From assembly GCA_900317375.1 (NCBI GenBank), contig ONGJ01000011.1, positions 26,722 to 90,721 of the forward strand: a DNA stretch of 64,000 nt, in the 5' to 3' direction. The stretch is from an uncultured Eubacteriales bacterium. GTDB taxonomy: Bacteria > Bacillota > Clostridia > Oscillospirales > Oscillospiraceae. Numbering within the stretch: position 1 is the stretch's first letter; the number at the start of each line of letters is the position of its first letter. Of this stretch, positions 1-64,000 are shown piece by piece. The position numbers and the translations under genes are program-made. The notes beneath the pieces were generated by a model. It saw only the letters and a program-made list of their open reading frames with translations. It was not told where the DNA came from and made no database searches.

Positions 1-1317
1 ATCCGCGAACTGGGCGCCAACACCCTGCGCCTGGCCCACTACCAGCACGCGCAGGACTTTTATGATCTCTGCGACGAGAACGGCGTTGTGGTCTGGGCGG
101 AGATCCCCTACATCACCATGCACATGCACGACGGGCGGCAGAACACGCTGGACCAGATGCGTGAGCTCATCACCCAGTGTTACAACCATCCCTGCATCGC
201 GGTCTGGGGCCTGTCGAACGAGATCACCGCAGCCAGCGCCGTGAATGAGGAACTGCTGGAAAACCACCGGGCGCTCAACGAGCTGTGCCATCGGATGGAT
301 CCCACGAGGCTCACCACCATGGCGGACGTGTTCATGCTGGAGATCGATAGCCCCATCCTGGAAATCCCCGACATCAACAGCTATAACCTCTACTTCGGCT
401 GGTATCTGGGCGAGCTGGAGCAGACCGATGAGTTTTTCGACGAATACCACGCGAAATACCCCGAGCGCGTCATCGGCTTTTCCGAATACGGTGCGGACGC
501 CAACCCCGCCTTCCACTCCTCCCGCCCCGAAAAGGGCGATTATACCGAGGAATACCAGGCGTTGTACCACGAGCATATGCTCAAAATGATCGAGGCGCGG
601 CCCTATCTCTGGGCGACGCATGTGTGGAATCTCTTTGACTTTGCCGCCGACGGCCGCGACGAGGGCGGGAAGCACGGCGAAAACCAGAAGGGGCTTGTGA
701 CCTTTGACCGCGCGCTGCGCAAGGACGCGTTTTATCTCTACAAGGCCGCCTGGAACAAGCGGGAGCCCTTCGTCCACCTCTGCGGCAAGCGCTATGAAAA
801 CCGCTGCGAGGACACCACCGAGATCAAAGTCTACTCCAACTGCAGTGAGGTGAACCTCTACGTGGACGGGACGCGCATCGGCTCTCAAACGGGCAGGACC
901 GTGTTCCGCTTTGAAATTCCGCTGCTGGGAGAGCATCTGATTCGGGCCGAAGCCGACGGATGCAGCGACAGCATGGTGATCCGCCACGTTGCCGAGCCGG
1001 ACGAGAGCTATATCTTCAACAAGGCCGCAGCCAGCGTCACCAACTGGTTTGATGCGGGCGAAATCGACCCGAGCTGCTTCTCCGTCAGTGACACGCTCGG
1101 CGCGATCCGCGCCAATCCCCAGGCCGGGGCGATCGTGGACGCCATGATGGCCAAGGGCGCTTCCGAGCGCGGCGACGTGGCCGACGCGGTGAAGGACAAT
1201 CCCGCGCTGCAGCGCATGATGGGGCGCATGACCATGCTGAGCCTTTTAAAACAGGGCGGCGCGGATGAGGAATCCATCAAGCAACTCAACAGAGTATTGC
1301 AGGGAATCAAAAAATGA
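1..1317 (+). CDS. Glycoside hydrolase family 2 enzyme, 3' part (beta-galactosidase or beta-glucuronidase)
   Basis: The frame is open from base 1, so the N-terminal sugar-binding and immunoglobulin-like domains lie outside the window. What remains is the TIM barrel: the acid/base motif WGLSNE (Glu at visible residue 74), the nucleophile motif GFSEYGAD (Glu at 162), and DEGGKHGENQKGLVTFDR near 210. After the barrel comes a beta domain and a helical tail of about 90 residues. The family releases beta-linked galactose or glucuronate from non-reducing ends. The NQK triplet resembles the NxK motif of beta-glucuronidases, and the downstream glucuronate pathway would suit that, but similar triplets occur in GH2 galactosidases. 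No signal peptide can be judged. The stop overlaps the next gene by four bases (ATGA). Confidence 0.9.
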   Translation: MRELGANTLRLAHYQHAQDFYDLCDENGVVVWAEIPYITMHMHDGRQNTLDQMRELITQCYNHPCIAVWGLSNEITAASAVNEELLENHRALNELCHRMDPTRLTTMADVFMLEIDSPILEIPDINSYNLYFGWYLGELEQTDEFFDEYHAKYPERVIGFSEYGADANPAFHSSRPEKGDYTEEYQALYHEHMLKMIEARPYLWATHVWNLFDFAADGRDEGGKHGENQKGLVTFDRALRKDAFYLYKAAWNKREPFVHLCGKRYENRCEDTTEIKVYSNCSEVNLYVDGTRIGSQTGRTVFRFEIPLLGEHLIRAEADGCSDSMVIRHVAEPDESYIFNKAAASVTNWFDAGEIDPSCFSVSDTLGAIRANPQAGAIVDAMMAKGASERGDVADAVKDNPALQRMMGRMTMLSLLKQGGADEESIKQLNRVLQGIKK

Positions 1318-2159
1318 AGACTTACGTACAACAGATCATGCTGGGTTCCGTGACCTCGAATGAGGCGCAGGCCCGCGAGACGCTGCAAAAAATCAAGGCC
1401 GCCGGATACGAAGGCCTTGAGCTCAATTCCTTTATGATCCATCCGACCGGGCTGCTGGTGCGCATGCTGACGAAAGCAGCGGGTATGCCCACCGGCAAGG
1501 GCGGAAAGCTCGACTGGCGCGCGCTGCTTGTGGAGAGCGGACTCCGTGTTTCCAGCCTTCATACGGACCTCGGCAGCCTGGAGCGCGACGCTTCTGCTGT
1601 CGCAGTGGAAGCAAAAAGCTTCGGCACGGATAAGGTCGTAATCACTGGCATGTACCGTTTCGACTACGGCGACGAAAAGGCTTTGCGCGAGTTGGCCGGG
1701 CGGCTGAACAGGGTGGGCGAGGCACTGCTAAAAGAGGGCGTCGAGCTCCTGTACCACAACCACAACGTTGAACTGCTGCCGCTCGAAAGCGGGAAACGCG
1801 CTTACGACCTCCTGATTGATGAGACCGATCCGAGCTTCGTCGGCTTCGAGTTCGACAGCTATTGGTTCACCGACGGCGGGGCGGATTCGAAGTGCTGGAT
1901 GAAACGGCTCGGCCGCCGCATGAAGCTCTGGCACGTCACCGACCGCGGCAGCCGACATTCCGGCGCCGCCATAACGCCGATCCTGAAGGCTGACAGCATG
2001 GAGCTCGGTTCCGGGAACATGGATCTGGACGGGCTGCTCGCCATCGCCCGGGAAAACGGTGTGGAGGACGTCATACTCGAGAGCCACAAAAACTGGATCG
2101 GCAAAGACCCGGTGAAGAGTCTGGAGCTCAGCGCCCAATGGCTTGGGGAGAGAAAGTGA
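1314..2159 (+). CDS. Sugar phosphate isomerase/epimerase family protein (xylose isomerase-like TIM barrel)
   Basis: The 281-residue protein has the AP-endonuclease-2/xylose-isomerase-like barrel pattern: YHNHN near residue 145, GFEFDSYW near 178, WHVTDRG near 205 and ILESH near 245, which are the usual metal-ligand positions (His, Glu, Asp). Members of this family epimerise or isomerise sugars, inositols or keto-sugars; the substrate cannot be read from sequence. It overlaps the GH2 gene by ATGA and sits against the rhamnosidase gene, so it is part of the same glycan-use operon and probably processes a sugar released by it. Confidence 0.8.
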   Translation: MKTYVQQIMLGSVTSNEAQARETLQKIKAAGYEGLELNSFMIHPTGLLVRMLTKAAGMPTGKGGKLDWRALLVESGLRVSSLHTDLGSLERDASAVAVEAKSFGTDKVVITGMYRFDYGDEKALRELAGRLNRVGEALLKEGVELLYHNHNVELLPLESGKRAYDLLIDETDPSFVGFEFDSYWFTDGGADSKCWMKRLGRRMKLWHVTDRGSRHSGAAITPILKADSMELGSGNMDLDGLLAIARENGVEDVILESHKNWIGKDPVKSLELSAQWLGERK

Positions 2160-2160
2160 T

Positions 2161-4419
2161 ATGAGTTTGCTGCGAAACCAAATGCTCGCCCACTGGCGGG
2201 CCCAATGGATCGATCCGGAGCTGCCCCACGAAAAAGACGAACGGCAGCCCGCCTCGGTGCTGCGCCGCCGCTTCACCCTCGACAGCACGGCGGATGCGGT
2301 GCTGTATATCACCTGCCACGGCCTGTACGAGGCGCGCCTCAACGGGCAGAGAGTGGGGGATTTCGTGCTGGCCCCCGGCACCGGCGATTACGCCAAGCGG
2401 CTGACGGTGCAGGCCTACGCGGTCTCCGATCTGCTGCGGCAGGGGGAGAATGAGATCACTGTCACCCTGGGTGACGGCTGGTACCGCGGCAGCGTGGGCA
2501 TCGACGGCCTCCGCAATTACTACGGGGCGGATCTCGCCCTGCTGTGCCAACTGGAAATCGGCGGAGAGCCGGCCCTGTGCAGCGACGCAAGCTGGCAGGC
2601 CAGCCAGCAGGGACCGACGAGGGAAAACGATTTACAACAGGGGGAGAGCTATGACGCCCGCCGGGAGGAGATCACCGACTGGCATGGGGTAAGCGTGAGG
2701 GAGCACGGCTACGATAACCTCACCCCCACCGAGAGCGTGCCCATTGTGGAGCAGGAGCGCTTTGAAGGGAAAGTGTTCACCGCCCCCAACGGGGAGACGG
2801 TCATCGACTTCGGCCAGAACCTGGCGGGCTATACCGAGCTGCACCTGACGGCAAAGGCCGGGCAGACCATCACCCTCTGGCACGGAGAGACCCTGGACGA
2901 GAACGGCAACTTCACCCAGTCCAACTTCGACCCGGGCGACCGGAACAAAAACGGCATCCCCCAGAAGCTCACCTACCTCTGCAAAGAGGGGGAGAACGTC
3001 TACAAGCCCCGCTTCACCATCTTCGGCTTCCGCTACGCCAGGGTGGAGACGGATATCGACCTCAACGGCGCGCAGTTTACCGCCGTGGCCGTCTATTCGC
3101 AGATGGCGCAGACGGGCTTTTTCACCTGCGGCAATGAGGATGTGAACCGGCTGTTCCTCAACAGCCTCTGGAGCATGCGCTCCAACTTCTGCGATATCCC
3201 CACCGACTGTCCCACCCGCGAGCGCGCCGGCTGGACCGGCGACGCCGCTGCTTTTGCACCAACGGCGGTGTATCTGATGGACTGCTATGACGTGCTGCGC
3301 AAGTGGCTGGGCGAGTGCAGGCTGGCCCAGAAGGAGGACGGGCTGGTGCAGAACATCGCCCCCGTGAACAATAGCGGCAGCATGATCTCCAACATGCTAC
3401 AGGGCTCCGCCGGCTGGGGCGACGCCTGTGTGCTGGTGCCCTGGGCCCTGTACGAGGCCTACGGGGACAAAAGCATCCTGGAAGAAAACTACGACATGAT
3501 GAGCCGGTGGCTGGCCTTCACGGCAAAACGGGCGGGCAAGACCCGGCCCCAGAACCTGCTCAACCCCTGGCATAAATATCTGGTGGACGAGGGCTTTCAC
3601 TTCGGCGAATGGTGCCAGCCCGATGTGGACAACGGCGCCGCCATGAAGAAGACCATGATGTTCGGCGCGCCGGAGGTGGCCACCGCCTACTTCTATCGCT
3701 CCGCCTCACTGATGGCGCAGATCGCGCAGATCCTGGACAGACCCGCGGACGCGGAGCACTACGCCGTCATTGCGGATAACGCCAGAAAAGCCTACCGCCG
3801 CTGCTGCACCAAAAACGGCAGTATCGACTCCGACCGCCAGTGCGAGTATGTGCGCCCCATTGCCTTCGGCCTGCTGGAGGGCGAGGAAGTGCAACGGGCG
3901 GCGGACGCCCTCAACACGCTGGTGGTGAAAAACGGATACCATTTGAACACGGGCTTTCTGTCCACGCCGGACCTGTGCCGCGTGCTGGCGGAGAACGGCC
4001 ACGCGGACACGGCCTACCGTCTGCTGCTGCAGAGCGAGTGCCCCTCCTGGCTCTACGCCGTGAAGAAGGGCGCCACCACCATCTGGGAGACCTGGGACGG
4101 CGTGCGCGCCGACGGCACAGTACACGACTCTCTCAACCACTATTCCTACGGCGCGATCACCGGCTGGCTCTTTGGTGGGGTGTGCGGCATCTCCCTGAAG
4201 GCGGGAACGCTGACCCTCCGCCCCTGCCCGTACCGTGCGCTGGGCCATGCCGAGGCCGAGTGGCGCTCCCCGGTGGGGACGATCCGCAGCGCCTGGGCCT
4301 GGCGGGAGGGCAGACTGGTCTTCGATTTCACCCTTCCCATCCCGGCGGTGATCACCCTGCCAAACGGAGAAACACACAAAGAGGAGAAAGGAGAGCACCA
4401 CTATGAAGTACTTCTGTAA
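2161..4419 (+). CDS. Alpha-L-rhamnosidase, GH78
   Basis: The protein is 752 residues from the ATG at 2161, preceded by GGGGAGAGAAAG; an in-frame ATG at 2143 would overlap the preceding gene. An N-terminal beta-sandwich (LYITCHGLYEARLNGQRVGDF) is followed by the Bac_rhamnosid region with VIDFGQNLAGY and the (alpha/alpha)6 barrel. The barrel carries DCPTRERAGWTGDAA near residue 350 (general acid segment) and TIWETWDG near 640 (general base). GH78 enzymes remove terminal alpha-L-rhamnose from pectin side chains, plant glycosides and flavonoids. There is no signal peptide, so it should be cytoplasmic and act on imported oligosaccharides or glycosides. It overlaps the GH43 gene by 17 bases. Confidence 0.92.
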   Translation: MSLLRNQMLAHWRAQWIDPELPHEKDERQPASVLRRRFTLDSTADAVLYITCHGLYEARLNGQRVGDFVLAPGTGDYAKRLTVQAYAVSDLLRQGENEITVTLGDGWYRGSVGIDGLRNYYGADLALLCQLEIGGEPALCSDASWQASQQGPTRENDLQQGESYDARREEITDWHGVSVREHGYDNLTPTESVPIVEQERFEGKVFTAPNGETVIDFGQNLAGYTELHLTAKAGQTITLWHGETLDENGNFTQSNFDPGDRNKNGIPQKLTYLCKEGENVYKPRFTIFGFRYARVETDIDLNGAQFTAVAVYSQMAQTGFFTCGNEDVNRLFLNSLWSMRSNFCDIPTDCPTRERAGWTGDAAAFAPTAVYLMDCYDVLRKWLGECRLAQKEDGLVQNIAPVNNSGSMISNMLQGSAGWGDACVLVPWALYEAYGDKSILEENYDMMSRWLAFTAKRAGKTRPQNLLNPWHKYLVDEGFHFGEWCQPDVDNGAAMKKTMMFGAPEVATAYFYRSASLMAQIAQILDRPADAEHYAVIADNARKAYRRCCTKNGSIDSDRQCEYVRPIAFGLLEGEEVQRAADALNTLVVKNGYHLNTGFLSTPDLCRVLAENGHADTAYRLLLQSECPSWLYAVKKGATTIWETWDGVRADGTVHDSLNHYSYGAITGWLFGGVCGISLKAGTLTLRPCPYRALGHAEAEWRSPVGTIRSAWAWREGRLVFDFTLPIPAVITLPNGETHKEEKGEHHYEVLL

Positions 4420-6196
4420 TCCCATCAATGTGAACTATCGCTATCAGTTCAACGCCGATCCCCGCAGGGGCGGCCAGCTTCAAATCTGCCGCGAGGCTGC
4501 GGACCCGTCCATGATCTGCTTTCAGGGTCGTTACTACATCTTTGCCTCCATGACGCTGGGCGTCTGGGTCTCGGATGATCTGGTGACCTGGGAAAACCAC
4601 CGCCTGCCGGAGGAGCTGCCGCTCTATGACTACGCGCCTGACGTGCGCGTGCTGGGGAACTGGGTGTACTTCTGCGCCTCCAACCGCGAGCACAACTGTG
4701 ACCGCTGGCGCACGAAGGACATCCTGAACGGCCCCTACGAAAAGATCGAGGGCAGCTTTCCGTATTGGGACCCCAACCTGTTCGCGGACGACGACGGGCG
4801 CGTGTACTTCTACTGGGGCTGCTCCAACATGACGCCCATCTACGGCGTGGAGCTGGACTCCAATACCATGCTGCCCATCGGCGAAAAGCGGGAGCTTGTC
4901 TTCGGTGATCCCTATCGAATCGGCTATGAGCGCATCGGCGAGGACAACAGCACACTGCCGGCAAGCGAGGAAGTTGTGGAAGCCAAATATCAAGCCTATC
5001 TCAAGGCAAGCTCCGTGCCGGAGGAGATGCTGCCTCCGGAGGTCAAGCCTCTGATCCGCGGTATGCTCAGCGACAAGCCCTATATTGAGGGCGCGTGGAT
5101 GGACAAACACAACGGCAAGTATTATTTCCAGTACGCCGCCCCCGGCACCCAGTACAATACCTATTCCGACGGCGTCTATGTGGGTGAAAGCCCCCTCGGG
5201 CCGTTTACCCTCGCGGAGAATAATCCCTATTCCTATAAGCCCGGCGGCTTCCTGCCCGGCGCGGGCCACGGCTCCACCATGAAGGACAAGCAGGGAAACT
5301 GGTGGCACACCTCCACCATGCGCATCTCGGTCAACCACGATTTCGAGCGCCGCGTCGGTCTCTGGCCCGCGGGCTTCGATGAAGACGGCGAGCTTTTCTG
5401 CAACCAGCGCTGCGGCGACTGGCCGATGGCCGCCGAGGGCGATCCCTGGCGTGATCCCGCGTGGATGCTGCTGAGCGTCGGTAAAGCGGTGACGGCATCC
5501 TCCTTCGTCCCTAAGCATGAGCCGGAAAAAGCGACGGAGGAGAACGTGCAGACCTGGTGGCGCGCGGCCTCGAACAGCCGGGACGAGTGGCTGTGCGTGG
5601 ATCTGGGCAAGATCTTCGACATTCACGCCGTTCAAGTGAACTTTGCCGATGATAAACTGGACATCCGCTGCCCGGGTGAGATCCGCCCCGGTTCTCAGGC
5701 GCGATACATCGAAGAGCAGGACTACGCGACCCAGTGGAAGCTGGAGGGCAGCTCAGACGGCGAGCGCTGGTTTATGATCGAGGACAAGTCCGATGCGCAG
5801 ACCGATCTCAGCCATGATCTGATCGTCCGGGAGCATGGCTTTGCAGCCCGGTACCTGCGTCTGAGCGATATGGCGGTACCCTATGGGCAGAACCCCTGCG
5901 TCTCCGGCCTGCGTGTGTTCGGCTTGGGCGACGGCGAAAAGCCCGCCGCGCCTGCGTTTACCGCCGCACGGACGGGCGATCTGGATATGACCGTTATGAT
6001 TTCTGAGAAGCCGGATGCACTGGGCTTCAACATTCTTTTCGGTGCAAGCCCTGAAAAACTCTATCATAGCTATATGGTCTTTGCTGCCGGATCGCACCGC
6101 ATCGGCGCGCTGATCAAAGGAAGAGAATACTATGTTCGCGTGGACGCCTTCAACGAAAAAGGGTTCACCGAGGGCGCCTGTATCAAGCTAAGTTGA
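4403..6196 (+). CDS. Glycoside hydrolase family 43 protein with F5/8-type C-terminal domain
   Basis: The 597-residue protein has a five-bladed propeller with the three GH43 acidic residues in context: Asp34 (ADPSM), Asp123 (WDPNLF) and Glu229 (IEGAW). A discoidin (F5/8C) domain spans roughly residues 370-505 and a fibronectin-like segment ends the protein. GH43 members are arabinofuranosidases, xylosidases or arabinanases; the exact bond is not determinable here. No signal peptide is present. It lies between the GH78 and GH1 genes with tight spacing, so the set probably trims decorated plant oligosaccharides together. Confidence 0.88.
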   Translation: MKYFCNPINVNYRYQFNADPRRGGQLQICREAADPSMICFQGRYYIFASMTLGVWVSDDLVTWENHRLPEELPLYDYAPDVRVLGNWVYFCASNREHNCDRWRTKDILNGPYEKIEGSFPYWDPNLFADDDGRVYFYWGCSNMTPIYGVELDSNTMLPIGEKRELVFGDPYRIGYERIGEDNSTLPASEEVVEAKYQAYLKASSVPEEMLPPEVKPLIRGMLSDKPYIEGAWMDKHNGKYYFQYAAPGTQYNTYSDGVYVGESPLGPFTLAENNPYSYKPGGFLPGAGHGSTMKDKQGNWWHTSTMRISVNHDFERRVGLWPAGFDEDGELFCNQRCGDWPMAAEGDPWRDPAWMLLSVGKAVTASSFVPKHEPEKATEENVQTWWRAASNSRDEWLCVDLGKIFDIHAVQVNFADDKLDIRCPGEIRPGSQARYIEEQDYATQWKLEGSSDGERWFMIEDKSDAQTDLSHDLIVREHGFAARYLRLSDMAVPYGQNPCVSGLRVFGLGDGEKPAAPAFTAARTGDLDMTVMISEKPDALGFNILFGASPEKLYHSYMVFAAGSHRIGALIKGREYYVRVDAFNEKGFTEGACIKLS

Positions 6197-6208
6197 GAAG
6201 GAGACGAC

Positions 6209-7489
6209 ATGAGCTTTCCCAAGGTTTTTTTCATCGGAGCCGCCACGGCCGCCCATCAGGTGGAGGGCAACAATATCCACAGCGACTACTGGGCGCAGGA
6301 ACATCTGCCACACACCAGCTTTACAGAGCCCAGCGGCATTGCCTGCGATCACTACAACCGCTATGAGGAGGACATCATGCTTCTGGCCGACGCGGGGCTG
6401 AACGCCTACCGCTTCTCTGTCGAGTGGGCGCGCATCGAGCCGGAGGAAGGGCAGTTTGACGAAAACGAGATTGAGCACTACCGCAAGGTGATCGCCTGCT
6501 GCAAAGCGCATGGCGTGGAGCCCATCGTGACCCTGATGCACTTTACCAGTCCTGTGTGGCTGATCCGTAAGGGCGGCTGGGAGGCCGAGAGCACCATCGA
6601 GTACTTCCGCCGCTACGCGGCCTATGTGACGGAAAAGCTGGGAGCAGAGCTTCACTACATCTGCACCATCAACGAGGCCAACATGGGTCTGCAGCTGGCC
6701 GCCATCGCCAAACGCTTCCAGCTCATGGCCCAGCAGGCGGCAAAGGCCAAAAGCGCCGAAGGAACAGTGCAGGTGGGCATGAACTTTGAAAAGATGATGG
6801 AGAACATGAAGTTTGCCGCCATGGAAAACGCCCAGGTTTTCGGCACGCCCCAGCCCCAGGTCTTTGTCTCTTCCCGCACGCCGGAGGGCGACGCACTGGT
6901 GTTCCGCGCCCATCAGGCGGCGAAGGAGGCGATTAAGGCGCTCTATCCCGAGATCAAAGTCGGCATCACCCTCTCCATGCACGATCTGCAGGCGCTTCCC
7001 GGCGGGGAGAAGTTTGCCGAGGACGCCTGGGATGAGGAATTCCGCCACTATCTGCCCTTTATCCAGGGTGACGATTTCCTCGGCGTGCAGAACTACACCC
7101 GTACCCAGTACGGCCCGGAGGGGCAGCTGCCCTGTCCGGAGGGAGCGGAACTGACGCAGATGGATTATGAGTTCTATCCGGAGGCGCTGGAGCACGTGAT
7201 CCGCAGGGTGCATGAGGATTTCAAGGGCGATCTGATCGTGACTGAAAACGGCGTGGCCGTCTCAGACGACAGCCGCCGGGTGGAGTTTATCCGCCGCGCG
7301 CTTGCCGGTGTGGAGAGCTGCGTCAAAGATGGCATCCCCGTCAAGGGCTATATGTACTGGAGCCTGATGGACAACTTCGAGTGGCAGAAGGGCTTTTCCA
7401 TGACCTTCGGCCTCATCGCCGTCGACCGCGCCACACAGATGCGCACGCCCAAGGAGAGCCTTGCCTTCCTTGGAACTTATACGAAGTAA
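6209..7489 (+). CDS. Glycoside hydrolase family 1 beta-glycosidase
   Basis: The 426-residue barrel begins with GAATAAHQVEG and has the GH1 acid/base in CTINEAN (Glu156) and the nucleophile in VTENG (Glu346); YWSLMDNFEW near 375 is the usual C-terminal signature. GH1 enzymes hydrolyse beta-glucosides, galactosides or their 6-phosphates. No phosphate-binding signature is evident. The start has a good ribosome site (AGAAGGAGACGAC) 12 bases after the GH43 stop. It closes the four-hydrolase run of the operon. Confidence 0.92.
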   Translation: MSFPKVFFIGAATAAHQVEGNNIHSDYWAQEHLPHTSFTEPSGIACDHYNRYEEDIMLLADAGLNAYRFSVEWARIEPEEGQFDENEIEHYRKVIACCKAHGVEPIVTLMHFTSPVWLIRKGGWEAESTIEYFRRYAAYVTEKLGAELHYICTINEANMGLQLAAIAKRFQLMAQQAAKAKSAEGTVQVGMNFEKMMENMKFAAMENAQVFGTPQPQVFVSSRTPEGDALVFRAHQAAKEAIKALYPEIKVGITLSMHDLQALPGGEKFAEDAWDEEFRHYLPFIQGDDFLGVQNYTRTQYGPEGQLPCPEGAELTQMDYEFYPEALEHVIRRVHEDFKGDLIVTENGVAVSDDSRRVEFIRRALAGVESCVKDGIPVKGYMYWSLMDNFEWQKGFSMTFGLIAVDRATQMRTPKESLAFLGTYTK

Positions 7490-7522
7490 ATTGACGCTTT
7501 TTGCAAAAAAGGGGGTGAGGAT

Positions 7523-8866
7523 GTGGAGAACGAGACTTTATATCGGGACAAGCCGGTCTGGACGGCGATCTGGAGCCTGGTGATTCCCTCTGTTCTGACC
7601 ATTCTGGTCATGGTCGTTTACAACCTGGCAGACATGTTTTTCATTGCCATGCTGGGTGACGACACTCAGGTCGCAGCCGTGGCGGTGGTCGGTCCTGTTT
7701 TCAGCGTGGCCAATGCAGTGGCGACGACCATCGGCGCGGGCGGCTGCACGCTGATCGCGCGCACCCTCGGCGCAGGGGAGCGGGAAAAGGCCTCGTCGTT
7801 GGCCAGCCTATGCGTCTGGACGGCACTTGGCTTCGGACTCGTCTTTGCCGTTCTTCTTTTGCTTTTCTCCACCCCTGCCCTGCATATCCTCGGCGCGACA
7901 GAAGATCTGCTAACTTATTCCGTCCGCTATCTGCGTATCCTCGCGATCGGATCGCCGCTGATGCTGTTTTCTGTCTCGACAGCGTCCATCGTCCGTGCCG
8001 AGGGTGTCATTATCCCCGGCATGATGAGCCACATGGCCGGGACGGTGACAAATCTGGTGTTGGACCCCTTGTTCATCCTGGCCCTTCATATGGGCGTCAG
8101 CGGCGCGGCACTGGCAACGGTGATCGGCAATTTGGCGGCTTCCCTACTGCTCGTCCGATCGATCCGCGGAAACTGTGCGGTCGTTCGGCTCTCTCCAGCC
8201 TGTGCGCGCGGCATGCTGCCCCGGCTCCCGTCTGTCCTGGCAACAGGCCTTCCCAACGGTGCGAGCAGCATCCTCTCGGGTTTGGCCTCCACCTTTTCCA
8301 ATCGGCTTCTACATAGCTACGGCTCCGGCGCGATCGCGGCCATGGCCGCCGCGGGGCGTTCGGTGATGGTGATCACCATGGTGCAGATGGGGATCTGTAT
8401 GGGTGTGTCGCCCCTGCTGTCCTACACTTACGGGGCGAAGGCCCGTGACCGGCTGCGTGAAACGCTGGGAAAGACCGCGCTGCTGAGCTTTTCTTTCGGC
8501 CTGCTCTCTGCGGTCGGTTGCTTCTTCGGACGCGTAGCGCTGCTAAAGCTTTTTTTACAGGATCCGACAAACCTTGCGCTCGGCGGCAGCCTCATGATCT
8601 GGCTCATCGCGGTCAGTCCGCTCCTCGGGTTCTACTATCTCAGCACCAACTTCCTGCAGGCAACGGGTCACGCCTTCCAGGCCACGCTGGCTTCCGTGTT
8701 GCGGCAGGGGCTTTTGCTGATCCCGCTGCTTTATCTGCTCCACGCATGGATGGGGCTGACGGGGATCGCCGCCGCGCACACAGCCGCCGATGCACTCTCC
8801 GTTGTGGCCGCGGTTTGTATGGCGTTCAGAGCATACAAGGAAACGAGACTTTTTTGCGAATTATAA
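7523..8866 (+). CDS. MATE family efflux transporter
   Basis: The 447-residue protein has about twelve hydrophobic helices and the MATE N-terminal pattern (IPSVLTILVMVVYNLADMFF, then GAGGCTLIARTLGAGE). The start is GTG at 7523 after GGGGGTGAGG; the ATG two bases upstream is in another frame. MATE proteins export drugs or small molecules with Na+ or H+. Its place between the hydrolase genes and the uronate genes is unusual. It could export a toxic aglycone freed from plant glycosides, or be an unrelated passenger; this is inference only. Confidence 0.9.
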   Translation: MENETLYRDKPVWTAIWSLVIPSVLTILVMVVYNLADMFFIAMLGDDTQVAAVAVVGPVFSVANAVATTIGAGGCTLIARTLGAGEREKASSLASLCVWTALGFGLVFAVLLLLFSTPALHILGATEDLLTYSVRYLRILAIGSPLMLFSVSTASIVRAEGVIIPGMMSHMAGTVTNLVLDPLFILALHMGVSGAALATVIGNLAASLLLVRSIRGNCAVVRLSPACARGMLPRLPSVLATGLPNGASSILSGLASTFSNRLLHSYGSGAIAAMAAAGRSVMVITMVQMGICMGVSPLLSYTYGAKARDRLRETLGKTALLSFSFGLLSAVGCFFGRVALLKLFLQDPTNLALGGSLMIWLIAVSPLLGFYYLSTNFLQATGHAFQATLASVLRQGLLLIPLLYLLHAWMGLTGIAAAHTAADALSVVAAVCMAFRAYKETRLFCEL

Positions 8867-8911
8867 TGTGATATAGAATATGTCGGTCTTCAGAAATAAG
8901 GAGGATATTCC

Positions 8912-9997
8912 ATGCCGATGCAAATGGGCTTTCGCTGGTACGGCGAAGGGAATGACAAAATCAAGCTGTCGGATATCCGGCAGATACCGGGGGTGAGCAC
9001 CATCGTCTGGGCGCTGCACGATAAGATGCCCGGCGAGATCTGGCAGCCCGAAGAGATCAAAAAGGTGATAGATCAGATTACCGCCGCGGGCTTCAACGGC
9101 GACGTAGTCGAAAGCGTGAACGTGCATGACGACATCAAAATCGGCCTGCCTTCAAGAGACGCTTACATCGACAACTACATCCAGACCATCCGCAACCTCG
9201 CCCCCTTCGGCGTGAAGGTCATCTGCTACAATTTCATGCCCATCTTCGACTGGACCCGCAGCGACCTGTTCCATCCCGTCGGCGACGGATCGACGGCGCT
9301 CTACTACCAGAAGGACATGATCCAGGACGACCCGAAGCAGATGGCCGATTATGTGATGAGCTTCACCGAGAAGTATCACATGACCTTCCCCGGCTGGGAG
9401 CCGGAGCGCATGGCGAAGCTTGACGAGCTGTTTGAGAAGTACAAGGATGTAACCAAAGAAAAGCTTTGGGCCAATTTCAAGTACTTCCTCGAAAGACTGA
9501 TGCCCGTGTGCCATGAGACCGGCATCAAAATGGCTGTTCACATGGACGATCCCCCCTGGGACATCTTCGGCCTGCCCCGTCTGCTCATCGACGCAGAAAG
9601 TATAGACCGCTTCCTGCAAATGGTGGACGACCCGTACAACTGCCTGACGCTCTGCTCCGGCAGCCTCAACGCCAACCCTTCAAATGACGTGGCCGCGATC
9701 GTCCGCAAACACGCCGACCGCATCGCCTTCGCGCATATCCGCAACGTCAAGCACTTTCCGAACGGCGACTTCTCCGAAGCCAGCCATCGGGACTGCGACG
9801 GCGAGACCGGCATCCTCGATATTATGCGTGCCTATCACTACGCCGGTTGGGAGGGCTATATCCGCCCCGATCATGGGCGGCACCTCTGGGACGAGAAGCC
9901 GGGCAATGTGCGCCCCGGTTACGGACTGTATGACCGCGCCCTCGGCATCATGTACATGCTGGGCGCCTGGGATATGATGGATAAGGAGAAAAACTGA
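8912..9997 (+). CDS. uxuA: Mannonate dehydratase
   Basis: The 361-residue protein is of normal UxuA length and begins MPMQMGFRWYGEGND, with MAVHMDDPPWDIFGLPR near residue 210 and the histidine- and acid-rich metal site HIRNVKHFPNGDFSEASH near 275. It dehydrates D-mannonate to 2-keto-3-deoxygluconate. A consensus AAGGAGG sits upstream. The 45-base gap after the MATE gene contains a TATAGAAT stretch that could be a minus-10 box, so a secondary promoter may start the uronate genes here. It is followed one base later by the SDR gene. Confidence 0.96.
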   Translation: MPMQMGFRWYGEGNDKIKLSDIRQIPGVSTIVWALHDKMPGEIWQPEEIKKVIDQITAAGFNGDVVESVNVHDDIKIGLPSRDAYIDNYIQTIRNLAPFGVKVICYNFMPIFDWTRSDLFHPVGDGSTALYYQKDMIQDDPKQMADYVMSFTEKYHMTFPGWEPERMAKLDELFEKYKDVTKEKLWANFKYFLERLMPVCHETGIKMAVHMDDPPWDIFGLPRLLIDAESIDRFLQMVDDPYNCLTLCSGSLNANPSNDVAAIVRKHADRIAFAHIRNVKHFPNGDFSEASHRDCDGETGILDIMRAYHYAGWEGYIRPDHGRHLWDEKPGNVRPGYGLYDRALGIMYMLGAWDMMDKEKN

Positions 9998-9998
9998 C

Positions 9999-10850
9999 AT
10001 GGAGAAAAACGTACTGAATACCGATCTGAGCGGCAAGGTGGCCGTGGTCACGGGCGCGGGCGGCGTGCTCTGCTCTGAATTTGCGAAGGTTCTGGCCCGC
10101 GCGGGCGCCAAGGTGGCCCTTCTGAACCGCACCCAGGAGAAGGCGCAGAAATACGCCGACGAGATCAACGCCGCGGGCGGCGTTGCCATCGCTTATGGCT
10201 GCAACGTACTGGACAAGGCGCAGACCTATGCCGTGGCGGAGCAGGTGCTGGCAGATCTCGGCCCCTGCGATATCCTCATCAACGGCGCCGGCGGCAACAA
10301 TCCCAAGGCCACCACAGACAAGGAATACTATGAAGACGGTGACATCGACAGCGACACCAAGAGCTTCTTCGATCTGGACGAGGAGGGCGTGGAGAGCGTT
10401 TTCAACCTCAACTTCCTCGGCACCCTGATCCCCACCCAGGCCTTCGCCCGACAGATGCTGGGACGCGAGGGCTGCTGCATTCTGAACATCAGCTCCATGA
10501 ACGCCTTCACCCCCCTGACCAAGATCCCGGCCTATTCCGGGGCCAAGGCCGCGGTGACGAACTTCACCCAGTGGCTGGCGGTGCACTTTTCCAGGCAGGG
10601 CATCCGCGTCAACGCGATTGCCCCGGGCTTCTTCTCCACGGCCCAGAACGCCAAGCTCCTCTGGAACGAGGACGGGACTCCCACGGCCCGCACGGGCAAG
10701 ATCCTGGCGGCCACGCCCATGGGGCGCTTCGGCGAGAGCAAGGAGCTCTCCGGCGCGCTGCTGTTCCTGCTCAACAACGAGGCTGCCGGCTTCATCACCG
10801 GTGTGACCATTCCCGTCGACGGCGGTTTCTCCGCTTACAGCGGCGTTTAA
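9999..10850 (+). CDS. uxuB: SDR-type D-mannonate oxidoreductase (fructuronate reductase)
   Basis: The 283-residue protein is a short-chain dehydrogenase with the nucleotide loop VVTGAGGVL, NGAGGNNP, and the catalytic Ser/Tyr/Lys set in ISSMN and PAYSGAKAA. It belongs to the SDR group paired with uxuA in Firmicutes, replacing the long-chain UxuB of enterobacteria. It should interconvert D-fructuronate and D-mannonate with NAD(H). The role rests mainly on position between uxuA and the KDG/KDPG genes; SDR substrate specificity is not readable from sequence alone. Confidence 0.85.
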   Translation: MEKNVLNTDLSGKVAVVTGAGGVLCSEFAKVLARAGAKVALLNRTQEKAQKYADEINAAGGVAIAYGCNVLDKAQTYAVAEQVLADLGPCDILINGAGGNNPKATTDKEYYEDGDIDSDTKSFFDLDEEGVESVFNLNFLGTLIPTQAFARQMLGREGCCILNISSMNAFTPLTKIPAYSGAKAAVTNFTQWLAVHFSRQGIRVNAIAPGFFSTAQNAKLLWNEDGTPTARTGKILAATPMGRFGESKELSGALLFLLNNEAAGFITGVTIPVDGGFSAYSGV

Positions 10851-10861
10851 GGAGGAAGAAA

Positions 10862-11503
10862 ATGAACGCTTTCAATCAGAAAATTTCTGAGATCGGCGTG
10901 GTGCCGGTCATCAAGCTCAACCACCCGGAGCGAGACGCTGCCGATCTCGGCAGGGCCCTCTGCGCGGGCGGTGTGCCGGTGGCGGAGATCACCTTCCGCG
11001 CTACGGGGGCAGATATCGCCATCAAGCTTATGAAGGAAGCCAATTCCGACATGATCGTGGGCGCGGGAACGGTCACGCGCACCGAGCAGATCGACGCTGT
11101 CATCGCGGCGGGCGGCGAGTTTATTGTCACGCCCGGCTTCGACCCGGAGTTGGTCCAGTATGCCCAGGAGAAGAGCATCCCCATTTTCCCCGGCTGCACT
11201 ACCGCCAGCGAGTATCACCAGGCTCTCAAATACAATCTGGAAGTGATCAAATTTTTCCCCGCCGAGCAGTCGGGGGGCCTTGCCAAGATCAAGGCACTCT
11301 CAGCGCCTTTCCCCATGTTCCACGTGATGCCCACCGGCGGCATCAGTCTGAAAAATCTGAAGGAGTACCTGTCCAGTCCGGTCATCGCGGCCTGCGGCGG
11401 CAGCTATATGGTCACGGCCGATCTGATCGACAACCAAAAGTGGGACGAGATCACGGAGCTCTGCAAAAAGTCCAGAGAAATTGTCAAGGAAGCGAGGGCT
11501 TAA
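10862..11503 (+). CDS. eda: 2-dehydro-3-deoxyphosphogluconate aldolase (KHG/KDPG aldolase)
   Basis: The 213-residue TIM barrel starts at ATG 10862 after AAGGAGGAAGAAA. The catalytic Glu is in VAEITFRA, and the Schiff-base lysine is in VIKFFPAEQSGG near residue 128. It cleaves KDPG to pyruvate and glyceraldehyde-3-phosphate and may also act on 4-hydroxy-2-oxoglutarate. A longer upstream frame runs back into the SDR gene but lacks family homology. The gene is tightly packed between uxuB and kdgK. Confidence 0.95.
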   Translation: MNAFNQKISEIGVVPVIKLNHPERDAADLGRALCAGGVPVAEITFRATGADIAIKLMKEANSDMIVGAGTVTRTEQIDAVIAAGGEFIVTPGFDPELVQYAQEKSIPIFPGCTTASEYHQALKYNLEVIKFFPAEQSGGLAKIKALSAPFPMFHVMPTGGISLKNLKEYLSSPVIAACGGSYMVTADLIDNQKWDEITELCKKSREIVKEARA

Positions 11504-11504
11504 C

Positions 11505-12602
11505 ATGGAACTGAATTTACGTCCGAGAGAAGAATGCCGTTTTGATGCTGTGAGCCTGGGGGAAATCATGCTGCGTCTGGACCCCGGCGAGGGGCGGATC
11601 CGCACGGCCCGCAGCTTCCGCGCCTGGGAGGGCGGCGGCGAGTACAACGTCATCCGCGGCCTTCATAAGTGCTTTGGCATGGACACCGCCGTCATCACCG
11701 CCTTTGCCGACAACGAAGTCGGCAGGCTGATGAAGGACTTCATCGAACAGGGCGGCGTCAGCACCGACCTGATCTACTGGAAGAAGACAGACGGTATCGG
11801 CCGCATCTGCCGCAACGGCATCAACTTCACCGAGCGAGGCTTCGGCATCCGGGGCGCCGTGGGCTGCTCCGACCGGGCCAACACCGCCATCTCCCAGGCC
11901 ACGCCCGAGGATTTTGACTTCGAGTACATCTTCGGCAAGCTGGGCGTGCGCTGGCTGCATACCGGCGGCATCTACGCGGCCCTCTCCGAGCAGAGCTGCA
12001 AGACCGTGATCGAGGCTTGCAAGATCGCCAAAAAGTACGGCACCGTCATCTCCTACGACCTCAACTACCGCCCCTCCATGTGGAGCGCCATCGGCGGGCT
12101 GGAGAAGGCGCGCGAGGTCAACCGCGAGGTGGCAAAGTATGTGGACGTGATGATCGGAAACGAGGAGGACTTTACCGCCTGCCTGGGCTTTGAGATCGAG
12201 GGCAACGATGAAAACCTCAAGGAGCTGAATATCGAGGGCTACAAGAAGATGATCGGCAAGGCCGCCGAGACTTACCCCAACTTCAAAGTCGTGGCAACTA
12301 CGCTCCGCACCGTCAAGACCGCCACCGTCAACGATTGGAAGGCCATCTGCTGGGCGGACGGGGAGATTTATCAGTCCAAGGAGTTTAACGGCCTGGAGAT
12401 CATGGACCGCGTGGGCGGCGGGGACTCCTTTGCCTCCGGTCTGGTCTACGGCCTGATGACCACGGGCGACGCGGAGAAGGCCGTCAACTACGGCGCGGCC
12501 CACGGCGCGCTGGCTATGACCACGCCGGGCGACACCTCCATGGCGTCTCTCAACGAGGTCGAGGCCATCATGGGCGGCGCGGGCGCAAGAGTGAAGAGGT
12601 AA
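11505..12602 (+). CDS. kdgK: 2-keto-3-deoxygluconate kinase (PfkB family)
   Basis: The ATG at 11505 gives 365 residues; an in-frame TTG 24 bases upstream has no better support. It is a PfkB sugar kinase with an N-terminal EIMLRLDPGEGR, a GGGEYNV substrate loop, and the C-terminal anion-hole motif VGGGDSFASG near residue 305. It phosphorylates KDG to KDPG, linking UxuA to Eda. It starts one base after the eda stop and is followed by uxaC after a four-base gap, which fits a single transcript. Confidence 0.93.
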   Translation: MELNLRPREECRFDAVSLGEIMLRLDPGEGRIRTARSFRAWEGGGEYNVIRGLHKCFGMDTAVITAFADNEVGRLMKDFIEQGGVSTDLIYWKKTDGIGRICRNGINFTERGFGIRGAVGCSDRANTAISQATPEDFDFEYIFGKLGVRWLHTGGIYAALSEQSCKTVIEACKIAKKYGTVISYDLNYRPSMWSAIGGLEKAREVNREVAKYVDVMIGNEEDFTACLGFEIEGNDENLKELNIEGYKKMIGKAAETYPNFKVVATTLRTVKTATVNDWKAICWADGEIYQSKEFNGLEIMDRVGGGDSFASGLVYGLMTTGDAEKAVNYGAAHGALAMTTPGDTSMASLNEVEAIMGGAGARVKR

Positions 12603-12606
12603 GTGT

Positions 12607-13983
12607 ATGAAGTCTTTTATGGATAAGGACTTCCTGCTCTCCACCGAGACGGCCAAGCACCTCTATCACGACTTTGCCGCTGATCTGCCCATCATTGATT
12701 ACCACTGTCACTTAAACCCGCAGGAGATCTACGAGGATCGGCGGTTTGAAAATATCACCCAGGTGTGGCTTGGCGGCGACCACTACAAGTGGCGGCTCAT
12801 GCGCGCCGTCGGCGTGGATGAACGGTTCATTACCGGCGATGCCCCTGACCGGGAGAAGTTTCAGAAGTGGGCGGAGACGATCTCCCTTGCCATCGGCAAC
12901 CCGCTGTTCCATTGGAGCCATCTGGAACTGAAAAACTATTTCGGATATGAGGGCGTCCTGAGCGGCGAGACGGCGGAGGAGGTTTGGCAGCTTTGCAATG
13001 AAAAGCTGAAGGGCCTGTCCGCCCGCAAACTGATCGCAGGATCAAACGTCAAAGCGCTCTGTACCACCGACGATCCGGCGGACAGCCTGGAATGGCACGA
13101 AAAGCTTACCGGGGATCCGTCCTTTGACGTGAAGGTTCTGCCCTCCTACCGCCCGGACAAGGCGCTGGGCATTGAGAAGGCTGATTATCTGGAATACTTG
13201 AAACGCCTGGGGAACATCCAAAGCTTTGCACAGCTTGAGGAGACGCTCAAGGAGCGGCTTTCGTTCTTCGTCTCTCTGGGCTGCCGGGTCTCCGATCACG
13301 GCCTGGAGGCTGTGCCCTATGTACCCGCAACAGATGCCGAGGTTGAGGCGATCTTCCAAAAGCGTCTCTCCGGCAAGATCCCCACGGAGATGGAGCAGAA
13401 GCAGTTTAAGACCGTGCTGCTGCTTGCGCTGGGCAGGGAGTATCATCGCCTCGGCGTGGTGATGCAGCTGCACTTTGGCGTGATCCGGGACAATTCCTCC
13501 CAGGTTTTCAAAGCGCTCGGCCCGGATGCGGGGATCGATTCCATCGGCGATCCGTTCTCGGTCAAGGATCTGGCCGCGTTCTTAAACACTCTGGACGAGA
13601 CGGACGAGCTGCCGAAGACCATCCTCTATTCGCTCAACCCCAACGACAACGCTGCGATCGAGACCGTCATGGCCTGCTTCCAGGGCGGCTGCTTCGGCAA
13701 GCTCCAGCACGGCAGCGCCTGGTGGTTTAATGACCATAAAAGCGGGATGCGGGAGCAGCTGACCAGTCTCGCCAATGAGGGCATGCTCTGCACTTTCGTG
13801 GGCATGCTCACGGATTCCCGCAGCTTTCTCAGTTACGCGCGGCATGAGTATTTCCGCCGCATTCTCTGTGACCTGATCGGCGGCTGGGTGGAAAACGGCG
13901 AATATTCCAACGACCTCGAGACGCTGAAAACCATCGTTGAGGGGATCTGCTACCGGAATGCCCGGCGCTACTTCGAGCTGTAA
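12607..13983 (+). CDS. uxaC: Glucuronate (uronate) isomerase
   Basis: The 458-residue protein has the amidohydrolase-fold UxaC signature: DYHCHL near residue 36, WLGGDHYKWRLMRAVGV near 55, HWSHLELKNYFG near 103, and LHFGVIRDN near 285. It isomerises D-glucuronate to D-fructuronate and galacturonate to tagaturonate. It is the first step of the pathway but the last gene of the cluster. No altronate branch genes (uxaA/uxaB) are nearby, so the cluster is set up for glucuronate rather than galacturonate. Confidence 0.96.
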   Translation: MKSFMDKDFLLSTETAKHLYHDFAADLPIIDYHCHLNPQEIYEDRRFENITQVWLGGDHYKWRLMRAVGVDERFITGDAPDREKFQKWAETISLAIGNPLFHWSHLELKNYFGYEGVLSGETAEEVWQLCNEKLKGLSARKLIAGSNVKALCTTDDPADSLEWHEKLTGDPSFDVKVLPSYRPDKALGIEKADYLEYLKRLGNIQSFAQLEETLKERLSFFVSLGCRVSDHGLEAVPYVPATDAEVEAIFQKRLSGKIPTEMEQKQFKTVLLLALGREYHRLGVVMQLHFGVIRDNSSQVFKALGPDAGIDSIGDPFSVKDLAAFLNTLDETDELPKTILYSLNPNDNAAIETVMACFQGGCFGKLQHGSAWWFNDHKSGMREQLTSLANEGMLCTFVGMLTDSRSFLSYARHEYFRRILCDLIGGWVENGEYSNDLETLKTIVEGICYRNARRYFEL

Positions 13984-14051
13984 AGAATCCCGGATGCGTC
14001 GTGGTACTGTGTAGTCATAACCTGGCAATCGCACCAACGCTCATCACGATA

Positions 14052-14400
14052 ATCGAGTAGGAGGGGCTGAGTCAGCCCCTCCTCTCACACCACCGTGCGT
14101 ACCGTTCGGTACACGGCGGTTCAACCGCATAAGTGCAGAGACTCGTACCGGTCAAGGATACTGTAGTATCCGGCCTGTGCGAGTCTTTTGGTATGCCGCC
14201 CATTCCGGGACTCCGAGTTTCAACAGGTTCTTCACCCTCGTCCTCGGCAGCTTCCACTGCTTCCAGATGTACATACGGAAGCGGCGGCGCAGCCATTCAT
14301 CCCAGCTCTTCATCGTGTTTCGCATACTTGCAATTCCAAAGTAGCCAAGAGTGGATTCGGCTTTTCCTCTGTCAGCAGCGCATCCAAGGTTGTTCACACA
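14052..14400 (-). mobile_element. Group II intron remnant (3' end only)
   Basis: On the minus strand the stretch runs from the C-terminal part of an intron maturase into a domain V-like hairpin (GAACCGCCGTGTACCGAACG followed by GTACGCACGGTGGT) and a domain VI-like hairpin (GGAGGGGCTGAC..CAGCCCCTCC). It ends in CTACTCGAT at 14052, a common 3' terminus of bacterial group II introns. The reverse transcriptase and domains I-IV are absent, so it cannot splice or move by itself. The upstream edge is set only approximately, by where maturase similarity stops. This is the content of the 464-base gap between uxaC and the next gene. Confidence 0.8.
14121..14397 (-). pseudogene. Group II intron maturase, C-terminal fragment with internal deletion
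   Basis: One frame (stop at 14152) reads LGYFGIASMRNTMKSWDEWL, then RRRFRMYIWKQWK and LGVPEWAAYQ, a typical maturase X domain. The usual RKGYW segment and about 20-25 following residues are missing. A second frame picks up directly at KRLAQAGYYSILDRYESL and ends HLCG-stop at 14121, the normal family ending. The gene has therefore lost its 5' part and also suffered an internal, frame-changing deletion near 14185. Confidence 0.75.
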
Positions 14401-14447
14401 GTCTGAACAGTAACGAACACAATCGTGTTCCCTGCAGCGCCATATGA

Positions 14448-15734
14448 TCAGGAAGCTTCGCCGAAGCTGCCGGGCCCTCCCTGTCCGCCGTGCGGACCAT
14501 GGAAGCCGGAAGGGGGCTGGCCGCCGAAACCGGCGGGGATGTCGCCCGACATGTCGGGCGGTGTACCGAAGCTGCCGTGGCCGCCTTGTCCGCCCATGCC
14601 GCCCATGCCTCCGCGGCCGCCCATGAACTGGCTGTTGAGCTCGGTCACCTGCTGGCCGTTGACGGTTACGGTGCCGCCGGTGAAGCTTACGCTGCCGTCA
14701 AAATCGAAGGCAGATCCGGCTGTCACGGAAACCGTGCCGCCGCTGATGATGAGATTGCCGTTCGAGTCGATGCCGTCCGTGTCGCCGGCGCCCATGGTCA
14801 CCGTAAGATTGCCGCCGGTGATTTCAACGGTGGGGGTATAGGCGTCCGACTTGTATGCGGCGTTGATGCCGTCATCGGAAGCCTGGATGCTGATGTCGCC
14901 GCTGCGGATCAGCACATAGGTTGCCTCGATGCCTTCGGCCGCATTCAGCGTGACCGTGCCGCCGGCGATATCGGCCTTGCCGTCGGCATGGACGGCATCG
15001 TCCCCGCATTGGGCGGTCAGGCTGCCGCCCAGAACGGTGACCGTGCCTTCCGAATGAATGCCGTCGGTACCCGCCTGGATGCTGACAGACGCATCAAGCA
15101 GCGTGACGGCGTCCTTGCCGGTGAGGGCGGAAGCGGCTGACGAAACGATAAGATTCTTCGCGGTCACTACCAGGTCATCCTTTGAGACGACCGCGTGTTT
15201 GGTATTGCCGGTGATGCTGAGGCTGCCGGAGCCGTTGACGGTCAGATCGGCCTTGCTGAAGACTGCCGCGTCCACGGCCGTGTCCCCCTCATTGAGCGTA
15301 TAGCCGGAGCCGTCGGATATACTGTTTTCGCTGCCCGCGGCTGCCGTGAGGAAGACTTTGTCCGCGCTGCGCACAAGGATGGCGGGGCCGTCGGCATTCG
15401 CGATCTGCGCATTGTTCAGGACGATCTGCACCTTGTCCTCATCCCCTGCCTGGACTGTGAGCATCTGATTCTCATAGCTTCCGGAGAGGATATAGATTCC
15501 GGCCTCGCTGATCGTCAGATCGTCGCCGGGGGCGAGCGTCACGGCGGCGGAGGCATCGTACTCACCGGAAGCATCCCGATCAGACACAAGGGACGCGGCT
15601 GAGTCCCCTGCCGTGTCCGGGGCGGCGCCGTCGGCCGCGGAAGCGTTGATCCGCAAGCAGAAGGCCGCGGCAAGGAAGAGAAGAGCACAGAGAGCGGCCG
15701 CTCCTCTTCTAAAGAATGCGATTGTCGTTTTCAC
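14448..15734 (-). CDS. Secreted carbohydrate-binding domain protein (DUF4353 type)
   Basis: The 428-residue protein has an N-terminal signal sequence (FFRRGAAALCALLFLAAAF). A long right-handed beta-helix-like repeat region of Asp/Gly/Ala turns (for example SDDGINAAY, DGIDSNGNL) covers roughly residues 50-360. A low-complexity Gly/Met/Pro tail ends the protein. This matches the Cthe_2159-like polygalacturonate-binding family. It is exported and presumably binds acidic polysaccharide. It overlaps the DUF4956 gene by four bases (ATGA) and is last in a three-gene operon. Confidence 0.85.
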   Translation of the reverse strand: MKTTIAFFRRGAAALCALLFLAAAFCLRINASAADGAAPDTAGDSAASLVSDRDASGEYDASAAVTLAPGDDLTISEAGIYILSGSYENQMLTVQAGDEDKVQIVLNNAQIANADGPAILVRSADKVFLTAAAGSENSISDGSGYTLNEGDTAVDAAVFSKADLTVNGSGSLSITGNTKHAVVSKDDLVVTAKNLIVSSAASALTGKDAVTLLDASVSIQAGTDGIHSEGTVTVLGGSLTAQCGDDAVHADGKADIAGGTVTLNAAEGIEATYVLIRSGDISIQASDDGINAAYKSDAYTPTVEITGGNLTVTMGAGDTDGIDSNGNLIISGGTVSVTAGSAFDFDGSVSFTGGTVTVNGQQVTELNSQFMGGRGGMGGMGGQGGHGSFGTPPDMSGDIPAGFGGQPPSGFHGPHGGQGGPGSFGEAS

Positions 15735-16399
15735 AGTTCGTCTCCTCCTTCAGCGGCGCATAAAAGCGCAATCTCGAGATTTCCGTTCCTGCAGCGCAGG
15801 GCATCCAGGAATTCCTGCATCCGGCCGGGGTCTTTCATCTCCACCTGATAGTCGAGCTTGTACAGGCTGCCCATATTGGCAGTCTTCGCCCTCATGAGCT
15901 TCCATTCTTTCGTATACTCACGAAAGAGATCGTCAAAGGCATCGGCAAAGTGCAGCGACTCGGGAACCGTGATCCGCAGATCCAGAAAGCGGTCACAGCT
16001 CATGGGAATGCGCGACAGCAGGACGATCACGAGCGAAGCGATCACGGTAAAGAGCAGGGCCACCGCCAGATAGCCCGCCGCGCAGGCCAGGCCTGCCGTC
16101 ATGACCAGAAAGATGGCCGAGATGTCCTTTGCCCTTCCTGCAGCCGAGCGGAAGCGGACCAGCGAGAACGCGCCTGCCACGGCGATGCCGGTTCCGACGC
16201 TGCCGTTGACCATGACGATGACGGTGGTCACAATGATGGGCAGGACGACCAGAGAGAGCAGAAAGCTGCGGCTGGATGCGCTGTCGCGGGAGAGGGCAAG
16301 CGCGGCGACAGCCCCGCAGAGGCCGGCGCAGAGCAGGCAGGCCAGATAGATGCCCACTGAAAACTGATTGGTCAGGACCGTATTAAAGATTGACAGCAT
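15731..16399 (-). CDS. DUF4956 domain membrane protein
   Basis: The 222-residue protein has about four transmembrane segments in the first 130 residues, including VAGAFSLVRFRSAAGRAKDI, the conserved core of DUF4956. A soluble C-terminal part follows. The family's biochemical role is unknown. It is typically found beside VTC-domain polymerases, as here, where the two genes overlap by 17 bases; this suggests a membrane partner of the polymerase or of the exported carbohydrate-binding protein. Confidence 0.87.
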   Translation of the reverse strand: MLSIFNTVLTNQFSVGIYLACLLCAGLCGAVAALALSRDSASSRSFLLSLVVLPIIVTTVIVMVNGSVGTGIAVAGAFSLVRFRSAAGRAKDISAIFLVMTAGLACAAGYLAVALLFTVIASLVIVLLSRIPMSCDRFLDLRITVPESLHFADAFDDLFREYTKEWKLMRAKTANMGSLYKLDYQVEMKDPGRMQEFLDALRCRNGNLEIALLCAAEGGDEL

Positions 16400-17126
16400 G
16401 TTGCATTCCTCCTTTGATAAGGGACAGCGTATTATTCTTTTCCTTCAGCATCCGGGTATAGGCGGTCCCGTACTTGGAAAAACTGCCGGGAAGGATGTTC
16501 TCTTCATCCAGGGCATTCGCCAGCCAAAGCGGCATGGCACCGGCGGTTTTGATCTCGAGCAGGACGCAGCCCTTCGGCAGCAGGGCGATCCCTGCCGAAC
16601 CGCGGCTCAGGGAGAGGTCGCTCTCCCGGCAGCGGATGTTCCGGTCGAAAGTCAGCCGGAGGTCCGGATGCTCCTCATCGAACCAGGCCTCGCGCTCGCA
16701 GGCGATCATCATGGCCGGCCGGGGGCGGCCGTAGAGCCGCATGGCCCAGTCGATCTCGTTCATAATCTGGCTGTTACAGGGCCGGATTCCGTACCGGAGA
16801 TAGGCCTCGGCCTGCCGCAGGGTCATGACCTCGCGGCGTTTATAAACCACGCCGCCGAACTTCTTTTTCAGTTCCAGAAAGACCCTGGTCTCGGCAGAGG
16901 CCGTCCCATAACTGCGCAGACGCAGCTTTTCCTTATAATCGACAGCCTCGATCGAGCTGCGGATGATGCGGTAGTCCGGCGTATCCAGGTAGAGGCTCAG
17001 GACCGTGCTGCGGCCGTAGGCATCCGGCGTCAGGTGCGGACCGACTTTCCGAAGCAGCGCCTCGTATTGGGTCTCTGTGAGCAGGTATTTCTTTTCGATT
17101 CTCTTGAAACTGGTGATCGCCTCCAT
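16383..17126 (-). CDS. Polyphosphate polymerase (VTC) domain protein
   Basis: The 247-residue protein is a stand-alone VTC tunnel domain: FKRIEKKYLLTETQYEALL at the N-terminus, YLDTPDYRIIRSSIEA, YKEKLRLRSYG, FLELKKKFGGVVYKRRE, and a late VLLEIKTAG. The basic residues on successive beta strands form the polyphosphate tunnel in yeast Vtc4. A clear AGGAGG precedes the start. Whether it makes polyphosphate or another phosphate polymer in this cassette is unknown. It is the first gene of the VTC-DUF4956-DUF4353 operon. Confidence 0.87.
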   Translation of the reverse strand: MEAITSFKRIEKKYLLTETQYEALLRKVGPHLTPDAYGRSTVLSLYLDTPDYRIIRSSIEAVDYKEKLRLRSYGTASAETRVFLELKKKFGGVVYKRREVMTLRQAEAYLRYGIRPCNSQIMNEIDWAMRLYGRPRPAMMIACEREAWFDEEHPDLRLTFDRNIRCRESDLSLSRGSAGIALLPKGCVLLEIKTAGAMPLWLANALDEENILPGSFSKYGTAYTRMLKEKNNTLSLIKGGMQHAVNL

Positions 17127-17206
17127 TTGAGCGCCTCCTTTTCTGTCCCGTTTCTGGGGATATCATAAGAGACCAAACTTAAATGAACTTTAAAGAAAAA
17201 TTATTC

Positions 17207-17271
17207 CATAAAAAAGGGGCTGTGAAAAAAAGATGAGTAAAACTCATCCGGACTTCACAGCCCGCTTTTTT
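17207..17271 (+). repeat. Left inverted end of the ISL3-type element, carrying an inward terminator-like hairpin
   Basis: The stretch begins CATAAAAAAGGGGCTGTG and folds as GGGCTGTGAA / TTCACAGCCC with an inner GATGAG / CTCATC stem, followed by GCTTTTTTAT. The hairpin plus T-run points into the element on the plus strand, so it could stop read-through from the left flank. Confidence 0.8.
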
Positions 17272-17398
17272 ATGGAGGAACCCGAGTCATCTGCACCCAT
17301 GGTGGGTAACAGAAGCGTAGTTTACAAGTAAAAATAGAAAAGCCACCGCAATTCTCCTATACTGAGTTTGCCACACAACAGTAAACAGAAGAAGAGCA

Positions 17399-18844
17399 AT
17401 GGCTTCAATACTCAGTATACTCAAAAACATCATAAATCTCAATAGGGTTCATATAGAAAAACAGGAATATGTGACCACACCGACTCAACGTTTTGGCGAG
17501 ATCTACGAAGAGAAGCAACTTCATATAAGGCTGCGGCCGACTCGAAATTATCAGGATCGCTGTCCGGTATGTGGGAAGAAGTGCCCGGGATACGACTACA
17601 AGAACAATGAAGAGAGTTGGTGGAGAGCTTCCAATCTGAATGGAGTGCCGGTGTATCTCTTCTATCAGCGCCAGAGAATTGAGTGCAGAAAGCACGGCGT
17701 GAGAGCTGAGTATGTACCGTGGGCAGATGGAGACAGTCGCTTCACGGAAGCCTTCAACAATGATGTTGCCTGGATGGCATTACAGATGTCCAAGTTGGCT
17801 GTGTCTGTTCTAATGAAAATCAACTGGAGAACTGTTGGGAACTGCATCAAGACAGCGCATGACAGGATAGAGCCGGATGTCAGTGTACGGTTGCACGGGC
17901 TTCGGCGTATCTGCGTAGATGAAACCAGCTACCGCAAGGGACACTCCTACATTACCGTAGTCTATGACATGGACAGGAATCAGGTCGTCTGGGTACATGA
18001 GGATCACGGCCAGGAGATATTCGCGCAATTCTGCAAGTTGTTAACGGAGGAAGAAAGAACTCAGATTGAGATTGTAGCCGGCGACGGTGCCAGGTGGATT
18101 GATACGTGCACAAAGAAGTATTTCCCCAACGCCATACGATGTGTAGATATCTTCCATGTTGTCGAATGGGCAAACGAAGCGTTGGATGATGTTCGAACCA
18201 ATACCGCAGCCAAAGCACGGCGGGATTATTCCAGGAAGAAAGAGCAATTCAGGAAACTGGAAGCGGAACAGGAGCAACGCCGTACCGAGGCAGAGGAAGA
18301 ACTGGCTTCCATGTCAAAGAGGGGCCGCCCGAGCTGTCGGCGAAAAGAACTCGAGGCATTTCTGCAGGAGATGGAAGTATTTTCCCGCTTTGAGCAGTCT
18401 CAGCCAAAGAAGAAAGGTCGTCATCCAAAGGAGCAATTCTTTTCCGATCACCAGGAAATTTTGAATGATCTCGCGCAGCGGGCAAAAGACATCAAGGGCG
18501 CGAGATACGCTCTTGGGCACAAGCCGGAAAATCGTACGGAAGCACAGACAGAGCGGCTGAAACTGATCGAAAATTCATATCCTGACCTGTACAGGGCCTA
18601 CCAACTGAAAGAAACCCTGCGCCTCATTCTCCGTCTGAAAGACAGTATTCTCGCTGTCATAGAACTGGATCTGTGGATTGTCGACGCGTCCAAATGCGGG
18701 CTGAGACCAATGGAGGAATTGGCTGAGAAAATCAAACGGCACCGCGAAAACATCCTCAATTCCATTCGGTTTCAGGCCAACAGCGCCAAAAGCGAGTCAA
18801 CGAATACGACTATTATTAACTTGGCAATAAAATATCCGCAATAA
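17399..18844 (+). pseudogene. ISL3 family transposase, 5' fragment
   Basis: The frame encodes 481 residues, of which the first 472 are ISL3 transposase: the zinc ribbon CPVCGKKC..C..H near residues 58-105, a helix-turn-helix region, and the DDE core with RICVDETSYRKGH (Asp near 164) and EIVAGDGARW (Asp near 223). At 18815 the reading frame enters the inserted IS630 element and ends ten codons later. Joined to 19966-20183 it gives an intact protein of 544 residues, so loss of function is due to that insertion alone. Confidence 0.88.
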
Positions 18845-19963
18845 TCTATGTACATTTGAGCAAATCTGTAGTATAATAAGGGCATGGATACCATTGAGAA
18901 AACTGACTACAGAAAAGCTTCGCCTGAAGCCATTTATGAAGCGCGGAAAATCGTTATACGCATGTGGAAATCCAAAAAGATGGTAGCGGAGATTGTTAAA
19001 GCTACTGGCTTCTCCCAAGACACCGTGTATGTAACGATCCGTGCATTCAAAAAAGGCGGGATGAAAGCACTGAAACCAAAGGTGCGTGGCCGCAAAGTCG
19101 GTGAAAAACGCCACCTTTCGCCAGAACAGGAATCTGAGATCTTCAACATGCTGGTAGATCACAATCCTGAGCAATACAAGATCAAAGGCTGCATGTGGAC
19201 ACGTGACAGCGTAAGAGAACTGATACTCCAGAAATATGGGCTAGACATGCCCCTGCGTACTATAGGAGAGTATCTCAGGCGTTGGGGACTGACTGTGCAG
19301 CGTCCTGCGAAGCAGGAAAGGAATCAAAAGCCGGAGCAGGTAGAGGCATGGTTGAATGAACAATATCCGGAGATTCATACTGCAGCAAAGGCCGAAAATG
19401 CTGAGATTTTCTGGGGCGATGAAACAGCTGTGCAGAATGTGGCCAACTATGCCCGAGGATATGCTCCAAAGGGACAAACCCCTGTGGTAAAGGTCCAGGC
19501 CAAGAAAATGCATATCAATATGATCAGTGCAATCAGCAACCAGGGACGACTGCATTTTATGCTGTATTCCGATGCTATCAACTCGGACCGATTAATTGAA
19601 TTCATGCAGGCCCTTATCAAGACTGCTGCAGGAAGAAAAGTATTTTTCATTCTCGACAATTTGAAAGTTCACCACAGTAAAAAGGTCTCAGAATGGGTAG
19701 ATGACCATAAGAGTGAGATAGCTTTGTTCCATCTGCCGCCATACTCTCCGGAGTACAATCCCGATGAGTATCTCAACAATGATCTGAAACACAATATTGG
19801 TACACAGGCCATGGCAAAAGATGTCAAGGAACTGGAAGACCACACAAATTCATTCATGAAGCATCTTGCCGAAGATACAGATCATGTAAAGTCATATTTT
19901 GATCACCCGGCTATAAAAACATATAAGTTGGATCGAATTGGGGATATTTAATTGCCGGATTAA
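18816..19963 (+). mobile_element. IS630-type insertion sequence, 1148 bp
   Basis: The element starts TTAACTTGGCAATAAAATAT and ends with the imperfect inverse (reverse complement TTAATCCGGCAATTAAATAT). It is flanked by TA on both sides (18814-18815 and 19964-19965), the TA duplication expected of IS630/Tc1 elements. Removing it plus one TA restores the ISL3 transposase as ..TNTTIKTMIKMARGF.., which fixes the borders precisely. The single transposase gene appears intact. Confidence 0.9.
18884..19951 (+). CDS. IS630 family transposase
   Basis: The 355-residue protein has an N-terminal helix-turn-helix (residues 20-60, KMVAEIVKATGFSQDTVYVT) and a second winged-helix part. Its DDE core has WGDETAV near 180, FFILDNLKVHH near 265 and PPYSPEYNPDEYLN near 290, the expected D-D-E spacing. 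No frameshift is seen. Its stop codon lies inside the right terminal repeat. It is probably still able to move, and its A/T-richer codon use differs from the GC-rich host genes, which fits recent arrival. Confidence 0.93.
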   Translation: MDTIEKTDYRKASPEAIYEARKIVIRMWKSKKMVAEIVKATGFSQDTVYVTIRAFKKGGMKALKPKVRGRKVGEKRHLSPEQESEIFNMLVDHNPEQYKIKGCMWTRDSVRELILQKYGLDMPLRTIGEYLRRWGLTVQRPAKQERNQKPEQVEAWLNEQYPEIHTAAKAENAEIFWGDETAVQNVANYARGYAPKGQTPVVKVQAKKMHINMISAISNQGRLHFMLYSDAINSDRLIEFMQALIKTAAGRKVFFILDNLKVHHSKKVSEWVDDHKSEIALFHLPPYSPEYNPDEYLNNDLKHNIGTQAMAKDVKELEDHTNSFMKHLAEDTDHVKSYFDHPAIKTYKLDRIGDI

Positions 19964-19965
19964 TA

Positions 19966-20183
19966 AGACCATGATCAAGATGGCGAGAGGTTTTCGTAAC
20001 TTTGAAAATATGAAGGCTCTAATTTACCTCAAATGCTCGGATTTGGTGATTCCGCTTCATAATCGCCCGCAATCTTCTGCCGAAAGACGAGCTGCTATGC
20101 GGCTGAAAGCTGCTGACCATCGAAGAATCAGAGAGGAAGCCAAAAGATACCCGGAAATCATAGCCAGCCAAGTTGTGTTATAG
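19966..20183 (+). pseudogene. ISL3 family transposase, 3' fragment
   Basis: This frame reads MIKMARGFRNFENMKALIYL, the conserved C-terminus of ISL3 transposases, and continues to a stop at 20183. It is in register with the 5' fragment once the IS630 element and one TA are removed. An apparent start codon at 19938 lies in the IS630 end and is not meaningful. The 160 bases after the stop, up to the right inverted end, contain no recognisable gene. Confidence 0.85.
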
Positions 20184-20340
20184 CTTGATTACCCACCGCT
20201 TGGCAGCGGGGTTGGCCAAGCGCCGGGGGCCACCTTCTCGTGAAGGGGGCTCCCAAGAGCGAGAACCCGCGTAAAACCTGCTATCTTGCACTCGGTACGG
20301 CTATTATTCGCCCACCCTCAGTGCAGATGAGCCAGGAACC

Positions 20341-20407
20341 CAGAAAAAAGCGGGCTGTGAAGTCCGGATGCGTTTTATTCATCTTTTTTTCACAGCCCCT
20401 TTTTATG
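20341..20407 (-). repeat. Right inverted end of the ISL3-type element
   Basis: Read on the minus strand it matches the left end with only a few differences in about 65 bases, including GGGGCTGTG, the inner GATGAATAAAACGCATC and CACAGCCCGCTTTTTT. On this strand the hairpin and T-run lie just past the tcdA stop (20415), so the IS end can serve as the tcdA terminator. Confidence 0.8.
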
Positions 20408-20414
20408 CCCGTAT

Positions 20415-21125
20415 TCAGCTTTCCCTGATCAGATCGTTGACGACTTCGGCGGCGAGGAGAAGGCCGGCGACGGCCGGGACGAAGGCCGTGGAACCGGGGA
20501 TCGAGGGAGCCAGTCCGTCCTCCGGGTCGGTGAAGGGCTGCACCGGTTCCTCCGGCGACCAGACCACCTTCAGCCTGTCGATGCCGCGGCGGCGGCATTC
20601 CTTTCGCATGATGCGCGCCAGGGGGCAGACCGAGGTCTCATAGAGGTCTGAAACGCGCAGCAGGGAGGGATTCTTCTTGTTCCCTGTCCCCATGGCCGAG
20701 ATGATCGGCACGCCGGCGGATTTGGCCATCCCGGCAAGGAGAAGCTTCGCCGTGACGGTGTCGACGCAGTCGACGATATAATCATAGTGAGAAAAATCCC
20801 AGTCACCGGCCGTGTCGGGCAGAAAGAACGTGCGGTGGACCGTGACAAGGCAGTCGGGGTTGATGTCGAGGACCCGCTCCTTCGCCGCGTCCGCCTTAAA
20901 GCTGCCCAGGGTCCGTCCGGTGGCCAGAATCTGGCGGTTGAAGTTGGAGAGGCTCACAACATCATGGTCCACCAGGTCCAGCGCCCCGATGCCCGAGCGT
21001 GCCAGCGCCTCGAGGGCATAGCCCCCGACCCCGCCGAGGCCGAACACGGCCACGCGGCTGCCGGCCAGCTTTTTCACCGCGTCCGGGCCATAGACGCGCT
21101 CCGTCCGCGTAAAGCGGCTTTCCAT
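20415..21125 (-). CDS. tcdA: tRNA threonylcarbamoyladenosine dehydratase
   Basis: The 236-residue protein starts at ATG 21125 (MESRFTRTERVYG); the longer open frame upstream lies in gltX and has no homology. It is a ThiF/E1-like enzyme with the ATP-binding GLGGVGG near residue 31, DHDVVSLSNFNRQ near 53, and Cys-containing CVDTVTAK. It cyclises t6A37 to ct6A in tRNAs. It lies 14 bases downstream of gltX on the same strand, and its 3' side abuts the ISL3 element. Confidence 0.92.
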   Translation of the reverse strand: MESRFTRTERVYGPDAVKKLAGSRVAVFGLGGVGGYALEALARSGIGALDLVDHDVVSLSNFNRQILATGRTLGSFKADAAKERVLDINPDCLVTVHRTFFLPDTAGDWDFSHYDYIVDCVDTVTAKLLLAGMAKSAGVPIISAMGTGNKKNPSLLRVSDLYETSVCPLARIMRKECRRRGIDRLKVVWSPEEPVQPFTDPEDGLAPSIPGSTAFVPAVAGLLLAAEVVNDLIRES

Positions 21126-21139
21126 CTTCCCGGGACTGC

Positions 21140-22624
21140 TTACTGCAGCTTTGAGAGCCCGATGCGCAGACGGCGCAGGGTCTCTTCCCGGCCGAGAATG
21201 CGGCAGATCTCCACCGCGCCGCCGGGCGTGACGGCCTTGCCCGCCGCCGCGATCCGCACGGGCCACATGACCTTGGCGTTCTTGACGCCCCACTCCTCCG
21301 CGAGGGCAGTCATGGCCTGCAGGATCGTTTCGTCGTCCCAATCGGGCAGGGCCTCAAAGGCGGGGATGATCCGCTCGAGCACCTGGCGTGAGCTCTCGGC
21401 GTCGGACTTGGACTTTTTATGCGTGAAGAGCTCGGCGTCATACTCCGGCAGCTCGTCGAAAAAGTCCAGCTTCTCCGGGATCTCGGTCAGCAGCTCGGTA
21501 CGCTGCTGCAGGAGGCCGGCGATGGCGGCAAGGTCCATGCCTTCCTTATGCACGGCCTGACGGATATAGGGCTCGGCTACCCGGGCAAAGTCCTCGGGCG
21601 GCATTGCGCGGATGTATTCGGCGTTGAAGTAGCGCAGCTTCTCGATATCAAAGATGGCCGGCGATTTGGACACGCCGGAGATGCTGAAGATGTCCTTCAG
21701 CTCGGAGAGGCTGTAGATTTCGCGCTCTCCCCCGGGGCTCCAGCCCAGCAGGGCCACATAGTTGATCACCGCGTCCGTCAGATAGCCCTGGGCGATCAGG
21801 TCTTCATACGAGGGGTCACCGTGGCGCTTGGACATCTTGTTGTGCTGATCCCGCATGACCGGGCTGCAGTGCACGTACTTCGGAATCTCCCAGCCGAAGC
21901 CCTCGTAAAGCAGGTTGTACTTCGGCGCGGAGGAGAGATACTCGCTGCCGCGCACCACGTGGGTGATGCCCATCAGATGGTCGTCGATGACATTGGCGAA
22001 ATTATAGGTCGGCAGGCCGTCGCGCTTCATGAGGACCTGATCGTCCAGGGTGCTGTTTTCCACCCGGATATCGCCGAAGATTTCATCATGAAAGACCGTC
22101 TCGCCCTCGTGCGGGACCTTCTGGCGGATGACATAGGGCTCTCCGGCCGCGGCACGGCGGTCGGCCTCCTCCGGGTCGAGCGCGCGGCAGGGATCATCCC
22201 TGCGGGCAAAGTCGCCGCTGTCCTCCTCGCTCTCCGCCTTCTCGCAGAAGCAGCGGTAGGCGTGTCCGCGCCGGATCAGGAGCTCGGCATACTTTCCGTA
22301 AAGCCCCCGTCTCTCGGTCTGGATATAGGGGCCGACGGGGCCGCCGAGGTCCGGGCCCTCGTCATGGGTCAGGCCGCACTCGCTCAGGGTCTTATAGATG
22401 ACATCCACGGCGCCTTCCACCAGGCGCCCCTGATCGGTGTCCTCAATGCGCAGGATAAAGGTGCCGTCCGCGTGACGGGCGATCAGCCAGGTATACAGGG
22501 CGGTTCTCAGGTTGCCGACGTGCATGTAGCCGGTGGGTGAGGGCGCAAAACGCGTGCGCACCTTCCCATGCGGGATTCTCGCCTCCATCTCTTCAAACCA
22601 TTTGCTGTCTATTGCTTCAGGCAT
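21140..22624 (-). CDS. gltX: Glutamate--tRNA ligase
   Basis: The 494-residue class I synthetase has the HIGH-like motif FAPSPTGYMHVGNLRTAL (residues 26-43) and the KMSKS-equivalent KMSKRHG near 250, followed by the helical anticodon-binding region. Length is normal for bacterial GluRS. The start is preceded by AGGAGG and the gene diverges from trpS across a 125-base gap. Whether it is discriminating or charges tRNA-Gln too cannot be told here. Confidence 0.97.
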   Translation of the reverse strand: MPEAIDSKWFEEMEARIPHGKVRTRFAPSPTGYMHVGNLRTALYTWLIARHADGTFILRIEDTDQGRLVEGAVDVIYKTLSECGLTHDEGPDLGGPVGPYIQTERRGLYGKYAELLIRRGHAYRCFCEKAESEEDSGDFARRDDPCRALDPEEADRRAAAGEPYVIRQKVPHEGETVFHDEIFGDIRVENSTLDDQVLMKRDGLPTYNFANVIDDHLMGITHVVRGSEYLSSAPKYNLLYEGFGWEIPKYVHCSPVMRDQHNKMSKRHGDPSYEDLIAQGYLTDAVINYVALLGWSPGGEREIYSLSELKDIFSISGVSKSPAIFDIEKLRYFNAEYIRAMPPEDFARVAEPYIRQAVHKEGMDLAAIAGLLQQRTELLTEIPEKLDFFDELPEYDAELFTHKKSKSDAESSRQVLERIIPAFEALPDWDDETILQAMTALAEEWGVKNAKVMWPVRIAAAGKAVTPGGAVEICRILGREETLRRLRIGLSKLQ

Positions 22625-22680
22625 GTTCCGTTTCCTCCTGTGTGTTTTTCACGTCCTTTATTTTATTTACATTTTACCTG

Positions 22681-22709
22681 TTGTCAAGCAGAACTTAATC
22701 TGGTAGAAT
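22681..22709 (+). promoter_or_regulatory. Sigma-A-type promoter of trpS
   Basis: TTGTCA, 17 bases, TAGAAT, about 40 bases before the trpS start. Confidence 0.7.
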
Positions 22710-22749
22710 ATGTTGATTTTATCACAAGATATCGTTATGGAGCGTCAAT

Positions 22750-23769
22750 ATGGATCAGCAAACCGAAAACAGAAAGAAAGTCATGCTCTCGGGCATTCAG
22801 CCCTCCGGCGATCTGCATCTGGGCAATTACCTCGGTGCGGTAAAAAACTGGGCTGCGATTGCCGAGCAGTTTGACTGTTACTACTTCATGGCGGACCTGC
22901 ACAGCATCACTGTGCGGCAGAACCCTGCCGACCTTCGCCGGCGCTCGGTGTCGCAGCTGGCACAATATATTGCCTGCGGCCTGGACCCGGAGAAGAACAC
23001 CCTGTTTCTGCAGAGTCATGTGCACGAGCATGCCGAGCTGGGATGGATTCTCAACTGCTATACCATGTTCGGCGAGCTCAGCCGCATGACCCAGTTCAAG
23101 GATAAGAGCGCCAAAAACGCTGAGAACATCAACGGCGGCCTCTTCACGTATCCCGCGTTGATGGCGGCCGACATTCTGCTGTATCAGGCCGATTTCGTCC
23201 CTGTCGGGCAGGATCAGAAGCAGCACTGCGAGCTGACCCGCGACATCGCCATCCGCTTTAACAACATCTACGGCCCGACCTTCACTGTGCCGGAGCCCTA
23301 TATTCCCCAGGTCGGCGCACGCATCATGAGTCTGTCGGTCCCCACGTCCAAGATGTCGAAATCGGACCCGCAGGGATGCGTCTTCATCATGGACCCGCCC
23401 GAAGAGATCGCGCGCAAGTTCAAGCGCGCCGTGACGGATTCCGACACCGAGCACTGTGTCCGCTGGGATCCCGAAAACAAGCCCGGTGTGGCCAACCTCA
23501 TGAACATCTATTCTGCGGTCACAGGCCTGAGCTTTGAGCAGATCGAGCACGACTTTGAAGGGCGCGGCTACGGCGCTTTCAAGCCGGCCGTCGGCGACGC
23601 CGTGATCGAGACCCTGCGGCCCATCCGGGAGGAGAGCAGCCGCATGATCGCGGAGAAGGAATACCTGCGCACGGTCTATACCGAGGGTGCCCAGCGCGCC
23701 TCCGCCGTTGCCCGCAGGACGCTGCGCAAGGTCTACAAACGCGTCGGCTTTGTCGAAAAGCCCTTTTGA
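22750..23769 (+). CDS. trpS: Tryptophan--tRNA ligase
   Basis: The 339-residue class I synthetase has the HIGH-like SGIQPSGDLHLGNYLGA (residues 14-30) and KMSKSDP near 204. It is of the usual bacterial length. GGAG at 22739-22742 precedes the ATG. No T-box or Trp leader is evident in the short upstream region, so control may be constitutive. Confidence 0.97.
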   Translation: MDQQTENRKKVMLSGIQPSGDLHLGNYLGAVKNWAAIAEQFDCYYFMADLHSITVRQNPADLRRRSVSQLAQYIACGLDPEKNTLFLQSHVHEHAELGWILNCYTMFGELSRMTQFKDKSAKNAENINGGLFTYPALMAADILLYQADFVPVGQDQKQHCELTRDIAIRFNNIYGPTFTVPEPYIPQVGARIMSLSVPTSKMSKSDPQGCVFIMDPPEEIARKFKRAVTDSDTEHCVRWDPENKPGVANLMNIYSAVTGLSFEQIEHDFEGRGYGAFKPAVGDAVIETLRPIREESSRMIAEKEYLRTVYTEGAQRASAVARRTLRKVYKRVGFVEKPF

Positions 23770-23807
23770 TCCCTGATTTTTGATTTTGTTCAAACCGGAG
23801 ACTTAGA

Positions 23808-24857
23808 ATGAATGTTTCTCTGTCTTTCCCCGTATGGAAGCTGCTGGCAGGGCCGCTGGTTGCGTTCATCACCTGCTTCTGCCTGACGCCGCCGGTTCGG
23901 CGCTTTGCGGTGAATGTCGACGCCATCGACGTGCCGAACGAGCGCCGCATCAACGACCATCCGATCCCCCGCATGGGCGGCCTGGCCATTTTCTGCGGCT
24001 TTGTGCTGTCGGTGATTCTGTTTGTCGATATGGACCTGCAGGTGATCGGCCTGCTGCTGGGCTGCGTCACGATCGCGGTTTTCGGCGCCCTGGACGACAT
24101 TCTGGGCCTGAACCCCTGGATCAAGCTCGGCGGGCAGTTTTTGGCTGCCTATGTGGCGCTGCGCTGCGGCATCGTGTTCGACGCCATCTCGAACCCCGGC
24201 TTCCTCGACGCCGGCACGACGATACAGATCGGCTGGCTTTCCGTGCCGGTGACGATCCTCTGGATCGTGCTCTGCACCAACGCCGTGAATTTGATCGACG
24301 GGCTGGACGGGCTGGCCGTAGGCGTCTCGGCCATCAGCTCGGCCTCGATGATGCTGGTCTCGATGATCGTGCCCGTGTCGACGGGCAGCGTTCCGCTGCT
24401 GCTGGCCTGCCTGACGGGCGCCTGCCTCGGCTTCATGCCCTACAACATGAACCCGGCCAAGATCTTCATGGGCGATGTCGGCTCGCAGTTTCTCGGCTAT
24501 GTGCTGGCCTGCGTGTCGATCATGGGTCTGTTCAAGTTCCATGCGGTCATCACGCTGATCGTGCCCTTCCTGGCCCTCGCCATTCCCCTCTTTGACACGG
24601 TCTCGTCCTTCTTCCGCCGCATTCTGCACGGGCAGAGTCCTTTTCACGCGGACCGCGGACACATTCACCACCGTCTGCTTGCCACGGGCATGAGTCAGAA
24701 ACAGGCCGTGGCGACGCTGTACGGGGTTTCCGCCGTGCTGGGCATCATCGCGGTGATGATTGCCGGGCCGGGGACCGAAATACGCATCGTCTGCGTGGTA
24801 ACCGTCTTTGTTATCTCGCTGGCGGTCTGGTTCTTCGTTTTCCGGAAGAAAAAATAA
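23808..24857 (+). CDS. Undecaprenyl-phosphate sugar-1-phosphate transferase (MraY/WecA/TagO family)
   Basis: The 349-residue membrane protein has about ten transmembrane segments and the family motifs VPNERRINDHPIPRMGG (near residue 42), NLIDGLDGLAVG (near 163), GDVGSQFLGY (near 223) and the histidine-rich HADRGHIHHRLL (near 281). It moves a sugar-1-phosphate from a UDP-sugar to undecaprenyl phosphate at the cytoplasmic face. The motif set favours the WecA/TagO branch (UDP-GlcNAc, wall teichoic acid or glycan linkage) over MraY. It follows trpS with 38 bases between and ends at a hairpin terminator. Confidence 0.9.
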   Translation: MNVSLSFPVWKLLAGPLVAFITCFCLTPPVRRFAVNVDAIDVPNERRINDHPIPRMGGLAIFCGFVLSVILFVDMDLQVIGLLLGCVTIAVFGALDDILGLNPWIKLGGQFLAAYVALRCGIVFDAISNPGFLDAGTTIQIGWLSVPVTILWIVLCTNAVNLIDGLDGLAVGVSAISSASMMLVSMIVPVSTGSVPLLLACLTGACLGFMPYNMNPAKIFMGDVGSQFLGYVLACVSIMGLFKFHAVITLIVPFLALAIPLFDTVSSFFRRILHGQSPFHADRGHIHHRLLATGMSQKQAVATLYGVSAVLGIIAVMIAGPGTEIRIVCVVTVFVISLAVWFFVFRKKK

Positions 24858-24884
24858 TCACCGGCAAAGCCGGTGATCTTTTTC
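24857..24884. terminator. Rho-independent terminator between convergent genes
   Basis: ATCACCGGC, AAA loop, GCCGGTGAT, then CTTTTTCT. It serves the TagO-type gene and lies directly against the stop of the minus-strand gene. Confidence 0.85.
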
Positions 24885-24885
24885 T

Positions 24886-25467
24886 CTATTTCTGGCTGAG
24901 CGTGCGGATGCGCTCGGCCAGTTTTTTTGGTGCCAGTCCCCTCTCGCTCATTGTCTGCAGGCGTTCGGCCAGGTCCTGCGGCATACGGGCAAGCTCTTCA
25001 TCGCGCAGCTGCATCAGGATGAGGAAAAACGGGTCTTTCTCCGCGCCCTTTTCTCCGGTCTCCGGGTGCTCTGACAGCCATACGACATCCCGGAAGAGCT
25101 TCCTGCCGGTTTTTCGCCGCAGTGCAATGCCTGTGCACTTGCAGAATCCGGCGAGAATTCTTTCGCTCAGTTCATCCTCCGTGCGGAGGATCTCCGGGGC
25201 TTCGCCGCGCTCAGCGAGCGCCTCCGCGAAGCCCTGCAGCAGGTCTTCATATCCGCCGCCGTCAGCTGAGGAAAGCGTGAGCAGGCGCTCGCGCCTCTCG
25301 TTCACCGCCGCCAGAATCACGGCACCCGGCTCTTTCCCGCTGCCCAGCGAAAATCGTCTGGCTCCGCAGGTCCAGACGCCCTGTTTGGGAAGCCGCCGGA
25401 CGGTTTCGGTCAGAACCTCGTTCTCCAGTTTCGGTCCCTGCTCAGAAAGTACAGTGCGCGCTGCCAT
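24886..25467 (-). CDS. Uncharacterised protein, last gene of the mnmA-dac operon
   Basis: The ATG at 25467 has a strong ribosome site (GAGAGGGGG, six-base spacing) and gives 193 residues; an alternative ATG at 25509 overlaps the dac stop as ATGA and would add 14 residues. The protein is soluble with no signal or membrane segment. It contains an N-terminal alpha/beta part with ERRERLLTLSSADGGGYEDL and a C-terminal charged helical part. The ILRTEDELSERILAGFC segment is faintly like DUF6930/DUF7309-type domains, but this is not secure. No function is proposed. Confidence 0.7.
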   Translation of the reverse strand: MAARTVLSEQGPKLENEVLTETVRRLPKQGVWTCGARRFSLGSGKEPGAVILAAVNERRERLLTLSSADGGGYEDLLQGFAEALAERGEAPEILRTEDELSERILAGFCKCTGIALRRKTGRKLFRDVVWLSEHPETGEKGAEKDPFFLILMQLRDEELARMPQDLAERLQTMSERGLAPKKLAERIRTLSQK

Positions 25468-25505
25468 ATGCAACCCCCTCTCGCTGAAAGAATCGTCCCA
25501 GGCGT

Positions 25506-26843
25506 TCATGCCCCTGCGGTTTTTGCGTAACGCAGGAGAATCTCGGCGGCCTGGCCGCGAAGTTCGGCCGTCTCGGCCCCCATCAGGATCAGCACGACGG
25601 TGTGCAGACCGTCCTCCCGGCCTACGGGCATGCTCGCCGCCACGCAGTAGCCGGCGCGGTTGGTATGCCCGGTCTTCAGGCCGTTGACGCCCTCCAGATT
25701 GTATACCAGCGGATTGGAGTTGGCCGTCCAGTAATCGTTCAGATGCGGCATATGGGCCAGCTGCCTGGACGTGATCTGGGTGATCTCGGGATAGTTCTTC
25801 AGGATGTGGCGGCTCAGGCGGAACAGGTCCTCGGCACTCATGAGGTTCTGCCGCTTCACGGGGATCGCATCCCCCGTGAAGGACGGCAGGCCGTTGCAGT
25901 TAAACATGGTCACCGAAGCCAGCCCCAGTTCCTGTGCCCGGCGGTTCATGCGCTCGACAAAAGCCGCCTCGCTGCCGCAGGTATACTCCGCAAGGGCCAG
26001 CGCACTCTCGTTGGAGCTGGCGATCAGCATGGCCTCCAGCAGTTCCTGAAAGGGCACGTCGGTCCCTGCCGTCAGCGGCACGATGCCGTCGCCCGAGCGG
26101 GAGAGCATTTGGGCGTTTTCCGAGATGCGCACGGTGCCGTTTTCGTTGAGCTCGCGCTCGCGGGCAGCCTCCTTGAGAATCACATAGCTGAGGAGCTTGC
26201 TGAGGCTGGCACAGGGCACGGCGGCCTGGGCATTGCGCTGGAAAAGCACCTCGCCCGTGTCTATGTCCGCGAGGTAGATGCTGCCGACGCCGTCAAAAAA
26301 GCCCGCCTGCTCGAGGCCGAAGGGGTCTGCGTGAAAGCCCTCCCAGGTGTTCAGGGAAAAGCTGCCGTCTGCTTCCCGCTTCAGGTTCAGGTCCAGCATC
26401 AGCTGGAGGTCGGTGACGCTGACATAAAGGTCGCCGTCCTGGGCGTTGAAGCTGTAGTACTTCCGCTCGCCCCCGTCAATCTGCAGGCGGTTGCGGGAAA
26501 GGTTCATGGACACGACAGGGCTCTGCTTCGGTCTTCCCTCCGCACCGGAGGGCATGACTGCCGTCTGACCGCGGAGCACGGTAAACACCTCGCCGTCCGC
26601 CGTTGACACGACCCGCTCGAAACGGAACTGCTTCTGCGTTCCGGAGAGCACCGCCGCCAGATCCGTCAGCGAGAGAAAGGTGTTCCTTTCGTATGAGCCG
26701 TCCAGGGCCCTGACCTCTGCGGGCGCGCCGTCAATGATCAGGGTCTGGGCATAGGGCTGGATCTCGGCAAAGGCCCTGGTCGGCGCGGCGAGCAGCGGCA
26801 CAAGCAGCAGGACCGCCAGAAACGCCGAAAATGCTTTCTTCAT
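25506..26843 (-). CDS. D-alanyl-D-alanine carboxypeptidase (class A low-molecular-weight PBP)
   Basis: The 445-residue protein has a signal peptide cleaved near RAFA. A roughly 150-residue N-terminal region resembling copper-amine-oxidase N-domain repeats (TFLSLTDLAAVL, YVSVTDLQLML) precedes the peptidase. Catalytic motifs are SLSK (Ser213, Lys216), SSN (276-278) and KTG (390-392). It should trim the terminal D-Ala of peptidoglycan stem peptides outside the membrane. The usual C-terminal amphipathic anchor is absent. It overlaps both neighbours by four bases. Confidence 0.92.
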   Translation of the reverse strand: MKKAFSAFLAVLLLVPLLAAPTRAFAEIQPYAQTLIIDGAPAEVRALDGSYERNTFLSLTDLAAVLSGTQKQFRFERVVSTADGEVFTVLRGQTAVMPSGAEGRPKQSPVVSMNLSRNRLQIDGGERKYYSFNAQDGDLYVSVTDLQLMLDLNLKREADGSFSLNTWEGFHADPFGLEQAGFFDGVGSIYLADIDTGEVLFQRNAQAAVPCASLSKLLSYVILKEAARERELNENGTVRISENAQMLSRSGDGIVPLTAGTDVPFQELLEAMLIASSNESALALAEYTCGSEAAFVERMNRRAQELGLASVTMFNCNGLPSFTGDAIPVKRQNLMSAEDLFRLSRHILKNYPEITQITSRQLAHMPHLNDYWTANSNPLVYNLEGVNGLKTGHTNRAGYCVAASMPVGREDGLHTVVLILMGAETAELRGQAAEILLRYAKTAGA

Positions 26844-27952
26844 TTGGTGAGCCTCTCCTTTCTGCTGCAGACGATCGTCCCGCCGGCGAGTACCGTCTCG
26901 CCGTCTTCGTCATAGACCACGGCGGCCTGTCCGGGCGCCGGGGCGCGCTGGGGCGCATCAAACCGGATGATCAGCCGGTCCCCGTCCTGGATGATCCCGG
27001 CAGGGCGCTCCGGCTGGCGGTAGCGCAGACGTACCAGCCCGTGAAAAGGCTTTTCAAAGGCCTCGCCCGACAGGATGTTGACCCGGTCGGCCACGACGGT
27101 ATCGATCATCAGGTCTTCCTCCCGGACCAGGGTAACCGTGTTGGCGCCGGGGTCGATGGCCGAGACATAGAGCTTCGTCTCGGCCGGAACGCCGAGGCCG
27201 CGGCGCTGGCCGACCGTATAGTGAATGATGCCCCTGTGCCGGCCGAGCACGCGCCCGTCCGGGCTGACAAAATCGCCGGGGGGAAAGGCCCTCTGCAGGC
27301 GCCGCTCGATAAAGGCGGCATAGTCCCCGTCCGGGACGAAGCAGATGTCCTGGCTGTCCGGCCGGTCTGCGTTGAGAAAGCCGTGCCTGCCGGCGAGCTC
27401 GCGGGCCTGCTGTTTGGTCATCTCCCCCAGGGGGAAGAGCGTATGGGAGAGCTGTTCCTGCGTCAGGGTGTAGAGCACATAGCTCTGGTCCTTTGAGAGG
27501 TCGCGGGCTTTCTTCAGACTCCAGCGGTCCCCGTCCCGGCAGATGCGGGCATAGTGCCCCGTCGCAACGGCATCGCAGCCGAGAAGCCCGGCCCGCTCGT
27601 ACAGGCGGTCAAACTTCAGCCGGCGGTTGCATTCGATGCAGGGGTTCGGTGTCTTTCCTTCGGTATAACTGCTTACAAACGGCTCGATCACGTCTTTTTC
27701 AAAGTCATCCGAAAAGTTGAAGACATAATAAGGCATGCCGAGACGGAAGGCAACGCTGCGTGCATCCTCGACCGCGTCCAGGCTGCAGCAGGCCTTTTCA
27801 TCCGCAGTCGGCAGATCGCCGTCTGACAGACGCATGGTGCAGCCGACGCATTCCCAGCCCCGCTCTTTCAGGAGCAGGGCGGCCACGCTGCTGTCTACCC
27901 CGCCGCTCATCGCGACCAGGACTTTTTTTCGGCCACCCGAACCAGCTTTCAT
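26840..27952 (-). CDS. mnmA: tRNA-specific 2-thiouridylase
   Basis: The 370-residue protein starts at ATG 27952 (MKAGSGGRKKVLVAMSGG); the longer frame runs into the divergent dtd promoter. It has the PP-loop SGGVDSS (residues 16-22), the first catalytic Cys in NPCIECN and the second in SQDICFV, plus the C-terminal barrel. It thiolates U34 of tRNA-Lys/Glu/Gln. It begins the mnmA-dac-unknown operon and diverges from dtd. Confidence 0.96.
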   Translation of the reverse strand: MKAGSGGRKKVLVAMSGGVDSSVAALLLKERGWECVGCTMRLSDGDLPTADEKACCSLDAVEDARSVAFRLGMPYYVFNFSDDFEKDVIEPFVSSYTEGKTPNPCIECNRRLKFDRLYERAGLLGCDAVATGHYARICRDGDRWSLKKARDLSKDQSYVLYTLTQEQLSHTLFPLGEMTKQQARELAGRHGFLNADRPDSQDICFVPDGDYAAFIERRLQRAFPPGDFVSPDGRVLGRHRGIIHYTVGQRRGLGVPAETKLYVSAIDPGANTVTLVREEDLMIDTVVADRVNILSGEAFEKPFHGLVRLRYRQPERPAGIIQDGDRLIIRFDAPQRAPAPGQAAVVYDEDGETVLAGGTIVCSRKERLTK

Positions 27953-27977
27953 CGTAAACCTCTTTTGTTTTCCGAAC

Positions 27978-28007
27978 TTCTGTGATAGAATAACACAAAT
28001 CACAGAA
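27978..28007. promoter_or_regulatory. Perfect inverted repeat in the mnmA/dtd divergent promoter region
   Basis: TTCTGTGAT, 12 bases, ATCACAGAA. It sits in the centre of the 76-base gap between the two divergent genes and overlaps the likely minus-10 box TAGAAT for dtd, so it looks like an operator for a dimeric regulator. No cognate regulator is identifiable in the window. Confidence 0.5.
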
Positions 28008-28028
28008 TATGAAAAGAGGTTTGCAAAA

Positions 28029-28472
28029 ATGCGCGCTGTCGTTACCAGAGTCAACCATGCTTCGGTCCGCATCGAGGGCAAAATACACGGTCAGATCGGG
28101 AAGGGGCTGCTGGTCCTGCTGGGCGTCCACCGGGACGACACGGAAAAGGAGGCCTCAAAGATCGCGGACAAGATCTGCGGTCTGCGCATCTTTGAGGACG
28201 AAGCAGGCAAAATGAATCTCTCCCCCGACAAGGTCGGCGCAGGCCTGCTGATTATCAGTCAGTTCACGCTCTTTGCCGACTGCCGCTCACGCAGGCCGGG
28301 CTTTTCCCTGGCCGCGCGGCCGGAGACCGCCGTACCGCTTTATGAACAGGTGATCCGGGAGTGCCGCGAGCGCGGCTTTCAGGTGGAGACCGGCGTCTTC
28401 GCCGCCGAGATGATGGTCGACTCGGAAAACGACGGCCCCGTGACCATCCTGCTGGACACGAACGAACTGTAA
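28029..28472 (+). CDS. dtd: D-aminoacyl-tRNA deacylase
   Basis: The 147-residue protein begins MRAVVTRVNHASVRIEGK at ATG 28029 after AAGAGG. It has LLVLLGVHRDD, the SQFTLFADC motif near residue 78 and the Gly-cis-Pro-bearing RRPGFS segment. It removes D-amino acids mischarged on tRNA. The last codon and the stop are part of the left arm of the terminator hairpin. The upstream extension of the open frame lies antisense to mnmA. Confidence 0.96.
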   Translation: MRAVVTRVNHASVRIEGKIHGQIGKGLLVLLGVHRDDTEKEASKIADKICGLRIFEDEAGKMNLSPDKVGAGLLIISQFTLFADCRSRRPGFSLAARPETAVPLYEQVIRECRERGFQVETGVFAAEMMVDSENDGPVTILLDTNEL

Positions 28473-28521
28473 GGAATCACCCCGCCGACGGCGGGGTGAT
28501 TCCTTACAGTTATTTTTTCAT
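28467..28521. terminator. Perfect 20-bp-stem terminator shared by dtd and the XRE gene
   Basis: CTGTAAGGAATCACCCCGCC, GAC loop, and its exact inverse ending at 28509, followed by TTATTTTTT on the plus strand. It ends dtd and abuts the stop of the convergent XRE-type gene at 28510. Confidence 0.9.
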
Positions 28522-29130
28522 ATTCTGCAGTTTGCCGATGAGGGCGCCCAGCAGGCCGTCGTCACCGCTGCTGTCGGGGTTCAGCAGCATAGGCAGCATA
28601 TCGCCGATCTCCAGCTTCTCCCCCTTCAGGATTTTGGCGGCCAGCTTTTTATCGTCCGCATCCGCCGCACGGTAGAGCTCCAGAAACTTCTGCTCTGCCG
28701 CCGTCAGGCTCTTCGATGCGCCTGTAGTCTTCGCAGTCGTCGTTTTTGCCGCACTTCCTGTTTTGGACGCGGTCGTCTTCTTTGCCGCAGAGGTCGAGGA
28801 TGATTTCGCCGACGAAGACGCTTTGGCGGCTGTCGAGGTCTTGGTTGTCTTCTTCGCCGCGGCGGAGGTGGATGATCTGGCTGCCGAAGACGTTTTTGCT
28901 GCCGCGGCAGCATTGCCGCCCTTCGGCGCCTCCAGAAGCGACTTCTGCGTCACGCCGAGCACCTTAGCAATCGTCTTCAGTTGGGCCTGGGACAGGTCCT
29001 TCTCGCCGCGCTCGGCCTTGCCGATGTCACTGCCGCTCAGACCGTCAACCTGCGCTGCCAGCTGCTCCTGCGAGAGTTTCTTTGCCGTACGGGCCTCCCG
29101 GATCAGAGTCCCGACTTTTTTTGCTGCCAT
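28510..29130 (-). CDS. XRE-type helix-turn-helix protein with histone H1-like lysine/alanine-rich linker
   Basis: The start at 29130 has AAGGAGA seven bases upstream. Residues 5-66 form a Cro/CI helix-turn-helix (TLIREARTAKKLSQEQLAAQ, DIGKAERGEKDLS). Residues 72-142 are almost only Ala, Ser, Thr and Lys with KK pairs every 8-12 residues, like eukaryotic H1 or bacterial histone-like tails. Residues 143-206 form a short acidic helical domain (AAEQKFLELYRAADADDKK). It is probably DNA-binding, with the linker adding non-specific affinity. It follows prsW by 19 bases. Targets are unknown. Confidence 0.8.
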   Translation of the reverse strand: MAAKKVGTLIREARTAKKLSQEQLAAQVDGLSGSDIGKAERGEKDLSQAQLKTIAKVLGVTQKSLLEAPKGGNAAAAAKTSSAARSSTSAAAKKTTKTSTAAKASSSAKSSSTSAAKKTTASKTGSAAKTTTAKTTGASKSLTAAEQKFLELYRAADADDKKLAAKILKGEKLEIGDMLPMLLNPDSSGDDGLLGALIGKLQNMKK

Positions 29131-29149
29131 AATACCGTCTCCTTCCTGT

Positions 29150-29962
29150 TCAATCAGATTCATCAGAATGGGTCTGCCCATTGGTCTGTCTGTTTGTCTG
29201 TTCGAGCTGCTCATCAGCTTTTGTATCGGCCTGTTCCCCGGTCAGCTCCGGTCTGAGACCTTCCTTCGTCATCGGTCTGTCCTCCGCCGATGACTTTCTG
29301 ATCATCTTCACCGCCGCCCGGAACATCCAGATCACAAAGCCAAGGAACAGGATGATCATCCAGTCACTCTGCAGGGAGGCGATGAAATCGTATGCGCCGT
29401 GCAGCAGGATGGGAATCCAAAGCGCCTTCCGGCGTGCCTTTTTGGATTCCTCCGGATATCCGGCCAGATCCAGGTGCTTTGCCTCGCCGTACCAGACGCC
29501 CATAAAAACGCCGAAGCAGGCATGTCCCGGCACCGCCGTCAGCGCGCGGGCAACCGCGGTGGCGAAGCCGTATTCCAGGACATAGGCGATGTTCTCCCAC
29601 AGGGCGAAGCCCAGTGACATGAAGACCGCATAGACGACGCCGTCAAAGCGGCAGTTAAAATGCGGGCTTTTCCAGGTCCTCAGCTTCAGCAGCAGATATT
29701 TGAAGCCCTCCTCCGACAGTGCGACCACGACAAAGTACAGAATAAAGTCGTAAATCACGCCGCCCTGGGGAAACAGCCCGGTCAGAAGCGCGTCGCCGAG
29801 CTGTTCCGTCACGACCGCGAGGGTGGTTGCAACAATGCCCAGCACCAGAATGCTGATCAGCAGACCGGCCGGTTCCTTTTCCAGTTTGTCTGCCTGGTAA
29901 ACCCGGATCAGCAGGAAGGCGGCAGGAACCACCGCCGCAAGAATCAAAAGCAGTTCATACAT
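29150..29962 (-). CDS. PrsW family intramembrane metalloprotease
   Basis: The ATG at 29962 follows AAGG with eight-base spacing; a GTG three codons earlier is possible. The 270-residue protein has about seven membrane segments and the family motifs SEEGFKY, FDGVVYAVFMSLGFALWENI, VPGHACFG and HGAYDF, which carry the Glu and His metal ligands. A hydrophilic Thr/Gln-rich C-tail is present. PrsW in Bacillus subtilis cleaves the anti-sigma factor RsiW; no such target is nearby. It is cotranscribed with the downstream XRE-type protein. Confidence 0.88.
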   Translation of the reverse strand: MYELLLILAAVVPAAFLLIRVYQADKLEKEPAGLLISILVLGIVATTLAVVTEQLGDALLTGLFPQGGVIYDFILYFVVVALSEEGFKYLLLKLRTWKSPHFNCRFDGVVYAVFMSLGFALWENIAYVLEYGFATAVARALTAVPGHACFGVFMGVWYGEAKHLDLAGYPEESKKARRKALWIPILLHGAYDFIASLQSDWMIILFLGFVIWMFRAAVKMIRKSSAEDRPMTKEGLRPELTGEQADTKADEQLEQTNRQTNGQTHSDESD

Positions 29963-29971
29963 GATAATCAC

Positions 29972-30003
29972 CTTAAAAAGAAGCCCGGCAGAACCGGGCT
30001 TCG
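29972..30003 (-). terminator. Terminator after ireB
   Basis: On the minus strand GAAGCCCGG, five-base loop, CCGGGCTTC, then TTTTTAAGG. It separates ireB from prsW. Confidence 0.85.
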
Positions 30004-30014
30004 TTGGCTGTGCC

Positions 30015-30257
30015 TTACTTGTCCAGATAGGTTTTCAGGAGCTCCTGCAGCAGTTCATCCCGGTCCAGCCGGCAGATCAGACTGCGCGCGTTGTTGTAGC
30101 TTGTGATGTAGGTCGGGTCCTCTGAGAGAATGTAGCCGACAATCTGGTTGATGGGATTGTAGCCCTTCACCATCAGGGAATTGTAAACGGAAGAAAGAAT
30201 CTCCTTCATCTCGGCCTTGCTGTCAAGCGCTGTAAACTTCCTTGTGACATCCTGCAT
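30015..30257 (-). CDS. ireB: IreB family regulatory phosphoprotein (UPF0297)
   Basis: The 80-residue protein matches IreB along its whole length: a short N-terminus with Thr5, then EILSSVYNSLMVKGYNPINQ and a DPTYITSYNNARSLI segment. In Enterococcus, IreB is phosphorylated by the PASTA kinase IreK and affects cephalosporin tolerance. In many Firmicutes the gene sits beside ruvX and a DUF1292 gene; here it stands alone with its own promoter and terminator. Confidence 0.92.
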   Translation of the reverse strand: MQDVTRKFTALDSKAEMKEILSSVYNSLMVKGYNPINQIVGYILSEDPTYITSYNNARSLICRLDRDELLQELLKTYLDK

Positions 30258-30303
30258 AACAATTCACTCCCCACCGCACAAAATAGGCTGAAAATATGAA
30301 AGT

Positions 30304-30331
30304 ATTATACCATATTTTGTGATCAAGTAAA
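30304..30331 (-). promoter_or_regulatory. Promoter of ireB
   Basis: TTTACT, 16 bases, TATAAT on the minus strand, about 45 bases before the start codon. Confidence 0.65.
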
Positions 30332-30356
30332 GACTCTTTTTGCTGATTTTGTATTT

Positions 30357-32744
30357 TTATCGTATCTGGGCGTCGAATTGTTCCTTCAGGGCGGTCAGGA
30401 CCTCCCGGACGATGGCCTCGGCGTGTTCGTCGGTGAGGGTCTGGTCGTCAGCGCGCATGGTCAGCGAGAAGGCAACGGACTTCTTTCCGGGGGCGATGCC
30501 GACGCCGGTATAGACGTCAAACACGCGGCTGTCCACAAGGGTTTCGCCTCCGGTCCGGCGGATACAGTCGAGCATGTCGCCGGCGGGGACCGCCGCATCG
30601 CAGACAACGGCGATATCCCGTGTGACAGCCGGGAAACGCGGCAGCGGTTTGAAGACCGGGGTAGCTCCCCGCAGCTTCAGCAGCGCATCAAAAGAGAGCT
30701 GGGCACACCAGAATTCCGCCTCGACGCCGTAATTGCGCATGACGAGGGGGTGAATCTGACCGAGAATGCCGATGGGTTCCTCCCCGACATAAACTCTTGC
30801 GCAGCGGCCCGGGTGGAAGGAGGGGTCGTCCGTGCAGGCCGTGAAGCGGGCGCCGGAGATCTTGAGGTCTCCGAGCAGGGCCTCTGCCCAGCCCTTCAGG
30901 ACGAAGAAGTTCATCTTCTCGCCGTAGGCGCCGAGCGAAACGGTCTTCGGCTCATCGGCCAGGCCGTCCGGGCGCGGGCAGTAGGTACGGCCGATCTCAT
31001 ACAGGAAAGCCTCCCTGTTGCGGTAGTTGTAGTTGCGGGTCAGAATCTCAAGCATGGAGGGCAGGGTCGTCGTGCGCATGATCGAGGTATCCTCGCCCAG
31101 GGGGTTCAGGATGCGCAGGCTCTCGCGCAGGGGCGAGTCCGCCGGCAGGCGGATCTTGTCGTAATAGGACGGGCTGATGAAGGAATAGGTGATGATCTCA
31201 TCCAGGCCGAGGCTGCGGCAGACCTCGCCGATGCGCTTTTCACAGGCCTGCGCGGCATTGAGGCCGCCGCAGGTGGAAATGGCGCCGGTGAAGCGGATCG
31301 GAATCTCATTATAGCCGTAGAAACGCGCAACCTCTTCGGCAAGGTCGGACCAGTGCTCGACATCGCCGCGCCAGCTGGGCACCGTGATTTTCCCGTTTTC
31401 CGCGGCAAAGCCGAGCTTTCGGAGGATGACGCACATGGTATCGGCATCAATATCGGTACCGAGCAGAGCGTTGATCCTGTCGGGCTGGAGGTCCAGTACG
31501 GTCTCCTTCTTCCCGGCGGGATAGACGTCGATGACGCCCTCGACGACCTCGCCGGCGCCGAGCAGCTCCACAAGCTCGCAGGCGCGCTGAACGGCACGGA
31601 GGGTGTTCTCGGGGTCGAGGCCCTTTTCATAGCGTGAGGAGGCATCGGTGCGCATGCCGAGGGCAGTGGCCGTGCGGCGGATCGAGACGCCGTCGAAGTT
31701 GGCGCTCTCGAAGAGGACCATGGCCGTATCGCCGACGATCTCGCTGTTTTCACCGCCCATGACGCCCGCCACGCCTACCGGCTTTTCGGTGTCGCAGATG
31801 CAGAGCATGGATTCGCGAAGCGCGCGCTCGGTCCCGTCAAGGGTGCGGATGGTCTCGCCCGGGCGGGCACAGCGCACATGGATCTCGCCGCCGGAAACGC
31901 AGCTGAAGTCAAAGGCGTGCATGGGCTGGCCATACTCGAGCATCACGTAGTTCGTGATATCCACAAGGTTGTTGATGGGGCGCATGCCGGCATTGCGGAT
32001 GCGCTCGCGCATCCAGTCGGGCGACGGTGCGATCTTCACGTTGCGCACCATGCGCGCAGTGTAGCGGCGGCAGAGGGCGGGCTCGTCAATGAAGATCTTT
32101 GTCAGATCCCGGATATTGCCGCCGGCCTTTGCCTGTACGACGGGGGTGTGAAGCTTCAGCGGCTTGTCAAAGGTCACGGCGGCCTCGCGGGCCAGGCCGA
32201 TCACGCAGAGACAGTCGGGGCGGTTCGGGGTGATCTCGAACTCGACAACATGGTCGTCAAGGCCGATGAAGGCAGCGACGTCATCGCCGGGCTTCAGGTC
32301 GGCGTGCAGAATAAAGATACCGTTTTCGATGGCATCCGGGAAATCATGGGTTGTGAGGCCGAGCTCCTTCAGCGAGCAGAGCATGCCGTCCGAGCGGACG
32401 CCGCGGAGCTCGGTCGAGCGGATCTCCATGCCGTTCGGGAGAAGGGCGCCGTCTATGGCCGTGGGGACGAGGTCACCGACACGGACATTCTGTGCACCGG
32501 TCACGATCTGAAGCGGCGCAGAAGCGCCCACATCCACTGTGCAGACCCACATATGGTCGGAATCGGGGTGTTTTTCCATACTGAGGACGCGGCCGACAAG
32601 CACATTCCGGCAGGTTGCCGAAAGGTCCCCGGTCACCTCAACCTTGGAGCCGGAGACTGTCATCGCCTCGGCAAAGGCCCGGTCGGGATATTCGGAAAGC
32701 GGGAGATCAACAAATTCATTGAGCCATTTTCTCGACAGATTCAT
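30357..32744 (-). CDS. pheT: Phenylalanine--tRNA ligase beta subunit
   Basis: The 795-residue protein has the full domain order: N-terminal tRNA-binding OB fold (VLSMEKHPDSDHMWVCTVD near residue 52), B3/B4 editing domain, B5 (near 410-480), the catalytic-like core and the C-terminal anticodon-binding FDX-ACB domain (LPRFPAVTRDIAVVCD near 705). It pairs with PheS as an alpha2-beta2 enzyme. It lies 15 bases after pheS in the T-box-controlled operon. Confidence 0.97.
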   Translation of the reverse strand: MNLSRKWLNEFVDLPLSEYPDRAFAEAMTVSGSKVEVTGDLSATCRNVLVGRVLSMEKHPDSDHMWVCTVDVGASAPLQIVTGAQNVRVGDLVPTAIDGALLPNGMEIRSTELRGVRSDGMLCSLKELGLTTHDFPDAIENGIFILHADLKPGDDVAAFIGLDDHVVEFEITPNRPDCLCVIGLAREAAVTFDKPLKLHTPVVQAKAGGNIRDLTKIFIDEPALCRRYTARMVRNVKIAPSPDWMRERIRNAGMRPINNLVDITNYVMLEYGQPMHAFDFSCVSGGEIHVRCARPGETIRTLDGTERALRESMLCICDTEKPVGVAGVMGGENSEIVGDTAMVLFESANFDGVSIRRTATALGMRTDASSRYEKGLDPENTLRAVQRACELVELLGAGEVVEGVIDVYPAGKKETVLDLQPDRINALLGTDIDADTMCVILRKLGFAAENGKITVPSWRGDVEHWSDLAEEVARFYGYNEIPIRFTGAISTCGGLNAAQACEKRIGEVCRSLGLDEIITYSFISPSYYDKIRLPADSPLRESLRILNPLGEDTSIMRTTTLPSMLEILTRNYNYRNREAFLYEIGRTYCPRPDGLADEPKTVSLGAYGEKMNFFVLKGWAEALLGDLKISGARFTACTDDPSFHPGRCARVYVGEEPIGILGQIHPLVMRNYGVEAEFWCAQLSFDALLKLRGATPVFKPLPRFPAVTRDIAVVCDAAVPAGDMLDCIRRTGGETLVDSRVFDVYTGVGIAPGKKSVAFSLTMRADDQTLTDEHAEAIVREVLTALKEQFDAQIR

Positions 32745-32759
32745 GATGCATCCCCTCCT

Positions 32760-33785
32760 TTAAAACTGTTCCAGGAACCGCACGTCGTTTTCGAAAATCA
32801 GACGCAGGTCCGTGATCTTGTATTCACCCATGGCAAGACGCTCGAGCCCCATGCCGAAGGCCCAGCCGGAATACACATCCGGGTCGATGCCGCAGCCGGC
32901 AAGCACCTTCGGATGGACCATGCCGGCGCCGAGGATCTCGATCCAGCCCTCGCCCTTGCAGGTCGGGCAGCCCTTGCCGCCGCACTTGTGGCACTGGATG
33001 TCCATCTCGCAGCTCGGCTCGGTAAAGGGGAAATGATGCGGGCGGAAGCGCGTCACCGTGCCGGTACCGTAAAGGCGCTCGACAACGAGGTTCAGCGTAG
33101 CCTTCAGATCCGACATCGTGACGCCTTTGTCGATGACCATGCCCTCGATCTGGTGGAACATGGGCGAGTGCGTCGCGTCTACCTCGTCCTTGCGGTAAAC
33201 CCGGCCCGGGGCGATCATGCGGATCGGAAGCGGCTGGGTCTCCATCGCGTGCACCTGCATGGGCGAGGTCTGGGTGCGCAGGCAGACCCGGCTCTCGCGG
33301 TCAAAATAAAAGGTGTCGGTCCATTCGCGCGAGGGGTGCCCTTCGTCAATGTTCAGCTTTGTAAAGTTATAGTCGGAAAGCTCGACCTCGGGACCGTCCA
33401 CAATCGTAAAGCCGAGGGCGATAAAGATGTCCTTGATCTGGTCCAGGGCGTTGTACATCGGGTGCTTGTGCCCGAGCCGGGGCGTCTCGCCGGGCAGGGT
33501 GACGTCCACGGTCTCCTGCAGCATCTTCCGTGCAAGCTTTGCCTCATTCAGTTCGCGCCTTCTCTCTTCGATCGAGGCCTCAAGCTCGGCGCGCAGCTGG
33601 TTTGCCAGCTGGCCCATCTGAGGGCGTTCTTCTGCCGAAAGCTTTCCCATCTGCCGGAGAATGCCGGTCAGTTCGCCTTTTTTGCCGAGATAGCGGACGC
33701 GAAGCGCCTCGAGCGATTCGGCATCCTCGCTCTCCCGGATGGCTTTCAACGCCGCCTCCTGCAGTTTGAGCATCATTTCTCTCAT
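32760..33785 (-). CDS. pheS: Phenylalanine--tRNA ligase alpha subunit
   Basis: The start at 33785 gives 341 residues beginning MREMMLKLQEAALKAIRESE; upstream codons belong to the T-box leader. It has the N-terminal coiled coil and the class II catalytic core with HPMYNALDQIKDIF, FHQIEGMVIDKGV and the C-terminal GWAFGMGLERLAM motif 3. It forms the catalytic subunit with PheT. Confidence 0.97.
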   Translation of the reverse strand: MREMMLKLQEAALKAIRESEDAESLEALRVRYLGKKGELTGILRQMGKLSAEERPQMGQLANQLRAELEASIEERRRELNEAKLARKMLQETVDVTLPGETPRLGHKHPMYNALDQIKDIFIALGFTIVDGPEVELSDYNFTKLNIDEGHPSREWTDTFYFDRESRVCLRTQTSPMQVHAMETQPLPIRMIAPGRVYRKDEVDATHSPMFHQIEGMVIDKGVTMSDLKATLNLVVERLYGTGTVTRFRPHHFPFTEPSCEMDIQCHKCGGKGCPTCKGEGWIEILGAGMVHPKVLAGCGIDPDVYSGWAFGMGLERLAMGEYKITDLRLIFENDVRFLEQF

Positions 33786-33800
33786 CGTCAAAACCTCACT

Positions 33801-34030
33801 GATAAAAAAATAAGCCTCCGTCCGGAATAATAGGACGAAAGCAGACTTCCGCGGTACCACCTATCTTCGGCACGCAGCCGTGCCGCCGCTCATACCGGAC
33901 TTAACGCGCCCGCGACGCCGGGGATTGGCCGGAGCTCCCGGGCGAACCAAACAGCCCTTTCCGAGGAGGCTTTCAGCCGGCGGCCTCCACTCTCTGGCGG
34001 GTACGGAACTGTTATTTTCCCGTTCACAGC
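33801..34030 (-). promoter_or_regulatory. T-box leader of pheST (Phe-specific)
   Basis: The minus-strand leader has a Stem I AGAGAG region, a candidate TTC (Phe) specifier at 33944-33946, the T-box core AGGTGGTACCGCG (33850-33862) and a terminator with stem 33814-33823/33833-33842 followed by TTATTTTTTTAT. Uncharged tRNA-Phe would pair its acceptor end with the T-box and allow read-through into pheS. A TTGCAA-17-TAATCT promoter lies at 34037-34065. This explains most of the 356-base gap between pheS and the divergent HD gene. Confidence 0.92.
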
Positions 34031-34073
34031 GCAGACAGATTATCACAGAACGCACGGTTTTGCAAGAGGCGAA

Positions 34074-34102
34074 TTGACAGTTTTCCAAAACATGCTTATA
34101 AT
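34074..34102 (+). promoter_or_regulatory. Consensus sigma-A promoter of the HD-domain gene
   Basis: TTGACA, 17 bases, TATAAT; both hexamers are perfect. Confidence 0.85.
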
Positions 34103-34141
34103 GCCGGTATCAATCGATGGAAGCAACGCAGGAGGACGCGG

Positions 34142-34729
34142 ATGAACGAAAGCTTTTTTGCCTATCTGTCCCGGATGCGCTATATCGGCCGCTGGAGTCT
34201 GATGAGAAACGCGCTTCCCGAAAACATTCAGGAGCACAGCCATATGGTCGCCGTACTCGCCCACGCGCTCGGCGTCATCCGCAGGGATGTTTTTCATGTC
34301 CCCTGCCGGCCGGAGGAGGCCGCAGCGGTCGCTCTGTTCCACGACAGCTCCGAGATTCTGACCGGCGACCTGCCCACCCCCATCAAGTATCACAGCGAGG
34401 AGATCCGCAGCGCCTATCGCCAGGTGGAGGATATCGCGTGCAGGAAGCTGCTGGAAACGCTTCCGGAAGAACTGCGGGCATCGTATGAGCCGCTGCTGAC
34501 GGGCGAAAAGCAGGCGGAAATGCATGACCTGGTCAAGGCGGCGGACAAGCTGTCGGCCTATATCAAGTGCATCGAAGAACGCAAAGCCGGCAACAACGAG
34601 TTTCTCTCCGCCGAAAAGCAGACCCTCCGGGCTCTTCGGGAATACCGCATGCCCGAGGTCGATTATTTCCTCGAGCACTTCATCCCGGCCTTTGAAAAGA
34701 ACCTCGACGAGCTCGGCACAATCGAATAA
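34142..34729 (+). CDS. YfbR-like 5'-deoxynucleotidase (HD domain)
   Basis: The 195-residue HD-domain protein starts MNESFFAYLSRMRYIGRWSL and carries NIQEHSHMVAVLAH near residue 30 and LFHDSSEILTGD near 67, the metal-binding His/His-Asp set of YfbR. Such enzymes dephosphorylate deoxynucleoside 5'-monophosphates. It is transcribed from a strong consensus promoter and followed by the PAP2 gene, which has its own promoter. Confidence 0.88.
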   Translation: MNESFFAYLSRMRYIGRWSLMRNALPENIQEHSHMVAVLAHALGVIRRDVFHVPCRPEEAAAVALFHDSSEILTGDLPTPIKYHSEEIRSAYRQVEDIACRKLLETLPEELRASYEPLLTGEKQAEMHDLVKAADKLSAYIKCIEERKAGNNEFLSAEKQTLRALREYRMPEVDYFLEHFIPAFEKNLDELGTIE

Positions 34730-34749
34730 GGGTGCGCAAATCTCGGGGC

Positions 34750-34778
34750 TTGCGTTTCGGGCAAAGACACTGTATAAT
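34750..34778 (+). promoter_or_regulatory. Promoter of the PAP2 gene
   Basis: TTGCGT, 17 bases, TATAAT. Confidence 0.7.
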
Positions 34779-34843
34779 AGATAAAACCGAAAACAAATGC
34801 ACAATATCTTGTGCAATTCAAGAGATGCAGAGGTGGTTCTTTC

Positions 34844-35629
34844 ATGACGATGACGGCAGAGGCCATGTGGCTGAACAGCGTTTTTGCCGGTTATGACAAT
34901 GCGATTCTCTCTTTTGCGCACAAGCTGGCAGAGATCGCGGGCGTTGTTCTGACGCCCCTGTTCAAGCTGATCTCGCTGCTCGGGGAAGGCGGCATTCTCT
35001 TCTTTCTTCTTGCGGTTATCCTGATTCTCTTTCCCCGCTGGCGGAAGACGGGCGTATGTATTTTCGGTGCGGTATGCTGCGGTGCGCTGATCACGAACAT
35101 CCTGCTGAAGGACCATATCGCACGGCTGCGCCCCTTTGAGGCGAGCGAGCTTTACCGTCAATGGTGGCAGTTTATCGGTTCTCCTGCCGAGGAAGGCTTT
35201 TCCTTCCCATCGGGTCATGTCACGGCCGCCGCGGCCGCCTGCACGGGTCTGAGCCTGATGCAGGGGCGCAAATGGGTTCTGCCCGGTGCGATCTGGGTCC
35301 TGCTGATGATGTTCTCGCGCAACTATCTGATGGCTCACTATCCTTCCGACGTGCTGTTCGGCATGCTGATCGGTGTGTTCTCAGGTTTCGTGGCAGCATG
35401 GATCACGCTGCTGATTTTCCGCGTGCTGGAAAAGCGCAGCGGCGAGAGCCGGGCCGCCGATTTCCTGCTGTACACCGGTTTTGAATCCCTGCCCGATCCC
35501 AAAAGCCTGAAGAGCATGAAGCTTCCTTCCAAAAAGCATGCACGCAGAGAAAGCAGTTCGCATGTTGCCTCGCACGCCTCGGAGAGCAGACCGGAGAGCG
35601 CCGGCAGCAGTTATAAGGGAAAGCATTAA
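34844..35629 (+). CDS. PAP2 family membrane phosphatase
   Basis: The ATG at 34844 follows AGAGGTGG; an in-frame GTG at 34811 lies upstream of that ribosome site. The 261-residue protein has about six membrane segments and the three PAP2 motifs: KDHIARLRPF (near residue 87), SFPSGH (near 120) and SRNYLMAHYPSD (near 158). It probably dephosphorylates undecaprenyl diphosphate or a lipid phosphate at the outer face. A hydrophilic Ser/Lys-rich tail of about 60 residues follows the last helix. Confidence 0.9.
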   Translation: MTMTAEAMWLNSVFAGYDNAILSFAHKLAEIAGVVLTPLFKLISLLGEGGILFFLLAVILILFPRWRKTGVCIFGAVCCGALITNILLKDHIARLRPFEASELYRQWWQFIGSPAEEGFSFPSGHVTAAAAACTGLSLMQGRKWVLPGAIWVLLMMFSRNYLMAHYPSDVLFGMLIGVFSGFVAAWITLLIFRVLEKRSGESRAADFLLYTGFESLPDPKSLKSMKLPSKKHARRESSSHVASHASESRPESAGSSYKGKH

Positions 35630-35646
35630 TCCGCAGTTTGTTAACA

Positions 35647-35674
35647 GAAAAGCCCTGATTCGTCAGGGCTTTTC
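35647..35674 (+). terminator. Terminator after the PAP2 gene
   Basis: GAAAAGCCCTGA, TTCG loop, TCAGGGCTTTTC. Confidence 0.85.
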
Positions 35675-35740
35675 ATTGTTTCTTAACAATTCTCGGCAAG
35701 TTATACAATTTGAATTTGTTATTTTTGTATATTCTACGAA

Positions 35741-35769
35741 TTGCAATCCTCGTATTTTTTGTGTATCCT
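35741..35769 (+). promoter_or_regulatory. Promoter of the structured RNA
   Basis: TTGCAA, 17 bases, TATCCT, predicting a transcript start near 35776. The surrounding 100 bases are strikingly A/T-rich compared with the rest of the window. Confidence 0.6.
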
Positions 35770-35775
35770 ATAGTC

Positions 35776-36056
35776 ACAACAAGGAGGTTCAACCTTCCCC
35801 CGCTCATCCGATAAAGTGGGATCGGGTGAGTGCCGCTGAGGATTCATAGAGAGGAAATGCTCCGACAACTGGCGGCCCCCTATTGGGGCAAGTGCGAAAG
35901 GCACGTTTTGACGATCGTGAGAGGCTTCCGAAAATGACGCAGCGGTACTGATGATTCTGATGAAAGAGAGGTAGCCAGGATGTTAGATACCAAGAATTCA
36001 CAGAAGTAAGCCCTGATTGTGTTGAGCGTTTTATGCTGCAGTCAGGGCTTACTTCT
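35776..36056 (+). ncRNA. Free-standing structured RNA candidate (possibly raiA-type)
   Basis: No good reading frame covers this stretch, yet it has a promoter, dense secondary structure and its own terminator. Stems seen: CTCATCCGAT / ATCGGGTGAG (10 bp), a long-range GCCGCTG / CAGCGGT pairing closing a multi-branched core, GCCCC / GGGGC, and GTGC-GAAAG-GCAC. The end is a 15-bp hairpin (36002-36016 / 36042-36056) followed by ATTTTA. The shape and the CTCATCCGATAAAGTGGGAT core recall the clostridial raiA RNA motif, but no raiA gene is nearby and the match is from memory. Not RNase P, tmRNA, SRP or 6S by motif inspection. This fills the 474-base gap before the DnaJ-like gene. Confidence 0.6.
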
Positions 36057-36080
36057 ATTTTACGGGATATTGTGTTTTGT

Positions 36081-36105
36081 ACCGCCGGCAGGCGGTTCTT
36101 TTTTT
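36081..36105 (+). terminator. Second terminator beyond the structured RNA
   Basis: ACCGCC, GGCA, GGCGGT, then TCTTTTTTT on the plus strand; it overlaps the stop of the convergent DnaJ-like gene and backs up the RNA terminator. Confidence 0.7.
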
Positions 36106-36784
36106 AACAGCAGATCGGGAAAATGCGGCAGTACGGGCCGAGGCAGAGATTGGCAGCGCAGAGGGTCAGGCAAAGACGGTCGGTGCGCAGACTGTTCGAG
36201 TAGTTGACACGGTAGTTGTCATAGTACTCCCCGCCGTTCTGCAGGACCTGCTGCAGGTGCAGGTATTCGTCGTTGTCCGGGTCAAAGCGGAGGGCCTGCT
36301 GAATGTCCTGTGATGCGGCGATCTTGTTGCCGAGGTAGAAGTTGGCATAGGCGCTGTAATAATACCAGGTGCCGTCCCTCTCAGAGGCGGGCACCGAGGA
36401 AAGCGCAGTCAGCGCCTCGCGGTACATGCCGTTGCGCAGATAATTGCGTGCAGCGGTTATCTCGCTGCGTTCGGTCTGCTGCCGTCTGTAGGCACTGTGT
36501 TCGGAGCCGTACGTACCGCTCCAGTACTGACCGCCGAAGCCTTCAAAGGGATTGCCGTAGGGACTGTACTGATATGCGCCCGCCGTACTTCCCTGCGGAT
36601 CGGCGGTTCCGTTCTTGATCTGGTCGTAGGCCGTGTTGATTTCGTTCATCTTCTCGGCTGCGGCCTCGTCCCCGGGGTTCAGATCCGGATGATATTTTTT
36701 TGTGAGTTCCCTGTAGGCCTTTTTAATCTCTTCATCGCTTGCATCCGGAGCGACCCCGAGAACCTTATACGGATCTGCTACCAT
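36104..36784 (-). CDS. DnaJ (J-domain) protein with TPR-like C-terminal part
   Basis: The ATG at 36784 is preceded by AAGGAA, giving 226 residues. Residues 3-65 are a J domain with the HPD motif ([11 protein letters not shown]). A Gly/Tyr/Ser-rich spacer follows, then helical repeats ([36 protein letters not shown]) like tetratricopeptides, and a Cys-rich end with five Cys in the last 25 residues. It should stimulate a DnaK-type ATPase for a specific client. Its start overlaps the DUF5685 stop by 20 bases, so the pair is translationally linked. Confidence 0.85.
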
Positions 36785-37616
36785 TGTCCTGTTCCTTTTC
36801 AGATGGCTTGTATTTTTTATCAAAGGCGGACCAAAATCCCATGCAGAGGATATTCTTCAGGATCCCCGCGTCCTCAACCAGCGGGAGCTTATCAAAATAA
36901 AACAGGGCTTCGCCCATCAGCATGCGCAGGATGCCGCGAAAGCGCCCGGCGTTATCCTCGAGGCCATAATACCTGCGGAATGGGTTGTAGCTGTTCCTCC
37001 GTGCATCCTGGTCCAGGTCCATCGCCGCATCGAGGATATACAGGCTGCGTCCGAGTGCCGCGCCGAAGTGCCGCAGCGGATCGGACCATCGATCCTCCTG
37101 AACAACAAAAACCTCCGCCATGATTTCTGCGAAGGTTCCGGCAGCGCCGTCCGGGTCTTCCCTGTTTTCGCTCTCGCAGCGGTGAAGTGCCTCCAATGCG
37201 CGCTGCATCGCGCCGCACTGTCTCGGATAGGAGGCCGCCACACGCTCATACGCATTCTTCAGCCCCGCGGAAGCCGTCAGCGACAGAACGCTGCCGTCAT
37301 CCTCCCAGTTATCCCGCAGCTTCAAATAACTCAGCGCGATGTTCATATCCGCCGCATAATCGGTAAAGCGGCACTGCCACCACGCCTGCTCCTCCCGCGG
37401 GTGGGCAAGGCAGCGGGCGCGGCCGGAGCTTTCATCCGCCTCATAAAGCGACTGTAGCAGCAGGATCAGAAAGCATTGGTCATAATTCAGCGTCAGTCCC
37501 GACAGCTGTCCGTAGCGCGACCGCAGACTTCGGCACAGGCCGCAGTAGGCAGCCTTGTAGCGTTCGTCCTCTTCCGGTGTCAGATGCGGCCGGTCAGCAG
37601 TGAGATATCCGAACAC
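36765..37616 (-). CDS. DUF5685 family protein
   Basis: The start is GTG at 37616, directly abutting the stop of the upstream gene (TGA-GTG). The 283-residue protein begins with [20 protein letters not shown] and a CGLCRSL motif, then [19 protein letters not shown] and a late [19 protein letters not shown], a largely helical fold with conserved acidic residues resembling the all-helical isoprenoid-synthase shape. Function is unknown. It usually sits beside a J-domain gene, as here, suggesting the DnaJ-like partner serves it. Confidence 0.8.
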
Positions 37617-38024
37617 TCAGCTCTTCCCCGTAAAGGAATTCCCGCACTTGCGGCAGACGATTTTGATCTTGCCTCTTCCTTTCGGCACCCGCAGCTTGGT
37701 CTTGCAGGACGGGCAGACGAAAAACTTGTAATCCTTTCTCTGGGCCCACTGCTCTTTCCAGCAGCGCGCTTCCCCGAGAATACGCCGGCGCAGGAGGAGA
37801 AACCGGGCGTTTTCCTCAGAGCGCCGCATCCGGTTGCGTGAAAACATCCGAAAATAGGTCAACCCAAACAGAACCAGCGCAAGCGGCATCAGAAATCTGC
37901 CCGCAGTACTTCTGCTGAATATCGTGGCAAGCAGAATCAGTGCAAGATCCGCCCCGAGCAGAAAGCGATTCAGCTCGTCATTTCCGTTTCTCCCGGTCAT
38001 AAACCGAATTAGTTTTTCCTTCAT
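37617..38024 (-). CDS. Small membrane protein with C-terminal zinc ribbon
   Basis: The 135-residue protein has two hydrophobic segments (LLGADLALILLATIF; FLMPLALVLFGLTYF), a basic stretch, and a CPSC..CRKC zinc ribbon in the last 40 residues. It is first in the operon with DUF5685 and the J-domain protein. It is likely a membrane-anchored metal-binding adaptor; no enzymatic motif is present. Confidence 0.8.
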   Translation of the reverse strand: MKEKLIRFMTGRNGNDELNRFLLGADLALILLATIFSRSTAGRFLMPLALVLFGLTYFRMFSRNRMRRSEENARFLLLRRRILGEARCWKEQWAQRKDYKFFVCPSCKTKLRVPKGRGKIKIVCRKCGNSFTGKS

Positions 38025-38111
38025 GGAGACTCATCCTCGGAAGCAAGAATATCAACATTGTGTATTCTAATCAATCTGCCCCTTTAATACATCAAGAATT
38101 TGTTAACAAGC

Positions 38112-39179
38112 TCACGAGCGGTTCTCGCGGAGGGACAGAAGGACGATCTTTTCGACCAGTTCGTCATAGCTCATGCCCTCGACCGCGGCGGCCTTCGGAA
38201 TCAGGCTGTTCGGGGTCATGCCGGGAAGCGTGTTCACCTCAAGGAACCAGACGCGGCCTTTCTCATCAAGAATGAAGTCAGACCGGGAATAGACACGCAG
38301 ATCAAGCACCGCATGCACCTGCTCGGCAGCGGCGCGCAGATTATTTTCTTCCTCCTCCGTCAGAGAGGCGGGGCAGATCTCTCTCGCGCCCTGTGCGCCG
38401 CTCTGATACTTGGAGATATAATCAAATTCCTTTCCCTCGGGCGGAATGACCTCGATGGGGCTCAGGGCACATCCGTCCAGAACGGGCACGGTAAGCTCAC
38501 GGCCGTTTATCTTTTCCTCCACAAGGACGCGGCTGCCATAGTGTGAAATTTCCCTGAGGGCCTCATGCATTTCTTCGTGGCTGGTCGGGAACTTGACGCC
38601 CAGAGAACTGCCGCCGTCATAGACCTTCACCACACAGGGCACCGGCAGGGTCTCGGCCAGATGCCGGAGTGCCTCGGGGGCAGCCGGAATGCTGTGCACC
38701 TGCCAGACCGGTGTGCGGACACCGGAAGCCTTGAGTATGCGCTTGGCCGTGTCTTTATCCATGGCAATGGCGCTCGCCAGGGGGCCCGAACCGGTATAGG
38801 GCACCCCGATCAGCTCCAGCAGAGCCTGTATTTTGCCGTCTTCGCCGTCGCGGCCATGCAGGCCAAGGAAGACGCAGTCAGCAAGCGAACAGATTTCAGC
38901 AACACCGGAGCCGAGGTTACCGTTGGATTCCAATCGGCGGGAGCGCCGAATCGCCTCGAGGTCGGGTGCTTCCGTCTCGATTGCCACCTTGCCGCAGAGT
39001 CCGTCCGGCTCGTCAAAGGCCAGCTCCAGAGGCTTGTCATAGTTTTCCATGCCGAAGAACAGGTCGACGAATACAGCCTGATGTCCGCGGCGGCGCAGCG
39101 CCTGGCAGGCGGAAGTGGCAGTGACAAGCGCAACATGGCGTTCGGTGGAAATCCCCCCGCCCAAAACGACGATTTTCAT
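38112..39179 (-). CDS. ddl: D-alanine--D-alanine ligase
   Basis: The 355-residue ATP-grasp enzyme has VVLGGGISTERHVAL at the start, LHGRDGEDGKIQ near residue 118, the YDGGSSLGV loop near 190 and the metal-binding FLEVNTLPGMTPNSLIP near 317. It makes the D-Ala-D-Ala dipeptide for peptidoglycan. It has its own promoter and is monocistronic. The D-Ala versus D-Lac choice is not assigned here. Confidence 0.94.
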   Translation of the reverse strand: MKIVVLGGGISTERHVALVTATSACQALRRRGHQAVFVDLFFGMENYDKPLELAFDEPDGLCGKVAIETEAPDLEAIRRSRRLESNGNLGSGVAEICSLADCVFLGLHGRDGEDGKIQALLELIGVPYTGSGPLASAIAMDKDTAKRILKASGVRTPVWQVHSIPAAPEALRHLAETLPVPCVVKVYDGGSSLGVKFPTSHEEMHEALREISHYGSRVLVEEKINGRELTVPVLDGCALSPIEVIPPEGKEFDYISKYQSGAQGAREICPASLTEEEENNLRAAAEQVHAVLDLRVYSRSDFILDEKGRVWFLEVNTLPGMTPNSLIPKAAAVEGMSYDELVEKIVLLSLRENRS

Positions 39180-39217
39180 AGCAGCACCTCTTTCCCATGC
39201 TCGTCTGTGCTTACCAC

Positions 39218-39246
39218 ATTATAAACGCGCGGCTTTCGCCGCGCAA
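39218..39246 (-). promoter_or_regulatory. Promoter of ddl
   Basis: TTGCGC, 17 bases, TATAAT on the minus strand. Confidence 0.7.
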
Positions 39247-39281
39247 GCTTTTTTTCCATAGTACTTCTTTCTCATAAAGCA

Positions 39282-39305
39282 TCAGCGGGGCACTGGCCCC
39301 GCTGA
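39282..39305 (-). terminator. Hairpin downstream of the small peptide gene
   Basis: TCAGCGGGG / CCCCGCTGA with a six-base loop; the T-run is weak (GCTTTATG), so the terminator is likely but not certain. Confidence 0.6.
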
Positions 39306-39324
39306 CAGCTTTGCTCTTTTCGCC

Positions 39325-39534
39325 TTATTGTTTTGGGATCTTGGCATACGGTATGATGTAGGACCCGTAATTTCTGCACTGCAGATTCTCACAGATATAC
39401 TTGGCTGCCGGACTGGAGCACAGAGGGCAGGTCGGAACACCGTTGCCGTTTCCCGCCGTGCCGCCGGTCACGCCGTCCAGCGCCTCATCACCCAGCGCCA
39501 TGATCATTCTCTCCTTCGGACTCTTCTTTTCCAT
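39325..39534 (-). CDS. Small Cys-rich peptide with Gly-Gly-type leader
   Basis: The 69-residue ORF has an excellent ribosome site (AAGGAG, eight bases before ATG). The N-terminal half is charged and ends in DEALDGVTGGTAG, the pattern of double-glycine leader peptides. The second half has CPLC and two further Cys (ICENLQC), which could equally form a small zinc ribbon. No peptidase-ABC transporter, radical SAM or lanthionine gene is within the window. It may be an orphan exported peptide or a cytosolic zinc-binding protein. Confidence 0.65.
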   Translation of the reverse strand: MEKKSPKERMIMALGDEALDGVTGGTAGNGNGVPTCPLCSSPAAKYICENLQCRNYGSYIIPYAKIPKQ

Positions 39535-39630
39535 TTCCGTATCTCCTTCTCAAACGCTTTTGATTATGGCCGCATTGTATCACAGCGTTTGTCACACAAA
39601 CGTCACACGGTGTCCGAAGCGTCCTTTTCC

Positions 39631-40677
39631 CTATTCGCCTCTGTGTTTGTAGATCAGCAGGATTCCTCCGCAGATAACCACTGCGGCTACGGCAAAGCCT
39701 GCCGCCAGCATCAGGATGACATGACTGCCGGATCGCTTTTCCGTGCTTTTCGAAGCCTCTTCCCGGGTCTCTTCAGGGCTCTCGGTCGGATTTGGGCTTG
39801 GGCTTGTCTCCGGTGTCGGCGTTGGCGTCGGCGTCGGCTCCGGTGTGGGCGTTGGGGTCGGTTCCGGTGTGGGTGTGGGGGTCGGTTCCGGCGATGCCGC
39901 GGCCAGGGCGGCTTCGGCCCCCCGGACATTCACGGTGGCATAGTTCGTGCGGACGCTGCCGCTGTTGTTCCGGTATTCGCAGCAGACGCGCCAGCCGTTC
40001 AGCTCTGCCGGTATATTCTTGAGCGACATGTTGCTGTACATGCCGTTTTCCACCTTCAGCCCGGGAAAGGCCGTCTGCATTGCCTTGTCGTCAAAGCGGT
40101 AATCTGTCTTTCCGTCCGGACTGACAAAATGCCAGACCGCCCAGATGGCATTGGAATAGTTAGCGATGAACACGCATTCGCCGCCGATATCCACGGTCTC
40201 ATCCGTCGGATGCTTGGTAACCGTCGGAAGCCCGGTGCTCGCCGGCTGCGGCGCAGCACTCGGGCTCGGCGATGGCGTGGGGGTTGGTTCCGCCGCCGTC
40301 GGACCCGCCGTGGCTGGTTCCGTCGCTGTTGGGCCCGCGGCTGTCTCTGTCGTGCTTGCTCCGCCCGGTCCCATCTCGCTCGTCGTGACGGAGGCATCTG
40401 ATTCCGTCGTTTTCTCGGTGCCGGAGGTGCCCGGGCCGCTGCTCGCACCCTGTTCGCTTCCTGCCGGCTGGTTGGCGGTTCCGGCATCGCTGGAAGGCGT
40501 GTTTGTTTCCGTTCCAGACGTCGATCCTTCGGTCATACCGTCCGGGGTTAAAACAACCACAACGCCGCTTTCTGTATTAGAATTAGACTCCCCATCTGCC
40601 GCTGCCATCGCCGTTATTGTGCAGAGCATTACAAGCAAAAGCAGTATGCTGACTGCCTTTTTCCCATAGCTGTTCAT
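39631..40677 (-). CDS. Membrane-anchored surface protein with Ig-like domain and Pro/Thr repeats
   Basis: The 348-residue protein has a signal peptide (ISILLLLVMLCTITAMAAA region) and a Thr/Ser/Pro/Ala-rich stalk. An Ig-like domain near residues 155-255 reads TKHPTDETVDIGGECVFIAN to NYATVNVRG. Tandem PEPTPTPT repeats come next, then a C-terminal transmembrane helix and a short basic tail. The layout is that of a type I surface protein. The repeat tract, hence the gene, may vary in length between strains. No binding partner is evident. Confidence 0.8.
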   Translation of the reverse strand: MNSYGKKAVSILLLLVMLCTITAMAAADGESNSNTESGVVVVLTPDGMTEGSTSGTETNTPSSDAGTANQPAGSEQGASSGPGTSGTEKTTESDASVTTSEMGPGGASTTETAAGPTATEPATAGPTAAEPTPTPSPSPSAAPQPASTGLPTVTKHPTDETVDIGGECVFIANYSNAIWAVWHFVSPDGKTDYRFDDKAMQTAFPGLKVENGMYSNMSLKNIPAELNGWRVCCEYRNNSGSVRTNYATVNVRGAEAALAAASPEPTPTPTPEPTPTPTPEPTPTPTPTPETSPSPNPTESPEETREEASKSTEKRSGSHVILMLAAGFAVAAVVICGGILLIYKHRGE

Positions 40678-40769
40678 ATTTCTCCTTCTCCTTCCTCAGG
40701 ACTCACACAAGGGATTTTTGAGTAACTATACCACAGATCCCGTCATAAAACAACAGGCAGCGGTTGGTG

Positions 40770-40798
40770 TTGACAAGCTGCCTCTTCCGGTGTATATT
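40770..40798 (+). promoter_or_regulatory. Consensus promoter of the hflX operon
   Basis: TTGACA, 17 bases, TATATT; predicted transcript start near 40805. Confidence 0.85.
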
Positions 40799-40899
40799 AG
40801 ATTGATTTATTATGCGATAGGATTCTTTATCGCGGAAAGGCAGGCCTGGTCATCGTCGAAACCACAGAGAAACACAGAGAACGTGCTGTTCTGGCCGGT

Positions 40900-42153
40900 T
40901 TGAACGCCGCCTCGATGGAGCGCGGCGAGCGTTCTGACGAACGGTCCATGGAGGAGTTGAGCGCCCTGGCCGAAACCGCCGGCGCCGAGGTTGTGGCTGA
41001 GCTGATTCAGACCCGTGCCGCGCCCGACCCGCGCAGCTTTATCGGCGACGGCAAGGTTCAGGAGCTGAAGGATCTGATTGAAGCAAACAGCTGCGACCTC
41101 GCCGTGTTCGACAACGAGCTCACCCCGTCGCAGATGCGCGTGCTGTCTGAGGATCTCGGCGTGCGGGTTCTGGACCGCTCGGGTCTGATTCTCGATATCT
41201 TTGCTCAGCGTGCACGCAGCCGTGAGGGGAAACTGCAGGTTGAGCTGGCGCAGTATCAGTACCTGCTGCCTCGTCTGACGGGCATGTGGACACACCTGGT
41301 ACGCCAGACGGCTTCGGGCGGCTCGTCGCCCATCGGGACGCGCGGCCCCGGTGAAACCCAACTGGAGACGGACCGCCGTCATATCCGCCGGAAGATCCGG
41401 AATCTGGAAGAGAGTCTGAAGGATGTTCGCCGCGTACGGGATACCCAGCGCCGTCTGCGTGAGAAGAATTCCTTCCCCGTGGTCGCACTGATCGGCTATA
41501 CCAACGCGGGAAAATCGACCCTGCTCAACTGTCTGACCGGATCGGACATTCCGGCCAATGACCGTCTCTTCGACACGCTGGACACCACGACGCGGCGCCT
41601 GAAGCTGAACGAGAGGCAGGAGGTTCTGCTCTCGGATACGGTCGGCTTTATCCGCAAGCTTCCGACCCATCTGGTCGAGGCATTCAAGGCAACCCTGGAG
41701 GAGCTGAAGTACGCTGACATTCTGCTGCACGTGATTGATCTGTCAAATCCGGAATGGGATGTGCAGGCCGAGGTTGTCGACACGCTGGTACGGCAGCTGG
41801 GTGCCGAAAAGACACCCTGCATCCGTGTTTTCAACAAGTGTGACCGTTATTTCGGTATTCTGCCTCACGGCGAGGACACGGTCTGTGTCTCGGCGAAGAG
41901 CGGCGAGGGCTGCGGCCGGCTGGTTGAGAAAATCGCAGAGATGCTCTCCGGCAGGCTGCGGGAGACGGAGCTGGAGTTTCCCTGGTCAGAGGCCGGGCTG
42001 GTGGACGGGCTGAAGCAGAGCGGGGCACTTCTGGATCTTCAGTACGAGGAAGACGGCATCCGTGTGCGCGCTGTGCTGGACGAGGAAAACTTCGGAAGAC
42101 TGAAGGCCTGGATTCCCGGTTTTGAGGAGCCGAAAGAGGATTGGGATCAATGA
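40900..42153 (+). CDS. hflX: GTPase HflX
   Basis: The protein has the HflX N-terminal domain (ETAGAEVV..FIGDGKV), the coiled linker with GPGETQLETDRR, and the G domain with GYTNAGKSTLL, DTVGFI and NKCD. It rescues or splits stalled ribosomes. The given start, TTG at 40900, is the first conventional one. The frame stays open upstream and reads VETTEKHRERAVLAGL, which is family-like, so translation probably begins at a non-AUG codon near 40846-40852, after GGAAAGG. It heads an operon with yigZ, dgt, dnaG and rpoD. Confidence 0.93.
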   Translation: MNAASMERGERSDERSMEELSALAETAGAEVVAELIQTRAAPDPRSFIGDGKVQELKDLIEANSCDLAVFDNELTPSQMRVLSEDLGVRVLDRSGLILDIFAQRARSREGKLQVELAQYQYLLPRLTGMWTHLVRQTASGGSSPIGTRGPGETQLETDRRHIRRKIRNLEESLKDVRRVRDTQRRLREKNSFPVVALIGYTNAGKSTLLNCLTGSDIPANDRLFDTLDTTTRRLKLNERQEVLLSDTVGFIRKLPTHLVEAFKATLEELKYADILLHVIDLSNPEWDVQAEVVDTLVRQLGAEKTPCIRVFNKCDRYFGILPHGEDTVCVSAKSGEGCGRLVEKIAEMLSGRLRETELEFPWSEAGLVDGLKQSGALLDLQYEEDGIRVRAVLDEENFGRLKAWIPGFEEPKEDWDQ

Positions 42154-42761
42154 GCGGATTTCGCGTACCTGCCGGTATCGGCGAGGCAGAGCTGACGGAA
42201 AAGCGCTCGCGTTTCCTCGCTCACCTGCGTCCGGTCGAGAGCGAAGACGCGGCGAAGGCCTTTGTACAGGAGATAAAAAAGCAGTACCACGATGCACGTC
42301 ACAACTGCTGGTGCTGGCGCATCGGCGGAGAGCTGGAACGCTTTTCCGACGACGGCGAACCCCAGGGTTCGGCAGGAAAGCCCATGCTTGAGGTGTTTCG
42401 GCGGGAAGAGGTTACCAACCTGGTCTGCGTCGTGACTCGGTATTTCGGCGGCGTGCTTCTGGGGACCGGCGGTCTGAGCCGGGCCTATGGGGGTGCGGCG
42501 AAGGAAGCGCTCTTGAACGCGGGGACGCGTACCGTATCGGAATGGACGCCTGTGCGCTTTGCCTGTCCCTATCCCCTGCTTGAGCGCTGCAAAGGCAGCG
42601 TAACGCTGCTCGGCGGCGAGGTGAGCCGTCTGGATTACGGTGAGGACGTCCGGGTGCTCGCCCTGCTCCCCACGGGAGAGGAAGAGAAGCTGGTCTCTGC
42701 CCTGACAGAGCTCAGCGGCGGCAGCATTCCGGCCGAGATTGAAGAGAGCATCTGGAAGTAA
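42150..42761 (+). CDS. YigZ/IMPACT family protein (UPF0029)
   Basis: The ATG at 42150 overlaps the hflX stop (ATGA) and gives 203 residues. It has the Impact N-domain with EKRSRFLAHL, KKQYHDARHNCWCW, FSDDGEPQGSAGKPML and RYFGGVLLGTGGLSRAYG, then the smaller C-terminal ferredoxin-like domain. The family binds nucleic acid or ribosomes; the bacterial role is not settled. Confidence 0.93.
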   Translation: MSGFRVPAGIGEAELTEKRSRFLAHLRPVESEDAAKAFVQEIKKQYHDARHNCWCWRIGGELERFSDDGEPQGSAGKPMLEVFRREEVTNLVCVVTRYFGGVLLGTGGLSRAYGGAAKEALLNAGTRTVSEWTPVRFACPYPLLERCKGSVTLLGGEVSRLDYGEDVRVLALLPTGEEEKLVSALTELSGGSIPAEIEESIWK

Positions 42762-42773
42762 GAGGTGAACGTT

Positions 42774-43778
42774 ATGTCCTGCCCGAGAGAGCAGCGGGAA
42801 AAAGCAGAAGAGATTCTGGTCGGGCCGTACGGCATTCGGGCCAGGGACAGTTTCGGGCGCGAGCGGGCAGAAGAGGAATGCCGGATCCGCACCTGCTTTC
42901 AGCGGGACGTGGACCGCATCACCCACTGCAAGTCCTTCCGTCGGCTCAAGCACAAGACCCAGGTCTTTCTTCAGCCGGAGGGCGACCACTACCGCACACG
43001 CCTGACCCACACCCTTGAGGTGGCGCGGCTCGCGCGGACGGTGGCACGGGCTCTGTGTCTGAACGAGGACCTCACCGAGGCCATCGCCCTCGGGCACGAT
43101 CTGGGCCACACCCCCTTCGGCCATGCCGGAGAGCGTGCTCTGAACCGGATTCATGAAGGCGGCTTTCGCCATTATGAGCAGAGCCTGCGCGTGGTCGATC
43201 TGCTGGAGCGCGACGGCCGCGGCCTGAACCTCTGCCGTGAAACCCGCATCGGTATTCTCAACCACACCACCGGGGCGCCGGATGACACGCGCGAGGCAAC
43301 GACGGTGCGCCTCTGCGACCGGATTGCCTACATCAACCACGACCTGGACGATGCCATCCGAGCGGGTCTGCTGACAGCCGGGGATGTCCCCGAGACAATC
43401 CGCTCAGGCTGCGGAGAGCGAAACAGCGAGCGCATCAACAGCATGATCACGGACCTCATTGAAAACTCGACAGACGGCGAGTTGAAGATGTCGCCGCATA
43501 TGAGCGGGATTTTTCAGTTTTACCATGCCTTCATGTATGCCGAAATCTATACCAACCCCCTCGCGAAGGGGGAAGAAGGCAAGGTGGACGGCATTCTTGC
43601 GGCGCTGTATGAGCGCTACTGCCGAGAGCCGGAGCGTCTGCCGGAGGATTTGGGCGGAGTACTTGAACGTGAGGGCGTTGAGCGGGCCGTATGCGATTAT
43701 ATCTCAGGCATGACGGACGGCTATGCCATGGAGAAGTACGGCGAACTGTTCATTCCCTTTGCCTGGACGGTGAAATAG
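42774..43778 (+). CDS. dgt: Deoxyguanosinetriphosphate triphosphohydrolase-like protein
   Basis: The ATG at 42774 follows AGAGGTG; the in-frame GTG at 42765 is part of that ribosome site. The 334-residue HD-domain protein has RRLKHKTQVF, HYRTRLTHTLEVA, LGHDLGHTPFGHAGE and RIAYINHDLDDA, the dNTPase metal ligands. It hydrolyses dNTPs to nucleosides and triphosphate. A dGTPase gene just before dnaG-rpoD is a common arrangement in Clostridia. Confidence 0.93.
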   Translation: MSCPREQREKAEEILVGPYGIRARDSFGRERAEEECRIRTCFQRDVDRITHCKSFRRLKHKTQVFLQPEGDHYRTRLTHTLEVARLARTVARALCLNEDLTEAIALGHDLGHTPFGHAGERALNRIHEGGFRHYEQSLRVVDLLERDGRGLNLCRETRIGILNHTTGAPDDTREATTVRLCDRIAYINHDLDDAIRAGLLTAGDVPETIRSGCGERNSERINSMITDLIENSTDGELKMSPHMSGIFQFYHAFMYAEIYTNPLAKGEEGKVDGILAALYERYCREPERLPEDLGGVLEREGVERAVCDYISGMTDGYAMEKYGELFIPFAWTVK

Positions 43779-43779
43779 C

Positions 43780-45528
43780 ATGGCATTTCCCGAGAATTTT
43801 ATCGACGAGCTGATCCAGCGAAACGATATCGTCGACGTGGTTGGAAGTTATGTAAACCTCTCCAAGCGTTCCGGGCAGAACTACTTCGGGCTGTGTCCCT
43901 TCCACAACGAGCGGACGCCTTCCTTTGCGGTCAACCCCAGCGGGCAGTTTTATCACTGCTTCGGCTGCGGCAAGGGCGGCGGTGTCATCAACTTCATCAT
44001 GGAGGCGGAAAACCTGCCCTACCCGGATGCGGTGGCATTTCTGGCCAAACGCGCCGGCATGCAGATGCCCGAGGAAAGTCAGGATCGGGATGCGGGACGG
44101 CGCAGGCGCCTGCTGGAGTTGAACAAAGCGGCGGCACGCTGGTTCTATGAACAGCTGGCCACGCCGGAGGGAAAGCGCTGTACGGACTACATGTTGAAGC
44201 GCGGAATCTCTCCGCAGGTCGCCCGGCGCTTCGGTCTGGGCTTTGCCCCTGAGAGCTGGGACGCACTGCGCAACGCCATGTCGGCCCAGGACTGGCGCGA
44301 GGATGAAATGCTGGCAAGCGATCTGATCCGCCGAAGCGAGCATGGATTCTATGACACCTTCCGCGACCGCCTGATGTTTCCGATCATCGACGTCCGGGGC
44401 GACTTTATCGGCTTTTCCGGACGCGCTCTCGGCGACAGAGGGGCCAAATACCTCAACAGCCGGGACACCATGGTCTACAACAAAGGCCGGAACCTGTTTG
44501 CGCTGAACCTGGCCAAGAAGTCCAAAAGCGGATATCTGATTCTCTCAGAGGGCAACATCGATATCGTCTCGCTGCACCAGGCCGGTTTTGACAGCGCCGT
44601 GGCTTCCCTGGGCACGGCCCTGACACCGGAGCAGGCGCGCCTGATGTCGCGGTATACCAACGAGGTTATTCTCGCCTACGACAGTGATGCCGCGGGGCAG
44701 AAGGCTTCCCAGCGCGCCATCGGCATTCTTGAGCGGCTGGATATGAAGGTTCGGGTGCTGCATATGGAAGGGGCCAAGGACCCGGACGAGTTTATCCGCA
44801 GCAAAGGGCCCGATGCCTTCCGCGCTCTGCTGGAGGGGTCAGAGGACCAGGTGGACTGGCGTCTGAACGCCATCACGGCAAAGTATGACCTGCACCAGCC
44901 GGATCAGAAGGTCGCTTTCCTGAAGGAAGCCACCGAGATGGTCGCGGCTCTGCCCGGGCAGGTAGAGCGCGAGGTTTACGCCATCCGTGTTGCCGGTCTT
45001 GCCGAAGTCACCCGCGAGGCAGTGGTCAGCGAGGTGGAAAGGCGGCGGCGACGGCGCCTGACCAGGGCGCAGAAAGAAGCCCAGCAGGCCATGATCCGTC
45101 CCGAGCGTATGAGCCAGCCGGCCTCTCGGGAGCTCCGGTACAGCGATCCGGTTTCCGCAGCGGCCGAAGAAGGTCTGATCCGCCTGCTGATGCTGGAGCC
45201 CGCTCTTGCCTCGCAGGACAGCCTGCCGCAGGCATCCGACTTTTCAAGTGAGGCTCTCGGTCAGATATACGCCCTTCTGAGAGGGCGGATTGCAGAGCGC
45301 GAGAGCACCGAGCTGGGTGCCCTTGCCGGCTCTCTCACACCCGATGAAATGAATCTGCTGGTCAGCATTCTGCAGAAGCCCGAGCAGCTGACCGGAAGCG
45401 AACGGGCACTGAAAGACTATACGACAAGAATCCTCGAGCAGAAAGAGCGCCGGGAACAGTCGGGCGCTCCGGACCTCAACGCACTGAGCGAGCGGCTCCG
45501 GGATAAAGGAAAGGGGTACCATTCATGA
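43780..45528 (+). CDS. dnaG: DNA primase
   Basis: The 582-residue protein has the N-terminal CHC2 zinc finger ([23 protein letters not shown]-like, residues 40-68), the RNA polymerase core, the TOPRIM motifs [16 protein letters not shown] and [12 protein letters not shown], and a C-terminal DnaB-interacting region. It primes replication. Its stop overlaps the rpoD start (ATGA), the macromolecular-synthesis arrangement. Confidence 0.97.
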
Positions 45529-46796
45529 ACGACGAACTTCAGCTTACCGAAGAAGAACTGGAAAGCATGGCGGACAAGCTCATCGAGCAGGCTGCCGGTG
45601 CCGATATTGCCGAGCAGCAGGAGACCGAGCTGATCAAGGCTCCGAGAAAAAGCTCTAAAAAGAAGGAGCAGGTTCCGGACAACCGTCCGCCTGAGGAACG
45701 GCTGAAGGAGCTTTTCGAGAAGGGCAAGAAGGCCGGAAAGCTCACCGCAAAGGATCTAGAGCTGCTCAACGAGCTCAATCTCGAGGCGGAAGCCATTGAT
45801 CGCTTTTACGAGGAACTGGACAAGGCCGGGATCGAATTGGATTACGGCCCCGGCGACCTGCTGCCGGCGCTGGATGACGATCTGCTTCCCGAGCTGGACG
45901 ACCTGAGTGCGGTGGAGGAGGTGCCCGACGAGGAGGTTACCGATACCGACGCGCTGATGGACAGTTTTGCCACCGATGATCCGGTGCGCATGTACCTGAA
46001 GGAGATCGGCAAGGTCCCTCTGCTGACGCCGGAGGAAGAGGTCGAGCTGGCGCGAAAGATGAGTGAGGGCGACGAAGAGGCGAAGCGCCGTATGACCGAG
46101 GCGAACCTGCGCCTTGTGGTGTCCATCGCCAAGCGCTATGTCGGACGCGGGATGCTGTTCCTCGACCTGATTCAGGAAGGCAACCTCGGTCTCATCAAGG
46201 CCGTGGAGAAGTTTGATTACACCAAAGGCTACAAGTTTTCCACCTACGCGACCTGGTGGATCCGTCAGGCCATCACCCGCGCCATTGCGGACCAGGCACG
46301 CACGATCCGCATCCCTGTCCACATGGTTGAGACGATCAACAAGACCATCCGTGTCTCGCGTCAGCTGCTGCAGGAGCTGGGCCACGACCCCAGCGCCGAA
46401 GAAATTGCCGAGGTCATGGACATGCCGGTGGAAAAGGTGCGTGACATTCTGAAGATCGCACAGGAGCCTGTCAGCCTCGAGACCCCCATCGGTGAAGAAG
46501 AAGACAGCCATTTGGGTGACTTCATCCCCGACGAGGATGCGAGCGAGCCTTCTGAGGCCGCTTCCTTCTCCCTGCTGCGCGAGCAGCTGGAAGAGGTGCT
46601 CGACACACTCGCTCCGCGTGAGAAAAAAGTGCTGGAGCTTCGATTCGGCATCGTAGACGGGCGGACCCGCACCCTTGAGGAAGTCGGAAAGGAATTCAAC
46701 GTCACGCGTGAACGCATCCGCCAGATTGAGGCCAAGGCCCTGCGCAAGCTGCGCCACCCCAGCCGCAGCAAGAAACTTCGCGATTTTCTGAACTAA
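45525..46796 (+). CDS. rpoD: RNA polymerase primary sigma factor
   Basis: The 423-residue sigma-70 protein has an acidic region 1.1-like start, region 1.2 ([20 protein letters not shown]), 2.3-2.4 ([20 protein letters not shown]), region 3 and 4.2 ([20 protein letters not shown]). It recognises the TTGACA/TATAAT promoters seen across this window. Last gene of the hflX-yigZ-dgt-dnaG-rpoD run, ending at a strong terminator. Confidence 0.98.
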
Positions 46797-46802
46797 AGTT
46801 TC

Positions 46803-46835
46803 ACCCCCGCCGGCAAAAGCCGACGGGGGTTTTCT
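46803..46835. terminator. Terminator after rpoD
   Basis: CCCCCG-CCGGC, AAAA, GCCG-ACGGGGG, then TTTTCTC; it also lies against the stop of convergent queT. Confidence 0.85.
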
Positions 46836-47329
46836 CATGCGTTTCCCTGAGGGAAAATGACATCTCTTTTCTTATCCAGCACGAAGTACAGCAGCATGCC
46901 CAGAACGCCGCAGGAAAGGATCTCGCCGATGCAGACCGTCAGCATCATCAGGGGAATCGGCAGCTCGATCATGTAGGCGTATCGCAGCACAAAAGGAATG
47001 ATCAGCGTATTCGAGAGAATCGGCGGCAGGGGTGCCAGCCAGGGCGAAAACTTCCTCAGCTTCCAGGTGAAGAAAGCGCCGATCAGCGTTGCGAGGCTGC
47101 CGAAGATCACATCCGGGAGCATGGCGCCGCCCATGATGTTGCCGAGCAGGCACCCGAGGAAGAGCCCCGGAATCGCCGCCGGCGTGAACACGGGCAGGAT
47201 CGTCAGGGCTTCGGCGATGCGGACCTGAATCTCGCGGAAGGAAATCGGCGCAAAGATATAGGTCAGTGCCACATACATGGCCGCAATGATCGCCCCCTGC
47301 GCAAGAAAGAGAACGGATTTGTTTTTCAT
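46835..47329 (-). CDS. queT: QueT family queuosine-precursor transporter
   Basis: The ATG at 47329 gives 164 residues with five or six membrane segments, starting MKNKSVLFLAQGAIIAAMYV and carrying FREIQVRIAEALTILP, IPGLFLGCLLGNI and a PILSNTLIIPFVL segment typical of the QueT/DUF988 S component of ECF transporters. It likely imports queuine or preQ1. The upstream preQ1-type leader supports this. Confidence 0.9.
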   Translation of the reverse strand: MKNKSVLFLAQGAIIAAMYVALTYIFAPISFREIQVRIAEALTILPVFTPAAIPGLFLGCLLGNIMGGAMLPDVIFGSLATLIGAFFTWKLRKFSPWLAPLPPILSNTLIIPFVLRYAYMIELPIPLMMLTVCIGEILSCGVLGMLLYFVLDKKRDVIFPQGNA

Positions 47330-47340
47330 ATTCGGTTTTA

Positions 47341-47378
47341 CTCCTTGTTTTTTTAAGGTGGTTTTCAAGAGACACCTG
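47341..47378 (-). promoter_or_regulatory. preQ1-I type riboswitch candidate of queT
   Basis: On the minus strand AGGTG, a loop with TCTCTT and an A-run, CACCT, then AAAAAAACAAGGAG. The loop CUCUU can pair with AGGAG of the ribosome site, making the compact H-type pseudoknot of preQ1-I switches; the A-rich tail before AAGGAG fits too. Ligand binding would hide the ribosome site and stop queT translation. Confidence 0.7.
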
Positions 47379-47441
47379 TATTTTGAGCGGGCGTATCGTA
47401 TCACACCCCGCCGGAAAAAGCAAGTTTTTTCTTTGTCGGGC

Positions 47442-47786
47442 TCAGCGGTCCGGCAGGCCGAAGAGAGCGACCCAAATAACCGCAAGCTGGAGCACCAGGA
47501 TCAGGGGCATGCCCCAGCGGAAGGCAGCCTTCCGGGTTTTGTGGTGAAAGACGGCCATCCCGGCCATGGCCCCGATGCTGCCGCCCAGAATTGCCGCGAT
47601 AAAAAGCGTTTTTTCGGGAATGCGAGGCCTCGGCGCTTTTTCCCGTTCCGAGGTCTGCTTTTTTCTGCCGCGGCCCCGGGAACGCTGCCAGGCCTCATGC
47701 TGCTTTGCGCGCTTCTTGTCAATGCCGAACAGCACAAAGGTCACCAGGTTCACCAGCACCGCATAGCCGACAAAATACCAGATCAT
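47442..47786 (-). CDS. DUF1294 membrane protein
   Basis: The 114-residue protein begins MIWYFVGYAVLVNLVTFVLF, then the family core GIDKKRA and RIPEKTLFIAAILGGSIGAMAG, HHKT and a last hydrophobic helix. Three membrane segments. Function unknown; it overlaps the aro fusion gene by four bases and is probably translated with it, but DUF1294 proteins have no known link to aromatic synthesis. Confidence 0.88.
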   Translation of the reverse strand: MIWYFVGYAVLVNLVTFVLFGIDKKRAKQHEAWQRSRGRGRKKQTSEREKAPRPRIPEKTLFIAAILGGSIGAMAGMAVFHHKTRKAAFRWGMPLILVLQLAVIWVALFGLPDR

Positions 47787-49276
47787 AGTTTTGCCAGGAT
47801 GTCGTTGATCGTATCTCCAACAGCAGCATCGTTGCTGACCGCAACGTCCGCAAAGCGCCGGTACATCGGTCCGCGTACGGCTTCCATGGCATGCAGGTCC
47901 GCCCCCTGCGAGAGAGGCCGCCCTTCCCGGGCCAGGCTGTCAGCATCCCGCTCCAGCAGGACGATAATGCCGTTCTGGTGCAGCAGGGGGTAGTTTTCCT
48001 CCCGCGTGACGCAGCCTCCGCCGGTCGAGATGACCGCAGCCGAGCGTTTCCCCAGTTCTCTCAGAACCTCGGTCTCACGTCTCCGGAAGCCCTCTTCCCC
48101 TTCCCGGCGGAAGATTTCCGGAATGGTCAACCCCGCCTGCTTTTCTATCTCTTCGTCCGCCTCAAGATATGGGCGGTTCATTTTTTCAGCCAGAAGCTTT
48201 CCGACCGTGCTTTTGCCCGAGCCGGGCATTCCGATCAGGATCACGTTCTGCATTTCGGATGCGAGCAGAGCCGTAATCCGTTCGGTCTCCCGGTCGGGGA
48301 TGGTTTTTCCCTGAAAGATCTCGCTCGCACGCTTTGCCTGGGCAACCAGCATGCTGAGGCCTCCGGCATGCGGAATACCGAGCGTCTCCGCCTGCAGCAG
48401 CAGGGCTGTCCGGGCGGGGTTGTAAACCACGTCAAGAACTGCCTCCAGCTTCGGCAGGTCACGCAGGTCAACCGCCTGGGCGCCGTTGTTCGGATACATG
48501 CCCAAGGGTGTTGCATTTACCAGCAGAGAGGCGTCCCGATGGCGGTCAAGATTGGAATAGTTGTCCCTTCCGCTGCGCGAGAGGGTGATCACCTCGGCGC
48601 CGAGGCTTTTCAGAACCGCACAGACCGTTGCCGAAGCACCGCCGGTTCCGCAGACCAGGGCCTTTTTCCCCGCAGGGTCAAAGCCTGTCTTTCCGAGCAT
48701 GTGGCGAAAGCCGTAAGCATCTGTATTGTCGCCGAAAATGCTGCCGTCCGGACGGCGCAGCAGGGTGTTCACGCTGCCGATGGCGGCGGCGGTTTCGGAG
48801 AGCTCATCACAGAGGGGAATCACGGTTTTCTTGTATGGGATGGTTACATTCAGTCCGTGCCATTGTCCGCTGCGGACAAAGCCCACCACTTCTTCAGGCG
48901 CTTTTTCATAGAGCCGGTATTCATAATCGCCCAGCTCTGCATGGATCTGCGGAGAATAGCTGTGGCCCAGCGTTTCGCCCAGCAGGCCGCATCTCATGGT
49001 GTTCTGCGGCTGCGCCTCCAGTGTTTTCTCCTGCTGCGCGCGGGAGAGGGCCATAATCTCTGTAAACAGCGCCCTGACCTCAGCCTGATATTCCCCCGAG
49101 CTCCGGGCACTCAGCGTCTCGAGTTTCTCCGCTTCTCTGCCCGCATCCAGCACCGGGATTCCGTTTTGTTTCTTCCATATGCCGATCTCCCGGACGACGT
49201 TCATCCGTTCCTCAAAAAGCTGAAGAATCTCGGCATCGATCCGGTCCAGCTGTTTTCTGTAGTCTGCCAAATTCAT
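47783..49276 (-). CDS. Trifunctional chorismate mutase / shikimate dehydrogenase / shikimate kinase fusion
   Basis: The 497-residue protein has three domains. Residues 1-85 are an AroQ-type chorismate mutase (YRKQLDRIDAEILQLFEERM). Residues 94-335 are shikimate dehydrogenase with HSYSPQIH, IPYKK (Lys149), GDNTDAYG (Asp186), GTGGASAT and NATPLGM. Residues 343-497 are shikimate kinase with Walker A GMPGSGKST (349-357), LEADEEIE and STGGG. The domains join two steps of chorismate synthesis with the first step after chorismate towards Phe/Tyr. Each looks complete. It lies in the aro operon after aroC. Confidence 0.93.
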   Translation of the reverse strand: MNLADYRKQLDRIDAEILQLFEERMNVVREIGIWKKQNGIPVLDAGREAEKLETLSARSSGEYQAEVRALFTEIMALSRAQQEKTLEAQPQNTMRCGLLGETLGHSYSPQIHAELGDYEYRLYEKAPEEVVGFVRSGQWHGLNVTIPYKKTVIPLCDELSETAAAIGSVNTLLRRPDGSIFGDNTDAYGFRHMLGKTGFDPAGKKALVCGTGGASATVCAVLKSLGAEVITLSRSGRDNYSNLDRHRDASLLVNATPLGMYPNNGAQAVDLRDLPKLEAVLDVVYNPARTALLLQAETLGIPHAGGLSMLVAQAKRASEIFQGKTIPDRETERITALLASEMQNVILIGMPGSGKSTVGKLLAEKMNRPYLEADEEIEKQAGLTIPEIFRREGEEGFRRRETEVLRELGKRSAAVISTGGGCVTREENYPLLHQNGIIVLLERDADSLAREGRPLSQGADLHAMEAVRGPMYRRFADVAVSNDAAVGDTINDILAKL

Positions 49277-49279
49277 CGC

Positions 49280-50341
49280 TTATCCCTCCGGAAGAAGATC
49301 AAAAAGTACAATTGCGGCAGCGGCTTCTGCGACAGGTACCGCCCGCGGAACGATGCAGGGATCGTGACGGCCGCGGATCTGCAGGGTCTGGGTCTTCATG
49401 GTTTCCAGATTCACGCTCTGCTGCTCCATCGCAATGGACGGCGTCGGTTTGACTGCGAGGCGGAAGACAATCGGCATGCCGTTCGTGATGCCGCCGAGAA
49501 TGCCGCCCGCGTGGTTGGTCACCGTCGCGATCTGTCCTTCCCTGCCGATGCAGAAGGGGTCATTGTTCTCGCTGCCGCGCAGAGACGCTGCGGCAAAGCC
49601 CGCACCAAACTCGACACCCTTAACCGCCGGAATCGAAAACAGCATCTGGGAAAGCCGGCTTTCAAGTCCGCCAAAAAAGGGATCCCCGACACCGCCGGGA
49701 AAGCCGGTGATCATGCATTCGATGACGCCGCCGACGGAATCGCCCTCGGCCTTTGCTGTCCGGATGGCTTCTGTCATTTTCTCAGCTGCTCCGTCGTCCG
49801 AGACCGGGAAGGCCTTCTCCGATACCGGCCCGTCAAAGGCACTGTCATCCCGGACGGAGCCGATCTGAACGATCCGTGCCGCAACGGAAATGCCGCGGCG
49901 CTCAAGCTCCTGCAGCAGCACGCCGCCCGCGATGCAGAGCGGTGCCGTCAGGCGTCCGGAAAAGTGACCGCCCCCGGAAGCATCCTGAAACCCGTGATAG
50001 CGAAGCTGGGCAGTGAAATCGGCATGTCCCGGCCGGGGCAGGGTCTGCAGATCTGCATAGTCCTTCTTCCGCACATTGGTATTGCGGATGATCGCCGTCA
50101 GCGGTGCCCCGCAGGTCAGCCCGTCCTTCAGGCCGCAGAGGAACTCGGGTATGTCCTCCTCCCGACGTGCGGTGGACCATTCGCTCCGGCCCGGTGCTCG
50201 GCGGTCCAGAAAGCGCTGCAGCAGATCCGGGTCCACAGCCATGCCGGCCGGCAGGCCGTCCAGCGTCATGCCGATCGCTTCCGCATGGCTCTGCCCAAAT
50301 ATGCTCAGTCGGATACGCTTTCCGATCCAGATACTTGACAT
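49280..50341 (-). CDS. aroC: Chorismate synthase
   Basis: The 353-residue protein starts MSSIWIGKRIRLSIFGQSHA, with GRSEWSTARREEDIP, PRPGHADF, the ASGGGHFSGR active-site segment near residue 128 and GRHDPCIVPRAVPVAEA near the end. It makes chorismate from EPSP using reduced flavin. Its first 37 bases overlap the aroA 3' end. Confidence 0.97.
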   Translation of the reverse strand: MSSIWIGKRIRLSIFGQSHAEAIGMTLDGLPAGMAVDPDLLQRFLDRRAPGRSEWSTARREEDIPEFLCGLKDGLTCGAPLTAIIRNTNVRKKDYADLQTLPRPGHADFTAQLRYHGFQDASGGGHFSGRLTAPLCIAGGVLLQELERRGISVAARIVQIGSVRDDSAFDGPVSEKAFPVSDDGAAEKMTEAIRTAKAEGDSVGGVIECMITGFPGGVGDPFFGGLESRLSQMLFSIPAVKGVEFGAGFAAASLRGSENNDPFCIGREGQIATVTNHAGGILGGITNGMPIVFRLAVKPTPSIAMEQQSVNLETMKTQTLQIRGRHDPCIVPRAVPVAEAAAAIVLFDLLPEG

Positions 50342-51612
50342 GTTCTGCTCCTTTCATCCGCCAGGTTCTCCAGGTCCTTCCAGAAATCCGGGTAGGATTT
50401 TTCGACGCATTCGGGATCGCTTATGATCACGGGCTCCCGGCAGAGCGCTGCGGCCACTGCCGCGCTCATGGCGATGCGGTGGTCACGAAAGCTGTCAGCG
50501 TTTCCCCCGCGGAGCGCTCCACACCCCCGAATCACGAGGCCGTCCTCCTTCTCGTCGACCGCACCGCCCAGGTCCGCAATCAGCTGCGCCGTGCTGCGCA
50601 GACGGTCCGATTCTTTCATGCGCAGGCGGGCGGCGTTTTTGATCACGCTCTCCCCCTCAGCGGCACAGGCCAGCACACTGAGCACCGGAACCAGGTCGGG
50701 CACGCCGGCAGCATCCAGAACAAAGGGACGTCTCTTACCGGCCCTTACCGTGACGGCATCGCCGTGCCAGTTCACGTCTGCGCCGAAGGAGAGAAGCGTG
50801 TCCAGCACAGCCCGGTCGCCCTGCGGCGAATCCGGCCGAAGCCCCCGAACCGTGATCCCGTGTTCCGACAGGGCGCCAAGGCAGAGGAAAAAGGCGGCAC
50901 CGGACCAGTCCCCCTCCGCGGTCAGTTCCCGCGGCAGGCGGCAGGTCTGCCCGCCGGGTATCCGCCACTCATGTTCTGCCCTTGCGAAGACAATACCGGC
51001 GCTTTCCAGCACGCCCTCCGTCATAAGGATATAGGCGGCTGATTCCAGGCTTCCTTCCGCCCGCAGCACGCTGTCTTCTTCCAGCAGCGGCAGCGCAAAC
51101 AGCAGGCCGCTGAAGTACTGCGATGAGATATTGCCGGGCAGGCAATAGATGCCCGCTGAAAGCCGGCCGCCGGCATGCAGGCGGCCGCCGTCCCGGGCAA
51201 TGATCATGCCGTGCCGCCTCAGTTCGTCCTCAAAGAGGTCCATCGGCCTCTGCGGCAGGCGCCCTTCCATATGAAAGCATCCGTCAAGGCCCAAAGCACC
51301 GAGAACCGGAAGCAGAAAACGAAGCGTGGAGCCGCTCTCTCCGCAGGGCAGGACCGCCTCTCCGTTCGGTGTCCGCGGCCTGTCTGGAGGGACGGCTGAC
51401 AGGCGGCTTTCGGTGCAGCCGATTTCCGCTCCCATGGCCCGCAGGCAGTCCGCCGTAGCCAGGATGTCCCTGGAAAGGCCCCGCAGCCGGATGCTCACAG
51501 GGCTTTCCCCGAGAGCCGCCGCGATCAGAAGGCGGTGCACGTGCGATTTGGACGAGGGCACCGTCACTGTGCCGCAGCGCGCCCCGGGGGATACGGTCCG
51601 CGGGCCGCTCAT
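50305..51612 (-). CDS. aroA: 3-phosphoshikimate 1-carboxyvinyltransferase (EPSP synthase)
   Basis: The 435-residue protein has the two-domain EPSPS layout with PSSKSHVHRLLIAAAL, LPCGESGSTLRFLLPV (family LxxxxSGTxxR region; Ser replaces Thr), LPGNISSQYFSGLLFA and RMKESDRL near 360, then DHRIAMS. It joins PEP to shikimate-3-phosphate. The SGST rather than SGTA sequence is typical of class II-like enzymes. Its ATG overlaps the ancestral aroB stop as ATGA. Confidence 0.95.
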   Translation of the reverse strand: MSGPRTVSPGARCGTVTVPSSKSHVHRLLIAAALGESPVSIRLRGLSRDILATADCLRAMGAEIGCTESRLSAVPPDRPRTPNGEAVLPCGESGSTLRFLLPVLGALGLDGCFHMEGRLPQRPMDLFEDELRRHGMIIARDGGRLHAGGRLSAGIYCLPGNISSQYFSGLLFALPLLEEDSVLRAEGSLESAAYILMTEGVLESAGIVFARAEHEWRIPGGQTCRLPRELTAEGDWSGAAFFLCLGALSEHGITVRGLRPDSPQGDRAVLDTLLSFGADVNWHGDAVTVRAGKRRPFVLDAAGVPDLVPVLSVLACAAEGESVIKNAARLRMKESDRLRSTAQLIADLGGAVDEKEDGLVIRGCGALRGGNADSFRDHRIAMSAAVAAALCREPVIISDPECVEKSYPDFWKDLENLADERSRTCQVSGSESVSD

Positions 51613-51651
51613 ACAGTCTCCCCGCAGCCGACCTTCAGCAGCTGCCTGAGT

Positions 51652-52677
51652 TCATCCTTTGAAACCGCAGCCGATGCTTCTCGGCAGCACAAGGTTCATC
51701 TTCCCGTCAGCGATCTTTTTATCCAGCATCATAATGGAGAACAGCTCTTCCGCGTCGTACTCCGTCTCAGTCGGAAGGCCGAAGTGCCGCAGAAGACTGA
51801 GAATCGCATCAAAACTCACCGGATCCAGCGTGCCGGTTGAGACGGCAGCCCGGCAGGCCATGGCGGTGCCGACCGCAACGGCTTCCCCGTGCAGCAGCGT
51901 ATAGCCGCTTCTCTGCTCAATGGCATGTCCAAAGCTGTGCCCCAGGTTCAGCAGACGCCGCCGTCCGACATCCCGCTCATCCTCCTCCACGATCTCGGCC
52001 TTCAGCCGTACGCAGGCCTCGATGATCTCCGGCAGGGCATCGAAAAGCCGGGCAGGCTCGGTGTGCTGCAGCAGGTCGAACAGATCAGGGTCACCGATCA
52101 CGGCGTCCTTGATCACCTCCGCCATCCCCGCCCGCAGTTCGCGCTCCGGGATTGTTAAAAGTGTGTCAGTGTCGCACAGGACCAGCTGCGGCTGGTAAAA
52201 GGCTCCGACCTGGTTTTTGGCCGCCGGTAGATTCACCGCTGTCTTTCCTCCGACGGACGAGTCAACCGCGGATAAAAGCGTCGTGGGAACCTGCACGAAA
52301 CGGATGCCGCGCTGATACGTCGCGGCCGCGAATCCGGTCAGATCGCCGGTCACACCACCGCCAAGAGCGACCAGGCAGTCCGAGCGGCTGAACTGTCGAT
52401 CGGTCAGCTCGTTCATCAGCTCGCCGTAGCAGGCAAGGCTCTTGGTGCTCTCCCCCGCCGGAAAGACAACGGCATCTGCCTGGAACCTGGCCTTCCGGAG
52501 GCTCGTCAGCGCGGTCTGCCCGTAGAGCGGAAAAACGTTCTCGCCCGACACGACGACGCATCTGCCGCCCATGCCGAGCCTTTGCATCTCTTCTCCGAGC
52601 GTCCTGATCAGGCCGGAGCCGACTTTCACCTCATAGCATCCGGAGGGCGTATTCACCGGAATCACAATGTTTTTCAC
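51652..52677 (-). CDS. aroB: 3-dehydroquinate synthase, C-terminus frameshifted
   Basis: The GTG at 52677 overlaps the tyrA stop by one base (TAGTG). The protein has VVSGENVF, FPAGESTKS, ALGGGVTGDLTGFAAATYQRG near residue 98, SVGGKTAVN, and the zinc ligands in LNLGHSFGHA. It cyclises DAHP to dehydroquinate. The frame ends in LPRSIGCGFKG at 51652. The other frame continues as VSKDELRQLLKVGCGETV and stops at 51609, forming ATGA with aroA. About 17 terminal residues are thus shifted out of frame, by a 2-base loss or 1-base gain near 51660. Confidence 0.9.
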   Translation of the reverse strand: MKNIVIPVNTPSGCYEVKVGSGLIRTLGEEMQRLGMGGRCVVVSGENVFPLYGQTALTSLRKARFQADAVVFPAGESTKSLACYGELMNELTDRQFSRSDCLVALGGGVTGDLTGFAAATYQRGIRFVQVPTTLLSAVDSSVGGKTAVNLPAAKNQVGAFYQPQLVLCDTDTLLTIPERELRAGMAEVIKDAVIGDPDLFDLLQHTEPARLFDALPEIIEACVRLKAEIVEEDERDVGRRRLLNLGHSFGHAIEQRSGYTLLHGEAVAVGTAMACRAAVSTGTLDPVSFDAILSLLRHFGLPTETEYDAEELFSIMMLDKKIADGKMNLVLPRSIGCGFKG

Positions 52678-53510
52678 TAGCCGTCTACCTCTTCCTTCAT
52701 GCGCTTGCCCTCCTCCAGGAGTGCCGTCAGGGTTTCCCGATCCCCGTTCTCCATTGCGTCGCGGTAAGCCGTAAGGTTTTCGATCAAGGTGTCGACCTCG
52801 CGGATCAGACAGTCGCGGTTTTCCAAAAACAGCTCTGCCCACATCGGCGCGTTCAGCCAGGCGACTCTGGTCAGGTCCTTGTAGCTGCCGGCCGAAAATC
52901 CGTGGTGCAGACGCGCTGTCGGGCTCTTGACATAGGCATTCGAGACAATATGGGCCAGCTGCGAGGTGAAAGCAATCATCTCGTCGTGCTTATCGGCTGT
53001 CGTGACCGAAAACCGGCTGAAGCCTGCCGGTTTCAAAAGGTTCTTGACCTTCTCCAGCAGGTAGATATCGTCAAAATCGGGCGGCACAATCACCATCGGG
53101 GCGTTCTTATAGAGACTGGCCCGGGCATACTTGTAGCCGGAAAACTGGGTGCCGGCCATCGGGTGCCCGCCCAGATAAGTAAAGCCGTGTTCCTCGGCGA
53201 TCGGAAAGCAGGCCTCGCAAACGACGCGCTTGGTCCCGCAGCAGTCGATCACCACCGGCTTATCACCGAAATAGGGGGCGAACTCCGTAATGCTCTGAAT
53301 CGCAGCCTCCGGATAGATCGTCACAAGCACCAGGTCACAGGTTCCCACATTCTGCTCTGTCAGTTCGCCGTCCACATCGCCTGAGAGGCGGGCGAAATCC
53401 AGCACGCTTTTTGAGCGGTTCCTGGCGAGGACCTCCCATCCGGCTTCGTGGTAAGCCTTGGCAAAGCTGCCGCCGATCAGGCCCAGACCGACAACTCCTA
53501 CCCGGCTCAT
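52677..53510 (-). CDS. tyrA: Prephenate dehydrogenase
   Basis: The 277-residue protein has the Rossmann motif GLGLIGGSFAKAY (residues 7-19), CGTKR, LGGHPMAGT (near 114) and the helical C-terminal dimerisation part. It oxidises prephenate to hydroxyphenylpyruvate for tyrosine. There is no ACT domain, so allosteric feedback by tyrosine through that domain is not expected; the tyrosine leader upstream of the operon could provide the control instead. It overlaps the DAHP synthase gene by four bases. Confidence 0.92.
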   Translation of the reverse strand: MSRVGVVGLGLIGGSFAKAYHEAGWEVLARNRSKSVLDFARLSGDVDGELTEQNVGTCDLVLVTIYPEAAIQSITEFAPYFGDKPVVIDCCGTKRVVCEACFPIAEEHGFTYLGGHPMAGTQFSGYKYARASLYKNAPMVIVPPDFDDIYLLEKVKNLLKPAGFSRFSVTTADKHDEMIAFTSQLAHIVSNAYVKSPTARLHHGFSAGSYKDLTRVAWLNAPMWAELFLENRDCLIREVDTLIENLTAYRDAMENGDRETLTALLEEGKRMKEEVDG

Positions 53511-54508
53511 GCAATCACCCCGCGGATTGAGCGAACCTTTTCCGCAAGTGCCGAGAATTCCTCCGGCAGGAGCGACTGCGCCCCGTCACAGAGGGCGTGA
53601 ATCGGGTCATTATGCACCTCGATAATCAGTCCGTCCGCACCGGCGGCCGTTGCCGCCAGCGCCATCGGCGGCACAAGCTTTGCGATGCCGGTGGCGTGGC
53701 TCGGGTCTACGATAACCGGCAGATGCGTCAGCTGATGCAGCATCGGCACCGCCGCAAGATCGAGGGTGTTGCGCGTATAGTCCGAGAAGGTCCGGATGCC
53801 GCGCTCGCAGAGAATCACGCGCTCGTTGCCGTTGGCCATGATGTACTCGGCGCTCATGAGCAGTTCCTTCAGGGTGTTGGCCAGTCCGCGTTTGAGCAGA
53901 ATGGGCTTATCCAGCGTACCCAGTTCGCGCAGGAGGTCAAAATTCTGCATGTTGCGTGCGCCGATCTGAATAACGTCCACATCCTCAAAGAGAGGCAGGT
54001 CGTTGATGTTCATGAGCTCCGTCACGATGGGCAGGCCCGTTTCCTTTCGGGCGATGCGCAGGAGCTCGAGCCCCTCTGCCTTAAGCCCGGCAAAATCATA
54101 GGGTGAGGTTCTCGGTTTGAAGGCGCCGCCGCGCAGCATGTCAGCCCCCGCAGCCTTCACCGCCCTGGCCACCGCGACGATCTGTTCTTCCGACTCGACC
54201 GAGCAGGGGCCGGCAATGACGACGAAATGCCCGCCGCCGACCTTCACATCGCCGATCTCGACGATCATATCCTCTGGGTGGAACTTCCGGTTGCAGCATT
54301 TAAAGGGTTCGGTTACGCGCTTTACCGAATCAACGATATCAAGGCTGCTGACCAGATCGATATCGATGCCGGACACATCACCGATCAAACCGATAACCGT
54401 CTGAAACTCACCGTTCGAGATATGCAGACGCAGGCCCTGTCCCTCCAGCCAGTTCATCAGCTGGATCTTCTTTTCTTCCGGAACCCCGTGTTTTAATACG
54501 ACAATCAT
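53507..54508 (-). CDS. aroF: 3-deoxy-7-phosphoheptulonate synthase (DAHP synthase)
   Basis: The 333-residue protein has an N-terminal ferredoxin-like regulatory domain (residues 1-70, [20 protein letters not shown]) and a class I-beta DAHPS barrel with [29 protein letters not shown] and DPSHATG. This is the Thermotoga-like layout, in which the N-domain mediates feedback by aromatic amino acids. It is the first structural gene after the attenuator. The symbol follows common use for this class. Confidence 0.94.
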
Positions 54509-54600
54509 ACTGTCAAACCTCCTGGAAACGCAAAAGCCGCACAGGATAACCTGTGCGGCAAACGTTCTGAATCAGCCTCGATTTGCGCCACAAATTATCC
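54509..54600 (-). terminator. Attenuator of the aro operon: terminator and antiterminator
   Basis: Terminator: GCCGCACAGG, four-base loop, CCTGTGCGGC (54536-54559), then TTTTGCG. Antiterminator: TTTGTGGCGCAAA, just after the leader stop, can pair with TTTGCCGCACA, which holds the left terminator arm. Protector: CGCCGCA inside the leader reading frame can pair with TGTGGCG. These are the three exclusive pairings of classical ribosome-dependent attenuation. Confidence 0.8.
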
Positions 54601-54657
54601 TTACCGAAGAAACCCGGTATAGGAATAAGCATATGCGGCGTAGCGAGTGACTTTCAT
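54601..54657 (-). CDS. Tyrosine-rich leader peptide of the aro operon
   Basis: The 18-codon frame encodes MKVTRYAAYAYSYTGFLR: four Tyr codons (positions 6, 9, 11, 13) and one Phe. It has an excellent ribosome site (GGAGGAAGCT before ATG) and starts about 25 bases after the predicted transcript start. The frame ends eight bases before the antiterminator arm. By analogy to enteric phe/trp/his leaders, ribosome stalling at the Tyr codons when Tyr-tRNA is scarce would favour the antiterminator and switch on the aro operon. It is too short for standard gene callers. Confidence 0.85.
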   Translation of the reverse strand: MKVTRYAAYAYSYTGFLR

Positions 54658-54684
54658 AGCTTCCTCCAACAAGAAACTGGAAGT

Positions 54685-54713
54685 AATATAGCCGAAACCG
54701 CCGGGATTGTCAA
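54685..54713 (-). promoter_or_regulatory. Promoter of the aro operon
   Basis: TTGACA, 17 bases, TATATT on the minus strand. Confidence 0.85.
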
Positions 54714-54720
54714 GGCTTTT

Positions 54721-55386
54721 TTAAATCACACCGATGAGCACCAGCAGAAGCAGTACGAAGGTGATCAGCACGGCCAGCGAAAACAGGGTAAAGCCGACGC
54801 TGAAGCTTCCCTTTGCCTTGCCGCTCGCTGACGGCTCGGCCAGGTGCGCGCTGCGCAGGGCGCTGACAATCGGCTTGTAGAGCAGCAGCGTCAGAGCCGC
54901 GTTCAGGCCGCCCTTGACAAGGTTGAAGGGCAGAAAGACCGGCAGCAGCATGCCCGCTACCGTTTCCCGCGGTACGCCCATATAGTAAGGCGTGATGATA
55001 TAGTTCCAGAGCAGCATGGCAACGGCCATGGTAACAATCCCGAACACGAGGCCGATGACGGCATCCTTCTGGGTGCGGTGCTTCTGGTAAAACCAGGCAG
55101 CCGGCACAGCAAATGCACAGGTCGAGACAACGTTCATCAGAAAGCCGTAGGGGCCGGTAGAACTGATGGTCAGCATCTCAATCAGCGAGACAATCACAGA
55201 GATCAGAACGCTGGTCATCGGGCCGTAGAGCAGACCTGCAATGACGATGAAGGCGTCCTTCGGCTCGTAGCTCAGAAAGCCGGCGACATTCGGAATCACC
55301 TTGGCGATGAGCACGGAGACAAAGGAGACCGCGGCAAACATCGCCGTGGATGCCAGATAGCGGGTAGACATGCGTTTTTCTTTCAT
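54721..55386 (-). CDS. ribU: Riboflavin ECF transporter S component
   Basis: The 221-residue protein has six hydrophobic helices and the ECF S-component pattern (LASTAMFAAVSFVSVLIAKV; LSYEPKDAFIVIAGLLYGP; GFLMNVVST), plus a C-terminal extra helix after a Ser/Gly-rich linker. The KDA/PKD segment and the FMN riboswitch in front identify riboflavin as substrate. It works with a shared EcfAA'T module, not encoded here. Confidence 0.9.
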   Translation of the reverse strand: MKEKRMSTRYLASTAMFAAVSFVSVLIAKVIPNVAGFLSYEPKDAFIVIAGLLYGPMTSVLISVIVSLIEMLTISSTGPYGFLMNVVSTCAFAVPAAWFYQKHRTQKDAVIGLVFGIVTMAVAMLLWNYIITPYYMGVPRETVAGMLLPVFLPFNLVKGGLNAALTLLLYKPIVSALRSAHLAEPSASGKAKGSFSVGFTLFSLAVLITFVLLLLVLIGVI

Positions 55387-55400
55387 TGGTTTTCCCCTCC

Positions 55401-55592
55401 AAAAAAAATACCTGAAGATTTCTCTTCAGGCGCACAGAATGCAGGACAAGGAAACGACGAAATAAGATTGTTCGGATCTTCTTCCATCCAGACTCTACTG
55501 TCGGTTCCGGATTCGCACCGGATCATGCCTTACGGCTCGCGGACTCAGCTTGCGCCATCACCGCCGGTCGGGAATTACACCCTGCCCTGAAG
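55401..55592 (-). promoter_or_regulatory. FMN riboswitch with terminator, upstream of ribU
   Basis: The RFN core runs 55592-55478 on the minus strand: CTTCAGGGCAGGGTGTAATT, CCCGACCGGCGGTGATGG, GAGTCCGCGAGCC, GATCCGGTGCGAATCCGG and GTCTGGATGGAAGAAG. The expression platform is CCTGAAG / CTTCAGG followed by TATTTTTTTT (55430-55401). The stem repeats the CTTCAGG of the riboswitch 5' end, so it can compete with it. FMN should terminate ribU transcription. Confidence 0.96.
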
Positions 55593-55600
55593 ATGTTTGT

Positions 55601-55629
55601 ATTATAACAAACCGGTATGGATTTGACAA
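55601..55629 (-). promoter_or_regulatory. Promoter of the ribU riboswitch transcript
   Basis: TTGTCA, 17 bases, TATAAT on the minus strand. Confidence 0.85.
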
Positions 55630-55681
55630 GCCCCTTTTCACCGGTTACAATAGGGCCAGACTGCAGGAGGGAGTGAAAGGT

Positions 55682-56182
55682 ATGGCGGAGAGAGAAATCA
55701 GCTGCTGTTTTTCCGGCCACCGGCCGGTCCGGCTGCCGTGGGGTGCAAATGAAAGAGATGCGCGCTGTACAGAGCTGAAAAAGCAGATCGGAGAAAAGCT
55801 TGAGGCATTCTACGAGCGCGGCTACCGGCACTTTCTCTGCGGAATGGCCATCGGTTGTGACATGTACTTTGCCGACGAGGTCCTGAAACTGCGGGAGCGG
55901 CATCCCGACGTCACGCTGGAGGCGGCTGTCCCCTGTGACAATCAGGCGGAACGCTGGAACAAAGGGCAGCAGGCACGGTACCGCGATCTGCTCAGCCGCT
56001 GCGATGTGGTGAGCTATGTGTCTCACAGCTATTCCCCCGGCTGCATGTTGAAGCGAAACGAGTATATGATCGACCGTTCTTCCCTGCTTCTGGCCTGCTT
56101 TGCGGGTACAAGCGGCGGAACGATGAAGACAATCCTCTATGCCCAGCGCAGCGGTATTGAAACGGAAATCCTCGAAATCTGA
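55682..56182 (+). CDS. SLOG family protein (DUF1273/YpsA-like)
   Basis: The ATG at 55682 gives 166 residues (MAEREISCCFSGHRPVRLPW); longer upstream codons overlap the ribU promoter. It has the SLOG Rossmann-like features CCFSGHRP, HFLCGMAIGCDMYFADEVL and AGTSGGTMKTILYA. SLOG proteins bind nucleotide-related ligands; YpsA affects cell division in Bacillus. It is monocistronic and ends at a strong hairpin. Confidence 0.87.
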   Translation: MAEREISCCFSGHRPVRLPWGANERDARCTELKKQIGEKLEAFYERGYRHFLCGMAIGCDMYFADEVLKLRERHPDVTLEAAVPCDNQAERWNKGQQARYRDLLSRCDVVSYVSHSYSPGCMLKRNEYMIDRSSLLLACFAGTSGGTMKTILYAQRSGIETEILEI

Positions 56183-56208
56183 AAGTCTTTCGGATTTCGA
56201 GTTTTTTT
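56171..56208 (+). terminator. Terminator after the SLOG gene
   Basis: CTCGAAATCTGAAAG / CTTTCGGATTTCGAG followed by TTTTTTT; the left arm includes the last codons of the gene. Confidence 0.85.
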
Positions 56209-56295
56209 CGACGGCGTGAATCGGACCCGTCAAGGATATATCCGCCTCCGCCTGTATAAATATGACAAATTGACTCTCAAATCGGTATCAAATTC

Positions 56296-56325
56296 TTGAC
56301 ATGATGTCTGTAAAAGCGCTATAAT
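56296..56325 (+). promoter_or_regulatory. Promoter of the exported flavoprotein gene
   Basis: TTGACA, 18 bases, TATAAT. Confidence 0.8.
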
Positions 56326-56369
56326 TATGTAAGCAAAGTCAATAATTTATTGAAAAGGAGAAATGCGCT

Positions 56370-58262
56370 ATGAGCAAGAACATCACCCGCCGCGACTTTT
56401 TGAAAGGGACCGCCGCCGGTGCTCTCGGCCTTGCCGCCATGGGCATTGCGGGCGTCCCCGCCGCGAGTGCTGCGGGTACCTACAAGGCAGGAACCTATGA
56501 GGCCACCGCCTACGGCAACCTCAGCTATGTCACCGTCAAGTGCACCTTCAGCGAAGATGCCCTCACGGACGTTGAGATTGTCTCTCAGAACGAGACTCCC
56601 GTTCTCTTCTCCCAGGTCCAGGAGAAGCTGATCCCCGCCATCATTGAGAATCAGGCCGGCGGCCTAGACGCCATCGCCGGTGCCTCGAATTCCTCCCGTG
56701 CCGTCAAGGAAGCCATCGCGGACTGCGTGGCACAGGCCGGCGGCGACAAGGAAGCCTGGCTTGCAAAGACCGTTTCGGCTGAGGCCGGTGCGGACGAAAT
56801 CAAGGATGTGGACATCTGCGTCATCGGATGCGGCGGCTCGGGCTTCATGGCTTCGATTACCGCGGGCAAACTGGGCGCCAAAGTCCTGACCGTTGAGAAA
56901 GCCAGCTCGGTTGCCGGCGTCAACGGCATCAAAGTCTCCGGCCCCTTTGCCGTCGACACCTCGGTCCTGCATGCCAAGGAAGGCGGCACCACCCTGGAGG
57001 TTGACGAAGTCTTCCAGCATGTCATGAACTATACCCACTGGACCCCGAATCCTTCTCTGATTCACCGCTGCGGCATCGGCTATGAGATGAAAGAGGCCAA
57101 CTTCCGCTTCGAAACTCCGTTTATCGGCGAAAAGGGCGGCTTCCACCTGGTCACCAATGCGCTGGAAGACCGTGTCGAACTCTGGAACAAGGCTCTTGAG
57201 GACGCAGGCGTTGAGGTTCTCTTCAACACCGCAGCAACCGGCCTGATCATGGACGGCGACAAGGCTGTCGGCGTGACCGCAAAGAAGAACGACGGCACGA
57301 ATGTGACCATCAACTGCAAAGCCGTCATCATCGCCTCGGGCGGCTACCTCGGAAACCGCGACCTGCAGGAGAAGTTCCTGAAGACCCGCAACCTGAATGC
57401 GGCAGCAGGCGGCAACAGCCTCTGCACCGGCGACGGCATCATGATGGCCGAAGACGTGGGCGCCACACTGTGCAAGACCTTTGGCTTCTGCCCCTGCGAA
57501 TACGGCGGAACCAACCAGAAGGCATCGCGCCCGGCCAAGCAGGACAAGTACGATCAGAACTATGCTTTCAAGTTCGGCCTCTACGGCAACCTGCTGGTTG
57601 ATCAGGAGGGCAAGCGCTTCATCAACGAAGGTCTGCTCTGCGATTATCCGATGAGCTACGGCTCCGAGCAGATCATTCTCAACGCGCCGTGGTACGGCAT
57701 CGTCGACCAGGCCTATGTAGACGCCATGACCACCCAGGGCCTGTATGAGTACACCATCGCCAAGGGCGCAACCACCGACGTGGGCGTCTGGTTCATCGGC
57801 AACTACTTCAAAGACCGCATCCTTGACAAGCTGCCCGAAGACCTCGAGGAAGGCATCCGGGAAGGCTGGGTCGCCAAGGCCGACACACTGGAAGAGCTGG
57901 CAGAGGCCTTCGGCCTGACCAATCTGCCTGAGACCGTCAAGAAGTACAATGAGTACTGCGACAAGGGCGTGGACGAAGAATTCGGCACCAACAAGTGGTA
58001 CCTCAGCAAGGTCGAAACCGGCCCCTTCTATGCGGTTCAGTGCGAGCCTTCGGCTTGGAGCACCTTCGGCGGCATCCGCACGGATGATCAGCTGCGTGCC
58101 CTGAAGCCGGACAACACCCCGATGCAGGGTCTGTACGTTGTCGGCACCGACAATGGCTCGATGTACTACAGCCCCTATTACGATGTCCCCGGCTTCTGCT
58201 ACGGCCTCTGCGTTGATTCCGGCTACATTGCCGCCAACGAGGCAGTCGAGTACATCAAGTAA
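56370..58262 (+). CDS. Exported FMN-binding/FAD-dependent reductase (fumarate/urocanate reductase-like)
   Basis: The 630-residue protein has a twin-arginine-type signal (TRRDFLKGTAAGALGLAAMG). An FMN-binding domain covers residues 40-125 and has DAIAGASNSS, the site where an ApbE-type enzyme attaches FMN; Ser106 replaces the usual Thr. The FAD-binding-2 domain runs from DICVIGCGGSGFMASITAGK to a C-terminal GLYVVGTDNGSMYY. Relatives are extracytoplasmic reductases for fumarate, urocanate, cinnamate and similar acceptors; the substrate is not identifiable. It probably takes electrons through a membrane flavin chain, none of which is encoded here. Confidence 0.92.
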   Translation: MSKNITRRDFLKGTAAGALGLAAMGIAGVPAASAAGTYKAGTYEATAYGNLSYVTVKCTFSEDALTDVEIVSQNETPVLFSQVQEKLIPAIIENQAGGLDAIAGASNSSRAVKEAIADCVAQAGGDKEAWLAKTVSAEAGADEIKDVDICVIGCGGSGFMASITAGKLGAKVLTVEKASSVAGVNGIKVSGPFAVDTSVLHAKEGGTTLEVDEVFQHVMNYTHWTPNPSLIHRCGIGYEMKEANFRFETPFIGEKGGFHLVTNALEDRVELWNKALEDAGVEVLFNTAATGLIMDGDKAVGVTAKKNDGTNVTINCKAVIIASGGYLGNRDLQEKFLKTRNLNAAAGGNSLCTGDGIMMAEDVGATLCKTFGFCPCEYGGTNQKASRPAKQDKYDQNYAFKFGLYGNLLVDQEGKRFINEGLLCDYPMSYGSEQIILNAPWYGIVDQAYVDAMTTQGLYEYTIAKGATTDVGVWFIGNYFKDRILDKLPEDLEEGIREGWVAKADTLEELAEAFGLTNLPETVKKYNEYCDKGVDEEFGTNKWYLSKVETGPFYAVQCEPSAWSTFGGIRTDDQLRALKPDNTPMQGLYVVGTDNGSMYYSPYYDVPGFCYGLCVDSGYIAANEAVEYIK

Positions 58263-58281
58263 TCCTCTCCCCTGTAAAGCG

Positions 58282-58312
58282 ATCCCCCTGCCGTACGGCA
58301 GGGGGATTTTTA
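58282..58312. terminator. Terminator after the flavoprotein gene
   Basis: ATCCCCCTGCCG, TA, CGGCAGGGGGAT, then TTTTATC; also abuts the convergent PPTase-kinase gene. Confidence 0.9.
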
Positions 58313-59548
58313 TCATGATGTCAGATGCGTGGTATCGTTTTGCAGAGAAAAGAATAACGTATTCAAATTTCTGCCGTTCTTCCTCTCATAGTGTATGGCG
58401 GACGCGATCTGCGCAATCATGCCCAGGCCCATGCCCCCGCTGTCAAGGGATTCGAACGCTTTTTCCTCTGCATAATAGGCCGTCGGGTCGAATGCAATAC
58501 CGTCATCCGAGAACTGAATGCACAGATGCCCCTCCAGTCTTTTACAGGCGAATGACAGATTCTCAGCCTTTGAATAGTTTACAATATTCGCCAGCATCTC
58601 ATCGCAGGCCAGCAGCGCCTGTCTGGTCTCCGGTGTATCCCCTGCGATTCTGAGCACGGTCAGCCGTATTTCGTCAAAAGAATCCAGCGCCACCGGCAGG
58701 GTCAAGGCACGATCCGCCGTCATCATTTCTTCAGAATATTCCATCGTTCCATTGAATCCCTTTTCAAGCTCTTCCTCGCTTTTCGGTGAACGGGAAACCT
58801 CATTATAGGAAAGAACCCGGTTCCAGTCCTCGGAAGACAGACAGCGCATTCGGATTTCACCAAGCCGGGAAGCACAAACGCTCAGCGTATATCCCGGGAA
58901 TTCCCAGGTTCGAACGTGCAGCGTGCGGCCTTCATAACGGATGGTCTCTCTGTCGTAATCTATAACTATGTCTCTGCTTTCAAAGATCGGCAGGCCGCGT
59001 CCTTCTTCCTTGGAAAAAGCCTCCCGAGCGGTCCAGAATCGGTAAAACAGGCCGGCCGGATCCTCGTCCGCTTCGAGAAGTCTCTGTTCTTCGTTTCCGA
59101 AAACGGAAGCAAGCTCACGCCAGATCAGCGGCCTGTTTTCTTCCACATCCACACCCAGCGGGTGATCCCCGAATGCCAGCACCACCAGCTTACCGGCGTG
59201 CGAAAGGCTGAACTGCACGGCATTCTCCTCTGCGAAAAAAGGCTTTCCATAGGCGGAGATCAGCAGGGGAATATCCGCCTGTCCCAGCCGCACAGCGGCC
59301 AGCGCGCGAATCATCAGTCTTCCTGTGACGCAGCGAAGCCGGTCTTCCCGTTTTCGAAAACGCATGGCTTTCGCCTGATCCGGCTCGGGCAGCAGAGCCT
59401 GCATCCGTTCCAGCTGAGTATCCAGTGCCAGCTGTTCCGTATCGGCAATCCACAGCTCTGCAGTCACAAAAGGATCGCGGCACACATGTTCCGGCAGGCG
59501 CCCGCTTTCTGTACGGCGGACTGTCTTTTGTTTACGGCGGCCTGGCAT
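58313..59548 (-). CDS. 4'-phosphopantetheinyl transferase fused to an anti-sigma-type serine kinase domain
   Basis: The ATG at 59548 gives 411 residues; a TTG at 59566 overlapping the upstream stop is possible. Residues 30-225 are a Sfp-type PPTase with YGKPFF, FSLSHAG, LGVDVEEN (132-138) and FWTAREAFSKEEGRGL (171-186), all catalytic positions kept. Residues 280-411 are an RsbW/SpoIIAB-like GHKL kinase with N-box DEMLANIVNY, G1 box FSDDGIAFDP and G2 box SGGMGLGM. The first part activates carrier proteins with CoA; the second normally binds a STAS protein or sigma factor. A STAS fragment is encoded just upstream. The fusion and its output are unexplained. Confidence 0.85.
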   Translation of the reverse strand: MPGRRKQKTVRRTESGRLPEHVCRDPFVTAELWIADTEQLALDTQLERMQALLPEPDQAKAMRFRKREDRLRCVTGRLMIRALAAVRLGQADIPLLISAYGKPFFAEENAVQFSLSHAGKLVVLAFGDHPLGVDVEENRPLIWRELASVFGNEEQRLLEADEDPAGLFYRFWTAREAFSKEEGRGLPIFESRDIVIDYDRETIRYEGRTLHVRTWEFPGYTLSVCASRLGEIRMRCLSSEDWNRVLSYNEVSRSPKSEEELEKGFNGTMEYSEEMMTADRALTLPVALDSFDEIRLTVLRIAGDTPETRQALLACDEMLANIVNYSKAENLSFACKRLEGHLCIQFSDDGIAFDPTAYYAEEKAFESLDSGGMGLGMIAQIASAIHYERKNGRNLNTLFFSLQNDTTHLTS

Positions 59549-59555
59549 ACCGGTC

Positions 59556-60266
59556 TCACTGCTCAATATGGAGCTTCTTGTCCAGACCTGTCATATGCAG
59601 AACGGAAAGAACCTCGGGCGTCACGTTTCTGAGCGTCAGCGCTCCGTTCATCTGCTTGTGCGCCGCGATGATCTGCCGGATACCGGCAGAGGAGGTGTCC
59701 AGCACAAGGTTGACAAAGGCACAGACAGAGGTCGCGGCCAGGACCCTGTTCGGATCATCGTCAATGCGCATGAAGAACACAAGCTGCACATACATGATCA
59801 GCGGAATCATGAAGAAAAACAGTACGCGCGCATACTCCATGGTCGGCTCCATGATTGCATCACTTGCTCCCAGCAGACGCACCGCCGGCCCGGTAAACAG
59901 CAGTCCTGCCAGCATCAGCACGCTGCCGCAGATGAGCATATGGATTGTAGAGGCAGAGAACCAGCAGAGTGCCTCTTTCCGGTCCCCTTCACCCAAAAAA
60001 AGGGCGTACAGTGTAGCTGCGCCAGAGGAGATGAGCATGGCCAGCGTATTGACCAGCATGTATACGGGCATGCACAGCTCCACCACCGCCAGCATGGACG
60101 GTCCAAGGAAGTAGCTGAGTATGACGACGTCAATGAGCGACGCCACCGTGGCGGTCAGAAGCGATCCGATGGCCGATGGCAGCAGCCGTCGATAAAGCTT
60201 TCCTACCGGGTCGTTGACATAGTTGATTTCTCTGTTTTCTGTTCGGGTGTCCCCCAAGGCATCCAT
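59556..60266 (-). pseudogene. MATE-STAS chimera (truncated MATE transporter joined to the C-terminal half of a STAS protein)
   Basis: Residues 1-187 of this 236-residue frame are the N-terminal half of a MATE transporter (LTATVASLIDVVILSYFLG; AMLISSGAATLYALFLGEGD). Residues 188-236 are the end of an anti-sigma-factor antagonist: LVLDTSSAGIRQIIAAHKQ, LTLRNVTPEVL, MTGLDKKLHIE. The join falls at LVLD (about 59697-59710), a string plausible in both families, suggesting a deletion between two adjacent genes. The second MATE half and the first half of the STAS fold are missing. The frame is open, so a protein may be made, but neither part should fold normally. An assembly collapse is possible. Confidence 0.75.
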
Positions 60267-60477
60267 CCCCCTTGATCGGGATTCTGATTATTTTCTTGCA
60301 GTATATCAAATAGCCTGGCTCCGTTCAACAGGGTTTTCGTGAAAGCAGACACAGAAACTCATATTTGTCCTGCGGTATGGGGCGTTGGAGATTGAATAGA
60401 GCGGTTTTATCATTCTGCGGTGGAAATCATCAGGAAACTGTGTTAGTATGATTGTAATTCTTCGAAGGAGGCTGGCA

Positions 60478-63150
60478 ATGACAAATTCTTCTGATAGGAT
60501 CAAAGCTCTTCTGCTGGGAAAGACCGGGAAAAAGCTTTGCGCCTTTTCTTTGGGTGTCTTTCTGCTGATCGCAGTTCTTGTGTTTTCCGCTTCCCTCTCT
60601 TACTACAGAAATATCATTCTGGGGCGTATGGATGATCATCTTGGTGACATTCCGAGGATCGTCGACAGCTGCAAGAAGGAACTGGCGCTTCGCAGCCGCG
60701 TATACGAAGACGATGTTCTGGCCAGGGCAGAGCTCGGGCTGAAACTCTTCATGAAAGAGAACGGCATCACGGATGCGGAGAAGCTGGAGCGGGTACGCAC
60801 TGCGGTTTCAGCCGACAGCGTTTCCCTGCTGGACGGGCAAAAGCAGCTGCTTGCCACCACCGGCTCGGTGAGTCCTGAGGAAACCGTCCGCAGCTGCATG
60901 CAGAGCCTTGAGCCCCGGGACCCGCGTCTGGAGCTCTATCCTGCGGTTTCGAAGGACGGAGAGGCTGCCGGAAAGAATGACGGCAGAGGCTTCGTGCTGC
61001 TTTCCATCCCGGGAAGCATGCAGCGCAGTCTGCTCTTTGAATTTCCGTGTGAAACCTTGCTGGAGATATACAATGAAGTCAGCGACTGGTCCGCTGTGCT
61101 TGAGCGCATGCTGTCCGGGGTCGATGCTTCTGCCTTTGCCAAAACCGGCGACAGACTGGCATGCTATCCGCTGGACGGTCTCACACCTGAGCAGACCTCG
61201 CAGCTGTACGAGGATCTGGCAAAGGTCTTCCAGAACAGCGGCAGCTTTCAAATCAGGGGAAACAGACGGCCCAGCAAGATCATCACCCTGCTGGGGGAGC
61301 GTTATCTCGCGGCACTGATGCACCTTCCGGCGAAGAATACGGATATTCTGATGACGGTTCCGTATATGGATGTCTTCAGAACCGGTTTTTTCATTGCCCT
61401 GGCCATTTCATCCATCATCGGCTGCGGGATGGCGATGTTCCAGCTCTACGTTTTCCGCATTCTTCTCCGGAAGAAGGGCAGAGAAGGCCCGCTCGCTGTC
61501 TCGCGCAGTCAGCTGAGCCGGGCGACCCGGCCCGGTATGCTGGTGGTGCTTGCGGTCACCGTTCTCTTTTCCTCCATGCTTCTGATGCTGGAGAACCGGA
61601 CGAATGCCGTCTTCACCGCCAAAGCCAAGCGGGAGACCATCCAGTATGAGATAGCCCTGCGCAGGAGTCAGGAGGATATGATCCGCAGCACTTTTATGAA
61701 CTGTTACCGGGCACGCGCAGAGATGCTCGCCGGCTTCCTGACGGAGTACCCGGACTATCAGGTGCGAGACGGTCTTGAGGAGCTTAACCGCATCGCGGGG
61801 ACCGACTACCTGATGCGCTTTGACAGCGCCGGGCAGGAGCTCGCCTCCAGCAACAGCTATACCGGCTTTGCTGTCGGCACAAACCTCAGTGAGGAGTACC
61901 GTGCCGTGCTGATGGGTTACCCTTATGCTGTTGCAGGACCCGCGGCGGATCCCTACACGGGCCGGATCCAGCTTGGCACGGCGATCATGATGACAGATGC
62001 TGACAGGCAGCCAGACGGATTTCTTCTGGCCGTCTACGGTGCCGAGGATCTGGCTGCGGAGCTTGAGCGGATGAGCTATGAAAGCGCAGTCAGCAGCTTT
62101 GCTTTACAGGCGGGTCAGATCGCCGCTGCCATCAGCGATGAGGACGGCCGCTTTATCGCCTCAAGTGACCCTGGACTGATCGGTCAGAAGGCAGAAGACT
62201 ATCTGGATGATTTTAAGTCTGGAAGCAGCTTTGAGGGCTTTACCGAATTCAGGGGGAAGGGTGTGTATGTATCTGCGGTCTCATCTGACGGGAAGACGCT
62301 CGTATCCATCGTGCCCGAGCATCTGCAGTCTTACATGCAGGCAGGCTTTGTCCTGCAGGCACTGGCCGTGCTGCTGATCCTGGCACTGCTGTATTTCCCG
62401 GCAGCAGGCCTGCTGTGTGCACAGGCGATGGCGGAGGCAGACGGGAAGCTGCAGTCTCCCGCAAGGTTGGGAAATCCCCTGATGGTCTTCCCCGACGGCT
62501 ATTTCACCTTCCTTACGCTGTTTGCAGCCTTCGCTCTGATCATCTCGTCCAAAGGCCTGTGGCCTGCCTTTGACTACGTCTTTAGCGGGCAGTGGTCCAA
62601 AGGCGTGCATCTGTTTTCCATCTGGGCCGCCCTGTTCGTCGCGGCTTTCACGTTCTTCCTTGCGTTTTTGCTGCGGACCGTGCTGCAGCTGTTGGAGCGT
62701 CGTCTCAGTCTCCGGGCCAGGACGATCACCAGGCTTGTGAACAGTCTCGTTGCCTATGCCGCAGGCGTCTTCCTGTTCTTCTGCATTCTTGATATGTTCG
62801 GTGTGAACACGACGGCGCTGCTGGCCTCAGCCGGCATCATCTCCATCGCCGTTGGTATGGGTGCCCAGAGCATGGCCTCTGATCTGCTCGCCGGCTTCCT
62901 GATGATGATGGAGGGCACCGTCCATGTGGGCGACTATGTCAGTGTTGCCGGGATAACAGGTCATGTCACGGATATGGGCATCCGGCACACAGAGATCACC
63001 GACGACGAAGGCAATGTTGTGCTGCTCAACAACAGCCAGGTAGGCGGCGTGACCAGTCTGAGAGGAAAACAGGCCCGAAAAGAGCAGAAAAGCGACCCGA
63101 AAGCCACCCCGGAAATCGAACAGGAAAGCAAGCAGGAAAACGAAGCATAA
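60478..63150 (+). CDS. MscS family mechanosensitive channel with large extracytoplasmic sensor regions
   Basis: The ATG at 60478 follows AAGGAGG (60465-60471); an earlier ATG at 60448 has no ribosome site. The 890-residue protein has a first helix near residue 20-40, then about 250 extracytoplasmic residues. A membrane helix follows, then a second extracytoplasmic region of about 250 residues with a CACHE-like pattern (GTDYLMRFDSAGQELASSN; ISDEDGRFIASSDPGLIGQ). Several helices come next, with the MscS core (LLASAGIISIAVGMGAQSMA, DLLAGFLMMMEGTVHVGDYV) and a short charged tail. It probably gates an MscS pore in response to a ligand as well as tension. It is monocistronic. Confidence 0.85.
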   Translation: MTNSSDRIKALLLGKTGKKLCAFSLGVFLLIAVLVFSASLSYYRNIILGRMDDHLGDIPRIVDSCKKELALRSRVYEDDVLARAELGLKLFMKENGITDAEKLERVRTAVSADSVSLLDGQKQLLATTGSVSPEETVRSCMQSLEPRDPRLELYPAVSKDGEAAGKNDGRGFVLLSIPGSMQRSLLFEFPCETLLEIYNEVSDWSAVLERMLSGVDASAFAKTGDRLACYPLDGLTPEQTSQLYEDLAKVFQNSGSFQIRGNRRPSKIITLLGERYLAALMHLPAKNTDILMTVPYMDVFRTGFFIALAISSIIGCGMAMFQLYVFRILLRKKGREGPLAVSRSQLSRATRPGMLVVLAVTVLFSSMLLMLENRTNAVFTAKAKRETIQYEIALRRSQEDMIRSTFMNCYRARAEMLAGFLTEYPDYQVRDGLEELNRIAGTDYLMRFDSAGQELASSNSYTGFAVGTNLSEEYRAVLMGYPYAVAGPAADPYTGRIQLGTAIMMTDADRQPDGFLLAVYGAEDLAAELERMSYESAVSSFALQAGQIAAAISDEDGRFIASSDPGLIGQKAEDYLDDFKSGSSFEGFTEFRGKGVYVSAVSSDGKTLVSIVPEHLQSYMQAGFVLQALAVLLILALLYFPAAGLLCAQAMAEADGKLQSPARLGNPLMVFPDGYFTFLTLFAAFALIISSKGLWPAFDYVFSGQWSKGVHLFSIWAALFVAAFTFFLAFLLRTVLQLLERRLSLRARTITRLVNSLVAYAAGVFLFFCILDMFGVNTTALLASAGIISIAVGMGAQSMASDLLAGFLMMMEGTVHVGDYVSVAGITGHVTDMGIRHTEITDDEGNVVLLNNSQVGGVTSLRGKQARKEQKSDPKATPEIEQESKQENEA

Positions 63151-63168
63151 ACGGGCCGCTGTACTTTG

Positions 63169-63202
63169 AAAGCCGCCGGCGGACGCCGGCGGCTTTGAGT
63201 TT
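63169..63202 (+). terminator. Terminator after the MscS gene
   Basis: AAAGCCGCCGGC, GGAC, GCCGGCGGCTTT, then GAGTTTT. Confidence 0.85.
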
Positions 63203-63229
63203 TCATGGTCCGGTTTTTTGGAAGTGCTC

Positions 63230-64000
63230 TCAGGAGCGGATCTGTTTTGCCATATCGGAGGGCTCGGCATATTTCTCACCGATCACGCCGCCGAGGGCTT
63301 CTTCAACATAGCTGATGAGCGCCTCGTCCATTGGGATGCCGGTATCGAAGCCAAAGCCCTGGCTGTATGCGCGGTTGAACGCATTGTAGGTGTCTCCGCC
63401 GGCAGCACAGAAGTTGTTGGTAACAACAACATAGAGACCGTCCGGATCAAATGGCTCACCGCCCACAGACTTGATGCTGACGCGCTTGATGGAGGCCGGG
63501 GCATAGTAACTGCTCTCCTTGCCGTTGAGGATGTACAGTTCACCCTGATCATAGGGAACGGTGGTATCGATCGTCCACTCCATTCCGCAGGTCTGCGGGA
63601 AACTGCCCATTGACTCCGGCGTAAAGGCAGTGGACGCCTCAAGCACCTCCAGCAGCTCCTTACCATTGACAAGAACCACGGCAATGGTATTTCCGAAAGG
63701 AAGCACGCTCTGGATATCCCGTTTGGTGACAGGGCCCTTTTCGATGGAAGCACGGATGCCGCCGCCGTTGTTAATCCCGAGGGCCGGAATGCCCTCATAC
63801 TGGTCCAGGCCGCCGGTGGAACTGACGCTCCAGACCATAGACTCGGTGATGAGTTCACCCAGATTGGTCTCTTCGCTGCGGTTTGGATCACGCACGCCGT
63901 TGAGGACAACCTGGCTCTCAGCAAAGACCTCGCCGTATTCCGCATCCACGGCATCGATGACGGCCTTTACCGCTGCAGCGGTCTTTTCGTCCTTTTCAAG
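63230..64000 (-). CDS. 5'-nucleotidase / 2',3'-cyclic phosphodiesterase family protein, C-terminal part
   Basis: The frame is open to the window edge, so only the last 256 residues are seen. They form the 5'-nucleotidase C-terminal substrate-binding domain: ETNLGELITESMVW, ALGINNGGGIRASIEKGPV, VLPFGNTIAVVLVNGKELL and TNNFCAAGGDTYNAF. The N-terminal metallophosphatase domain is outside the window. Such enzymes are usually exported or wall-anchored and hydrolyse extracellular nucleotides. There is no C-terminal LPXTG or membrane anchor at this end, so it ends plainly with QIRS. Confidence 0.9.
   Translation of the reverse strand, partial: LEKDEKTAAAVKAVIDAVDAEYGEVFAESQVVLNGVRDPNRSEETNLGELITESMVWSVSSTGGLDQYEGIPALGINNGGGIRASIEKGPVTKRDIQSVLPFGNTIAVVLVNGKELLEVLEASTAFTPESMGSFPQTCGMEWTIDTTVPYDQGELYILNGKESSYYAPASIKRVSIKSVGGEPFDPDGLYVVVTNNFCAAGGDTYNAFNRAYSQGFGFDTGIPMDEALISYVEEALGGVIGEKYAEPSDMAKQIRS

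Follow-up and report, generated by a model that had tools for sequence, protein, structure and literature searches.

The leader of the aro operon in a 64,000-nucleotide stretch of DNA from an uncultured Eubacteriales bacterium (the window) is very probably a classic ribosome-mediated transcription attenuator, sensing charged tRNA-Tyr (the main signal in the window) and tRNA-Phe. The attenuation logic of the original prediction is supported in silico by a short aromatic frame in 74 of 79 upstream regions, by covarying hairpins, and by folding with ribosomes at defined positions. We infer that the leader acts in the cell with charged tRNA as the signal.

The 5′ part of the leader contains the following elements, the ribosome site and frame being read from the sequence.

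54685–54713, minus strand: promoter-like site, with −35 TTGACA at 54713–54708, a 17-nt spacer, and −10 TATATT at 54690–54685
54663–54667, minus strand: Shine-Dalgarno (SD) GGAGG of the leader frame
54601–54657, minus strand: leader frame MKVTRYAAYAYSYTGFLR, stop included, with four Tyr and one Phe

The SD-led frame has 18 codons, starts with the ATG at 54657, and ends with the stop codon at 54603–54601 on the minus strand. Tyr occupies codons 6, 9, 11, and 13, and Phe codon 16. The predicted 18-codon frame, its ribosome site, and its four Tyr and one Phe are all found between the promoter and the DAHP synthase gene. The promoter had been called perfect; it is a good site, but matches the consensus in 11 of 12 letters.

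The RNA downstream can form mutually exclusive pairings.

54586–54640, minus strand: protector hairpin (1:2) between leader codons and segment 2, with outer pairs 54640–54634/54592–54586
54582–54601, minus strand: segment 2, the 5′ arm of the antiterminator, beginning at the stop codon and containing TTTGTG
54543–54562, minus strand: segment 3, the 3′ arm of the antiterminator, overlapping the 5′ arm and loop of the terminator (from pairing and alignment)
54532–54559, minus strand: intrinsic terminator with T run, arms 54559–54550/54545–54536

In the outer arms of the protector, CGCCGCA (54640–54634) pairs with TGTGGCG (54592–54586). The main helix of the antiterminator joins AGGATAATTTGTG (54601–54589) to CACAGGTTATCCT (54555–54543) by 13 contiguous pairs, and a second helix pairs GCAAA with TTTGC. 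The antiterminator of the original prediction is therefore present, but its real helix is longer than described. The predicted terminator is present too, with a T run that is interrupted (TTTT GCG TTT). The RNA from 54690 to 54530 folds better than 200 of 200 shuffles, with a z score of −4.5.

These elements suggest how the switch would work. When Tyr and Phe are plentiful, the ribosome would reach the stop codon at 54603–54601 and cover the start of segment 2. The antiterminator could then not form fully, and the terminator would halt RNA polymerase some 25 nt short of the DAHP synthase start. Under a shortage of Tyr (or Phe), the ribosome would wait on an aromatic codon within segment 1 and break the protector. 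Segment 2 would then take the 5′ arm of the terminator, and the DAHPS-tyrA-aroB-aroA-aroC-CM/aroE/aroK operon would be transcribed. Without translation, the protector would form, making termination the default.

Conservation was assessed in the best 80 of at least 584 confirmed DAHP synthase relatives, from one scan of genome contigs. The analysis covered 79 regions, the window and 78 loci, as two of the best 80 lacked upstream DNA and were left out. The titles of these loci are mostly Oscillospiraceae, Ruminococcaceae, Lachnospiraceae, and other Clostridia MAGs, and one is a named cultured strain, Eubacterium pyruvativorans i6 (L043). An automatic filter (SD, 10–45 codons, at least four Tyr plus Phe, density of at least 0.2) applied to the best-scoring frame was passed by 70 of the 79 upstream regions, compared with 189 of 1580 shuffled regions and, for 330-nt stretches taken from elsewhere in these loci, 70 of 2898. 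When any passing frame was counted, the numbers were 71 of 79 regions and 73 of 2898 other stretches. The strictest filter (at least six Tyr plus Phe, density of at least 0.3) retained 47 of 79 regions and 3 of 2898 other stretches. After inspection, a short aromatic frame was recognized at the leader position in 74 of these 79 regions, and was missing at L008, L038, L054, L063, and L075. An SD-led translatable frame between promoter and first gene is thus a feature of the window and of most related loci in this set. A promoter-like site with at least 10 of 12 consensus letters lies at 45 of 72 leaders of the same set, versus 1 of 72 shuffled stretches.

The 74 leader peptides are enriched in the end products of the pathway, by 9.1-fold for Tyr and 5.1-fold for Phe relative to the operon proteins of the window. 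Other residues in the same comparison reach 2.0-fold for Asn, 1.4-fold for Trp, and 0.26-fold for His. Together, the 74 leaders from the best-80 set hold 288 Tyr and 299 Phe, with medians of 4 and 4; at least two Tyr and at least two Phe occur in 69 of them, and Trp in nine. The 4:1 ratio of Tyr to Phe in the window is unusual among them. Since both residues are enriched and 69 of 74 leaders carry at least two of each, the conserved signal of the putative sensor is Tyr plus Phe, with the window as a Tyr-tilted case. The "tyrosine" attenuator was therefore right as to its Tyr codons and wrong as to Tyr alone. Two loci titled Lentisphaerae MAGs (L037 and L073) also have a DAHP synthase with an aromatic leader, with a different terminator loop, TGGCAACA; they may be mislabelled bins or cases of transfer.

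The leader was also sought in a phylum sample of 159 genomes, 142 of which have a DAHP synthase relative at E ≤ 1e-60. Eighty of the listed upstream regions were examined, three of them under 330 nt. Eight of the 80 (L082–L084, L086, L088, L092, L093, and L096) have a frame convincing by eye, and 20, 11, or 5 pass the filter from its loose to its strict form. The scarcity of frames in this sample suggests that the switch is a trait of the window's DAHP synthase lineage and of a few others; as judged from these sequences, it is not shared by DAHP synthases across the phylum at large.

The hairpins are conserved as well. A terminator of −10 kcal/mol or better lies before the first gene in 69 of the 74 leaders of the best-80 set, and the scan found no strong terminator in L012, L013, L045, L069, and L076. 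The duplex between the 5′ part of the terminator and upstream RNA, corresponding to the antiterminator, beats shuffles at p ≤ 0.05 in 55 of 69 leaders; that of L043, the Eubacterium pyruvativorans strain, did not. The protector duplex does so in 29 of 69 leaders and is clear in the window. In alignment A1, composed of 22 close relatives including the window, 94.0% of antiterminator cells are paired and six pairs have changed on both sides, one of them being A-U in 7, G-C in 6, and U-A in 3 sequences. Six slid registers of the antiterminator reach no more than 49.4% pairing. For the terminator, 91.8% of cells are paired and four pairs have changed on both sides, one being G-C in 10, C-G in 8, and U-A in 2 sequences. 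The structures were drawn from the window, itself a row of A1, which favours them somewhat; the two-sided changes are independent of that. TTTG is invariant in A1 and TGTG in A2, a second group of 18 rows, and TTTGTG of segment 2 spans both with few exceptions. Such near invariance is in keeping with an arm that has to form pairs with two different partners.

The covariation check proposed with the original prediction thus gave compensatory changes in both the antiterminator and the terminator, and a frame kept in 74 of 79 regions. Loss of the Tyr-rich frame or of the alternative pairing among homologs, named as grounds for refutation, was looked for too; most homologs keep these features, and five loci are without the frame. 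These results bear on the idea that the leader is merely a constitutive terminator beside a chance Tyr-rich frame. An 18-codon frame with four Tyr is not rare by itself, given that the loose filter passes 189 of 1580 shuffled upstreams, but chance would have to account for a frame in 74 of 79 regions of the best-80 set and for two-sided pair changes in both alternative hairpins, while most distant DAHP synthase upstreams lack a convincing frame (8 of 80 by eye). The chance of this explanation being right is negligible.

Attenuation by a translating ribosome was further modelled by placing a ribosome on the window transcript, with a footprint reaching 11 nt past the first base of the A-site codon. 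Without a ribosome, the protector (12.4 pairs) and the terminator (10 pairs) form and the antiterminator does not. In the finished transcript, about 16 antiterminator pairs and 1.3 terminator pairs form when the ribosome sits on Tyr9 or Tyr13, and 1.6 and 9.9, respectively, when it is at the stop codon; the terminator forms for positions from Leu17 through the stop. With the ribosome on Tyr6 or Tyr11, the antiterminator lasts until the 3′ arm of the terminator is made, and the finished transcript reverts to the terminator. With the ribosome at the stop codon of the nascent transcript, 8.4 antiterminator pairs persist until the same arm is made. A footprint of +14 nt moves the pattern by one codon, and the results for Tyr11 and Phe16 depend on the footprint.

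The same approach was extended to nascent transcripts of 69 leaders, counting pairs between the 5′ half of the terminator (arm and loop) and upstream RNA. The mean is 14.4 pairs at the best aromatic codon, 5.4 at the stop, and 8.8 without a ribosome, versus 10.3, 6.5, and 9.0 in shuffled versions. The value at the best aromatic codon beats at least 95% of the leader's own 20 shuffles in 48 of 69 cases. In these simulations, a ribosome on a control codon frees segment 2 and one at the stop masks it: a drop of at least three pairs from aromatic codon to stop is seen in 66 of 69 leaders, versus 52% of shuffles. At least three more pairs on an aromatic codon than without a ribosome are found in 46 of 69 leaders versus 27% of shuffles, and the aromatic codon is separated from both the stop and the ribosome-free state in 45 of 69 versus 19.7%. 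For the finished transcript at equilibrium, the terminator falls below half at an aromatic codon in 18 of 69 leaders (7.7% of 690 shuffled), and the number remains 18 of 69 (7.2% of 690 shuffled) when the leader must in addition terminate both with the ribosome at the stop and with none. As so few leaders switch at equilibrium, most would need kinetic trapping. On our reading, the switch is kinetic in most species and thermodynamic in the window.

The leader precedes the following genes.

53507–54508, minus strand: DAHP synthase, the first gene of the operon (PF00793 and an N-terminal ferredoxin-like PF18152)
52677–53510, minus strand: tyrA (Pfam PDH_N and PDH_C, no ACT match)
51652–52842, minus strand: aroB (start codon uncertain)
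50305–51612, minus strand: aroA (EPSP synthase)
49280–50341, minus strand: aroC (chorismate synthase)
47783–49276, minus strand: chorismate mutase–shikimate dehydrogenase–shikimate kinase fusion (a single 497-aa frame)

The predicted aro operon context is confirmed by these downstream genes, which presumably form a single transcript. In a tally of downstream aro genes that left out the aroE/aroK part of the window operon, the first aro gene from the window's set met after the leader is tyrA in 70 of 73 loci of the best-80 set. TyrA was rightly said to lack an ACT domain, given its Pfam matches. The argument drawn from it, that the leader may carry the tyrosine feedback, is weak, given the ferredoxin-like regulatory domain PF18152 on DAHP synthase. 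The ferredoxin-like domain of DAHP synthase from Thermotoga maritima is described as binding Phe or Tyr and restricting the active site (PMC5526877). Elsewhere in the window, an FMN riboswitch at 55472–55598 on the minus strand precedes a gene for an ECF-type riboflavin-like transporter, which is the gene immediately upstream of the aro leader, and two adjacent long frames (481 and 355 aa) at 17399–19951 are transposase-like by eye.

T-boxes occur in the same genome, and one lies in the window.

33828–34036, minus strand: T-box before pheST (Rfam match of 76.8 bits against a cut-off of 93)

The contrast originally drawn with this T-box holds, as the element is real (E 8.1e-17), its score being below the Rfam gathering cut-off. 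Another T-box (G000:C81:8636–8885, 85.6 bits, E 4.5e-19, below the gathering cut-off) lies just upstream of the trp genes. The aro leader might accordingly be a T-box or another riboswitch binding a tRNA or ligand, with an incidental short frame. In favour of such a riboswitch, this genome has T-boxes ahead of pheST and trpDCFBA, and an Rfam scan of 20 DAHP synthase upstreams from the phylum sample gave T-boxes in two. However, the Rfam scan of the aro leader gave no T-box even at E ≤ 10, and the five T-box matches of the genome all lie elsewhere; a T-box at this site was rejected. The sole full-length match to a regulatory family is RF04312, the "trpB motif", with 21.3 bits (cut-off 59) and E 0.78, and it rests mainly on the terminator. 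Membership in RF04312 was rejected on this score, and no match above the cut-off occurs in any of 16 genomes of the window's group. A riboswitch would also leave the enrichment of aromatic codons unexplained, and this alternative is very improbable.

The T-box contrast extends to the Trp branch. No match to PF00425, which includes the chorismate-using enzymes TrpE and PabB, was found in the genome of the window. PF00425 is also missing in 43 of 50 leader-bearing genomes, whose completeness is not given, and in the phylum sample it is present in 104 of 159 genomes and missing in 55. From its absence in the window's genome and most leader-bearing genomes, Tyr and Phe look like the main end products of the operon. 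The genome has trpD, trpC, trpF, and trpA, and also trpB as read from the sequence. These genes lie in the order trpD-trpC-trpF-trpB-trpA at 4854–9347 of locus L167 (G000:C81:4000–18000), with trpB split over two frames in the assembly. The branch would start from anthranilate acquired elsewhere and looks like anthranilate salvage.

The idea that Trp codons in the leader follow the presence of TrpE was rejected, as the distribution in the tested set is opposite. The leaders of the seven PF00425-positive genomes (L010, L016, L020, L021, L035, L037, and L043) lack Trp, and eight Trp-bearing leaders (L011–L014, L027, L031, L040, and L046) come from genomes without a PF00425 match; the ninth, L062, lies outside the tested set. 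Before the two prephenate dehydratase genes and the TyrS-like gene of the genome, no aromatic leader was seen and no Rfam match was obtained at E ≤ 0.01. A second AroG-type DAHP synthase-like frame, recognized by eye, follows a prephenate dehydratase gene at L163 (G000:C81 near 40950–41474), and no aromatic leader was seen there.

The aro leader is not a one-off. A covariance model, R1, was built from alignment A1; it refinds the aro leader by construction, and locates further copies in the same genome and in others. The second place in the window's genome, with E 3.5e-5, precedes an operon for a TrpX-like transporter.

L174, oriented 1313–1436 (G000:C125 near 11951–12027), minus strand: second aromatic leader attenuator, found with R1

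This copy has a Tyr/Phe frame (MRTLSFAAAYVYSYYFM), a segment 2, and a terminator. In simulation, a ribosome at its stop codon masks segment 2 poorly (11.7 versus 13.0). The gene that follows encodes a substrate-binding protein (PF04392) with TrpX as its best NCBIfam match, at 213 bits against a cut-off of 390, and the operon also has a permease frame (PF02653).

R1 matches at E ≤ 0.01 occur in 53 of 147 genomes of the order, many of them terminator look-alikes. Of 23 R1 loci examined (L173–L195), 12 carry an aromatic frame ahead of a suitable gene (L173, L174, L177–L184, L186, and L188). The other 11 (L175, L176, L185, L187, and L189–L195) were judged to be terminator look-alikes or reverse-strand matches to the same place; six of these were reread in three frames and showed no aromatic frame. 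Five of the 12 precede DAHP synthase (L181, L183, L184, L186, and L188). Another five, in other genomes, precede TrpB-like genes (L177–L180 and L182), called by NCBIfam for L177 and L182 and read from the sequence for L178, L179, and L180. All five of the latter frames contain Trp (WW or KYW), compared with 9 of 74 aro leaders (Fisher p 9e-5, with independence overstated, as three of the five come from one genus). Alignment A3 of six R1 leaders shows a common core. We lean slightly towards reading these leaders as one homologous attenuator RNA, spread over the aromatic regulon of a large group of gut and rumen Clostridia and retuned for each gene by codon swaps: Tyr plus Phe for aro and the TrpX-like transporter, frames bearing Trp for TrpB-like genes. 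The core of this family would consist of an ATTTGTG-N-TGCA segment 2 and a GCNGCACAGGTTANCCTGTGCNGC-like terminator.

Changed codons also bear on whether the peptide itself might be the effector, as a nascent-chain arrest peptide or a functional small protein, instead of a codon sensor. Aromatic-rich C-terminal halves recur (YYYYFT and FYFGYYYFF), making a nascent-chain effect conceivable. But peptide length and most residues other than Tyr and Phe vary, Tyr and Phe replace each other, and Trp is present in all five frames seen ahead of TrpB-like genes. Codon sensing thus fits better than a fixed arrest motif, and an effector peptide has little chance of being the explanation.

The enteric trp, his, phe, ilv, and thr operons are controlled by classic leader-peptide attenuators. 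The aro leader is likened to them by layout: a short frame rich in the relevant amino acids, a protector, an antiterminator, a terminator, and a stop codon placed to mask segment 2. Unlike them, it mixes Tyr and Phe and serves a DAHPS-led operon in Clostridia. Closer in gene context are two candidate Phe/Tyr uORFs before shikimate genes, reported from a scan of five bacterial genomes including Clostridium novyi (PMC6429828). They share the shikimate-gene context and the Phe/Tyr frame with the aro leader and may be related to it; the comparison uses a description that, in the part consulted, names no lineage, gene, or alternative pairing. One of them is possibly a member of the same family. The uORFC-13-1 motif, with 24 representatives in Acholeplasma and environmental sequences, lies before aroF (PMC8632094). 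It resembles the aro leader in its uORF, adjacent terminator, DAHP synthase gene, and proposed Phe sensing, but differs in having at least one Phe and, in the part of the account consulted, no described Tyr run.

Ribosome-mediated attenuation has likewise been predicted for His leaders in Eubacteriales, Erysipelotrichales, and the Bacillus cereus group (PMC9413887) and for those of hisZ/hisS* in bacilli (PMC2965389), which differ from the aro leader by their His codons and his genes. A Leu-rich attenuator is reported from S. aureus (PMC5794164). The RF04312 motif, known from Firmicutes and Fusobacteria, has a terminator and precedes trpB and amino acid transporter genes; its authors leave attenuation possible (PMC11109978), and its low score and absence above the cut-off in the window's group set the aro leader apart from it. 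The mechanism is thus already known, and Phe/Tyr frames before shikimate genes have, as far as the consulted parts of these sources go, already been sketched in print. No published description of the aro-leader family itself was recognized among titles and opening lines of abstracts, a scope with subscription literature mostly outside it.

Where Clostridia control amino acid genes by attenuation, T-boxes are usually held responsible. A conserved Tyr/Phe switch in front of the chorismate pathway, working by codon reading, would represent a second wiring for gut and rumen Clostridia. It would explain an aro operon that answers to Tyr and Phe while the trp genes sit behind a T-box. If the family reading is true, a retunable Tyr/Phe sensor does for this branch of metabolism what T-boxes do at other sites in the genome, and related leaders differing in the amino acid they read would offer a natural series for studying how attenuator specificity changes.
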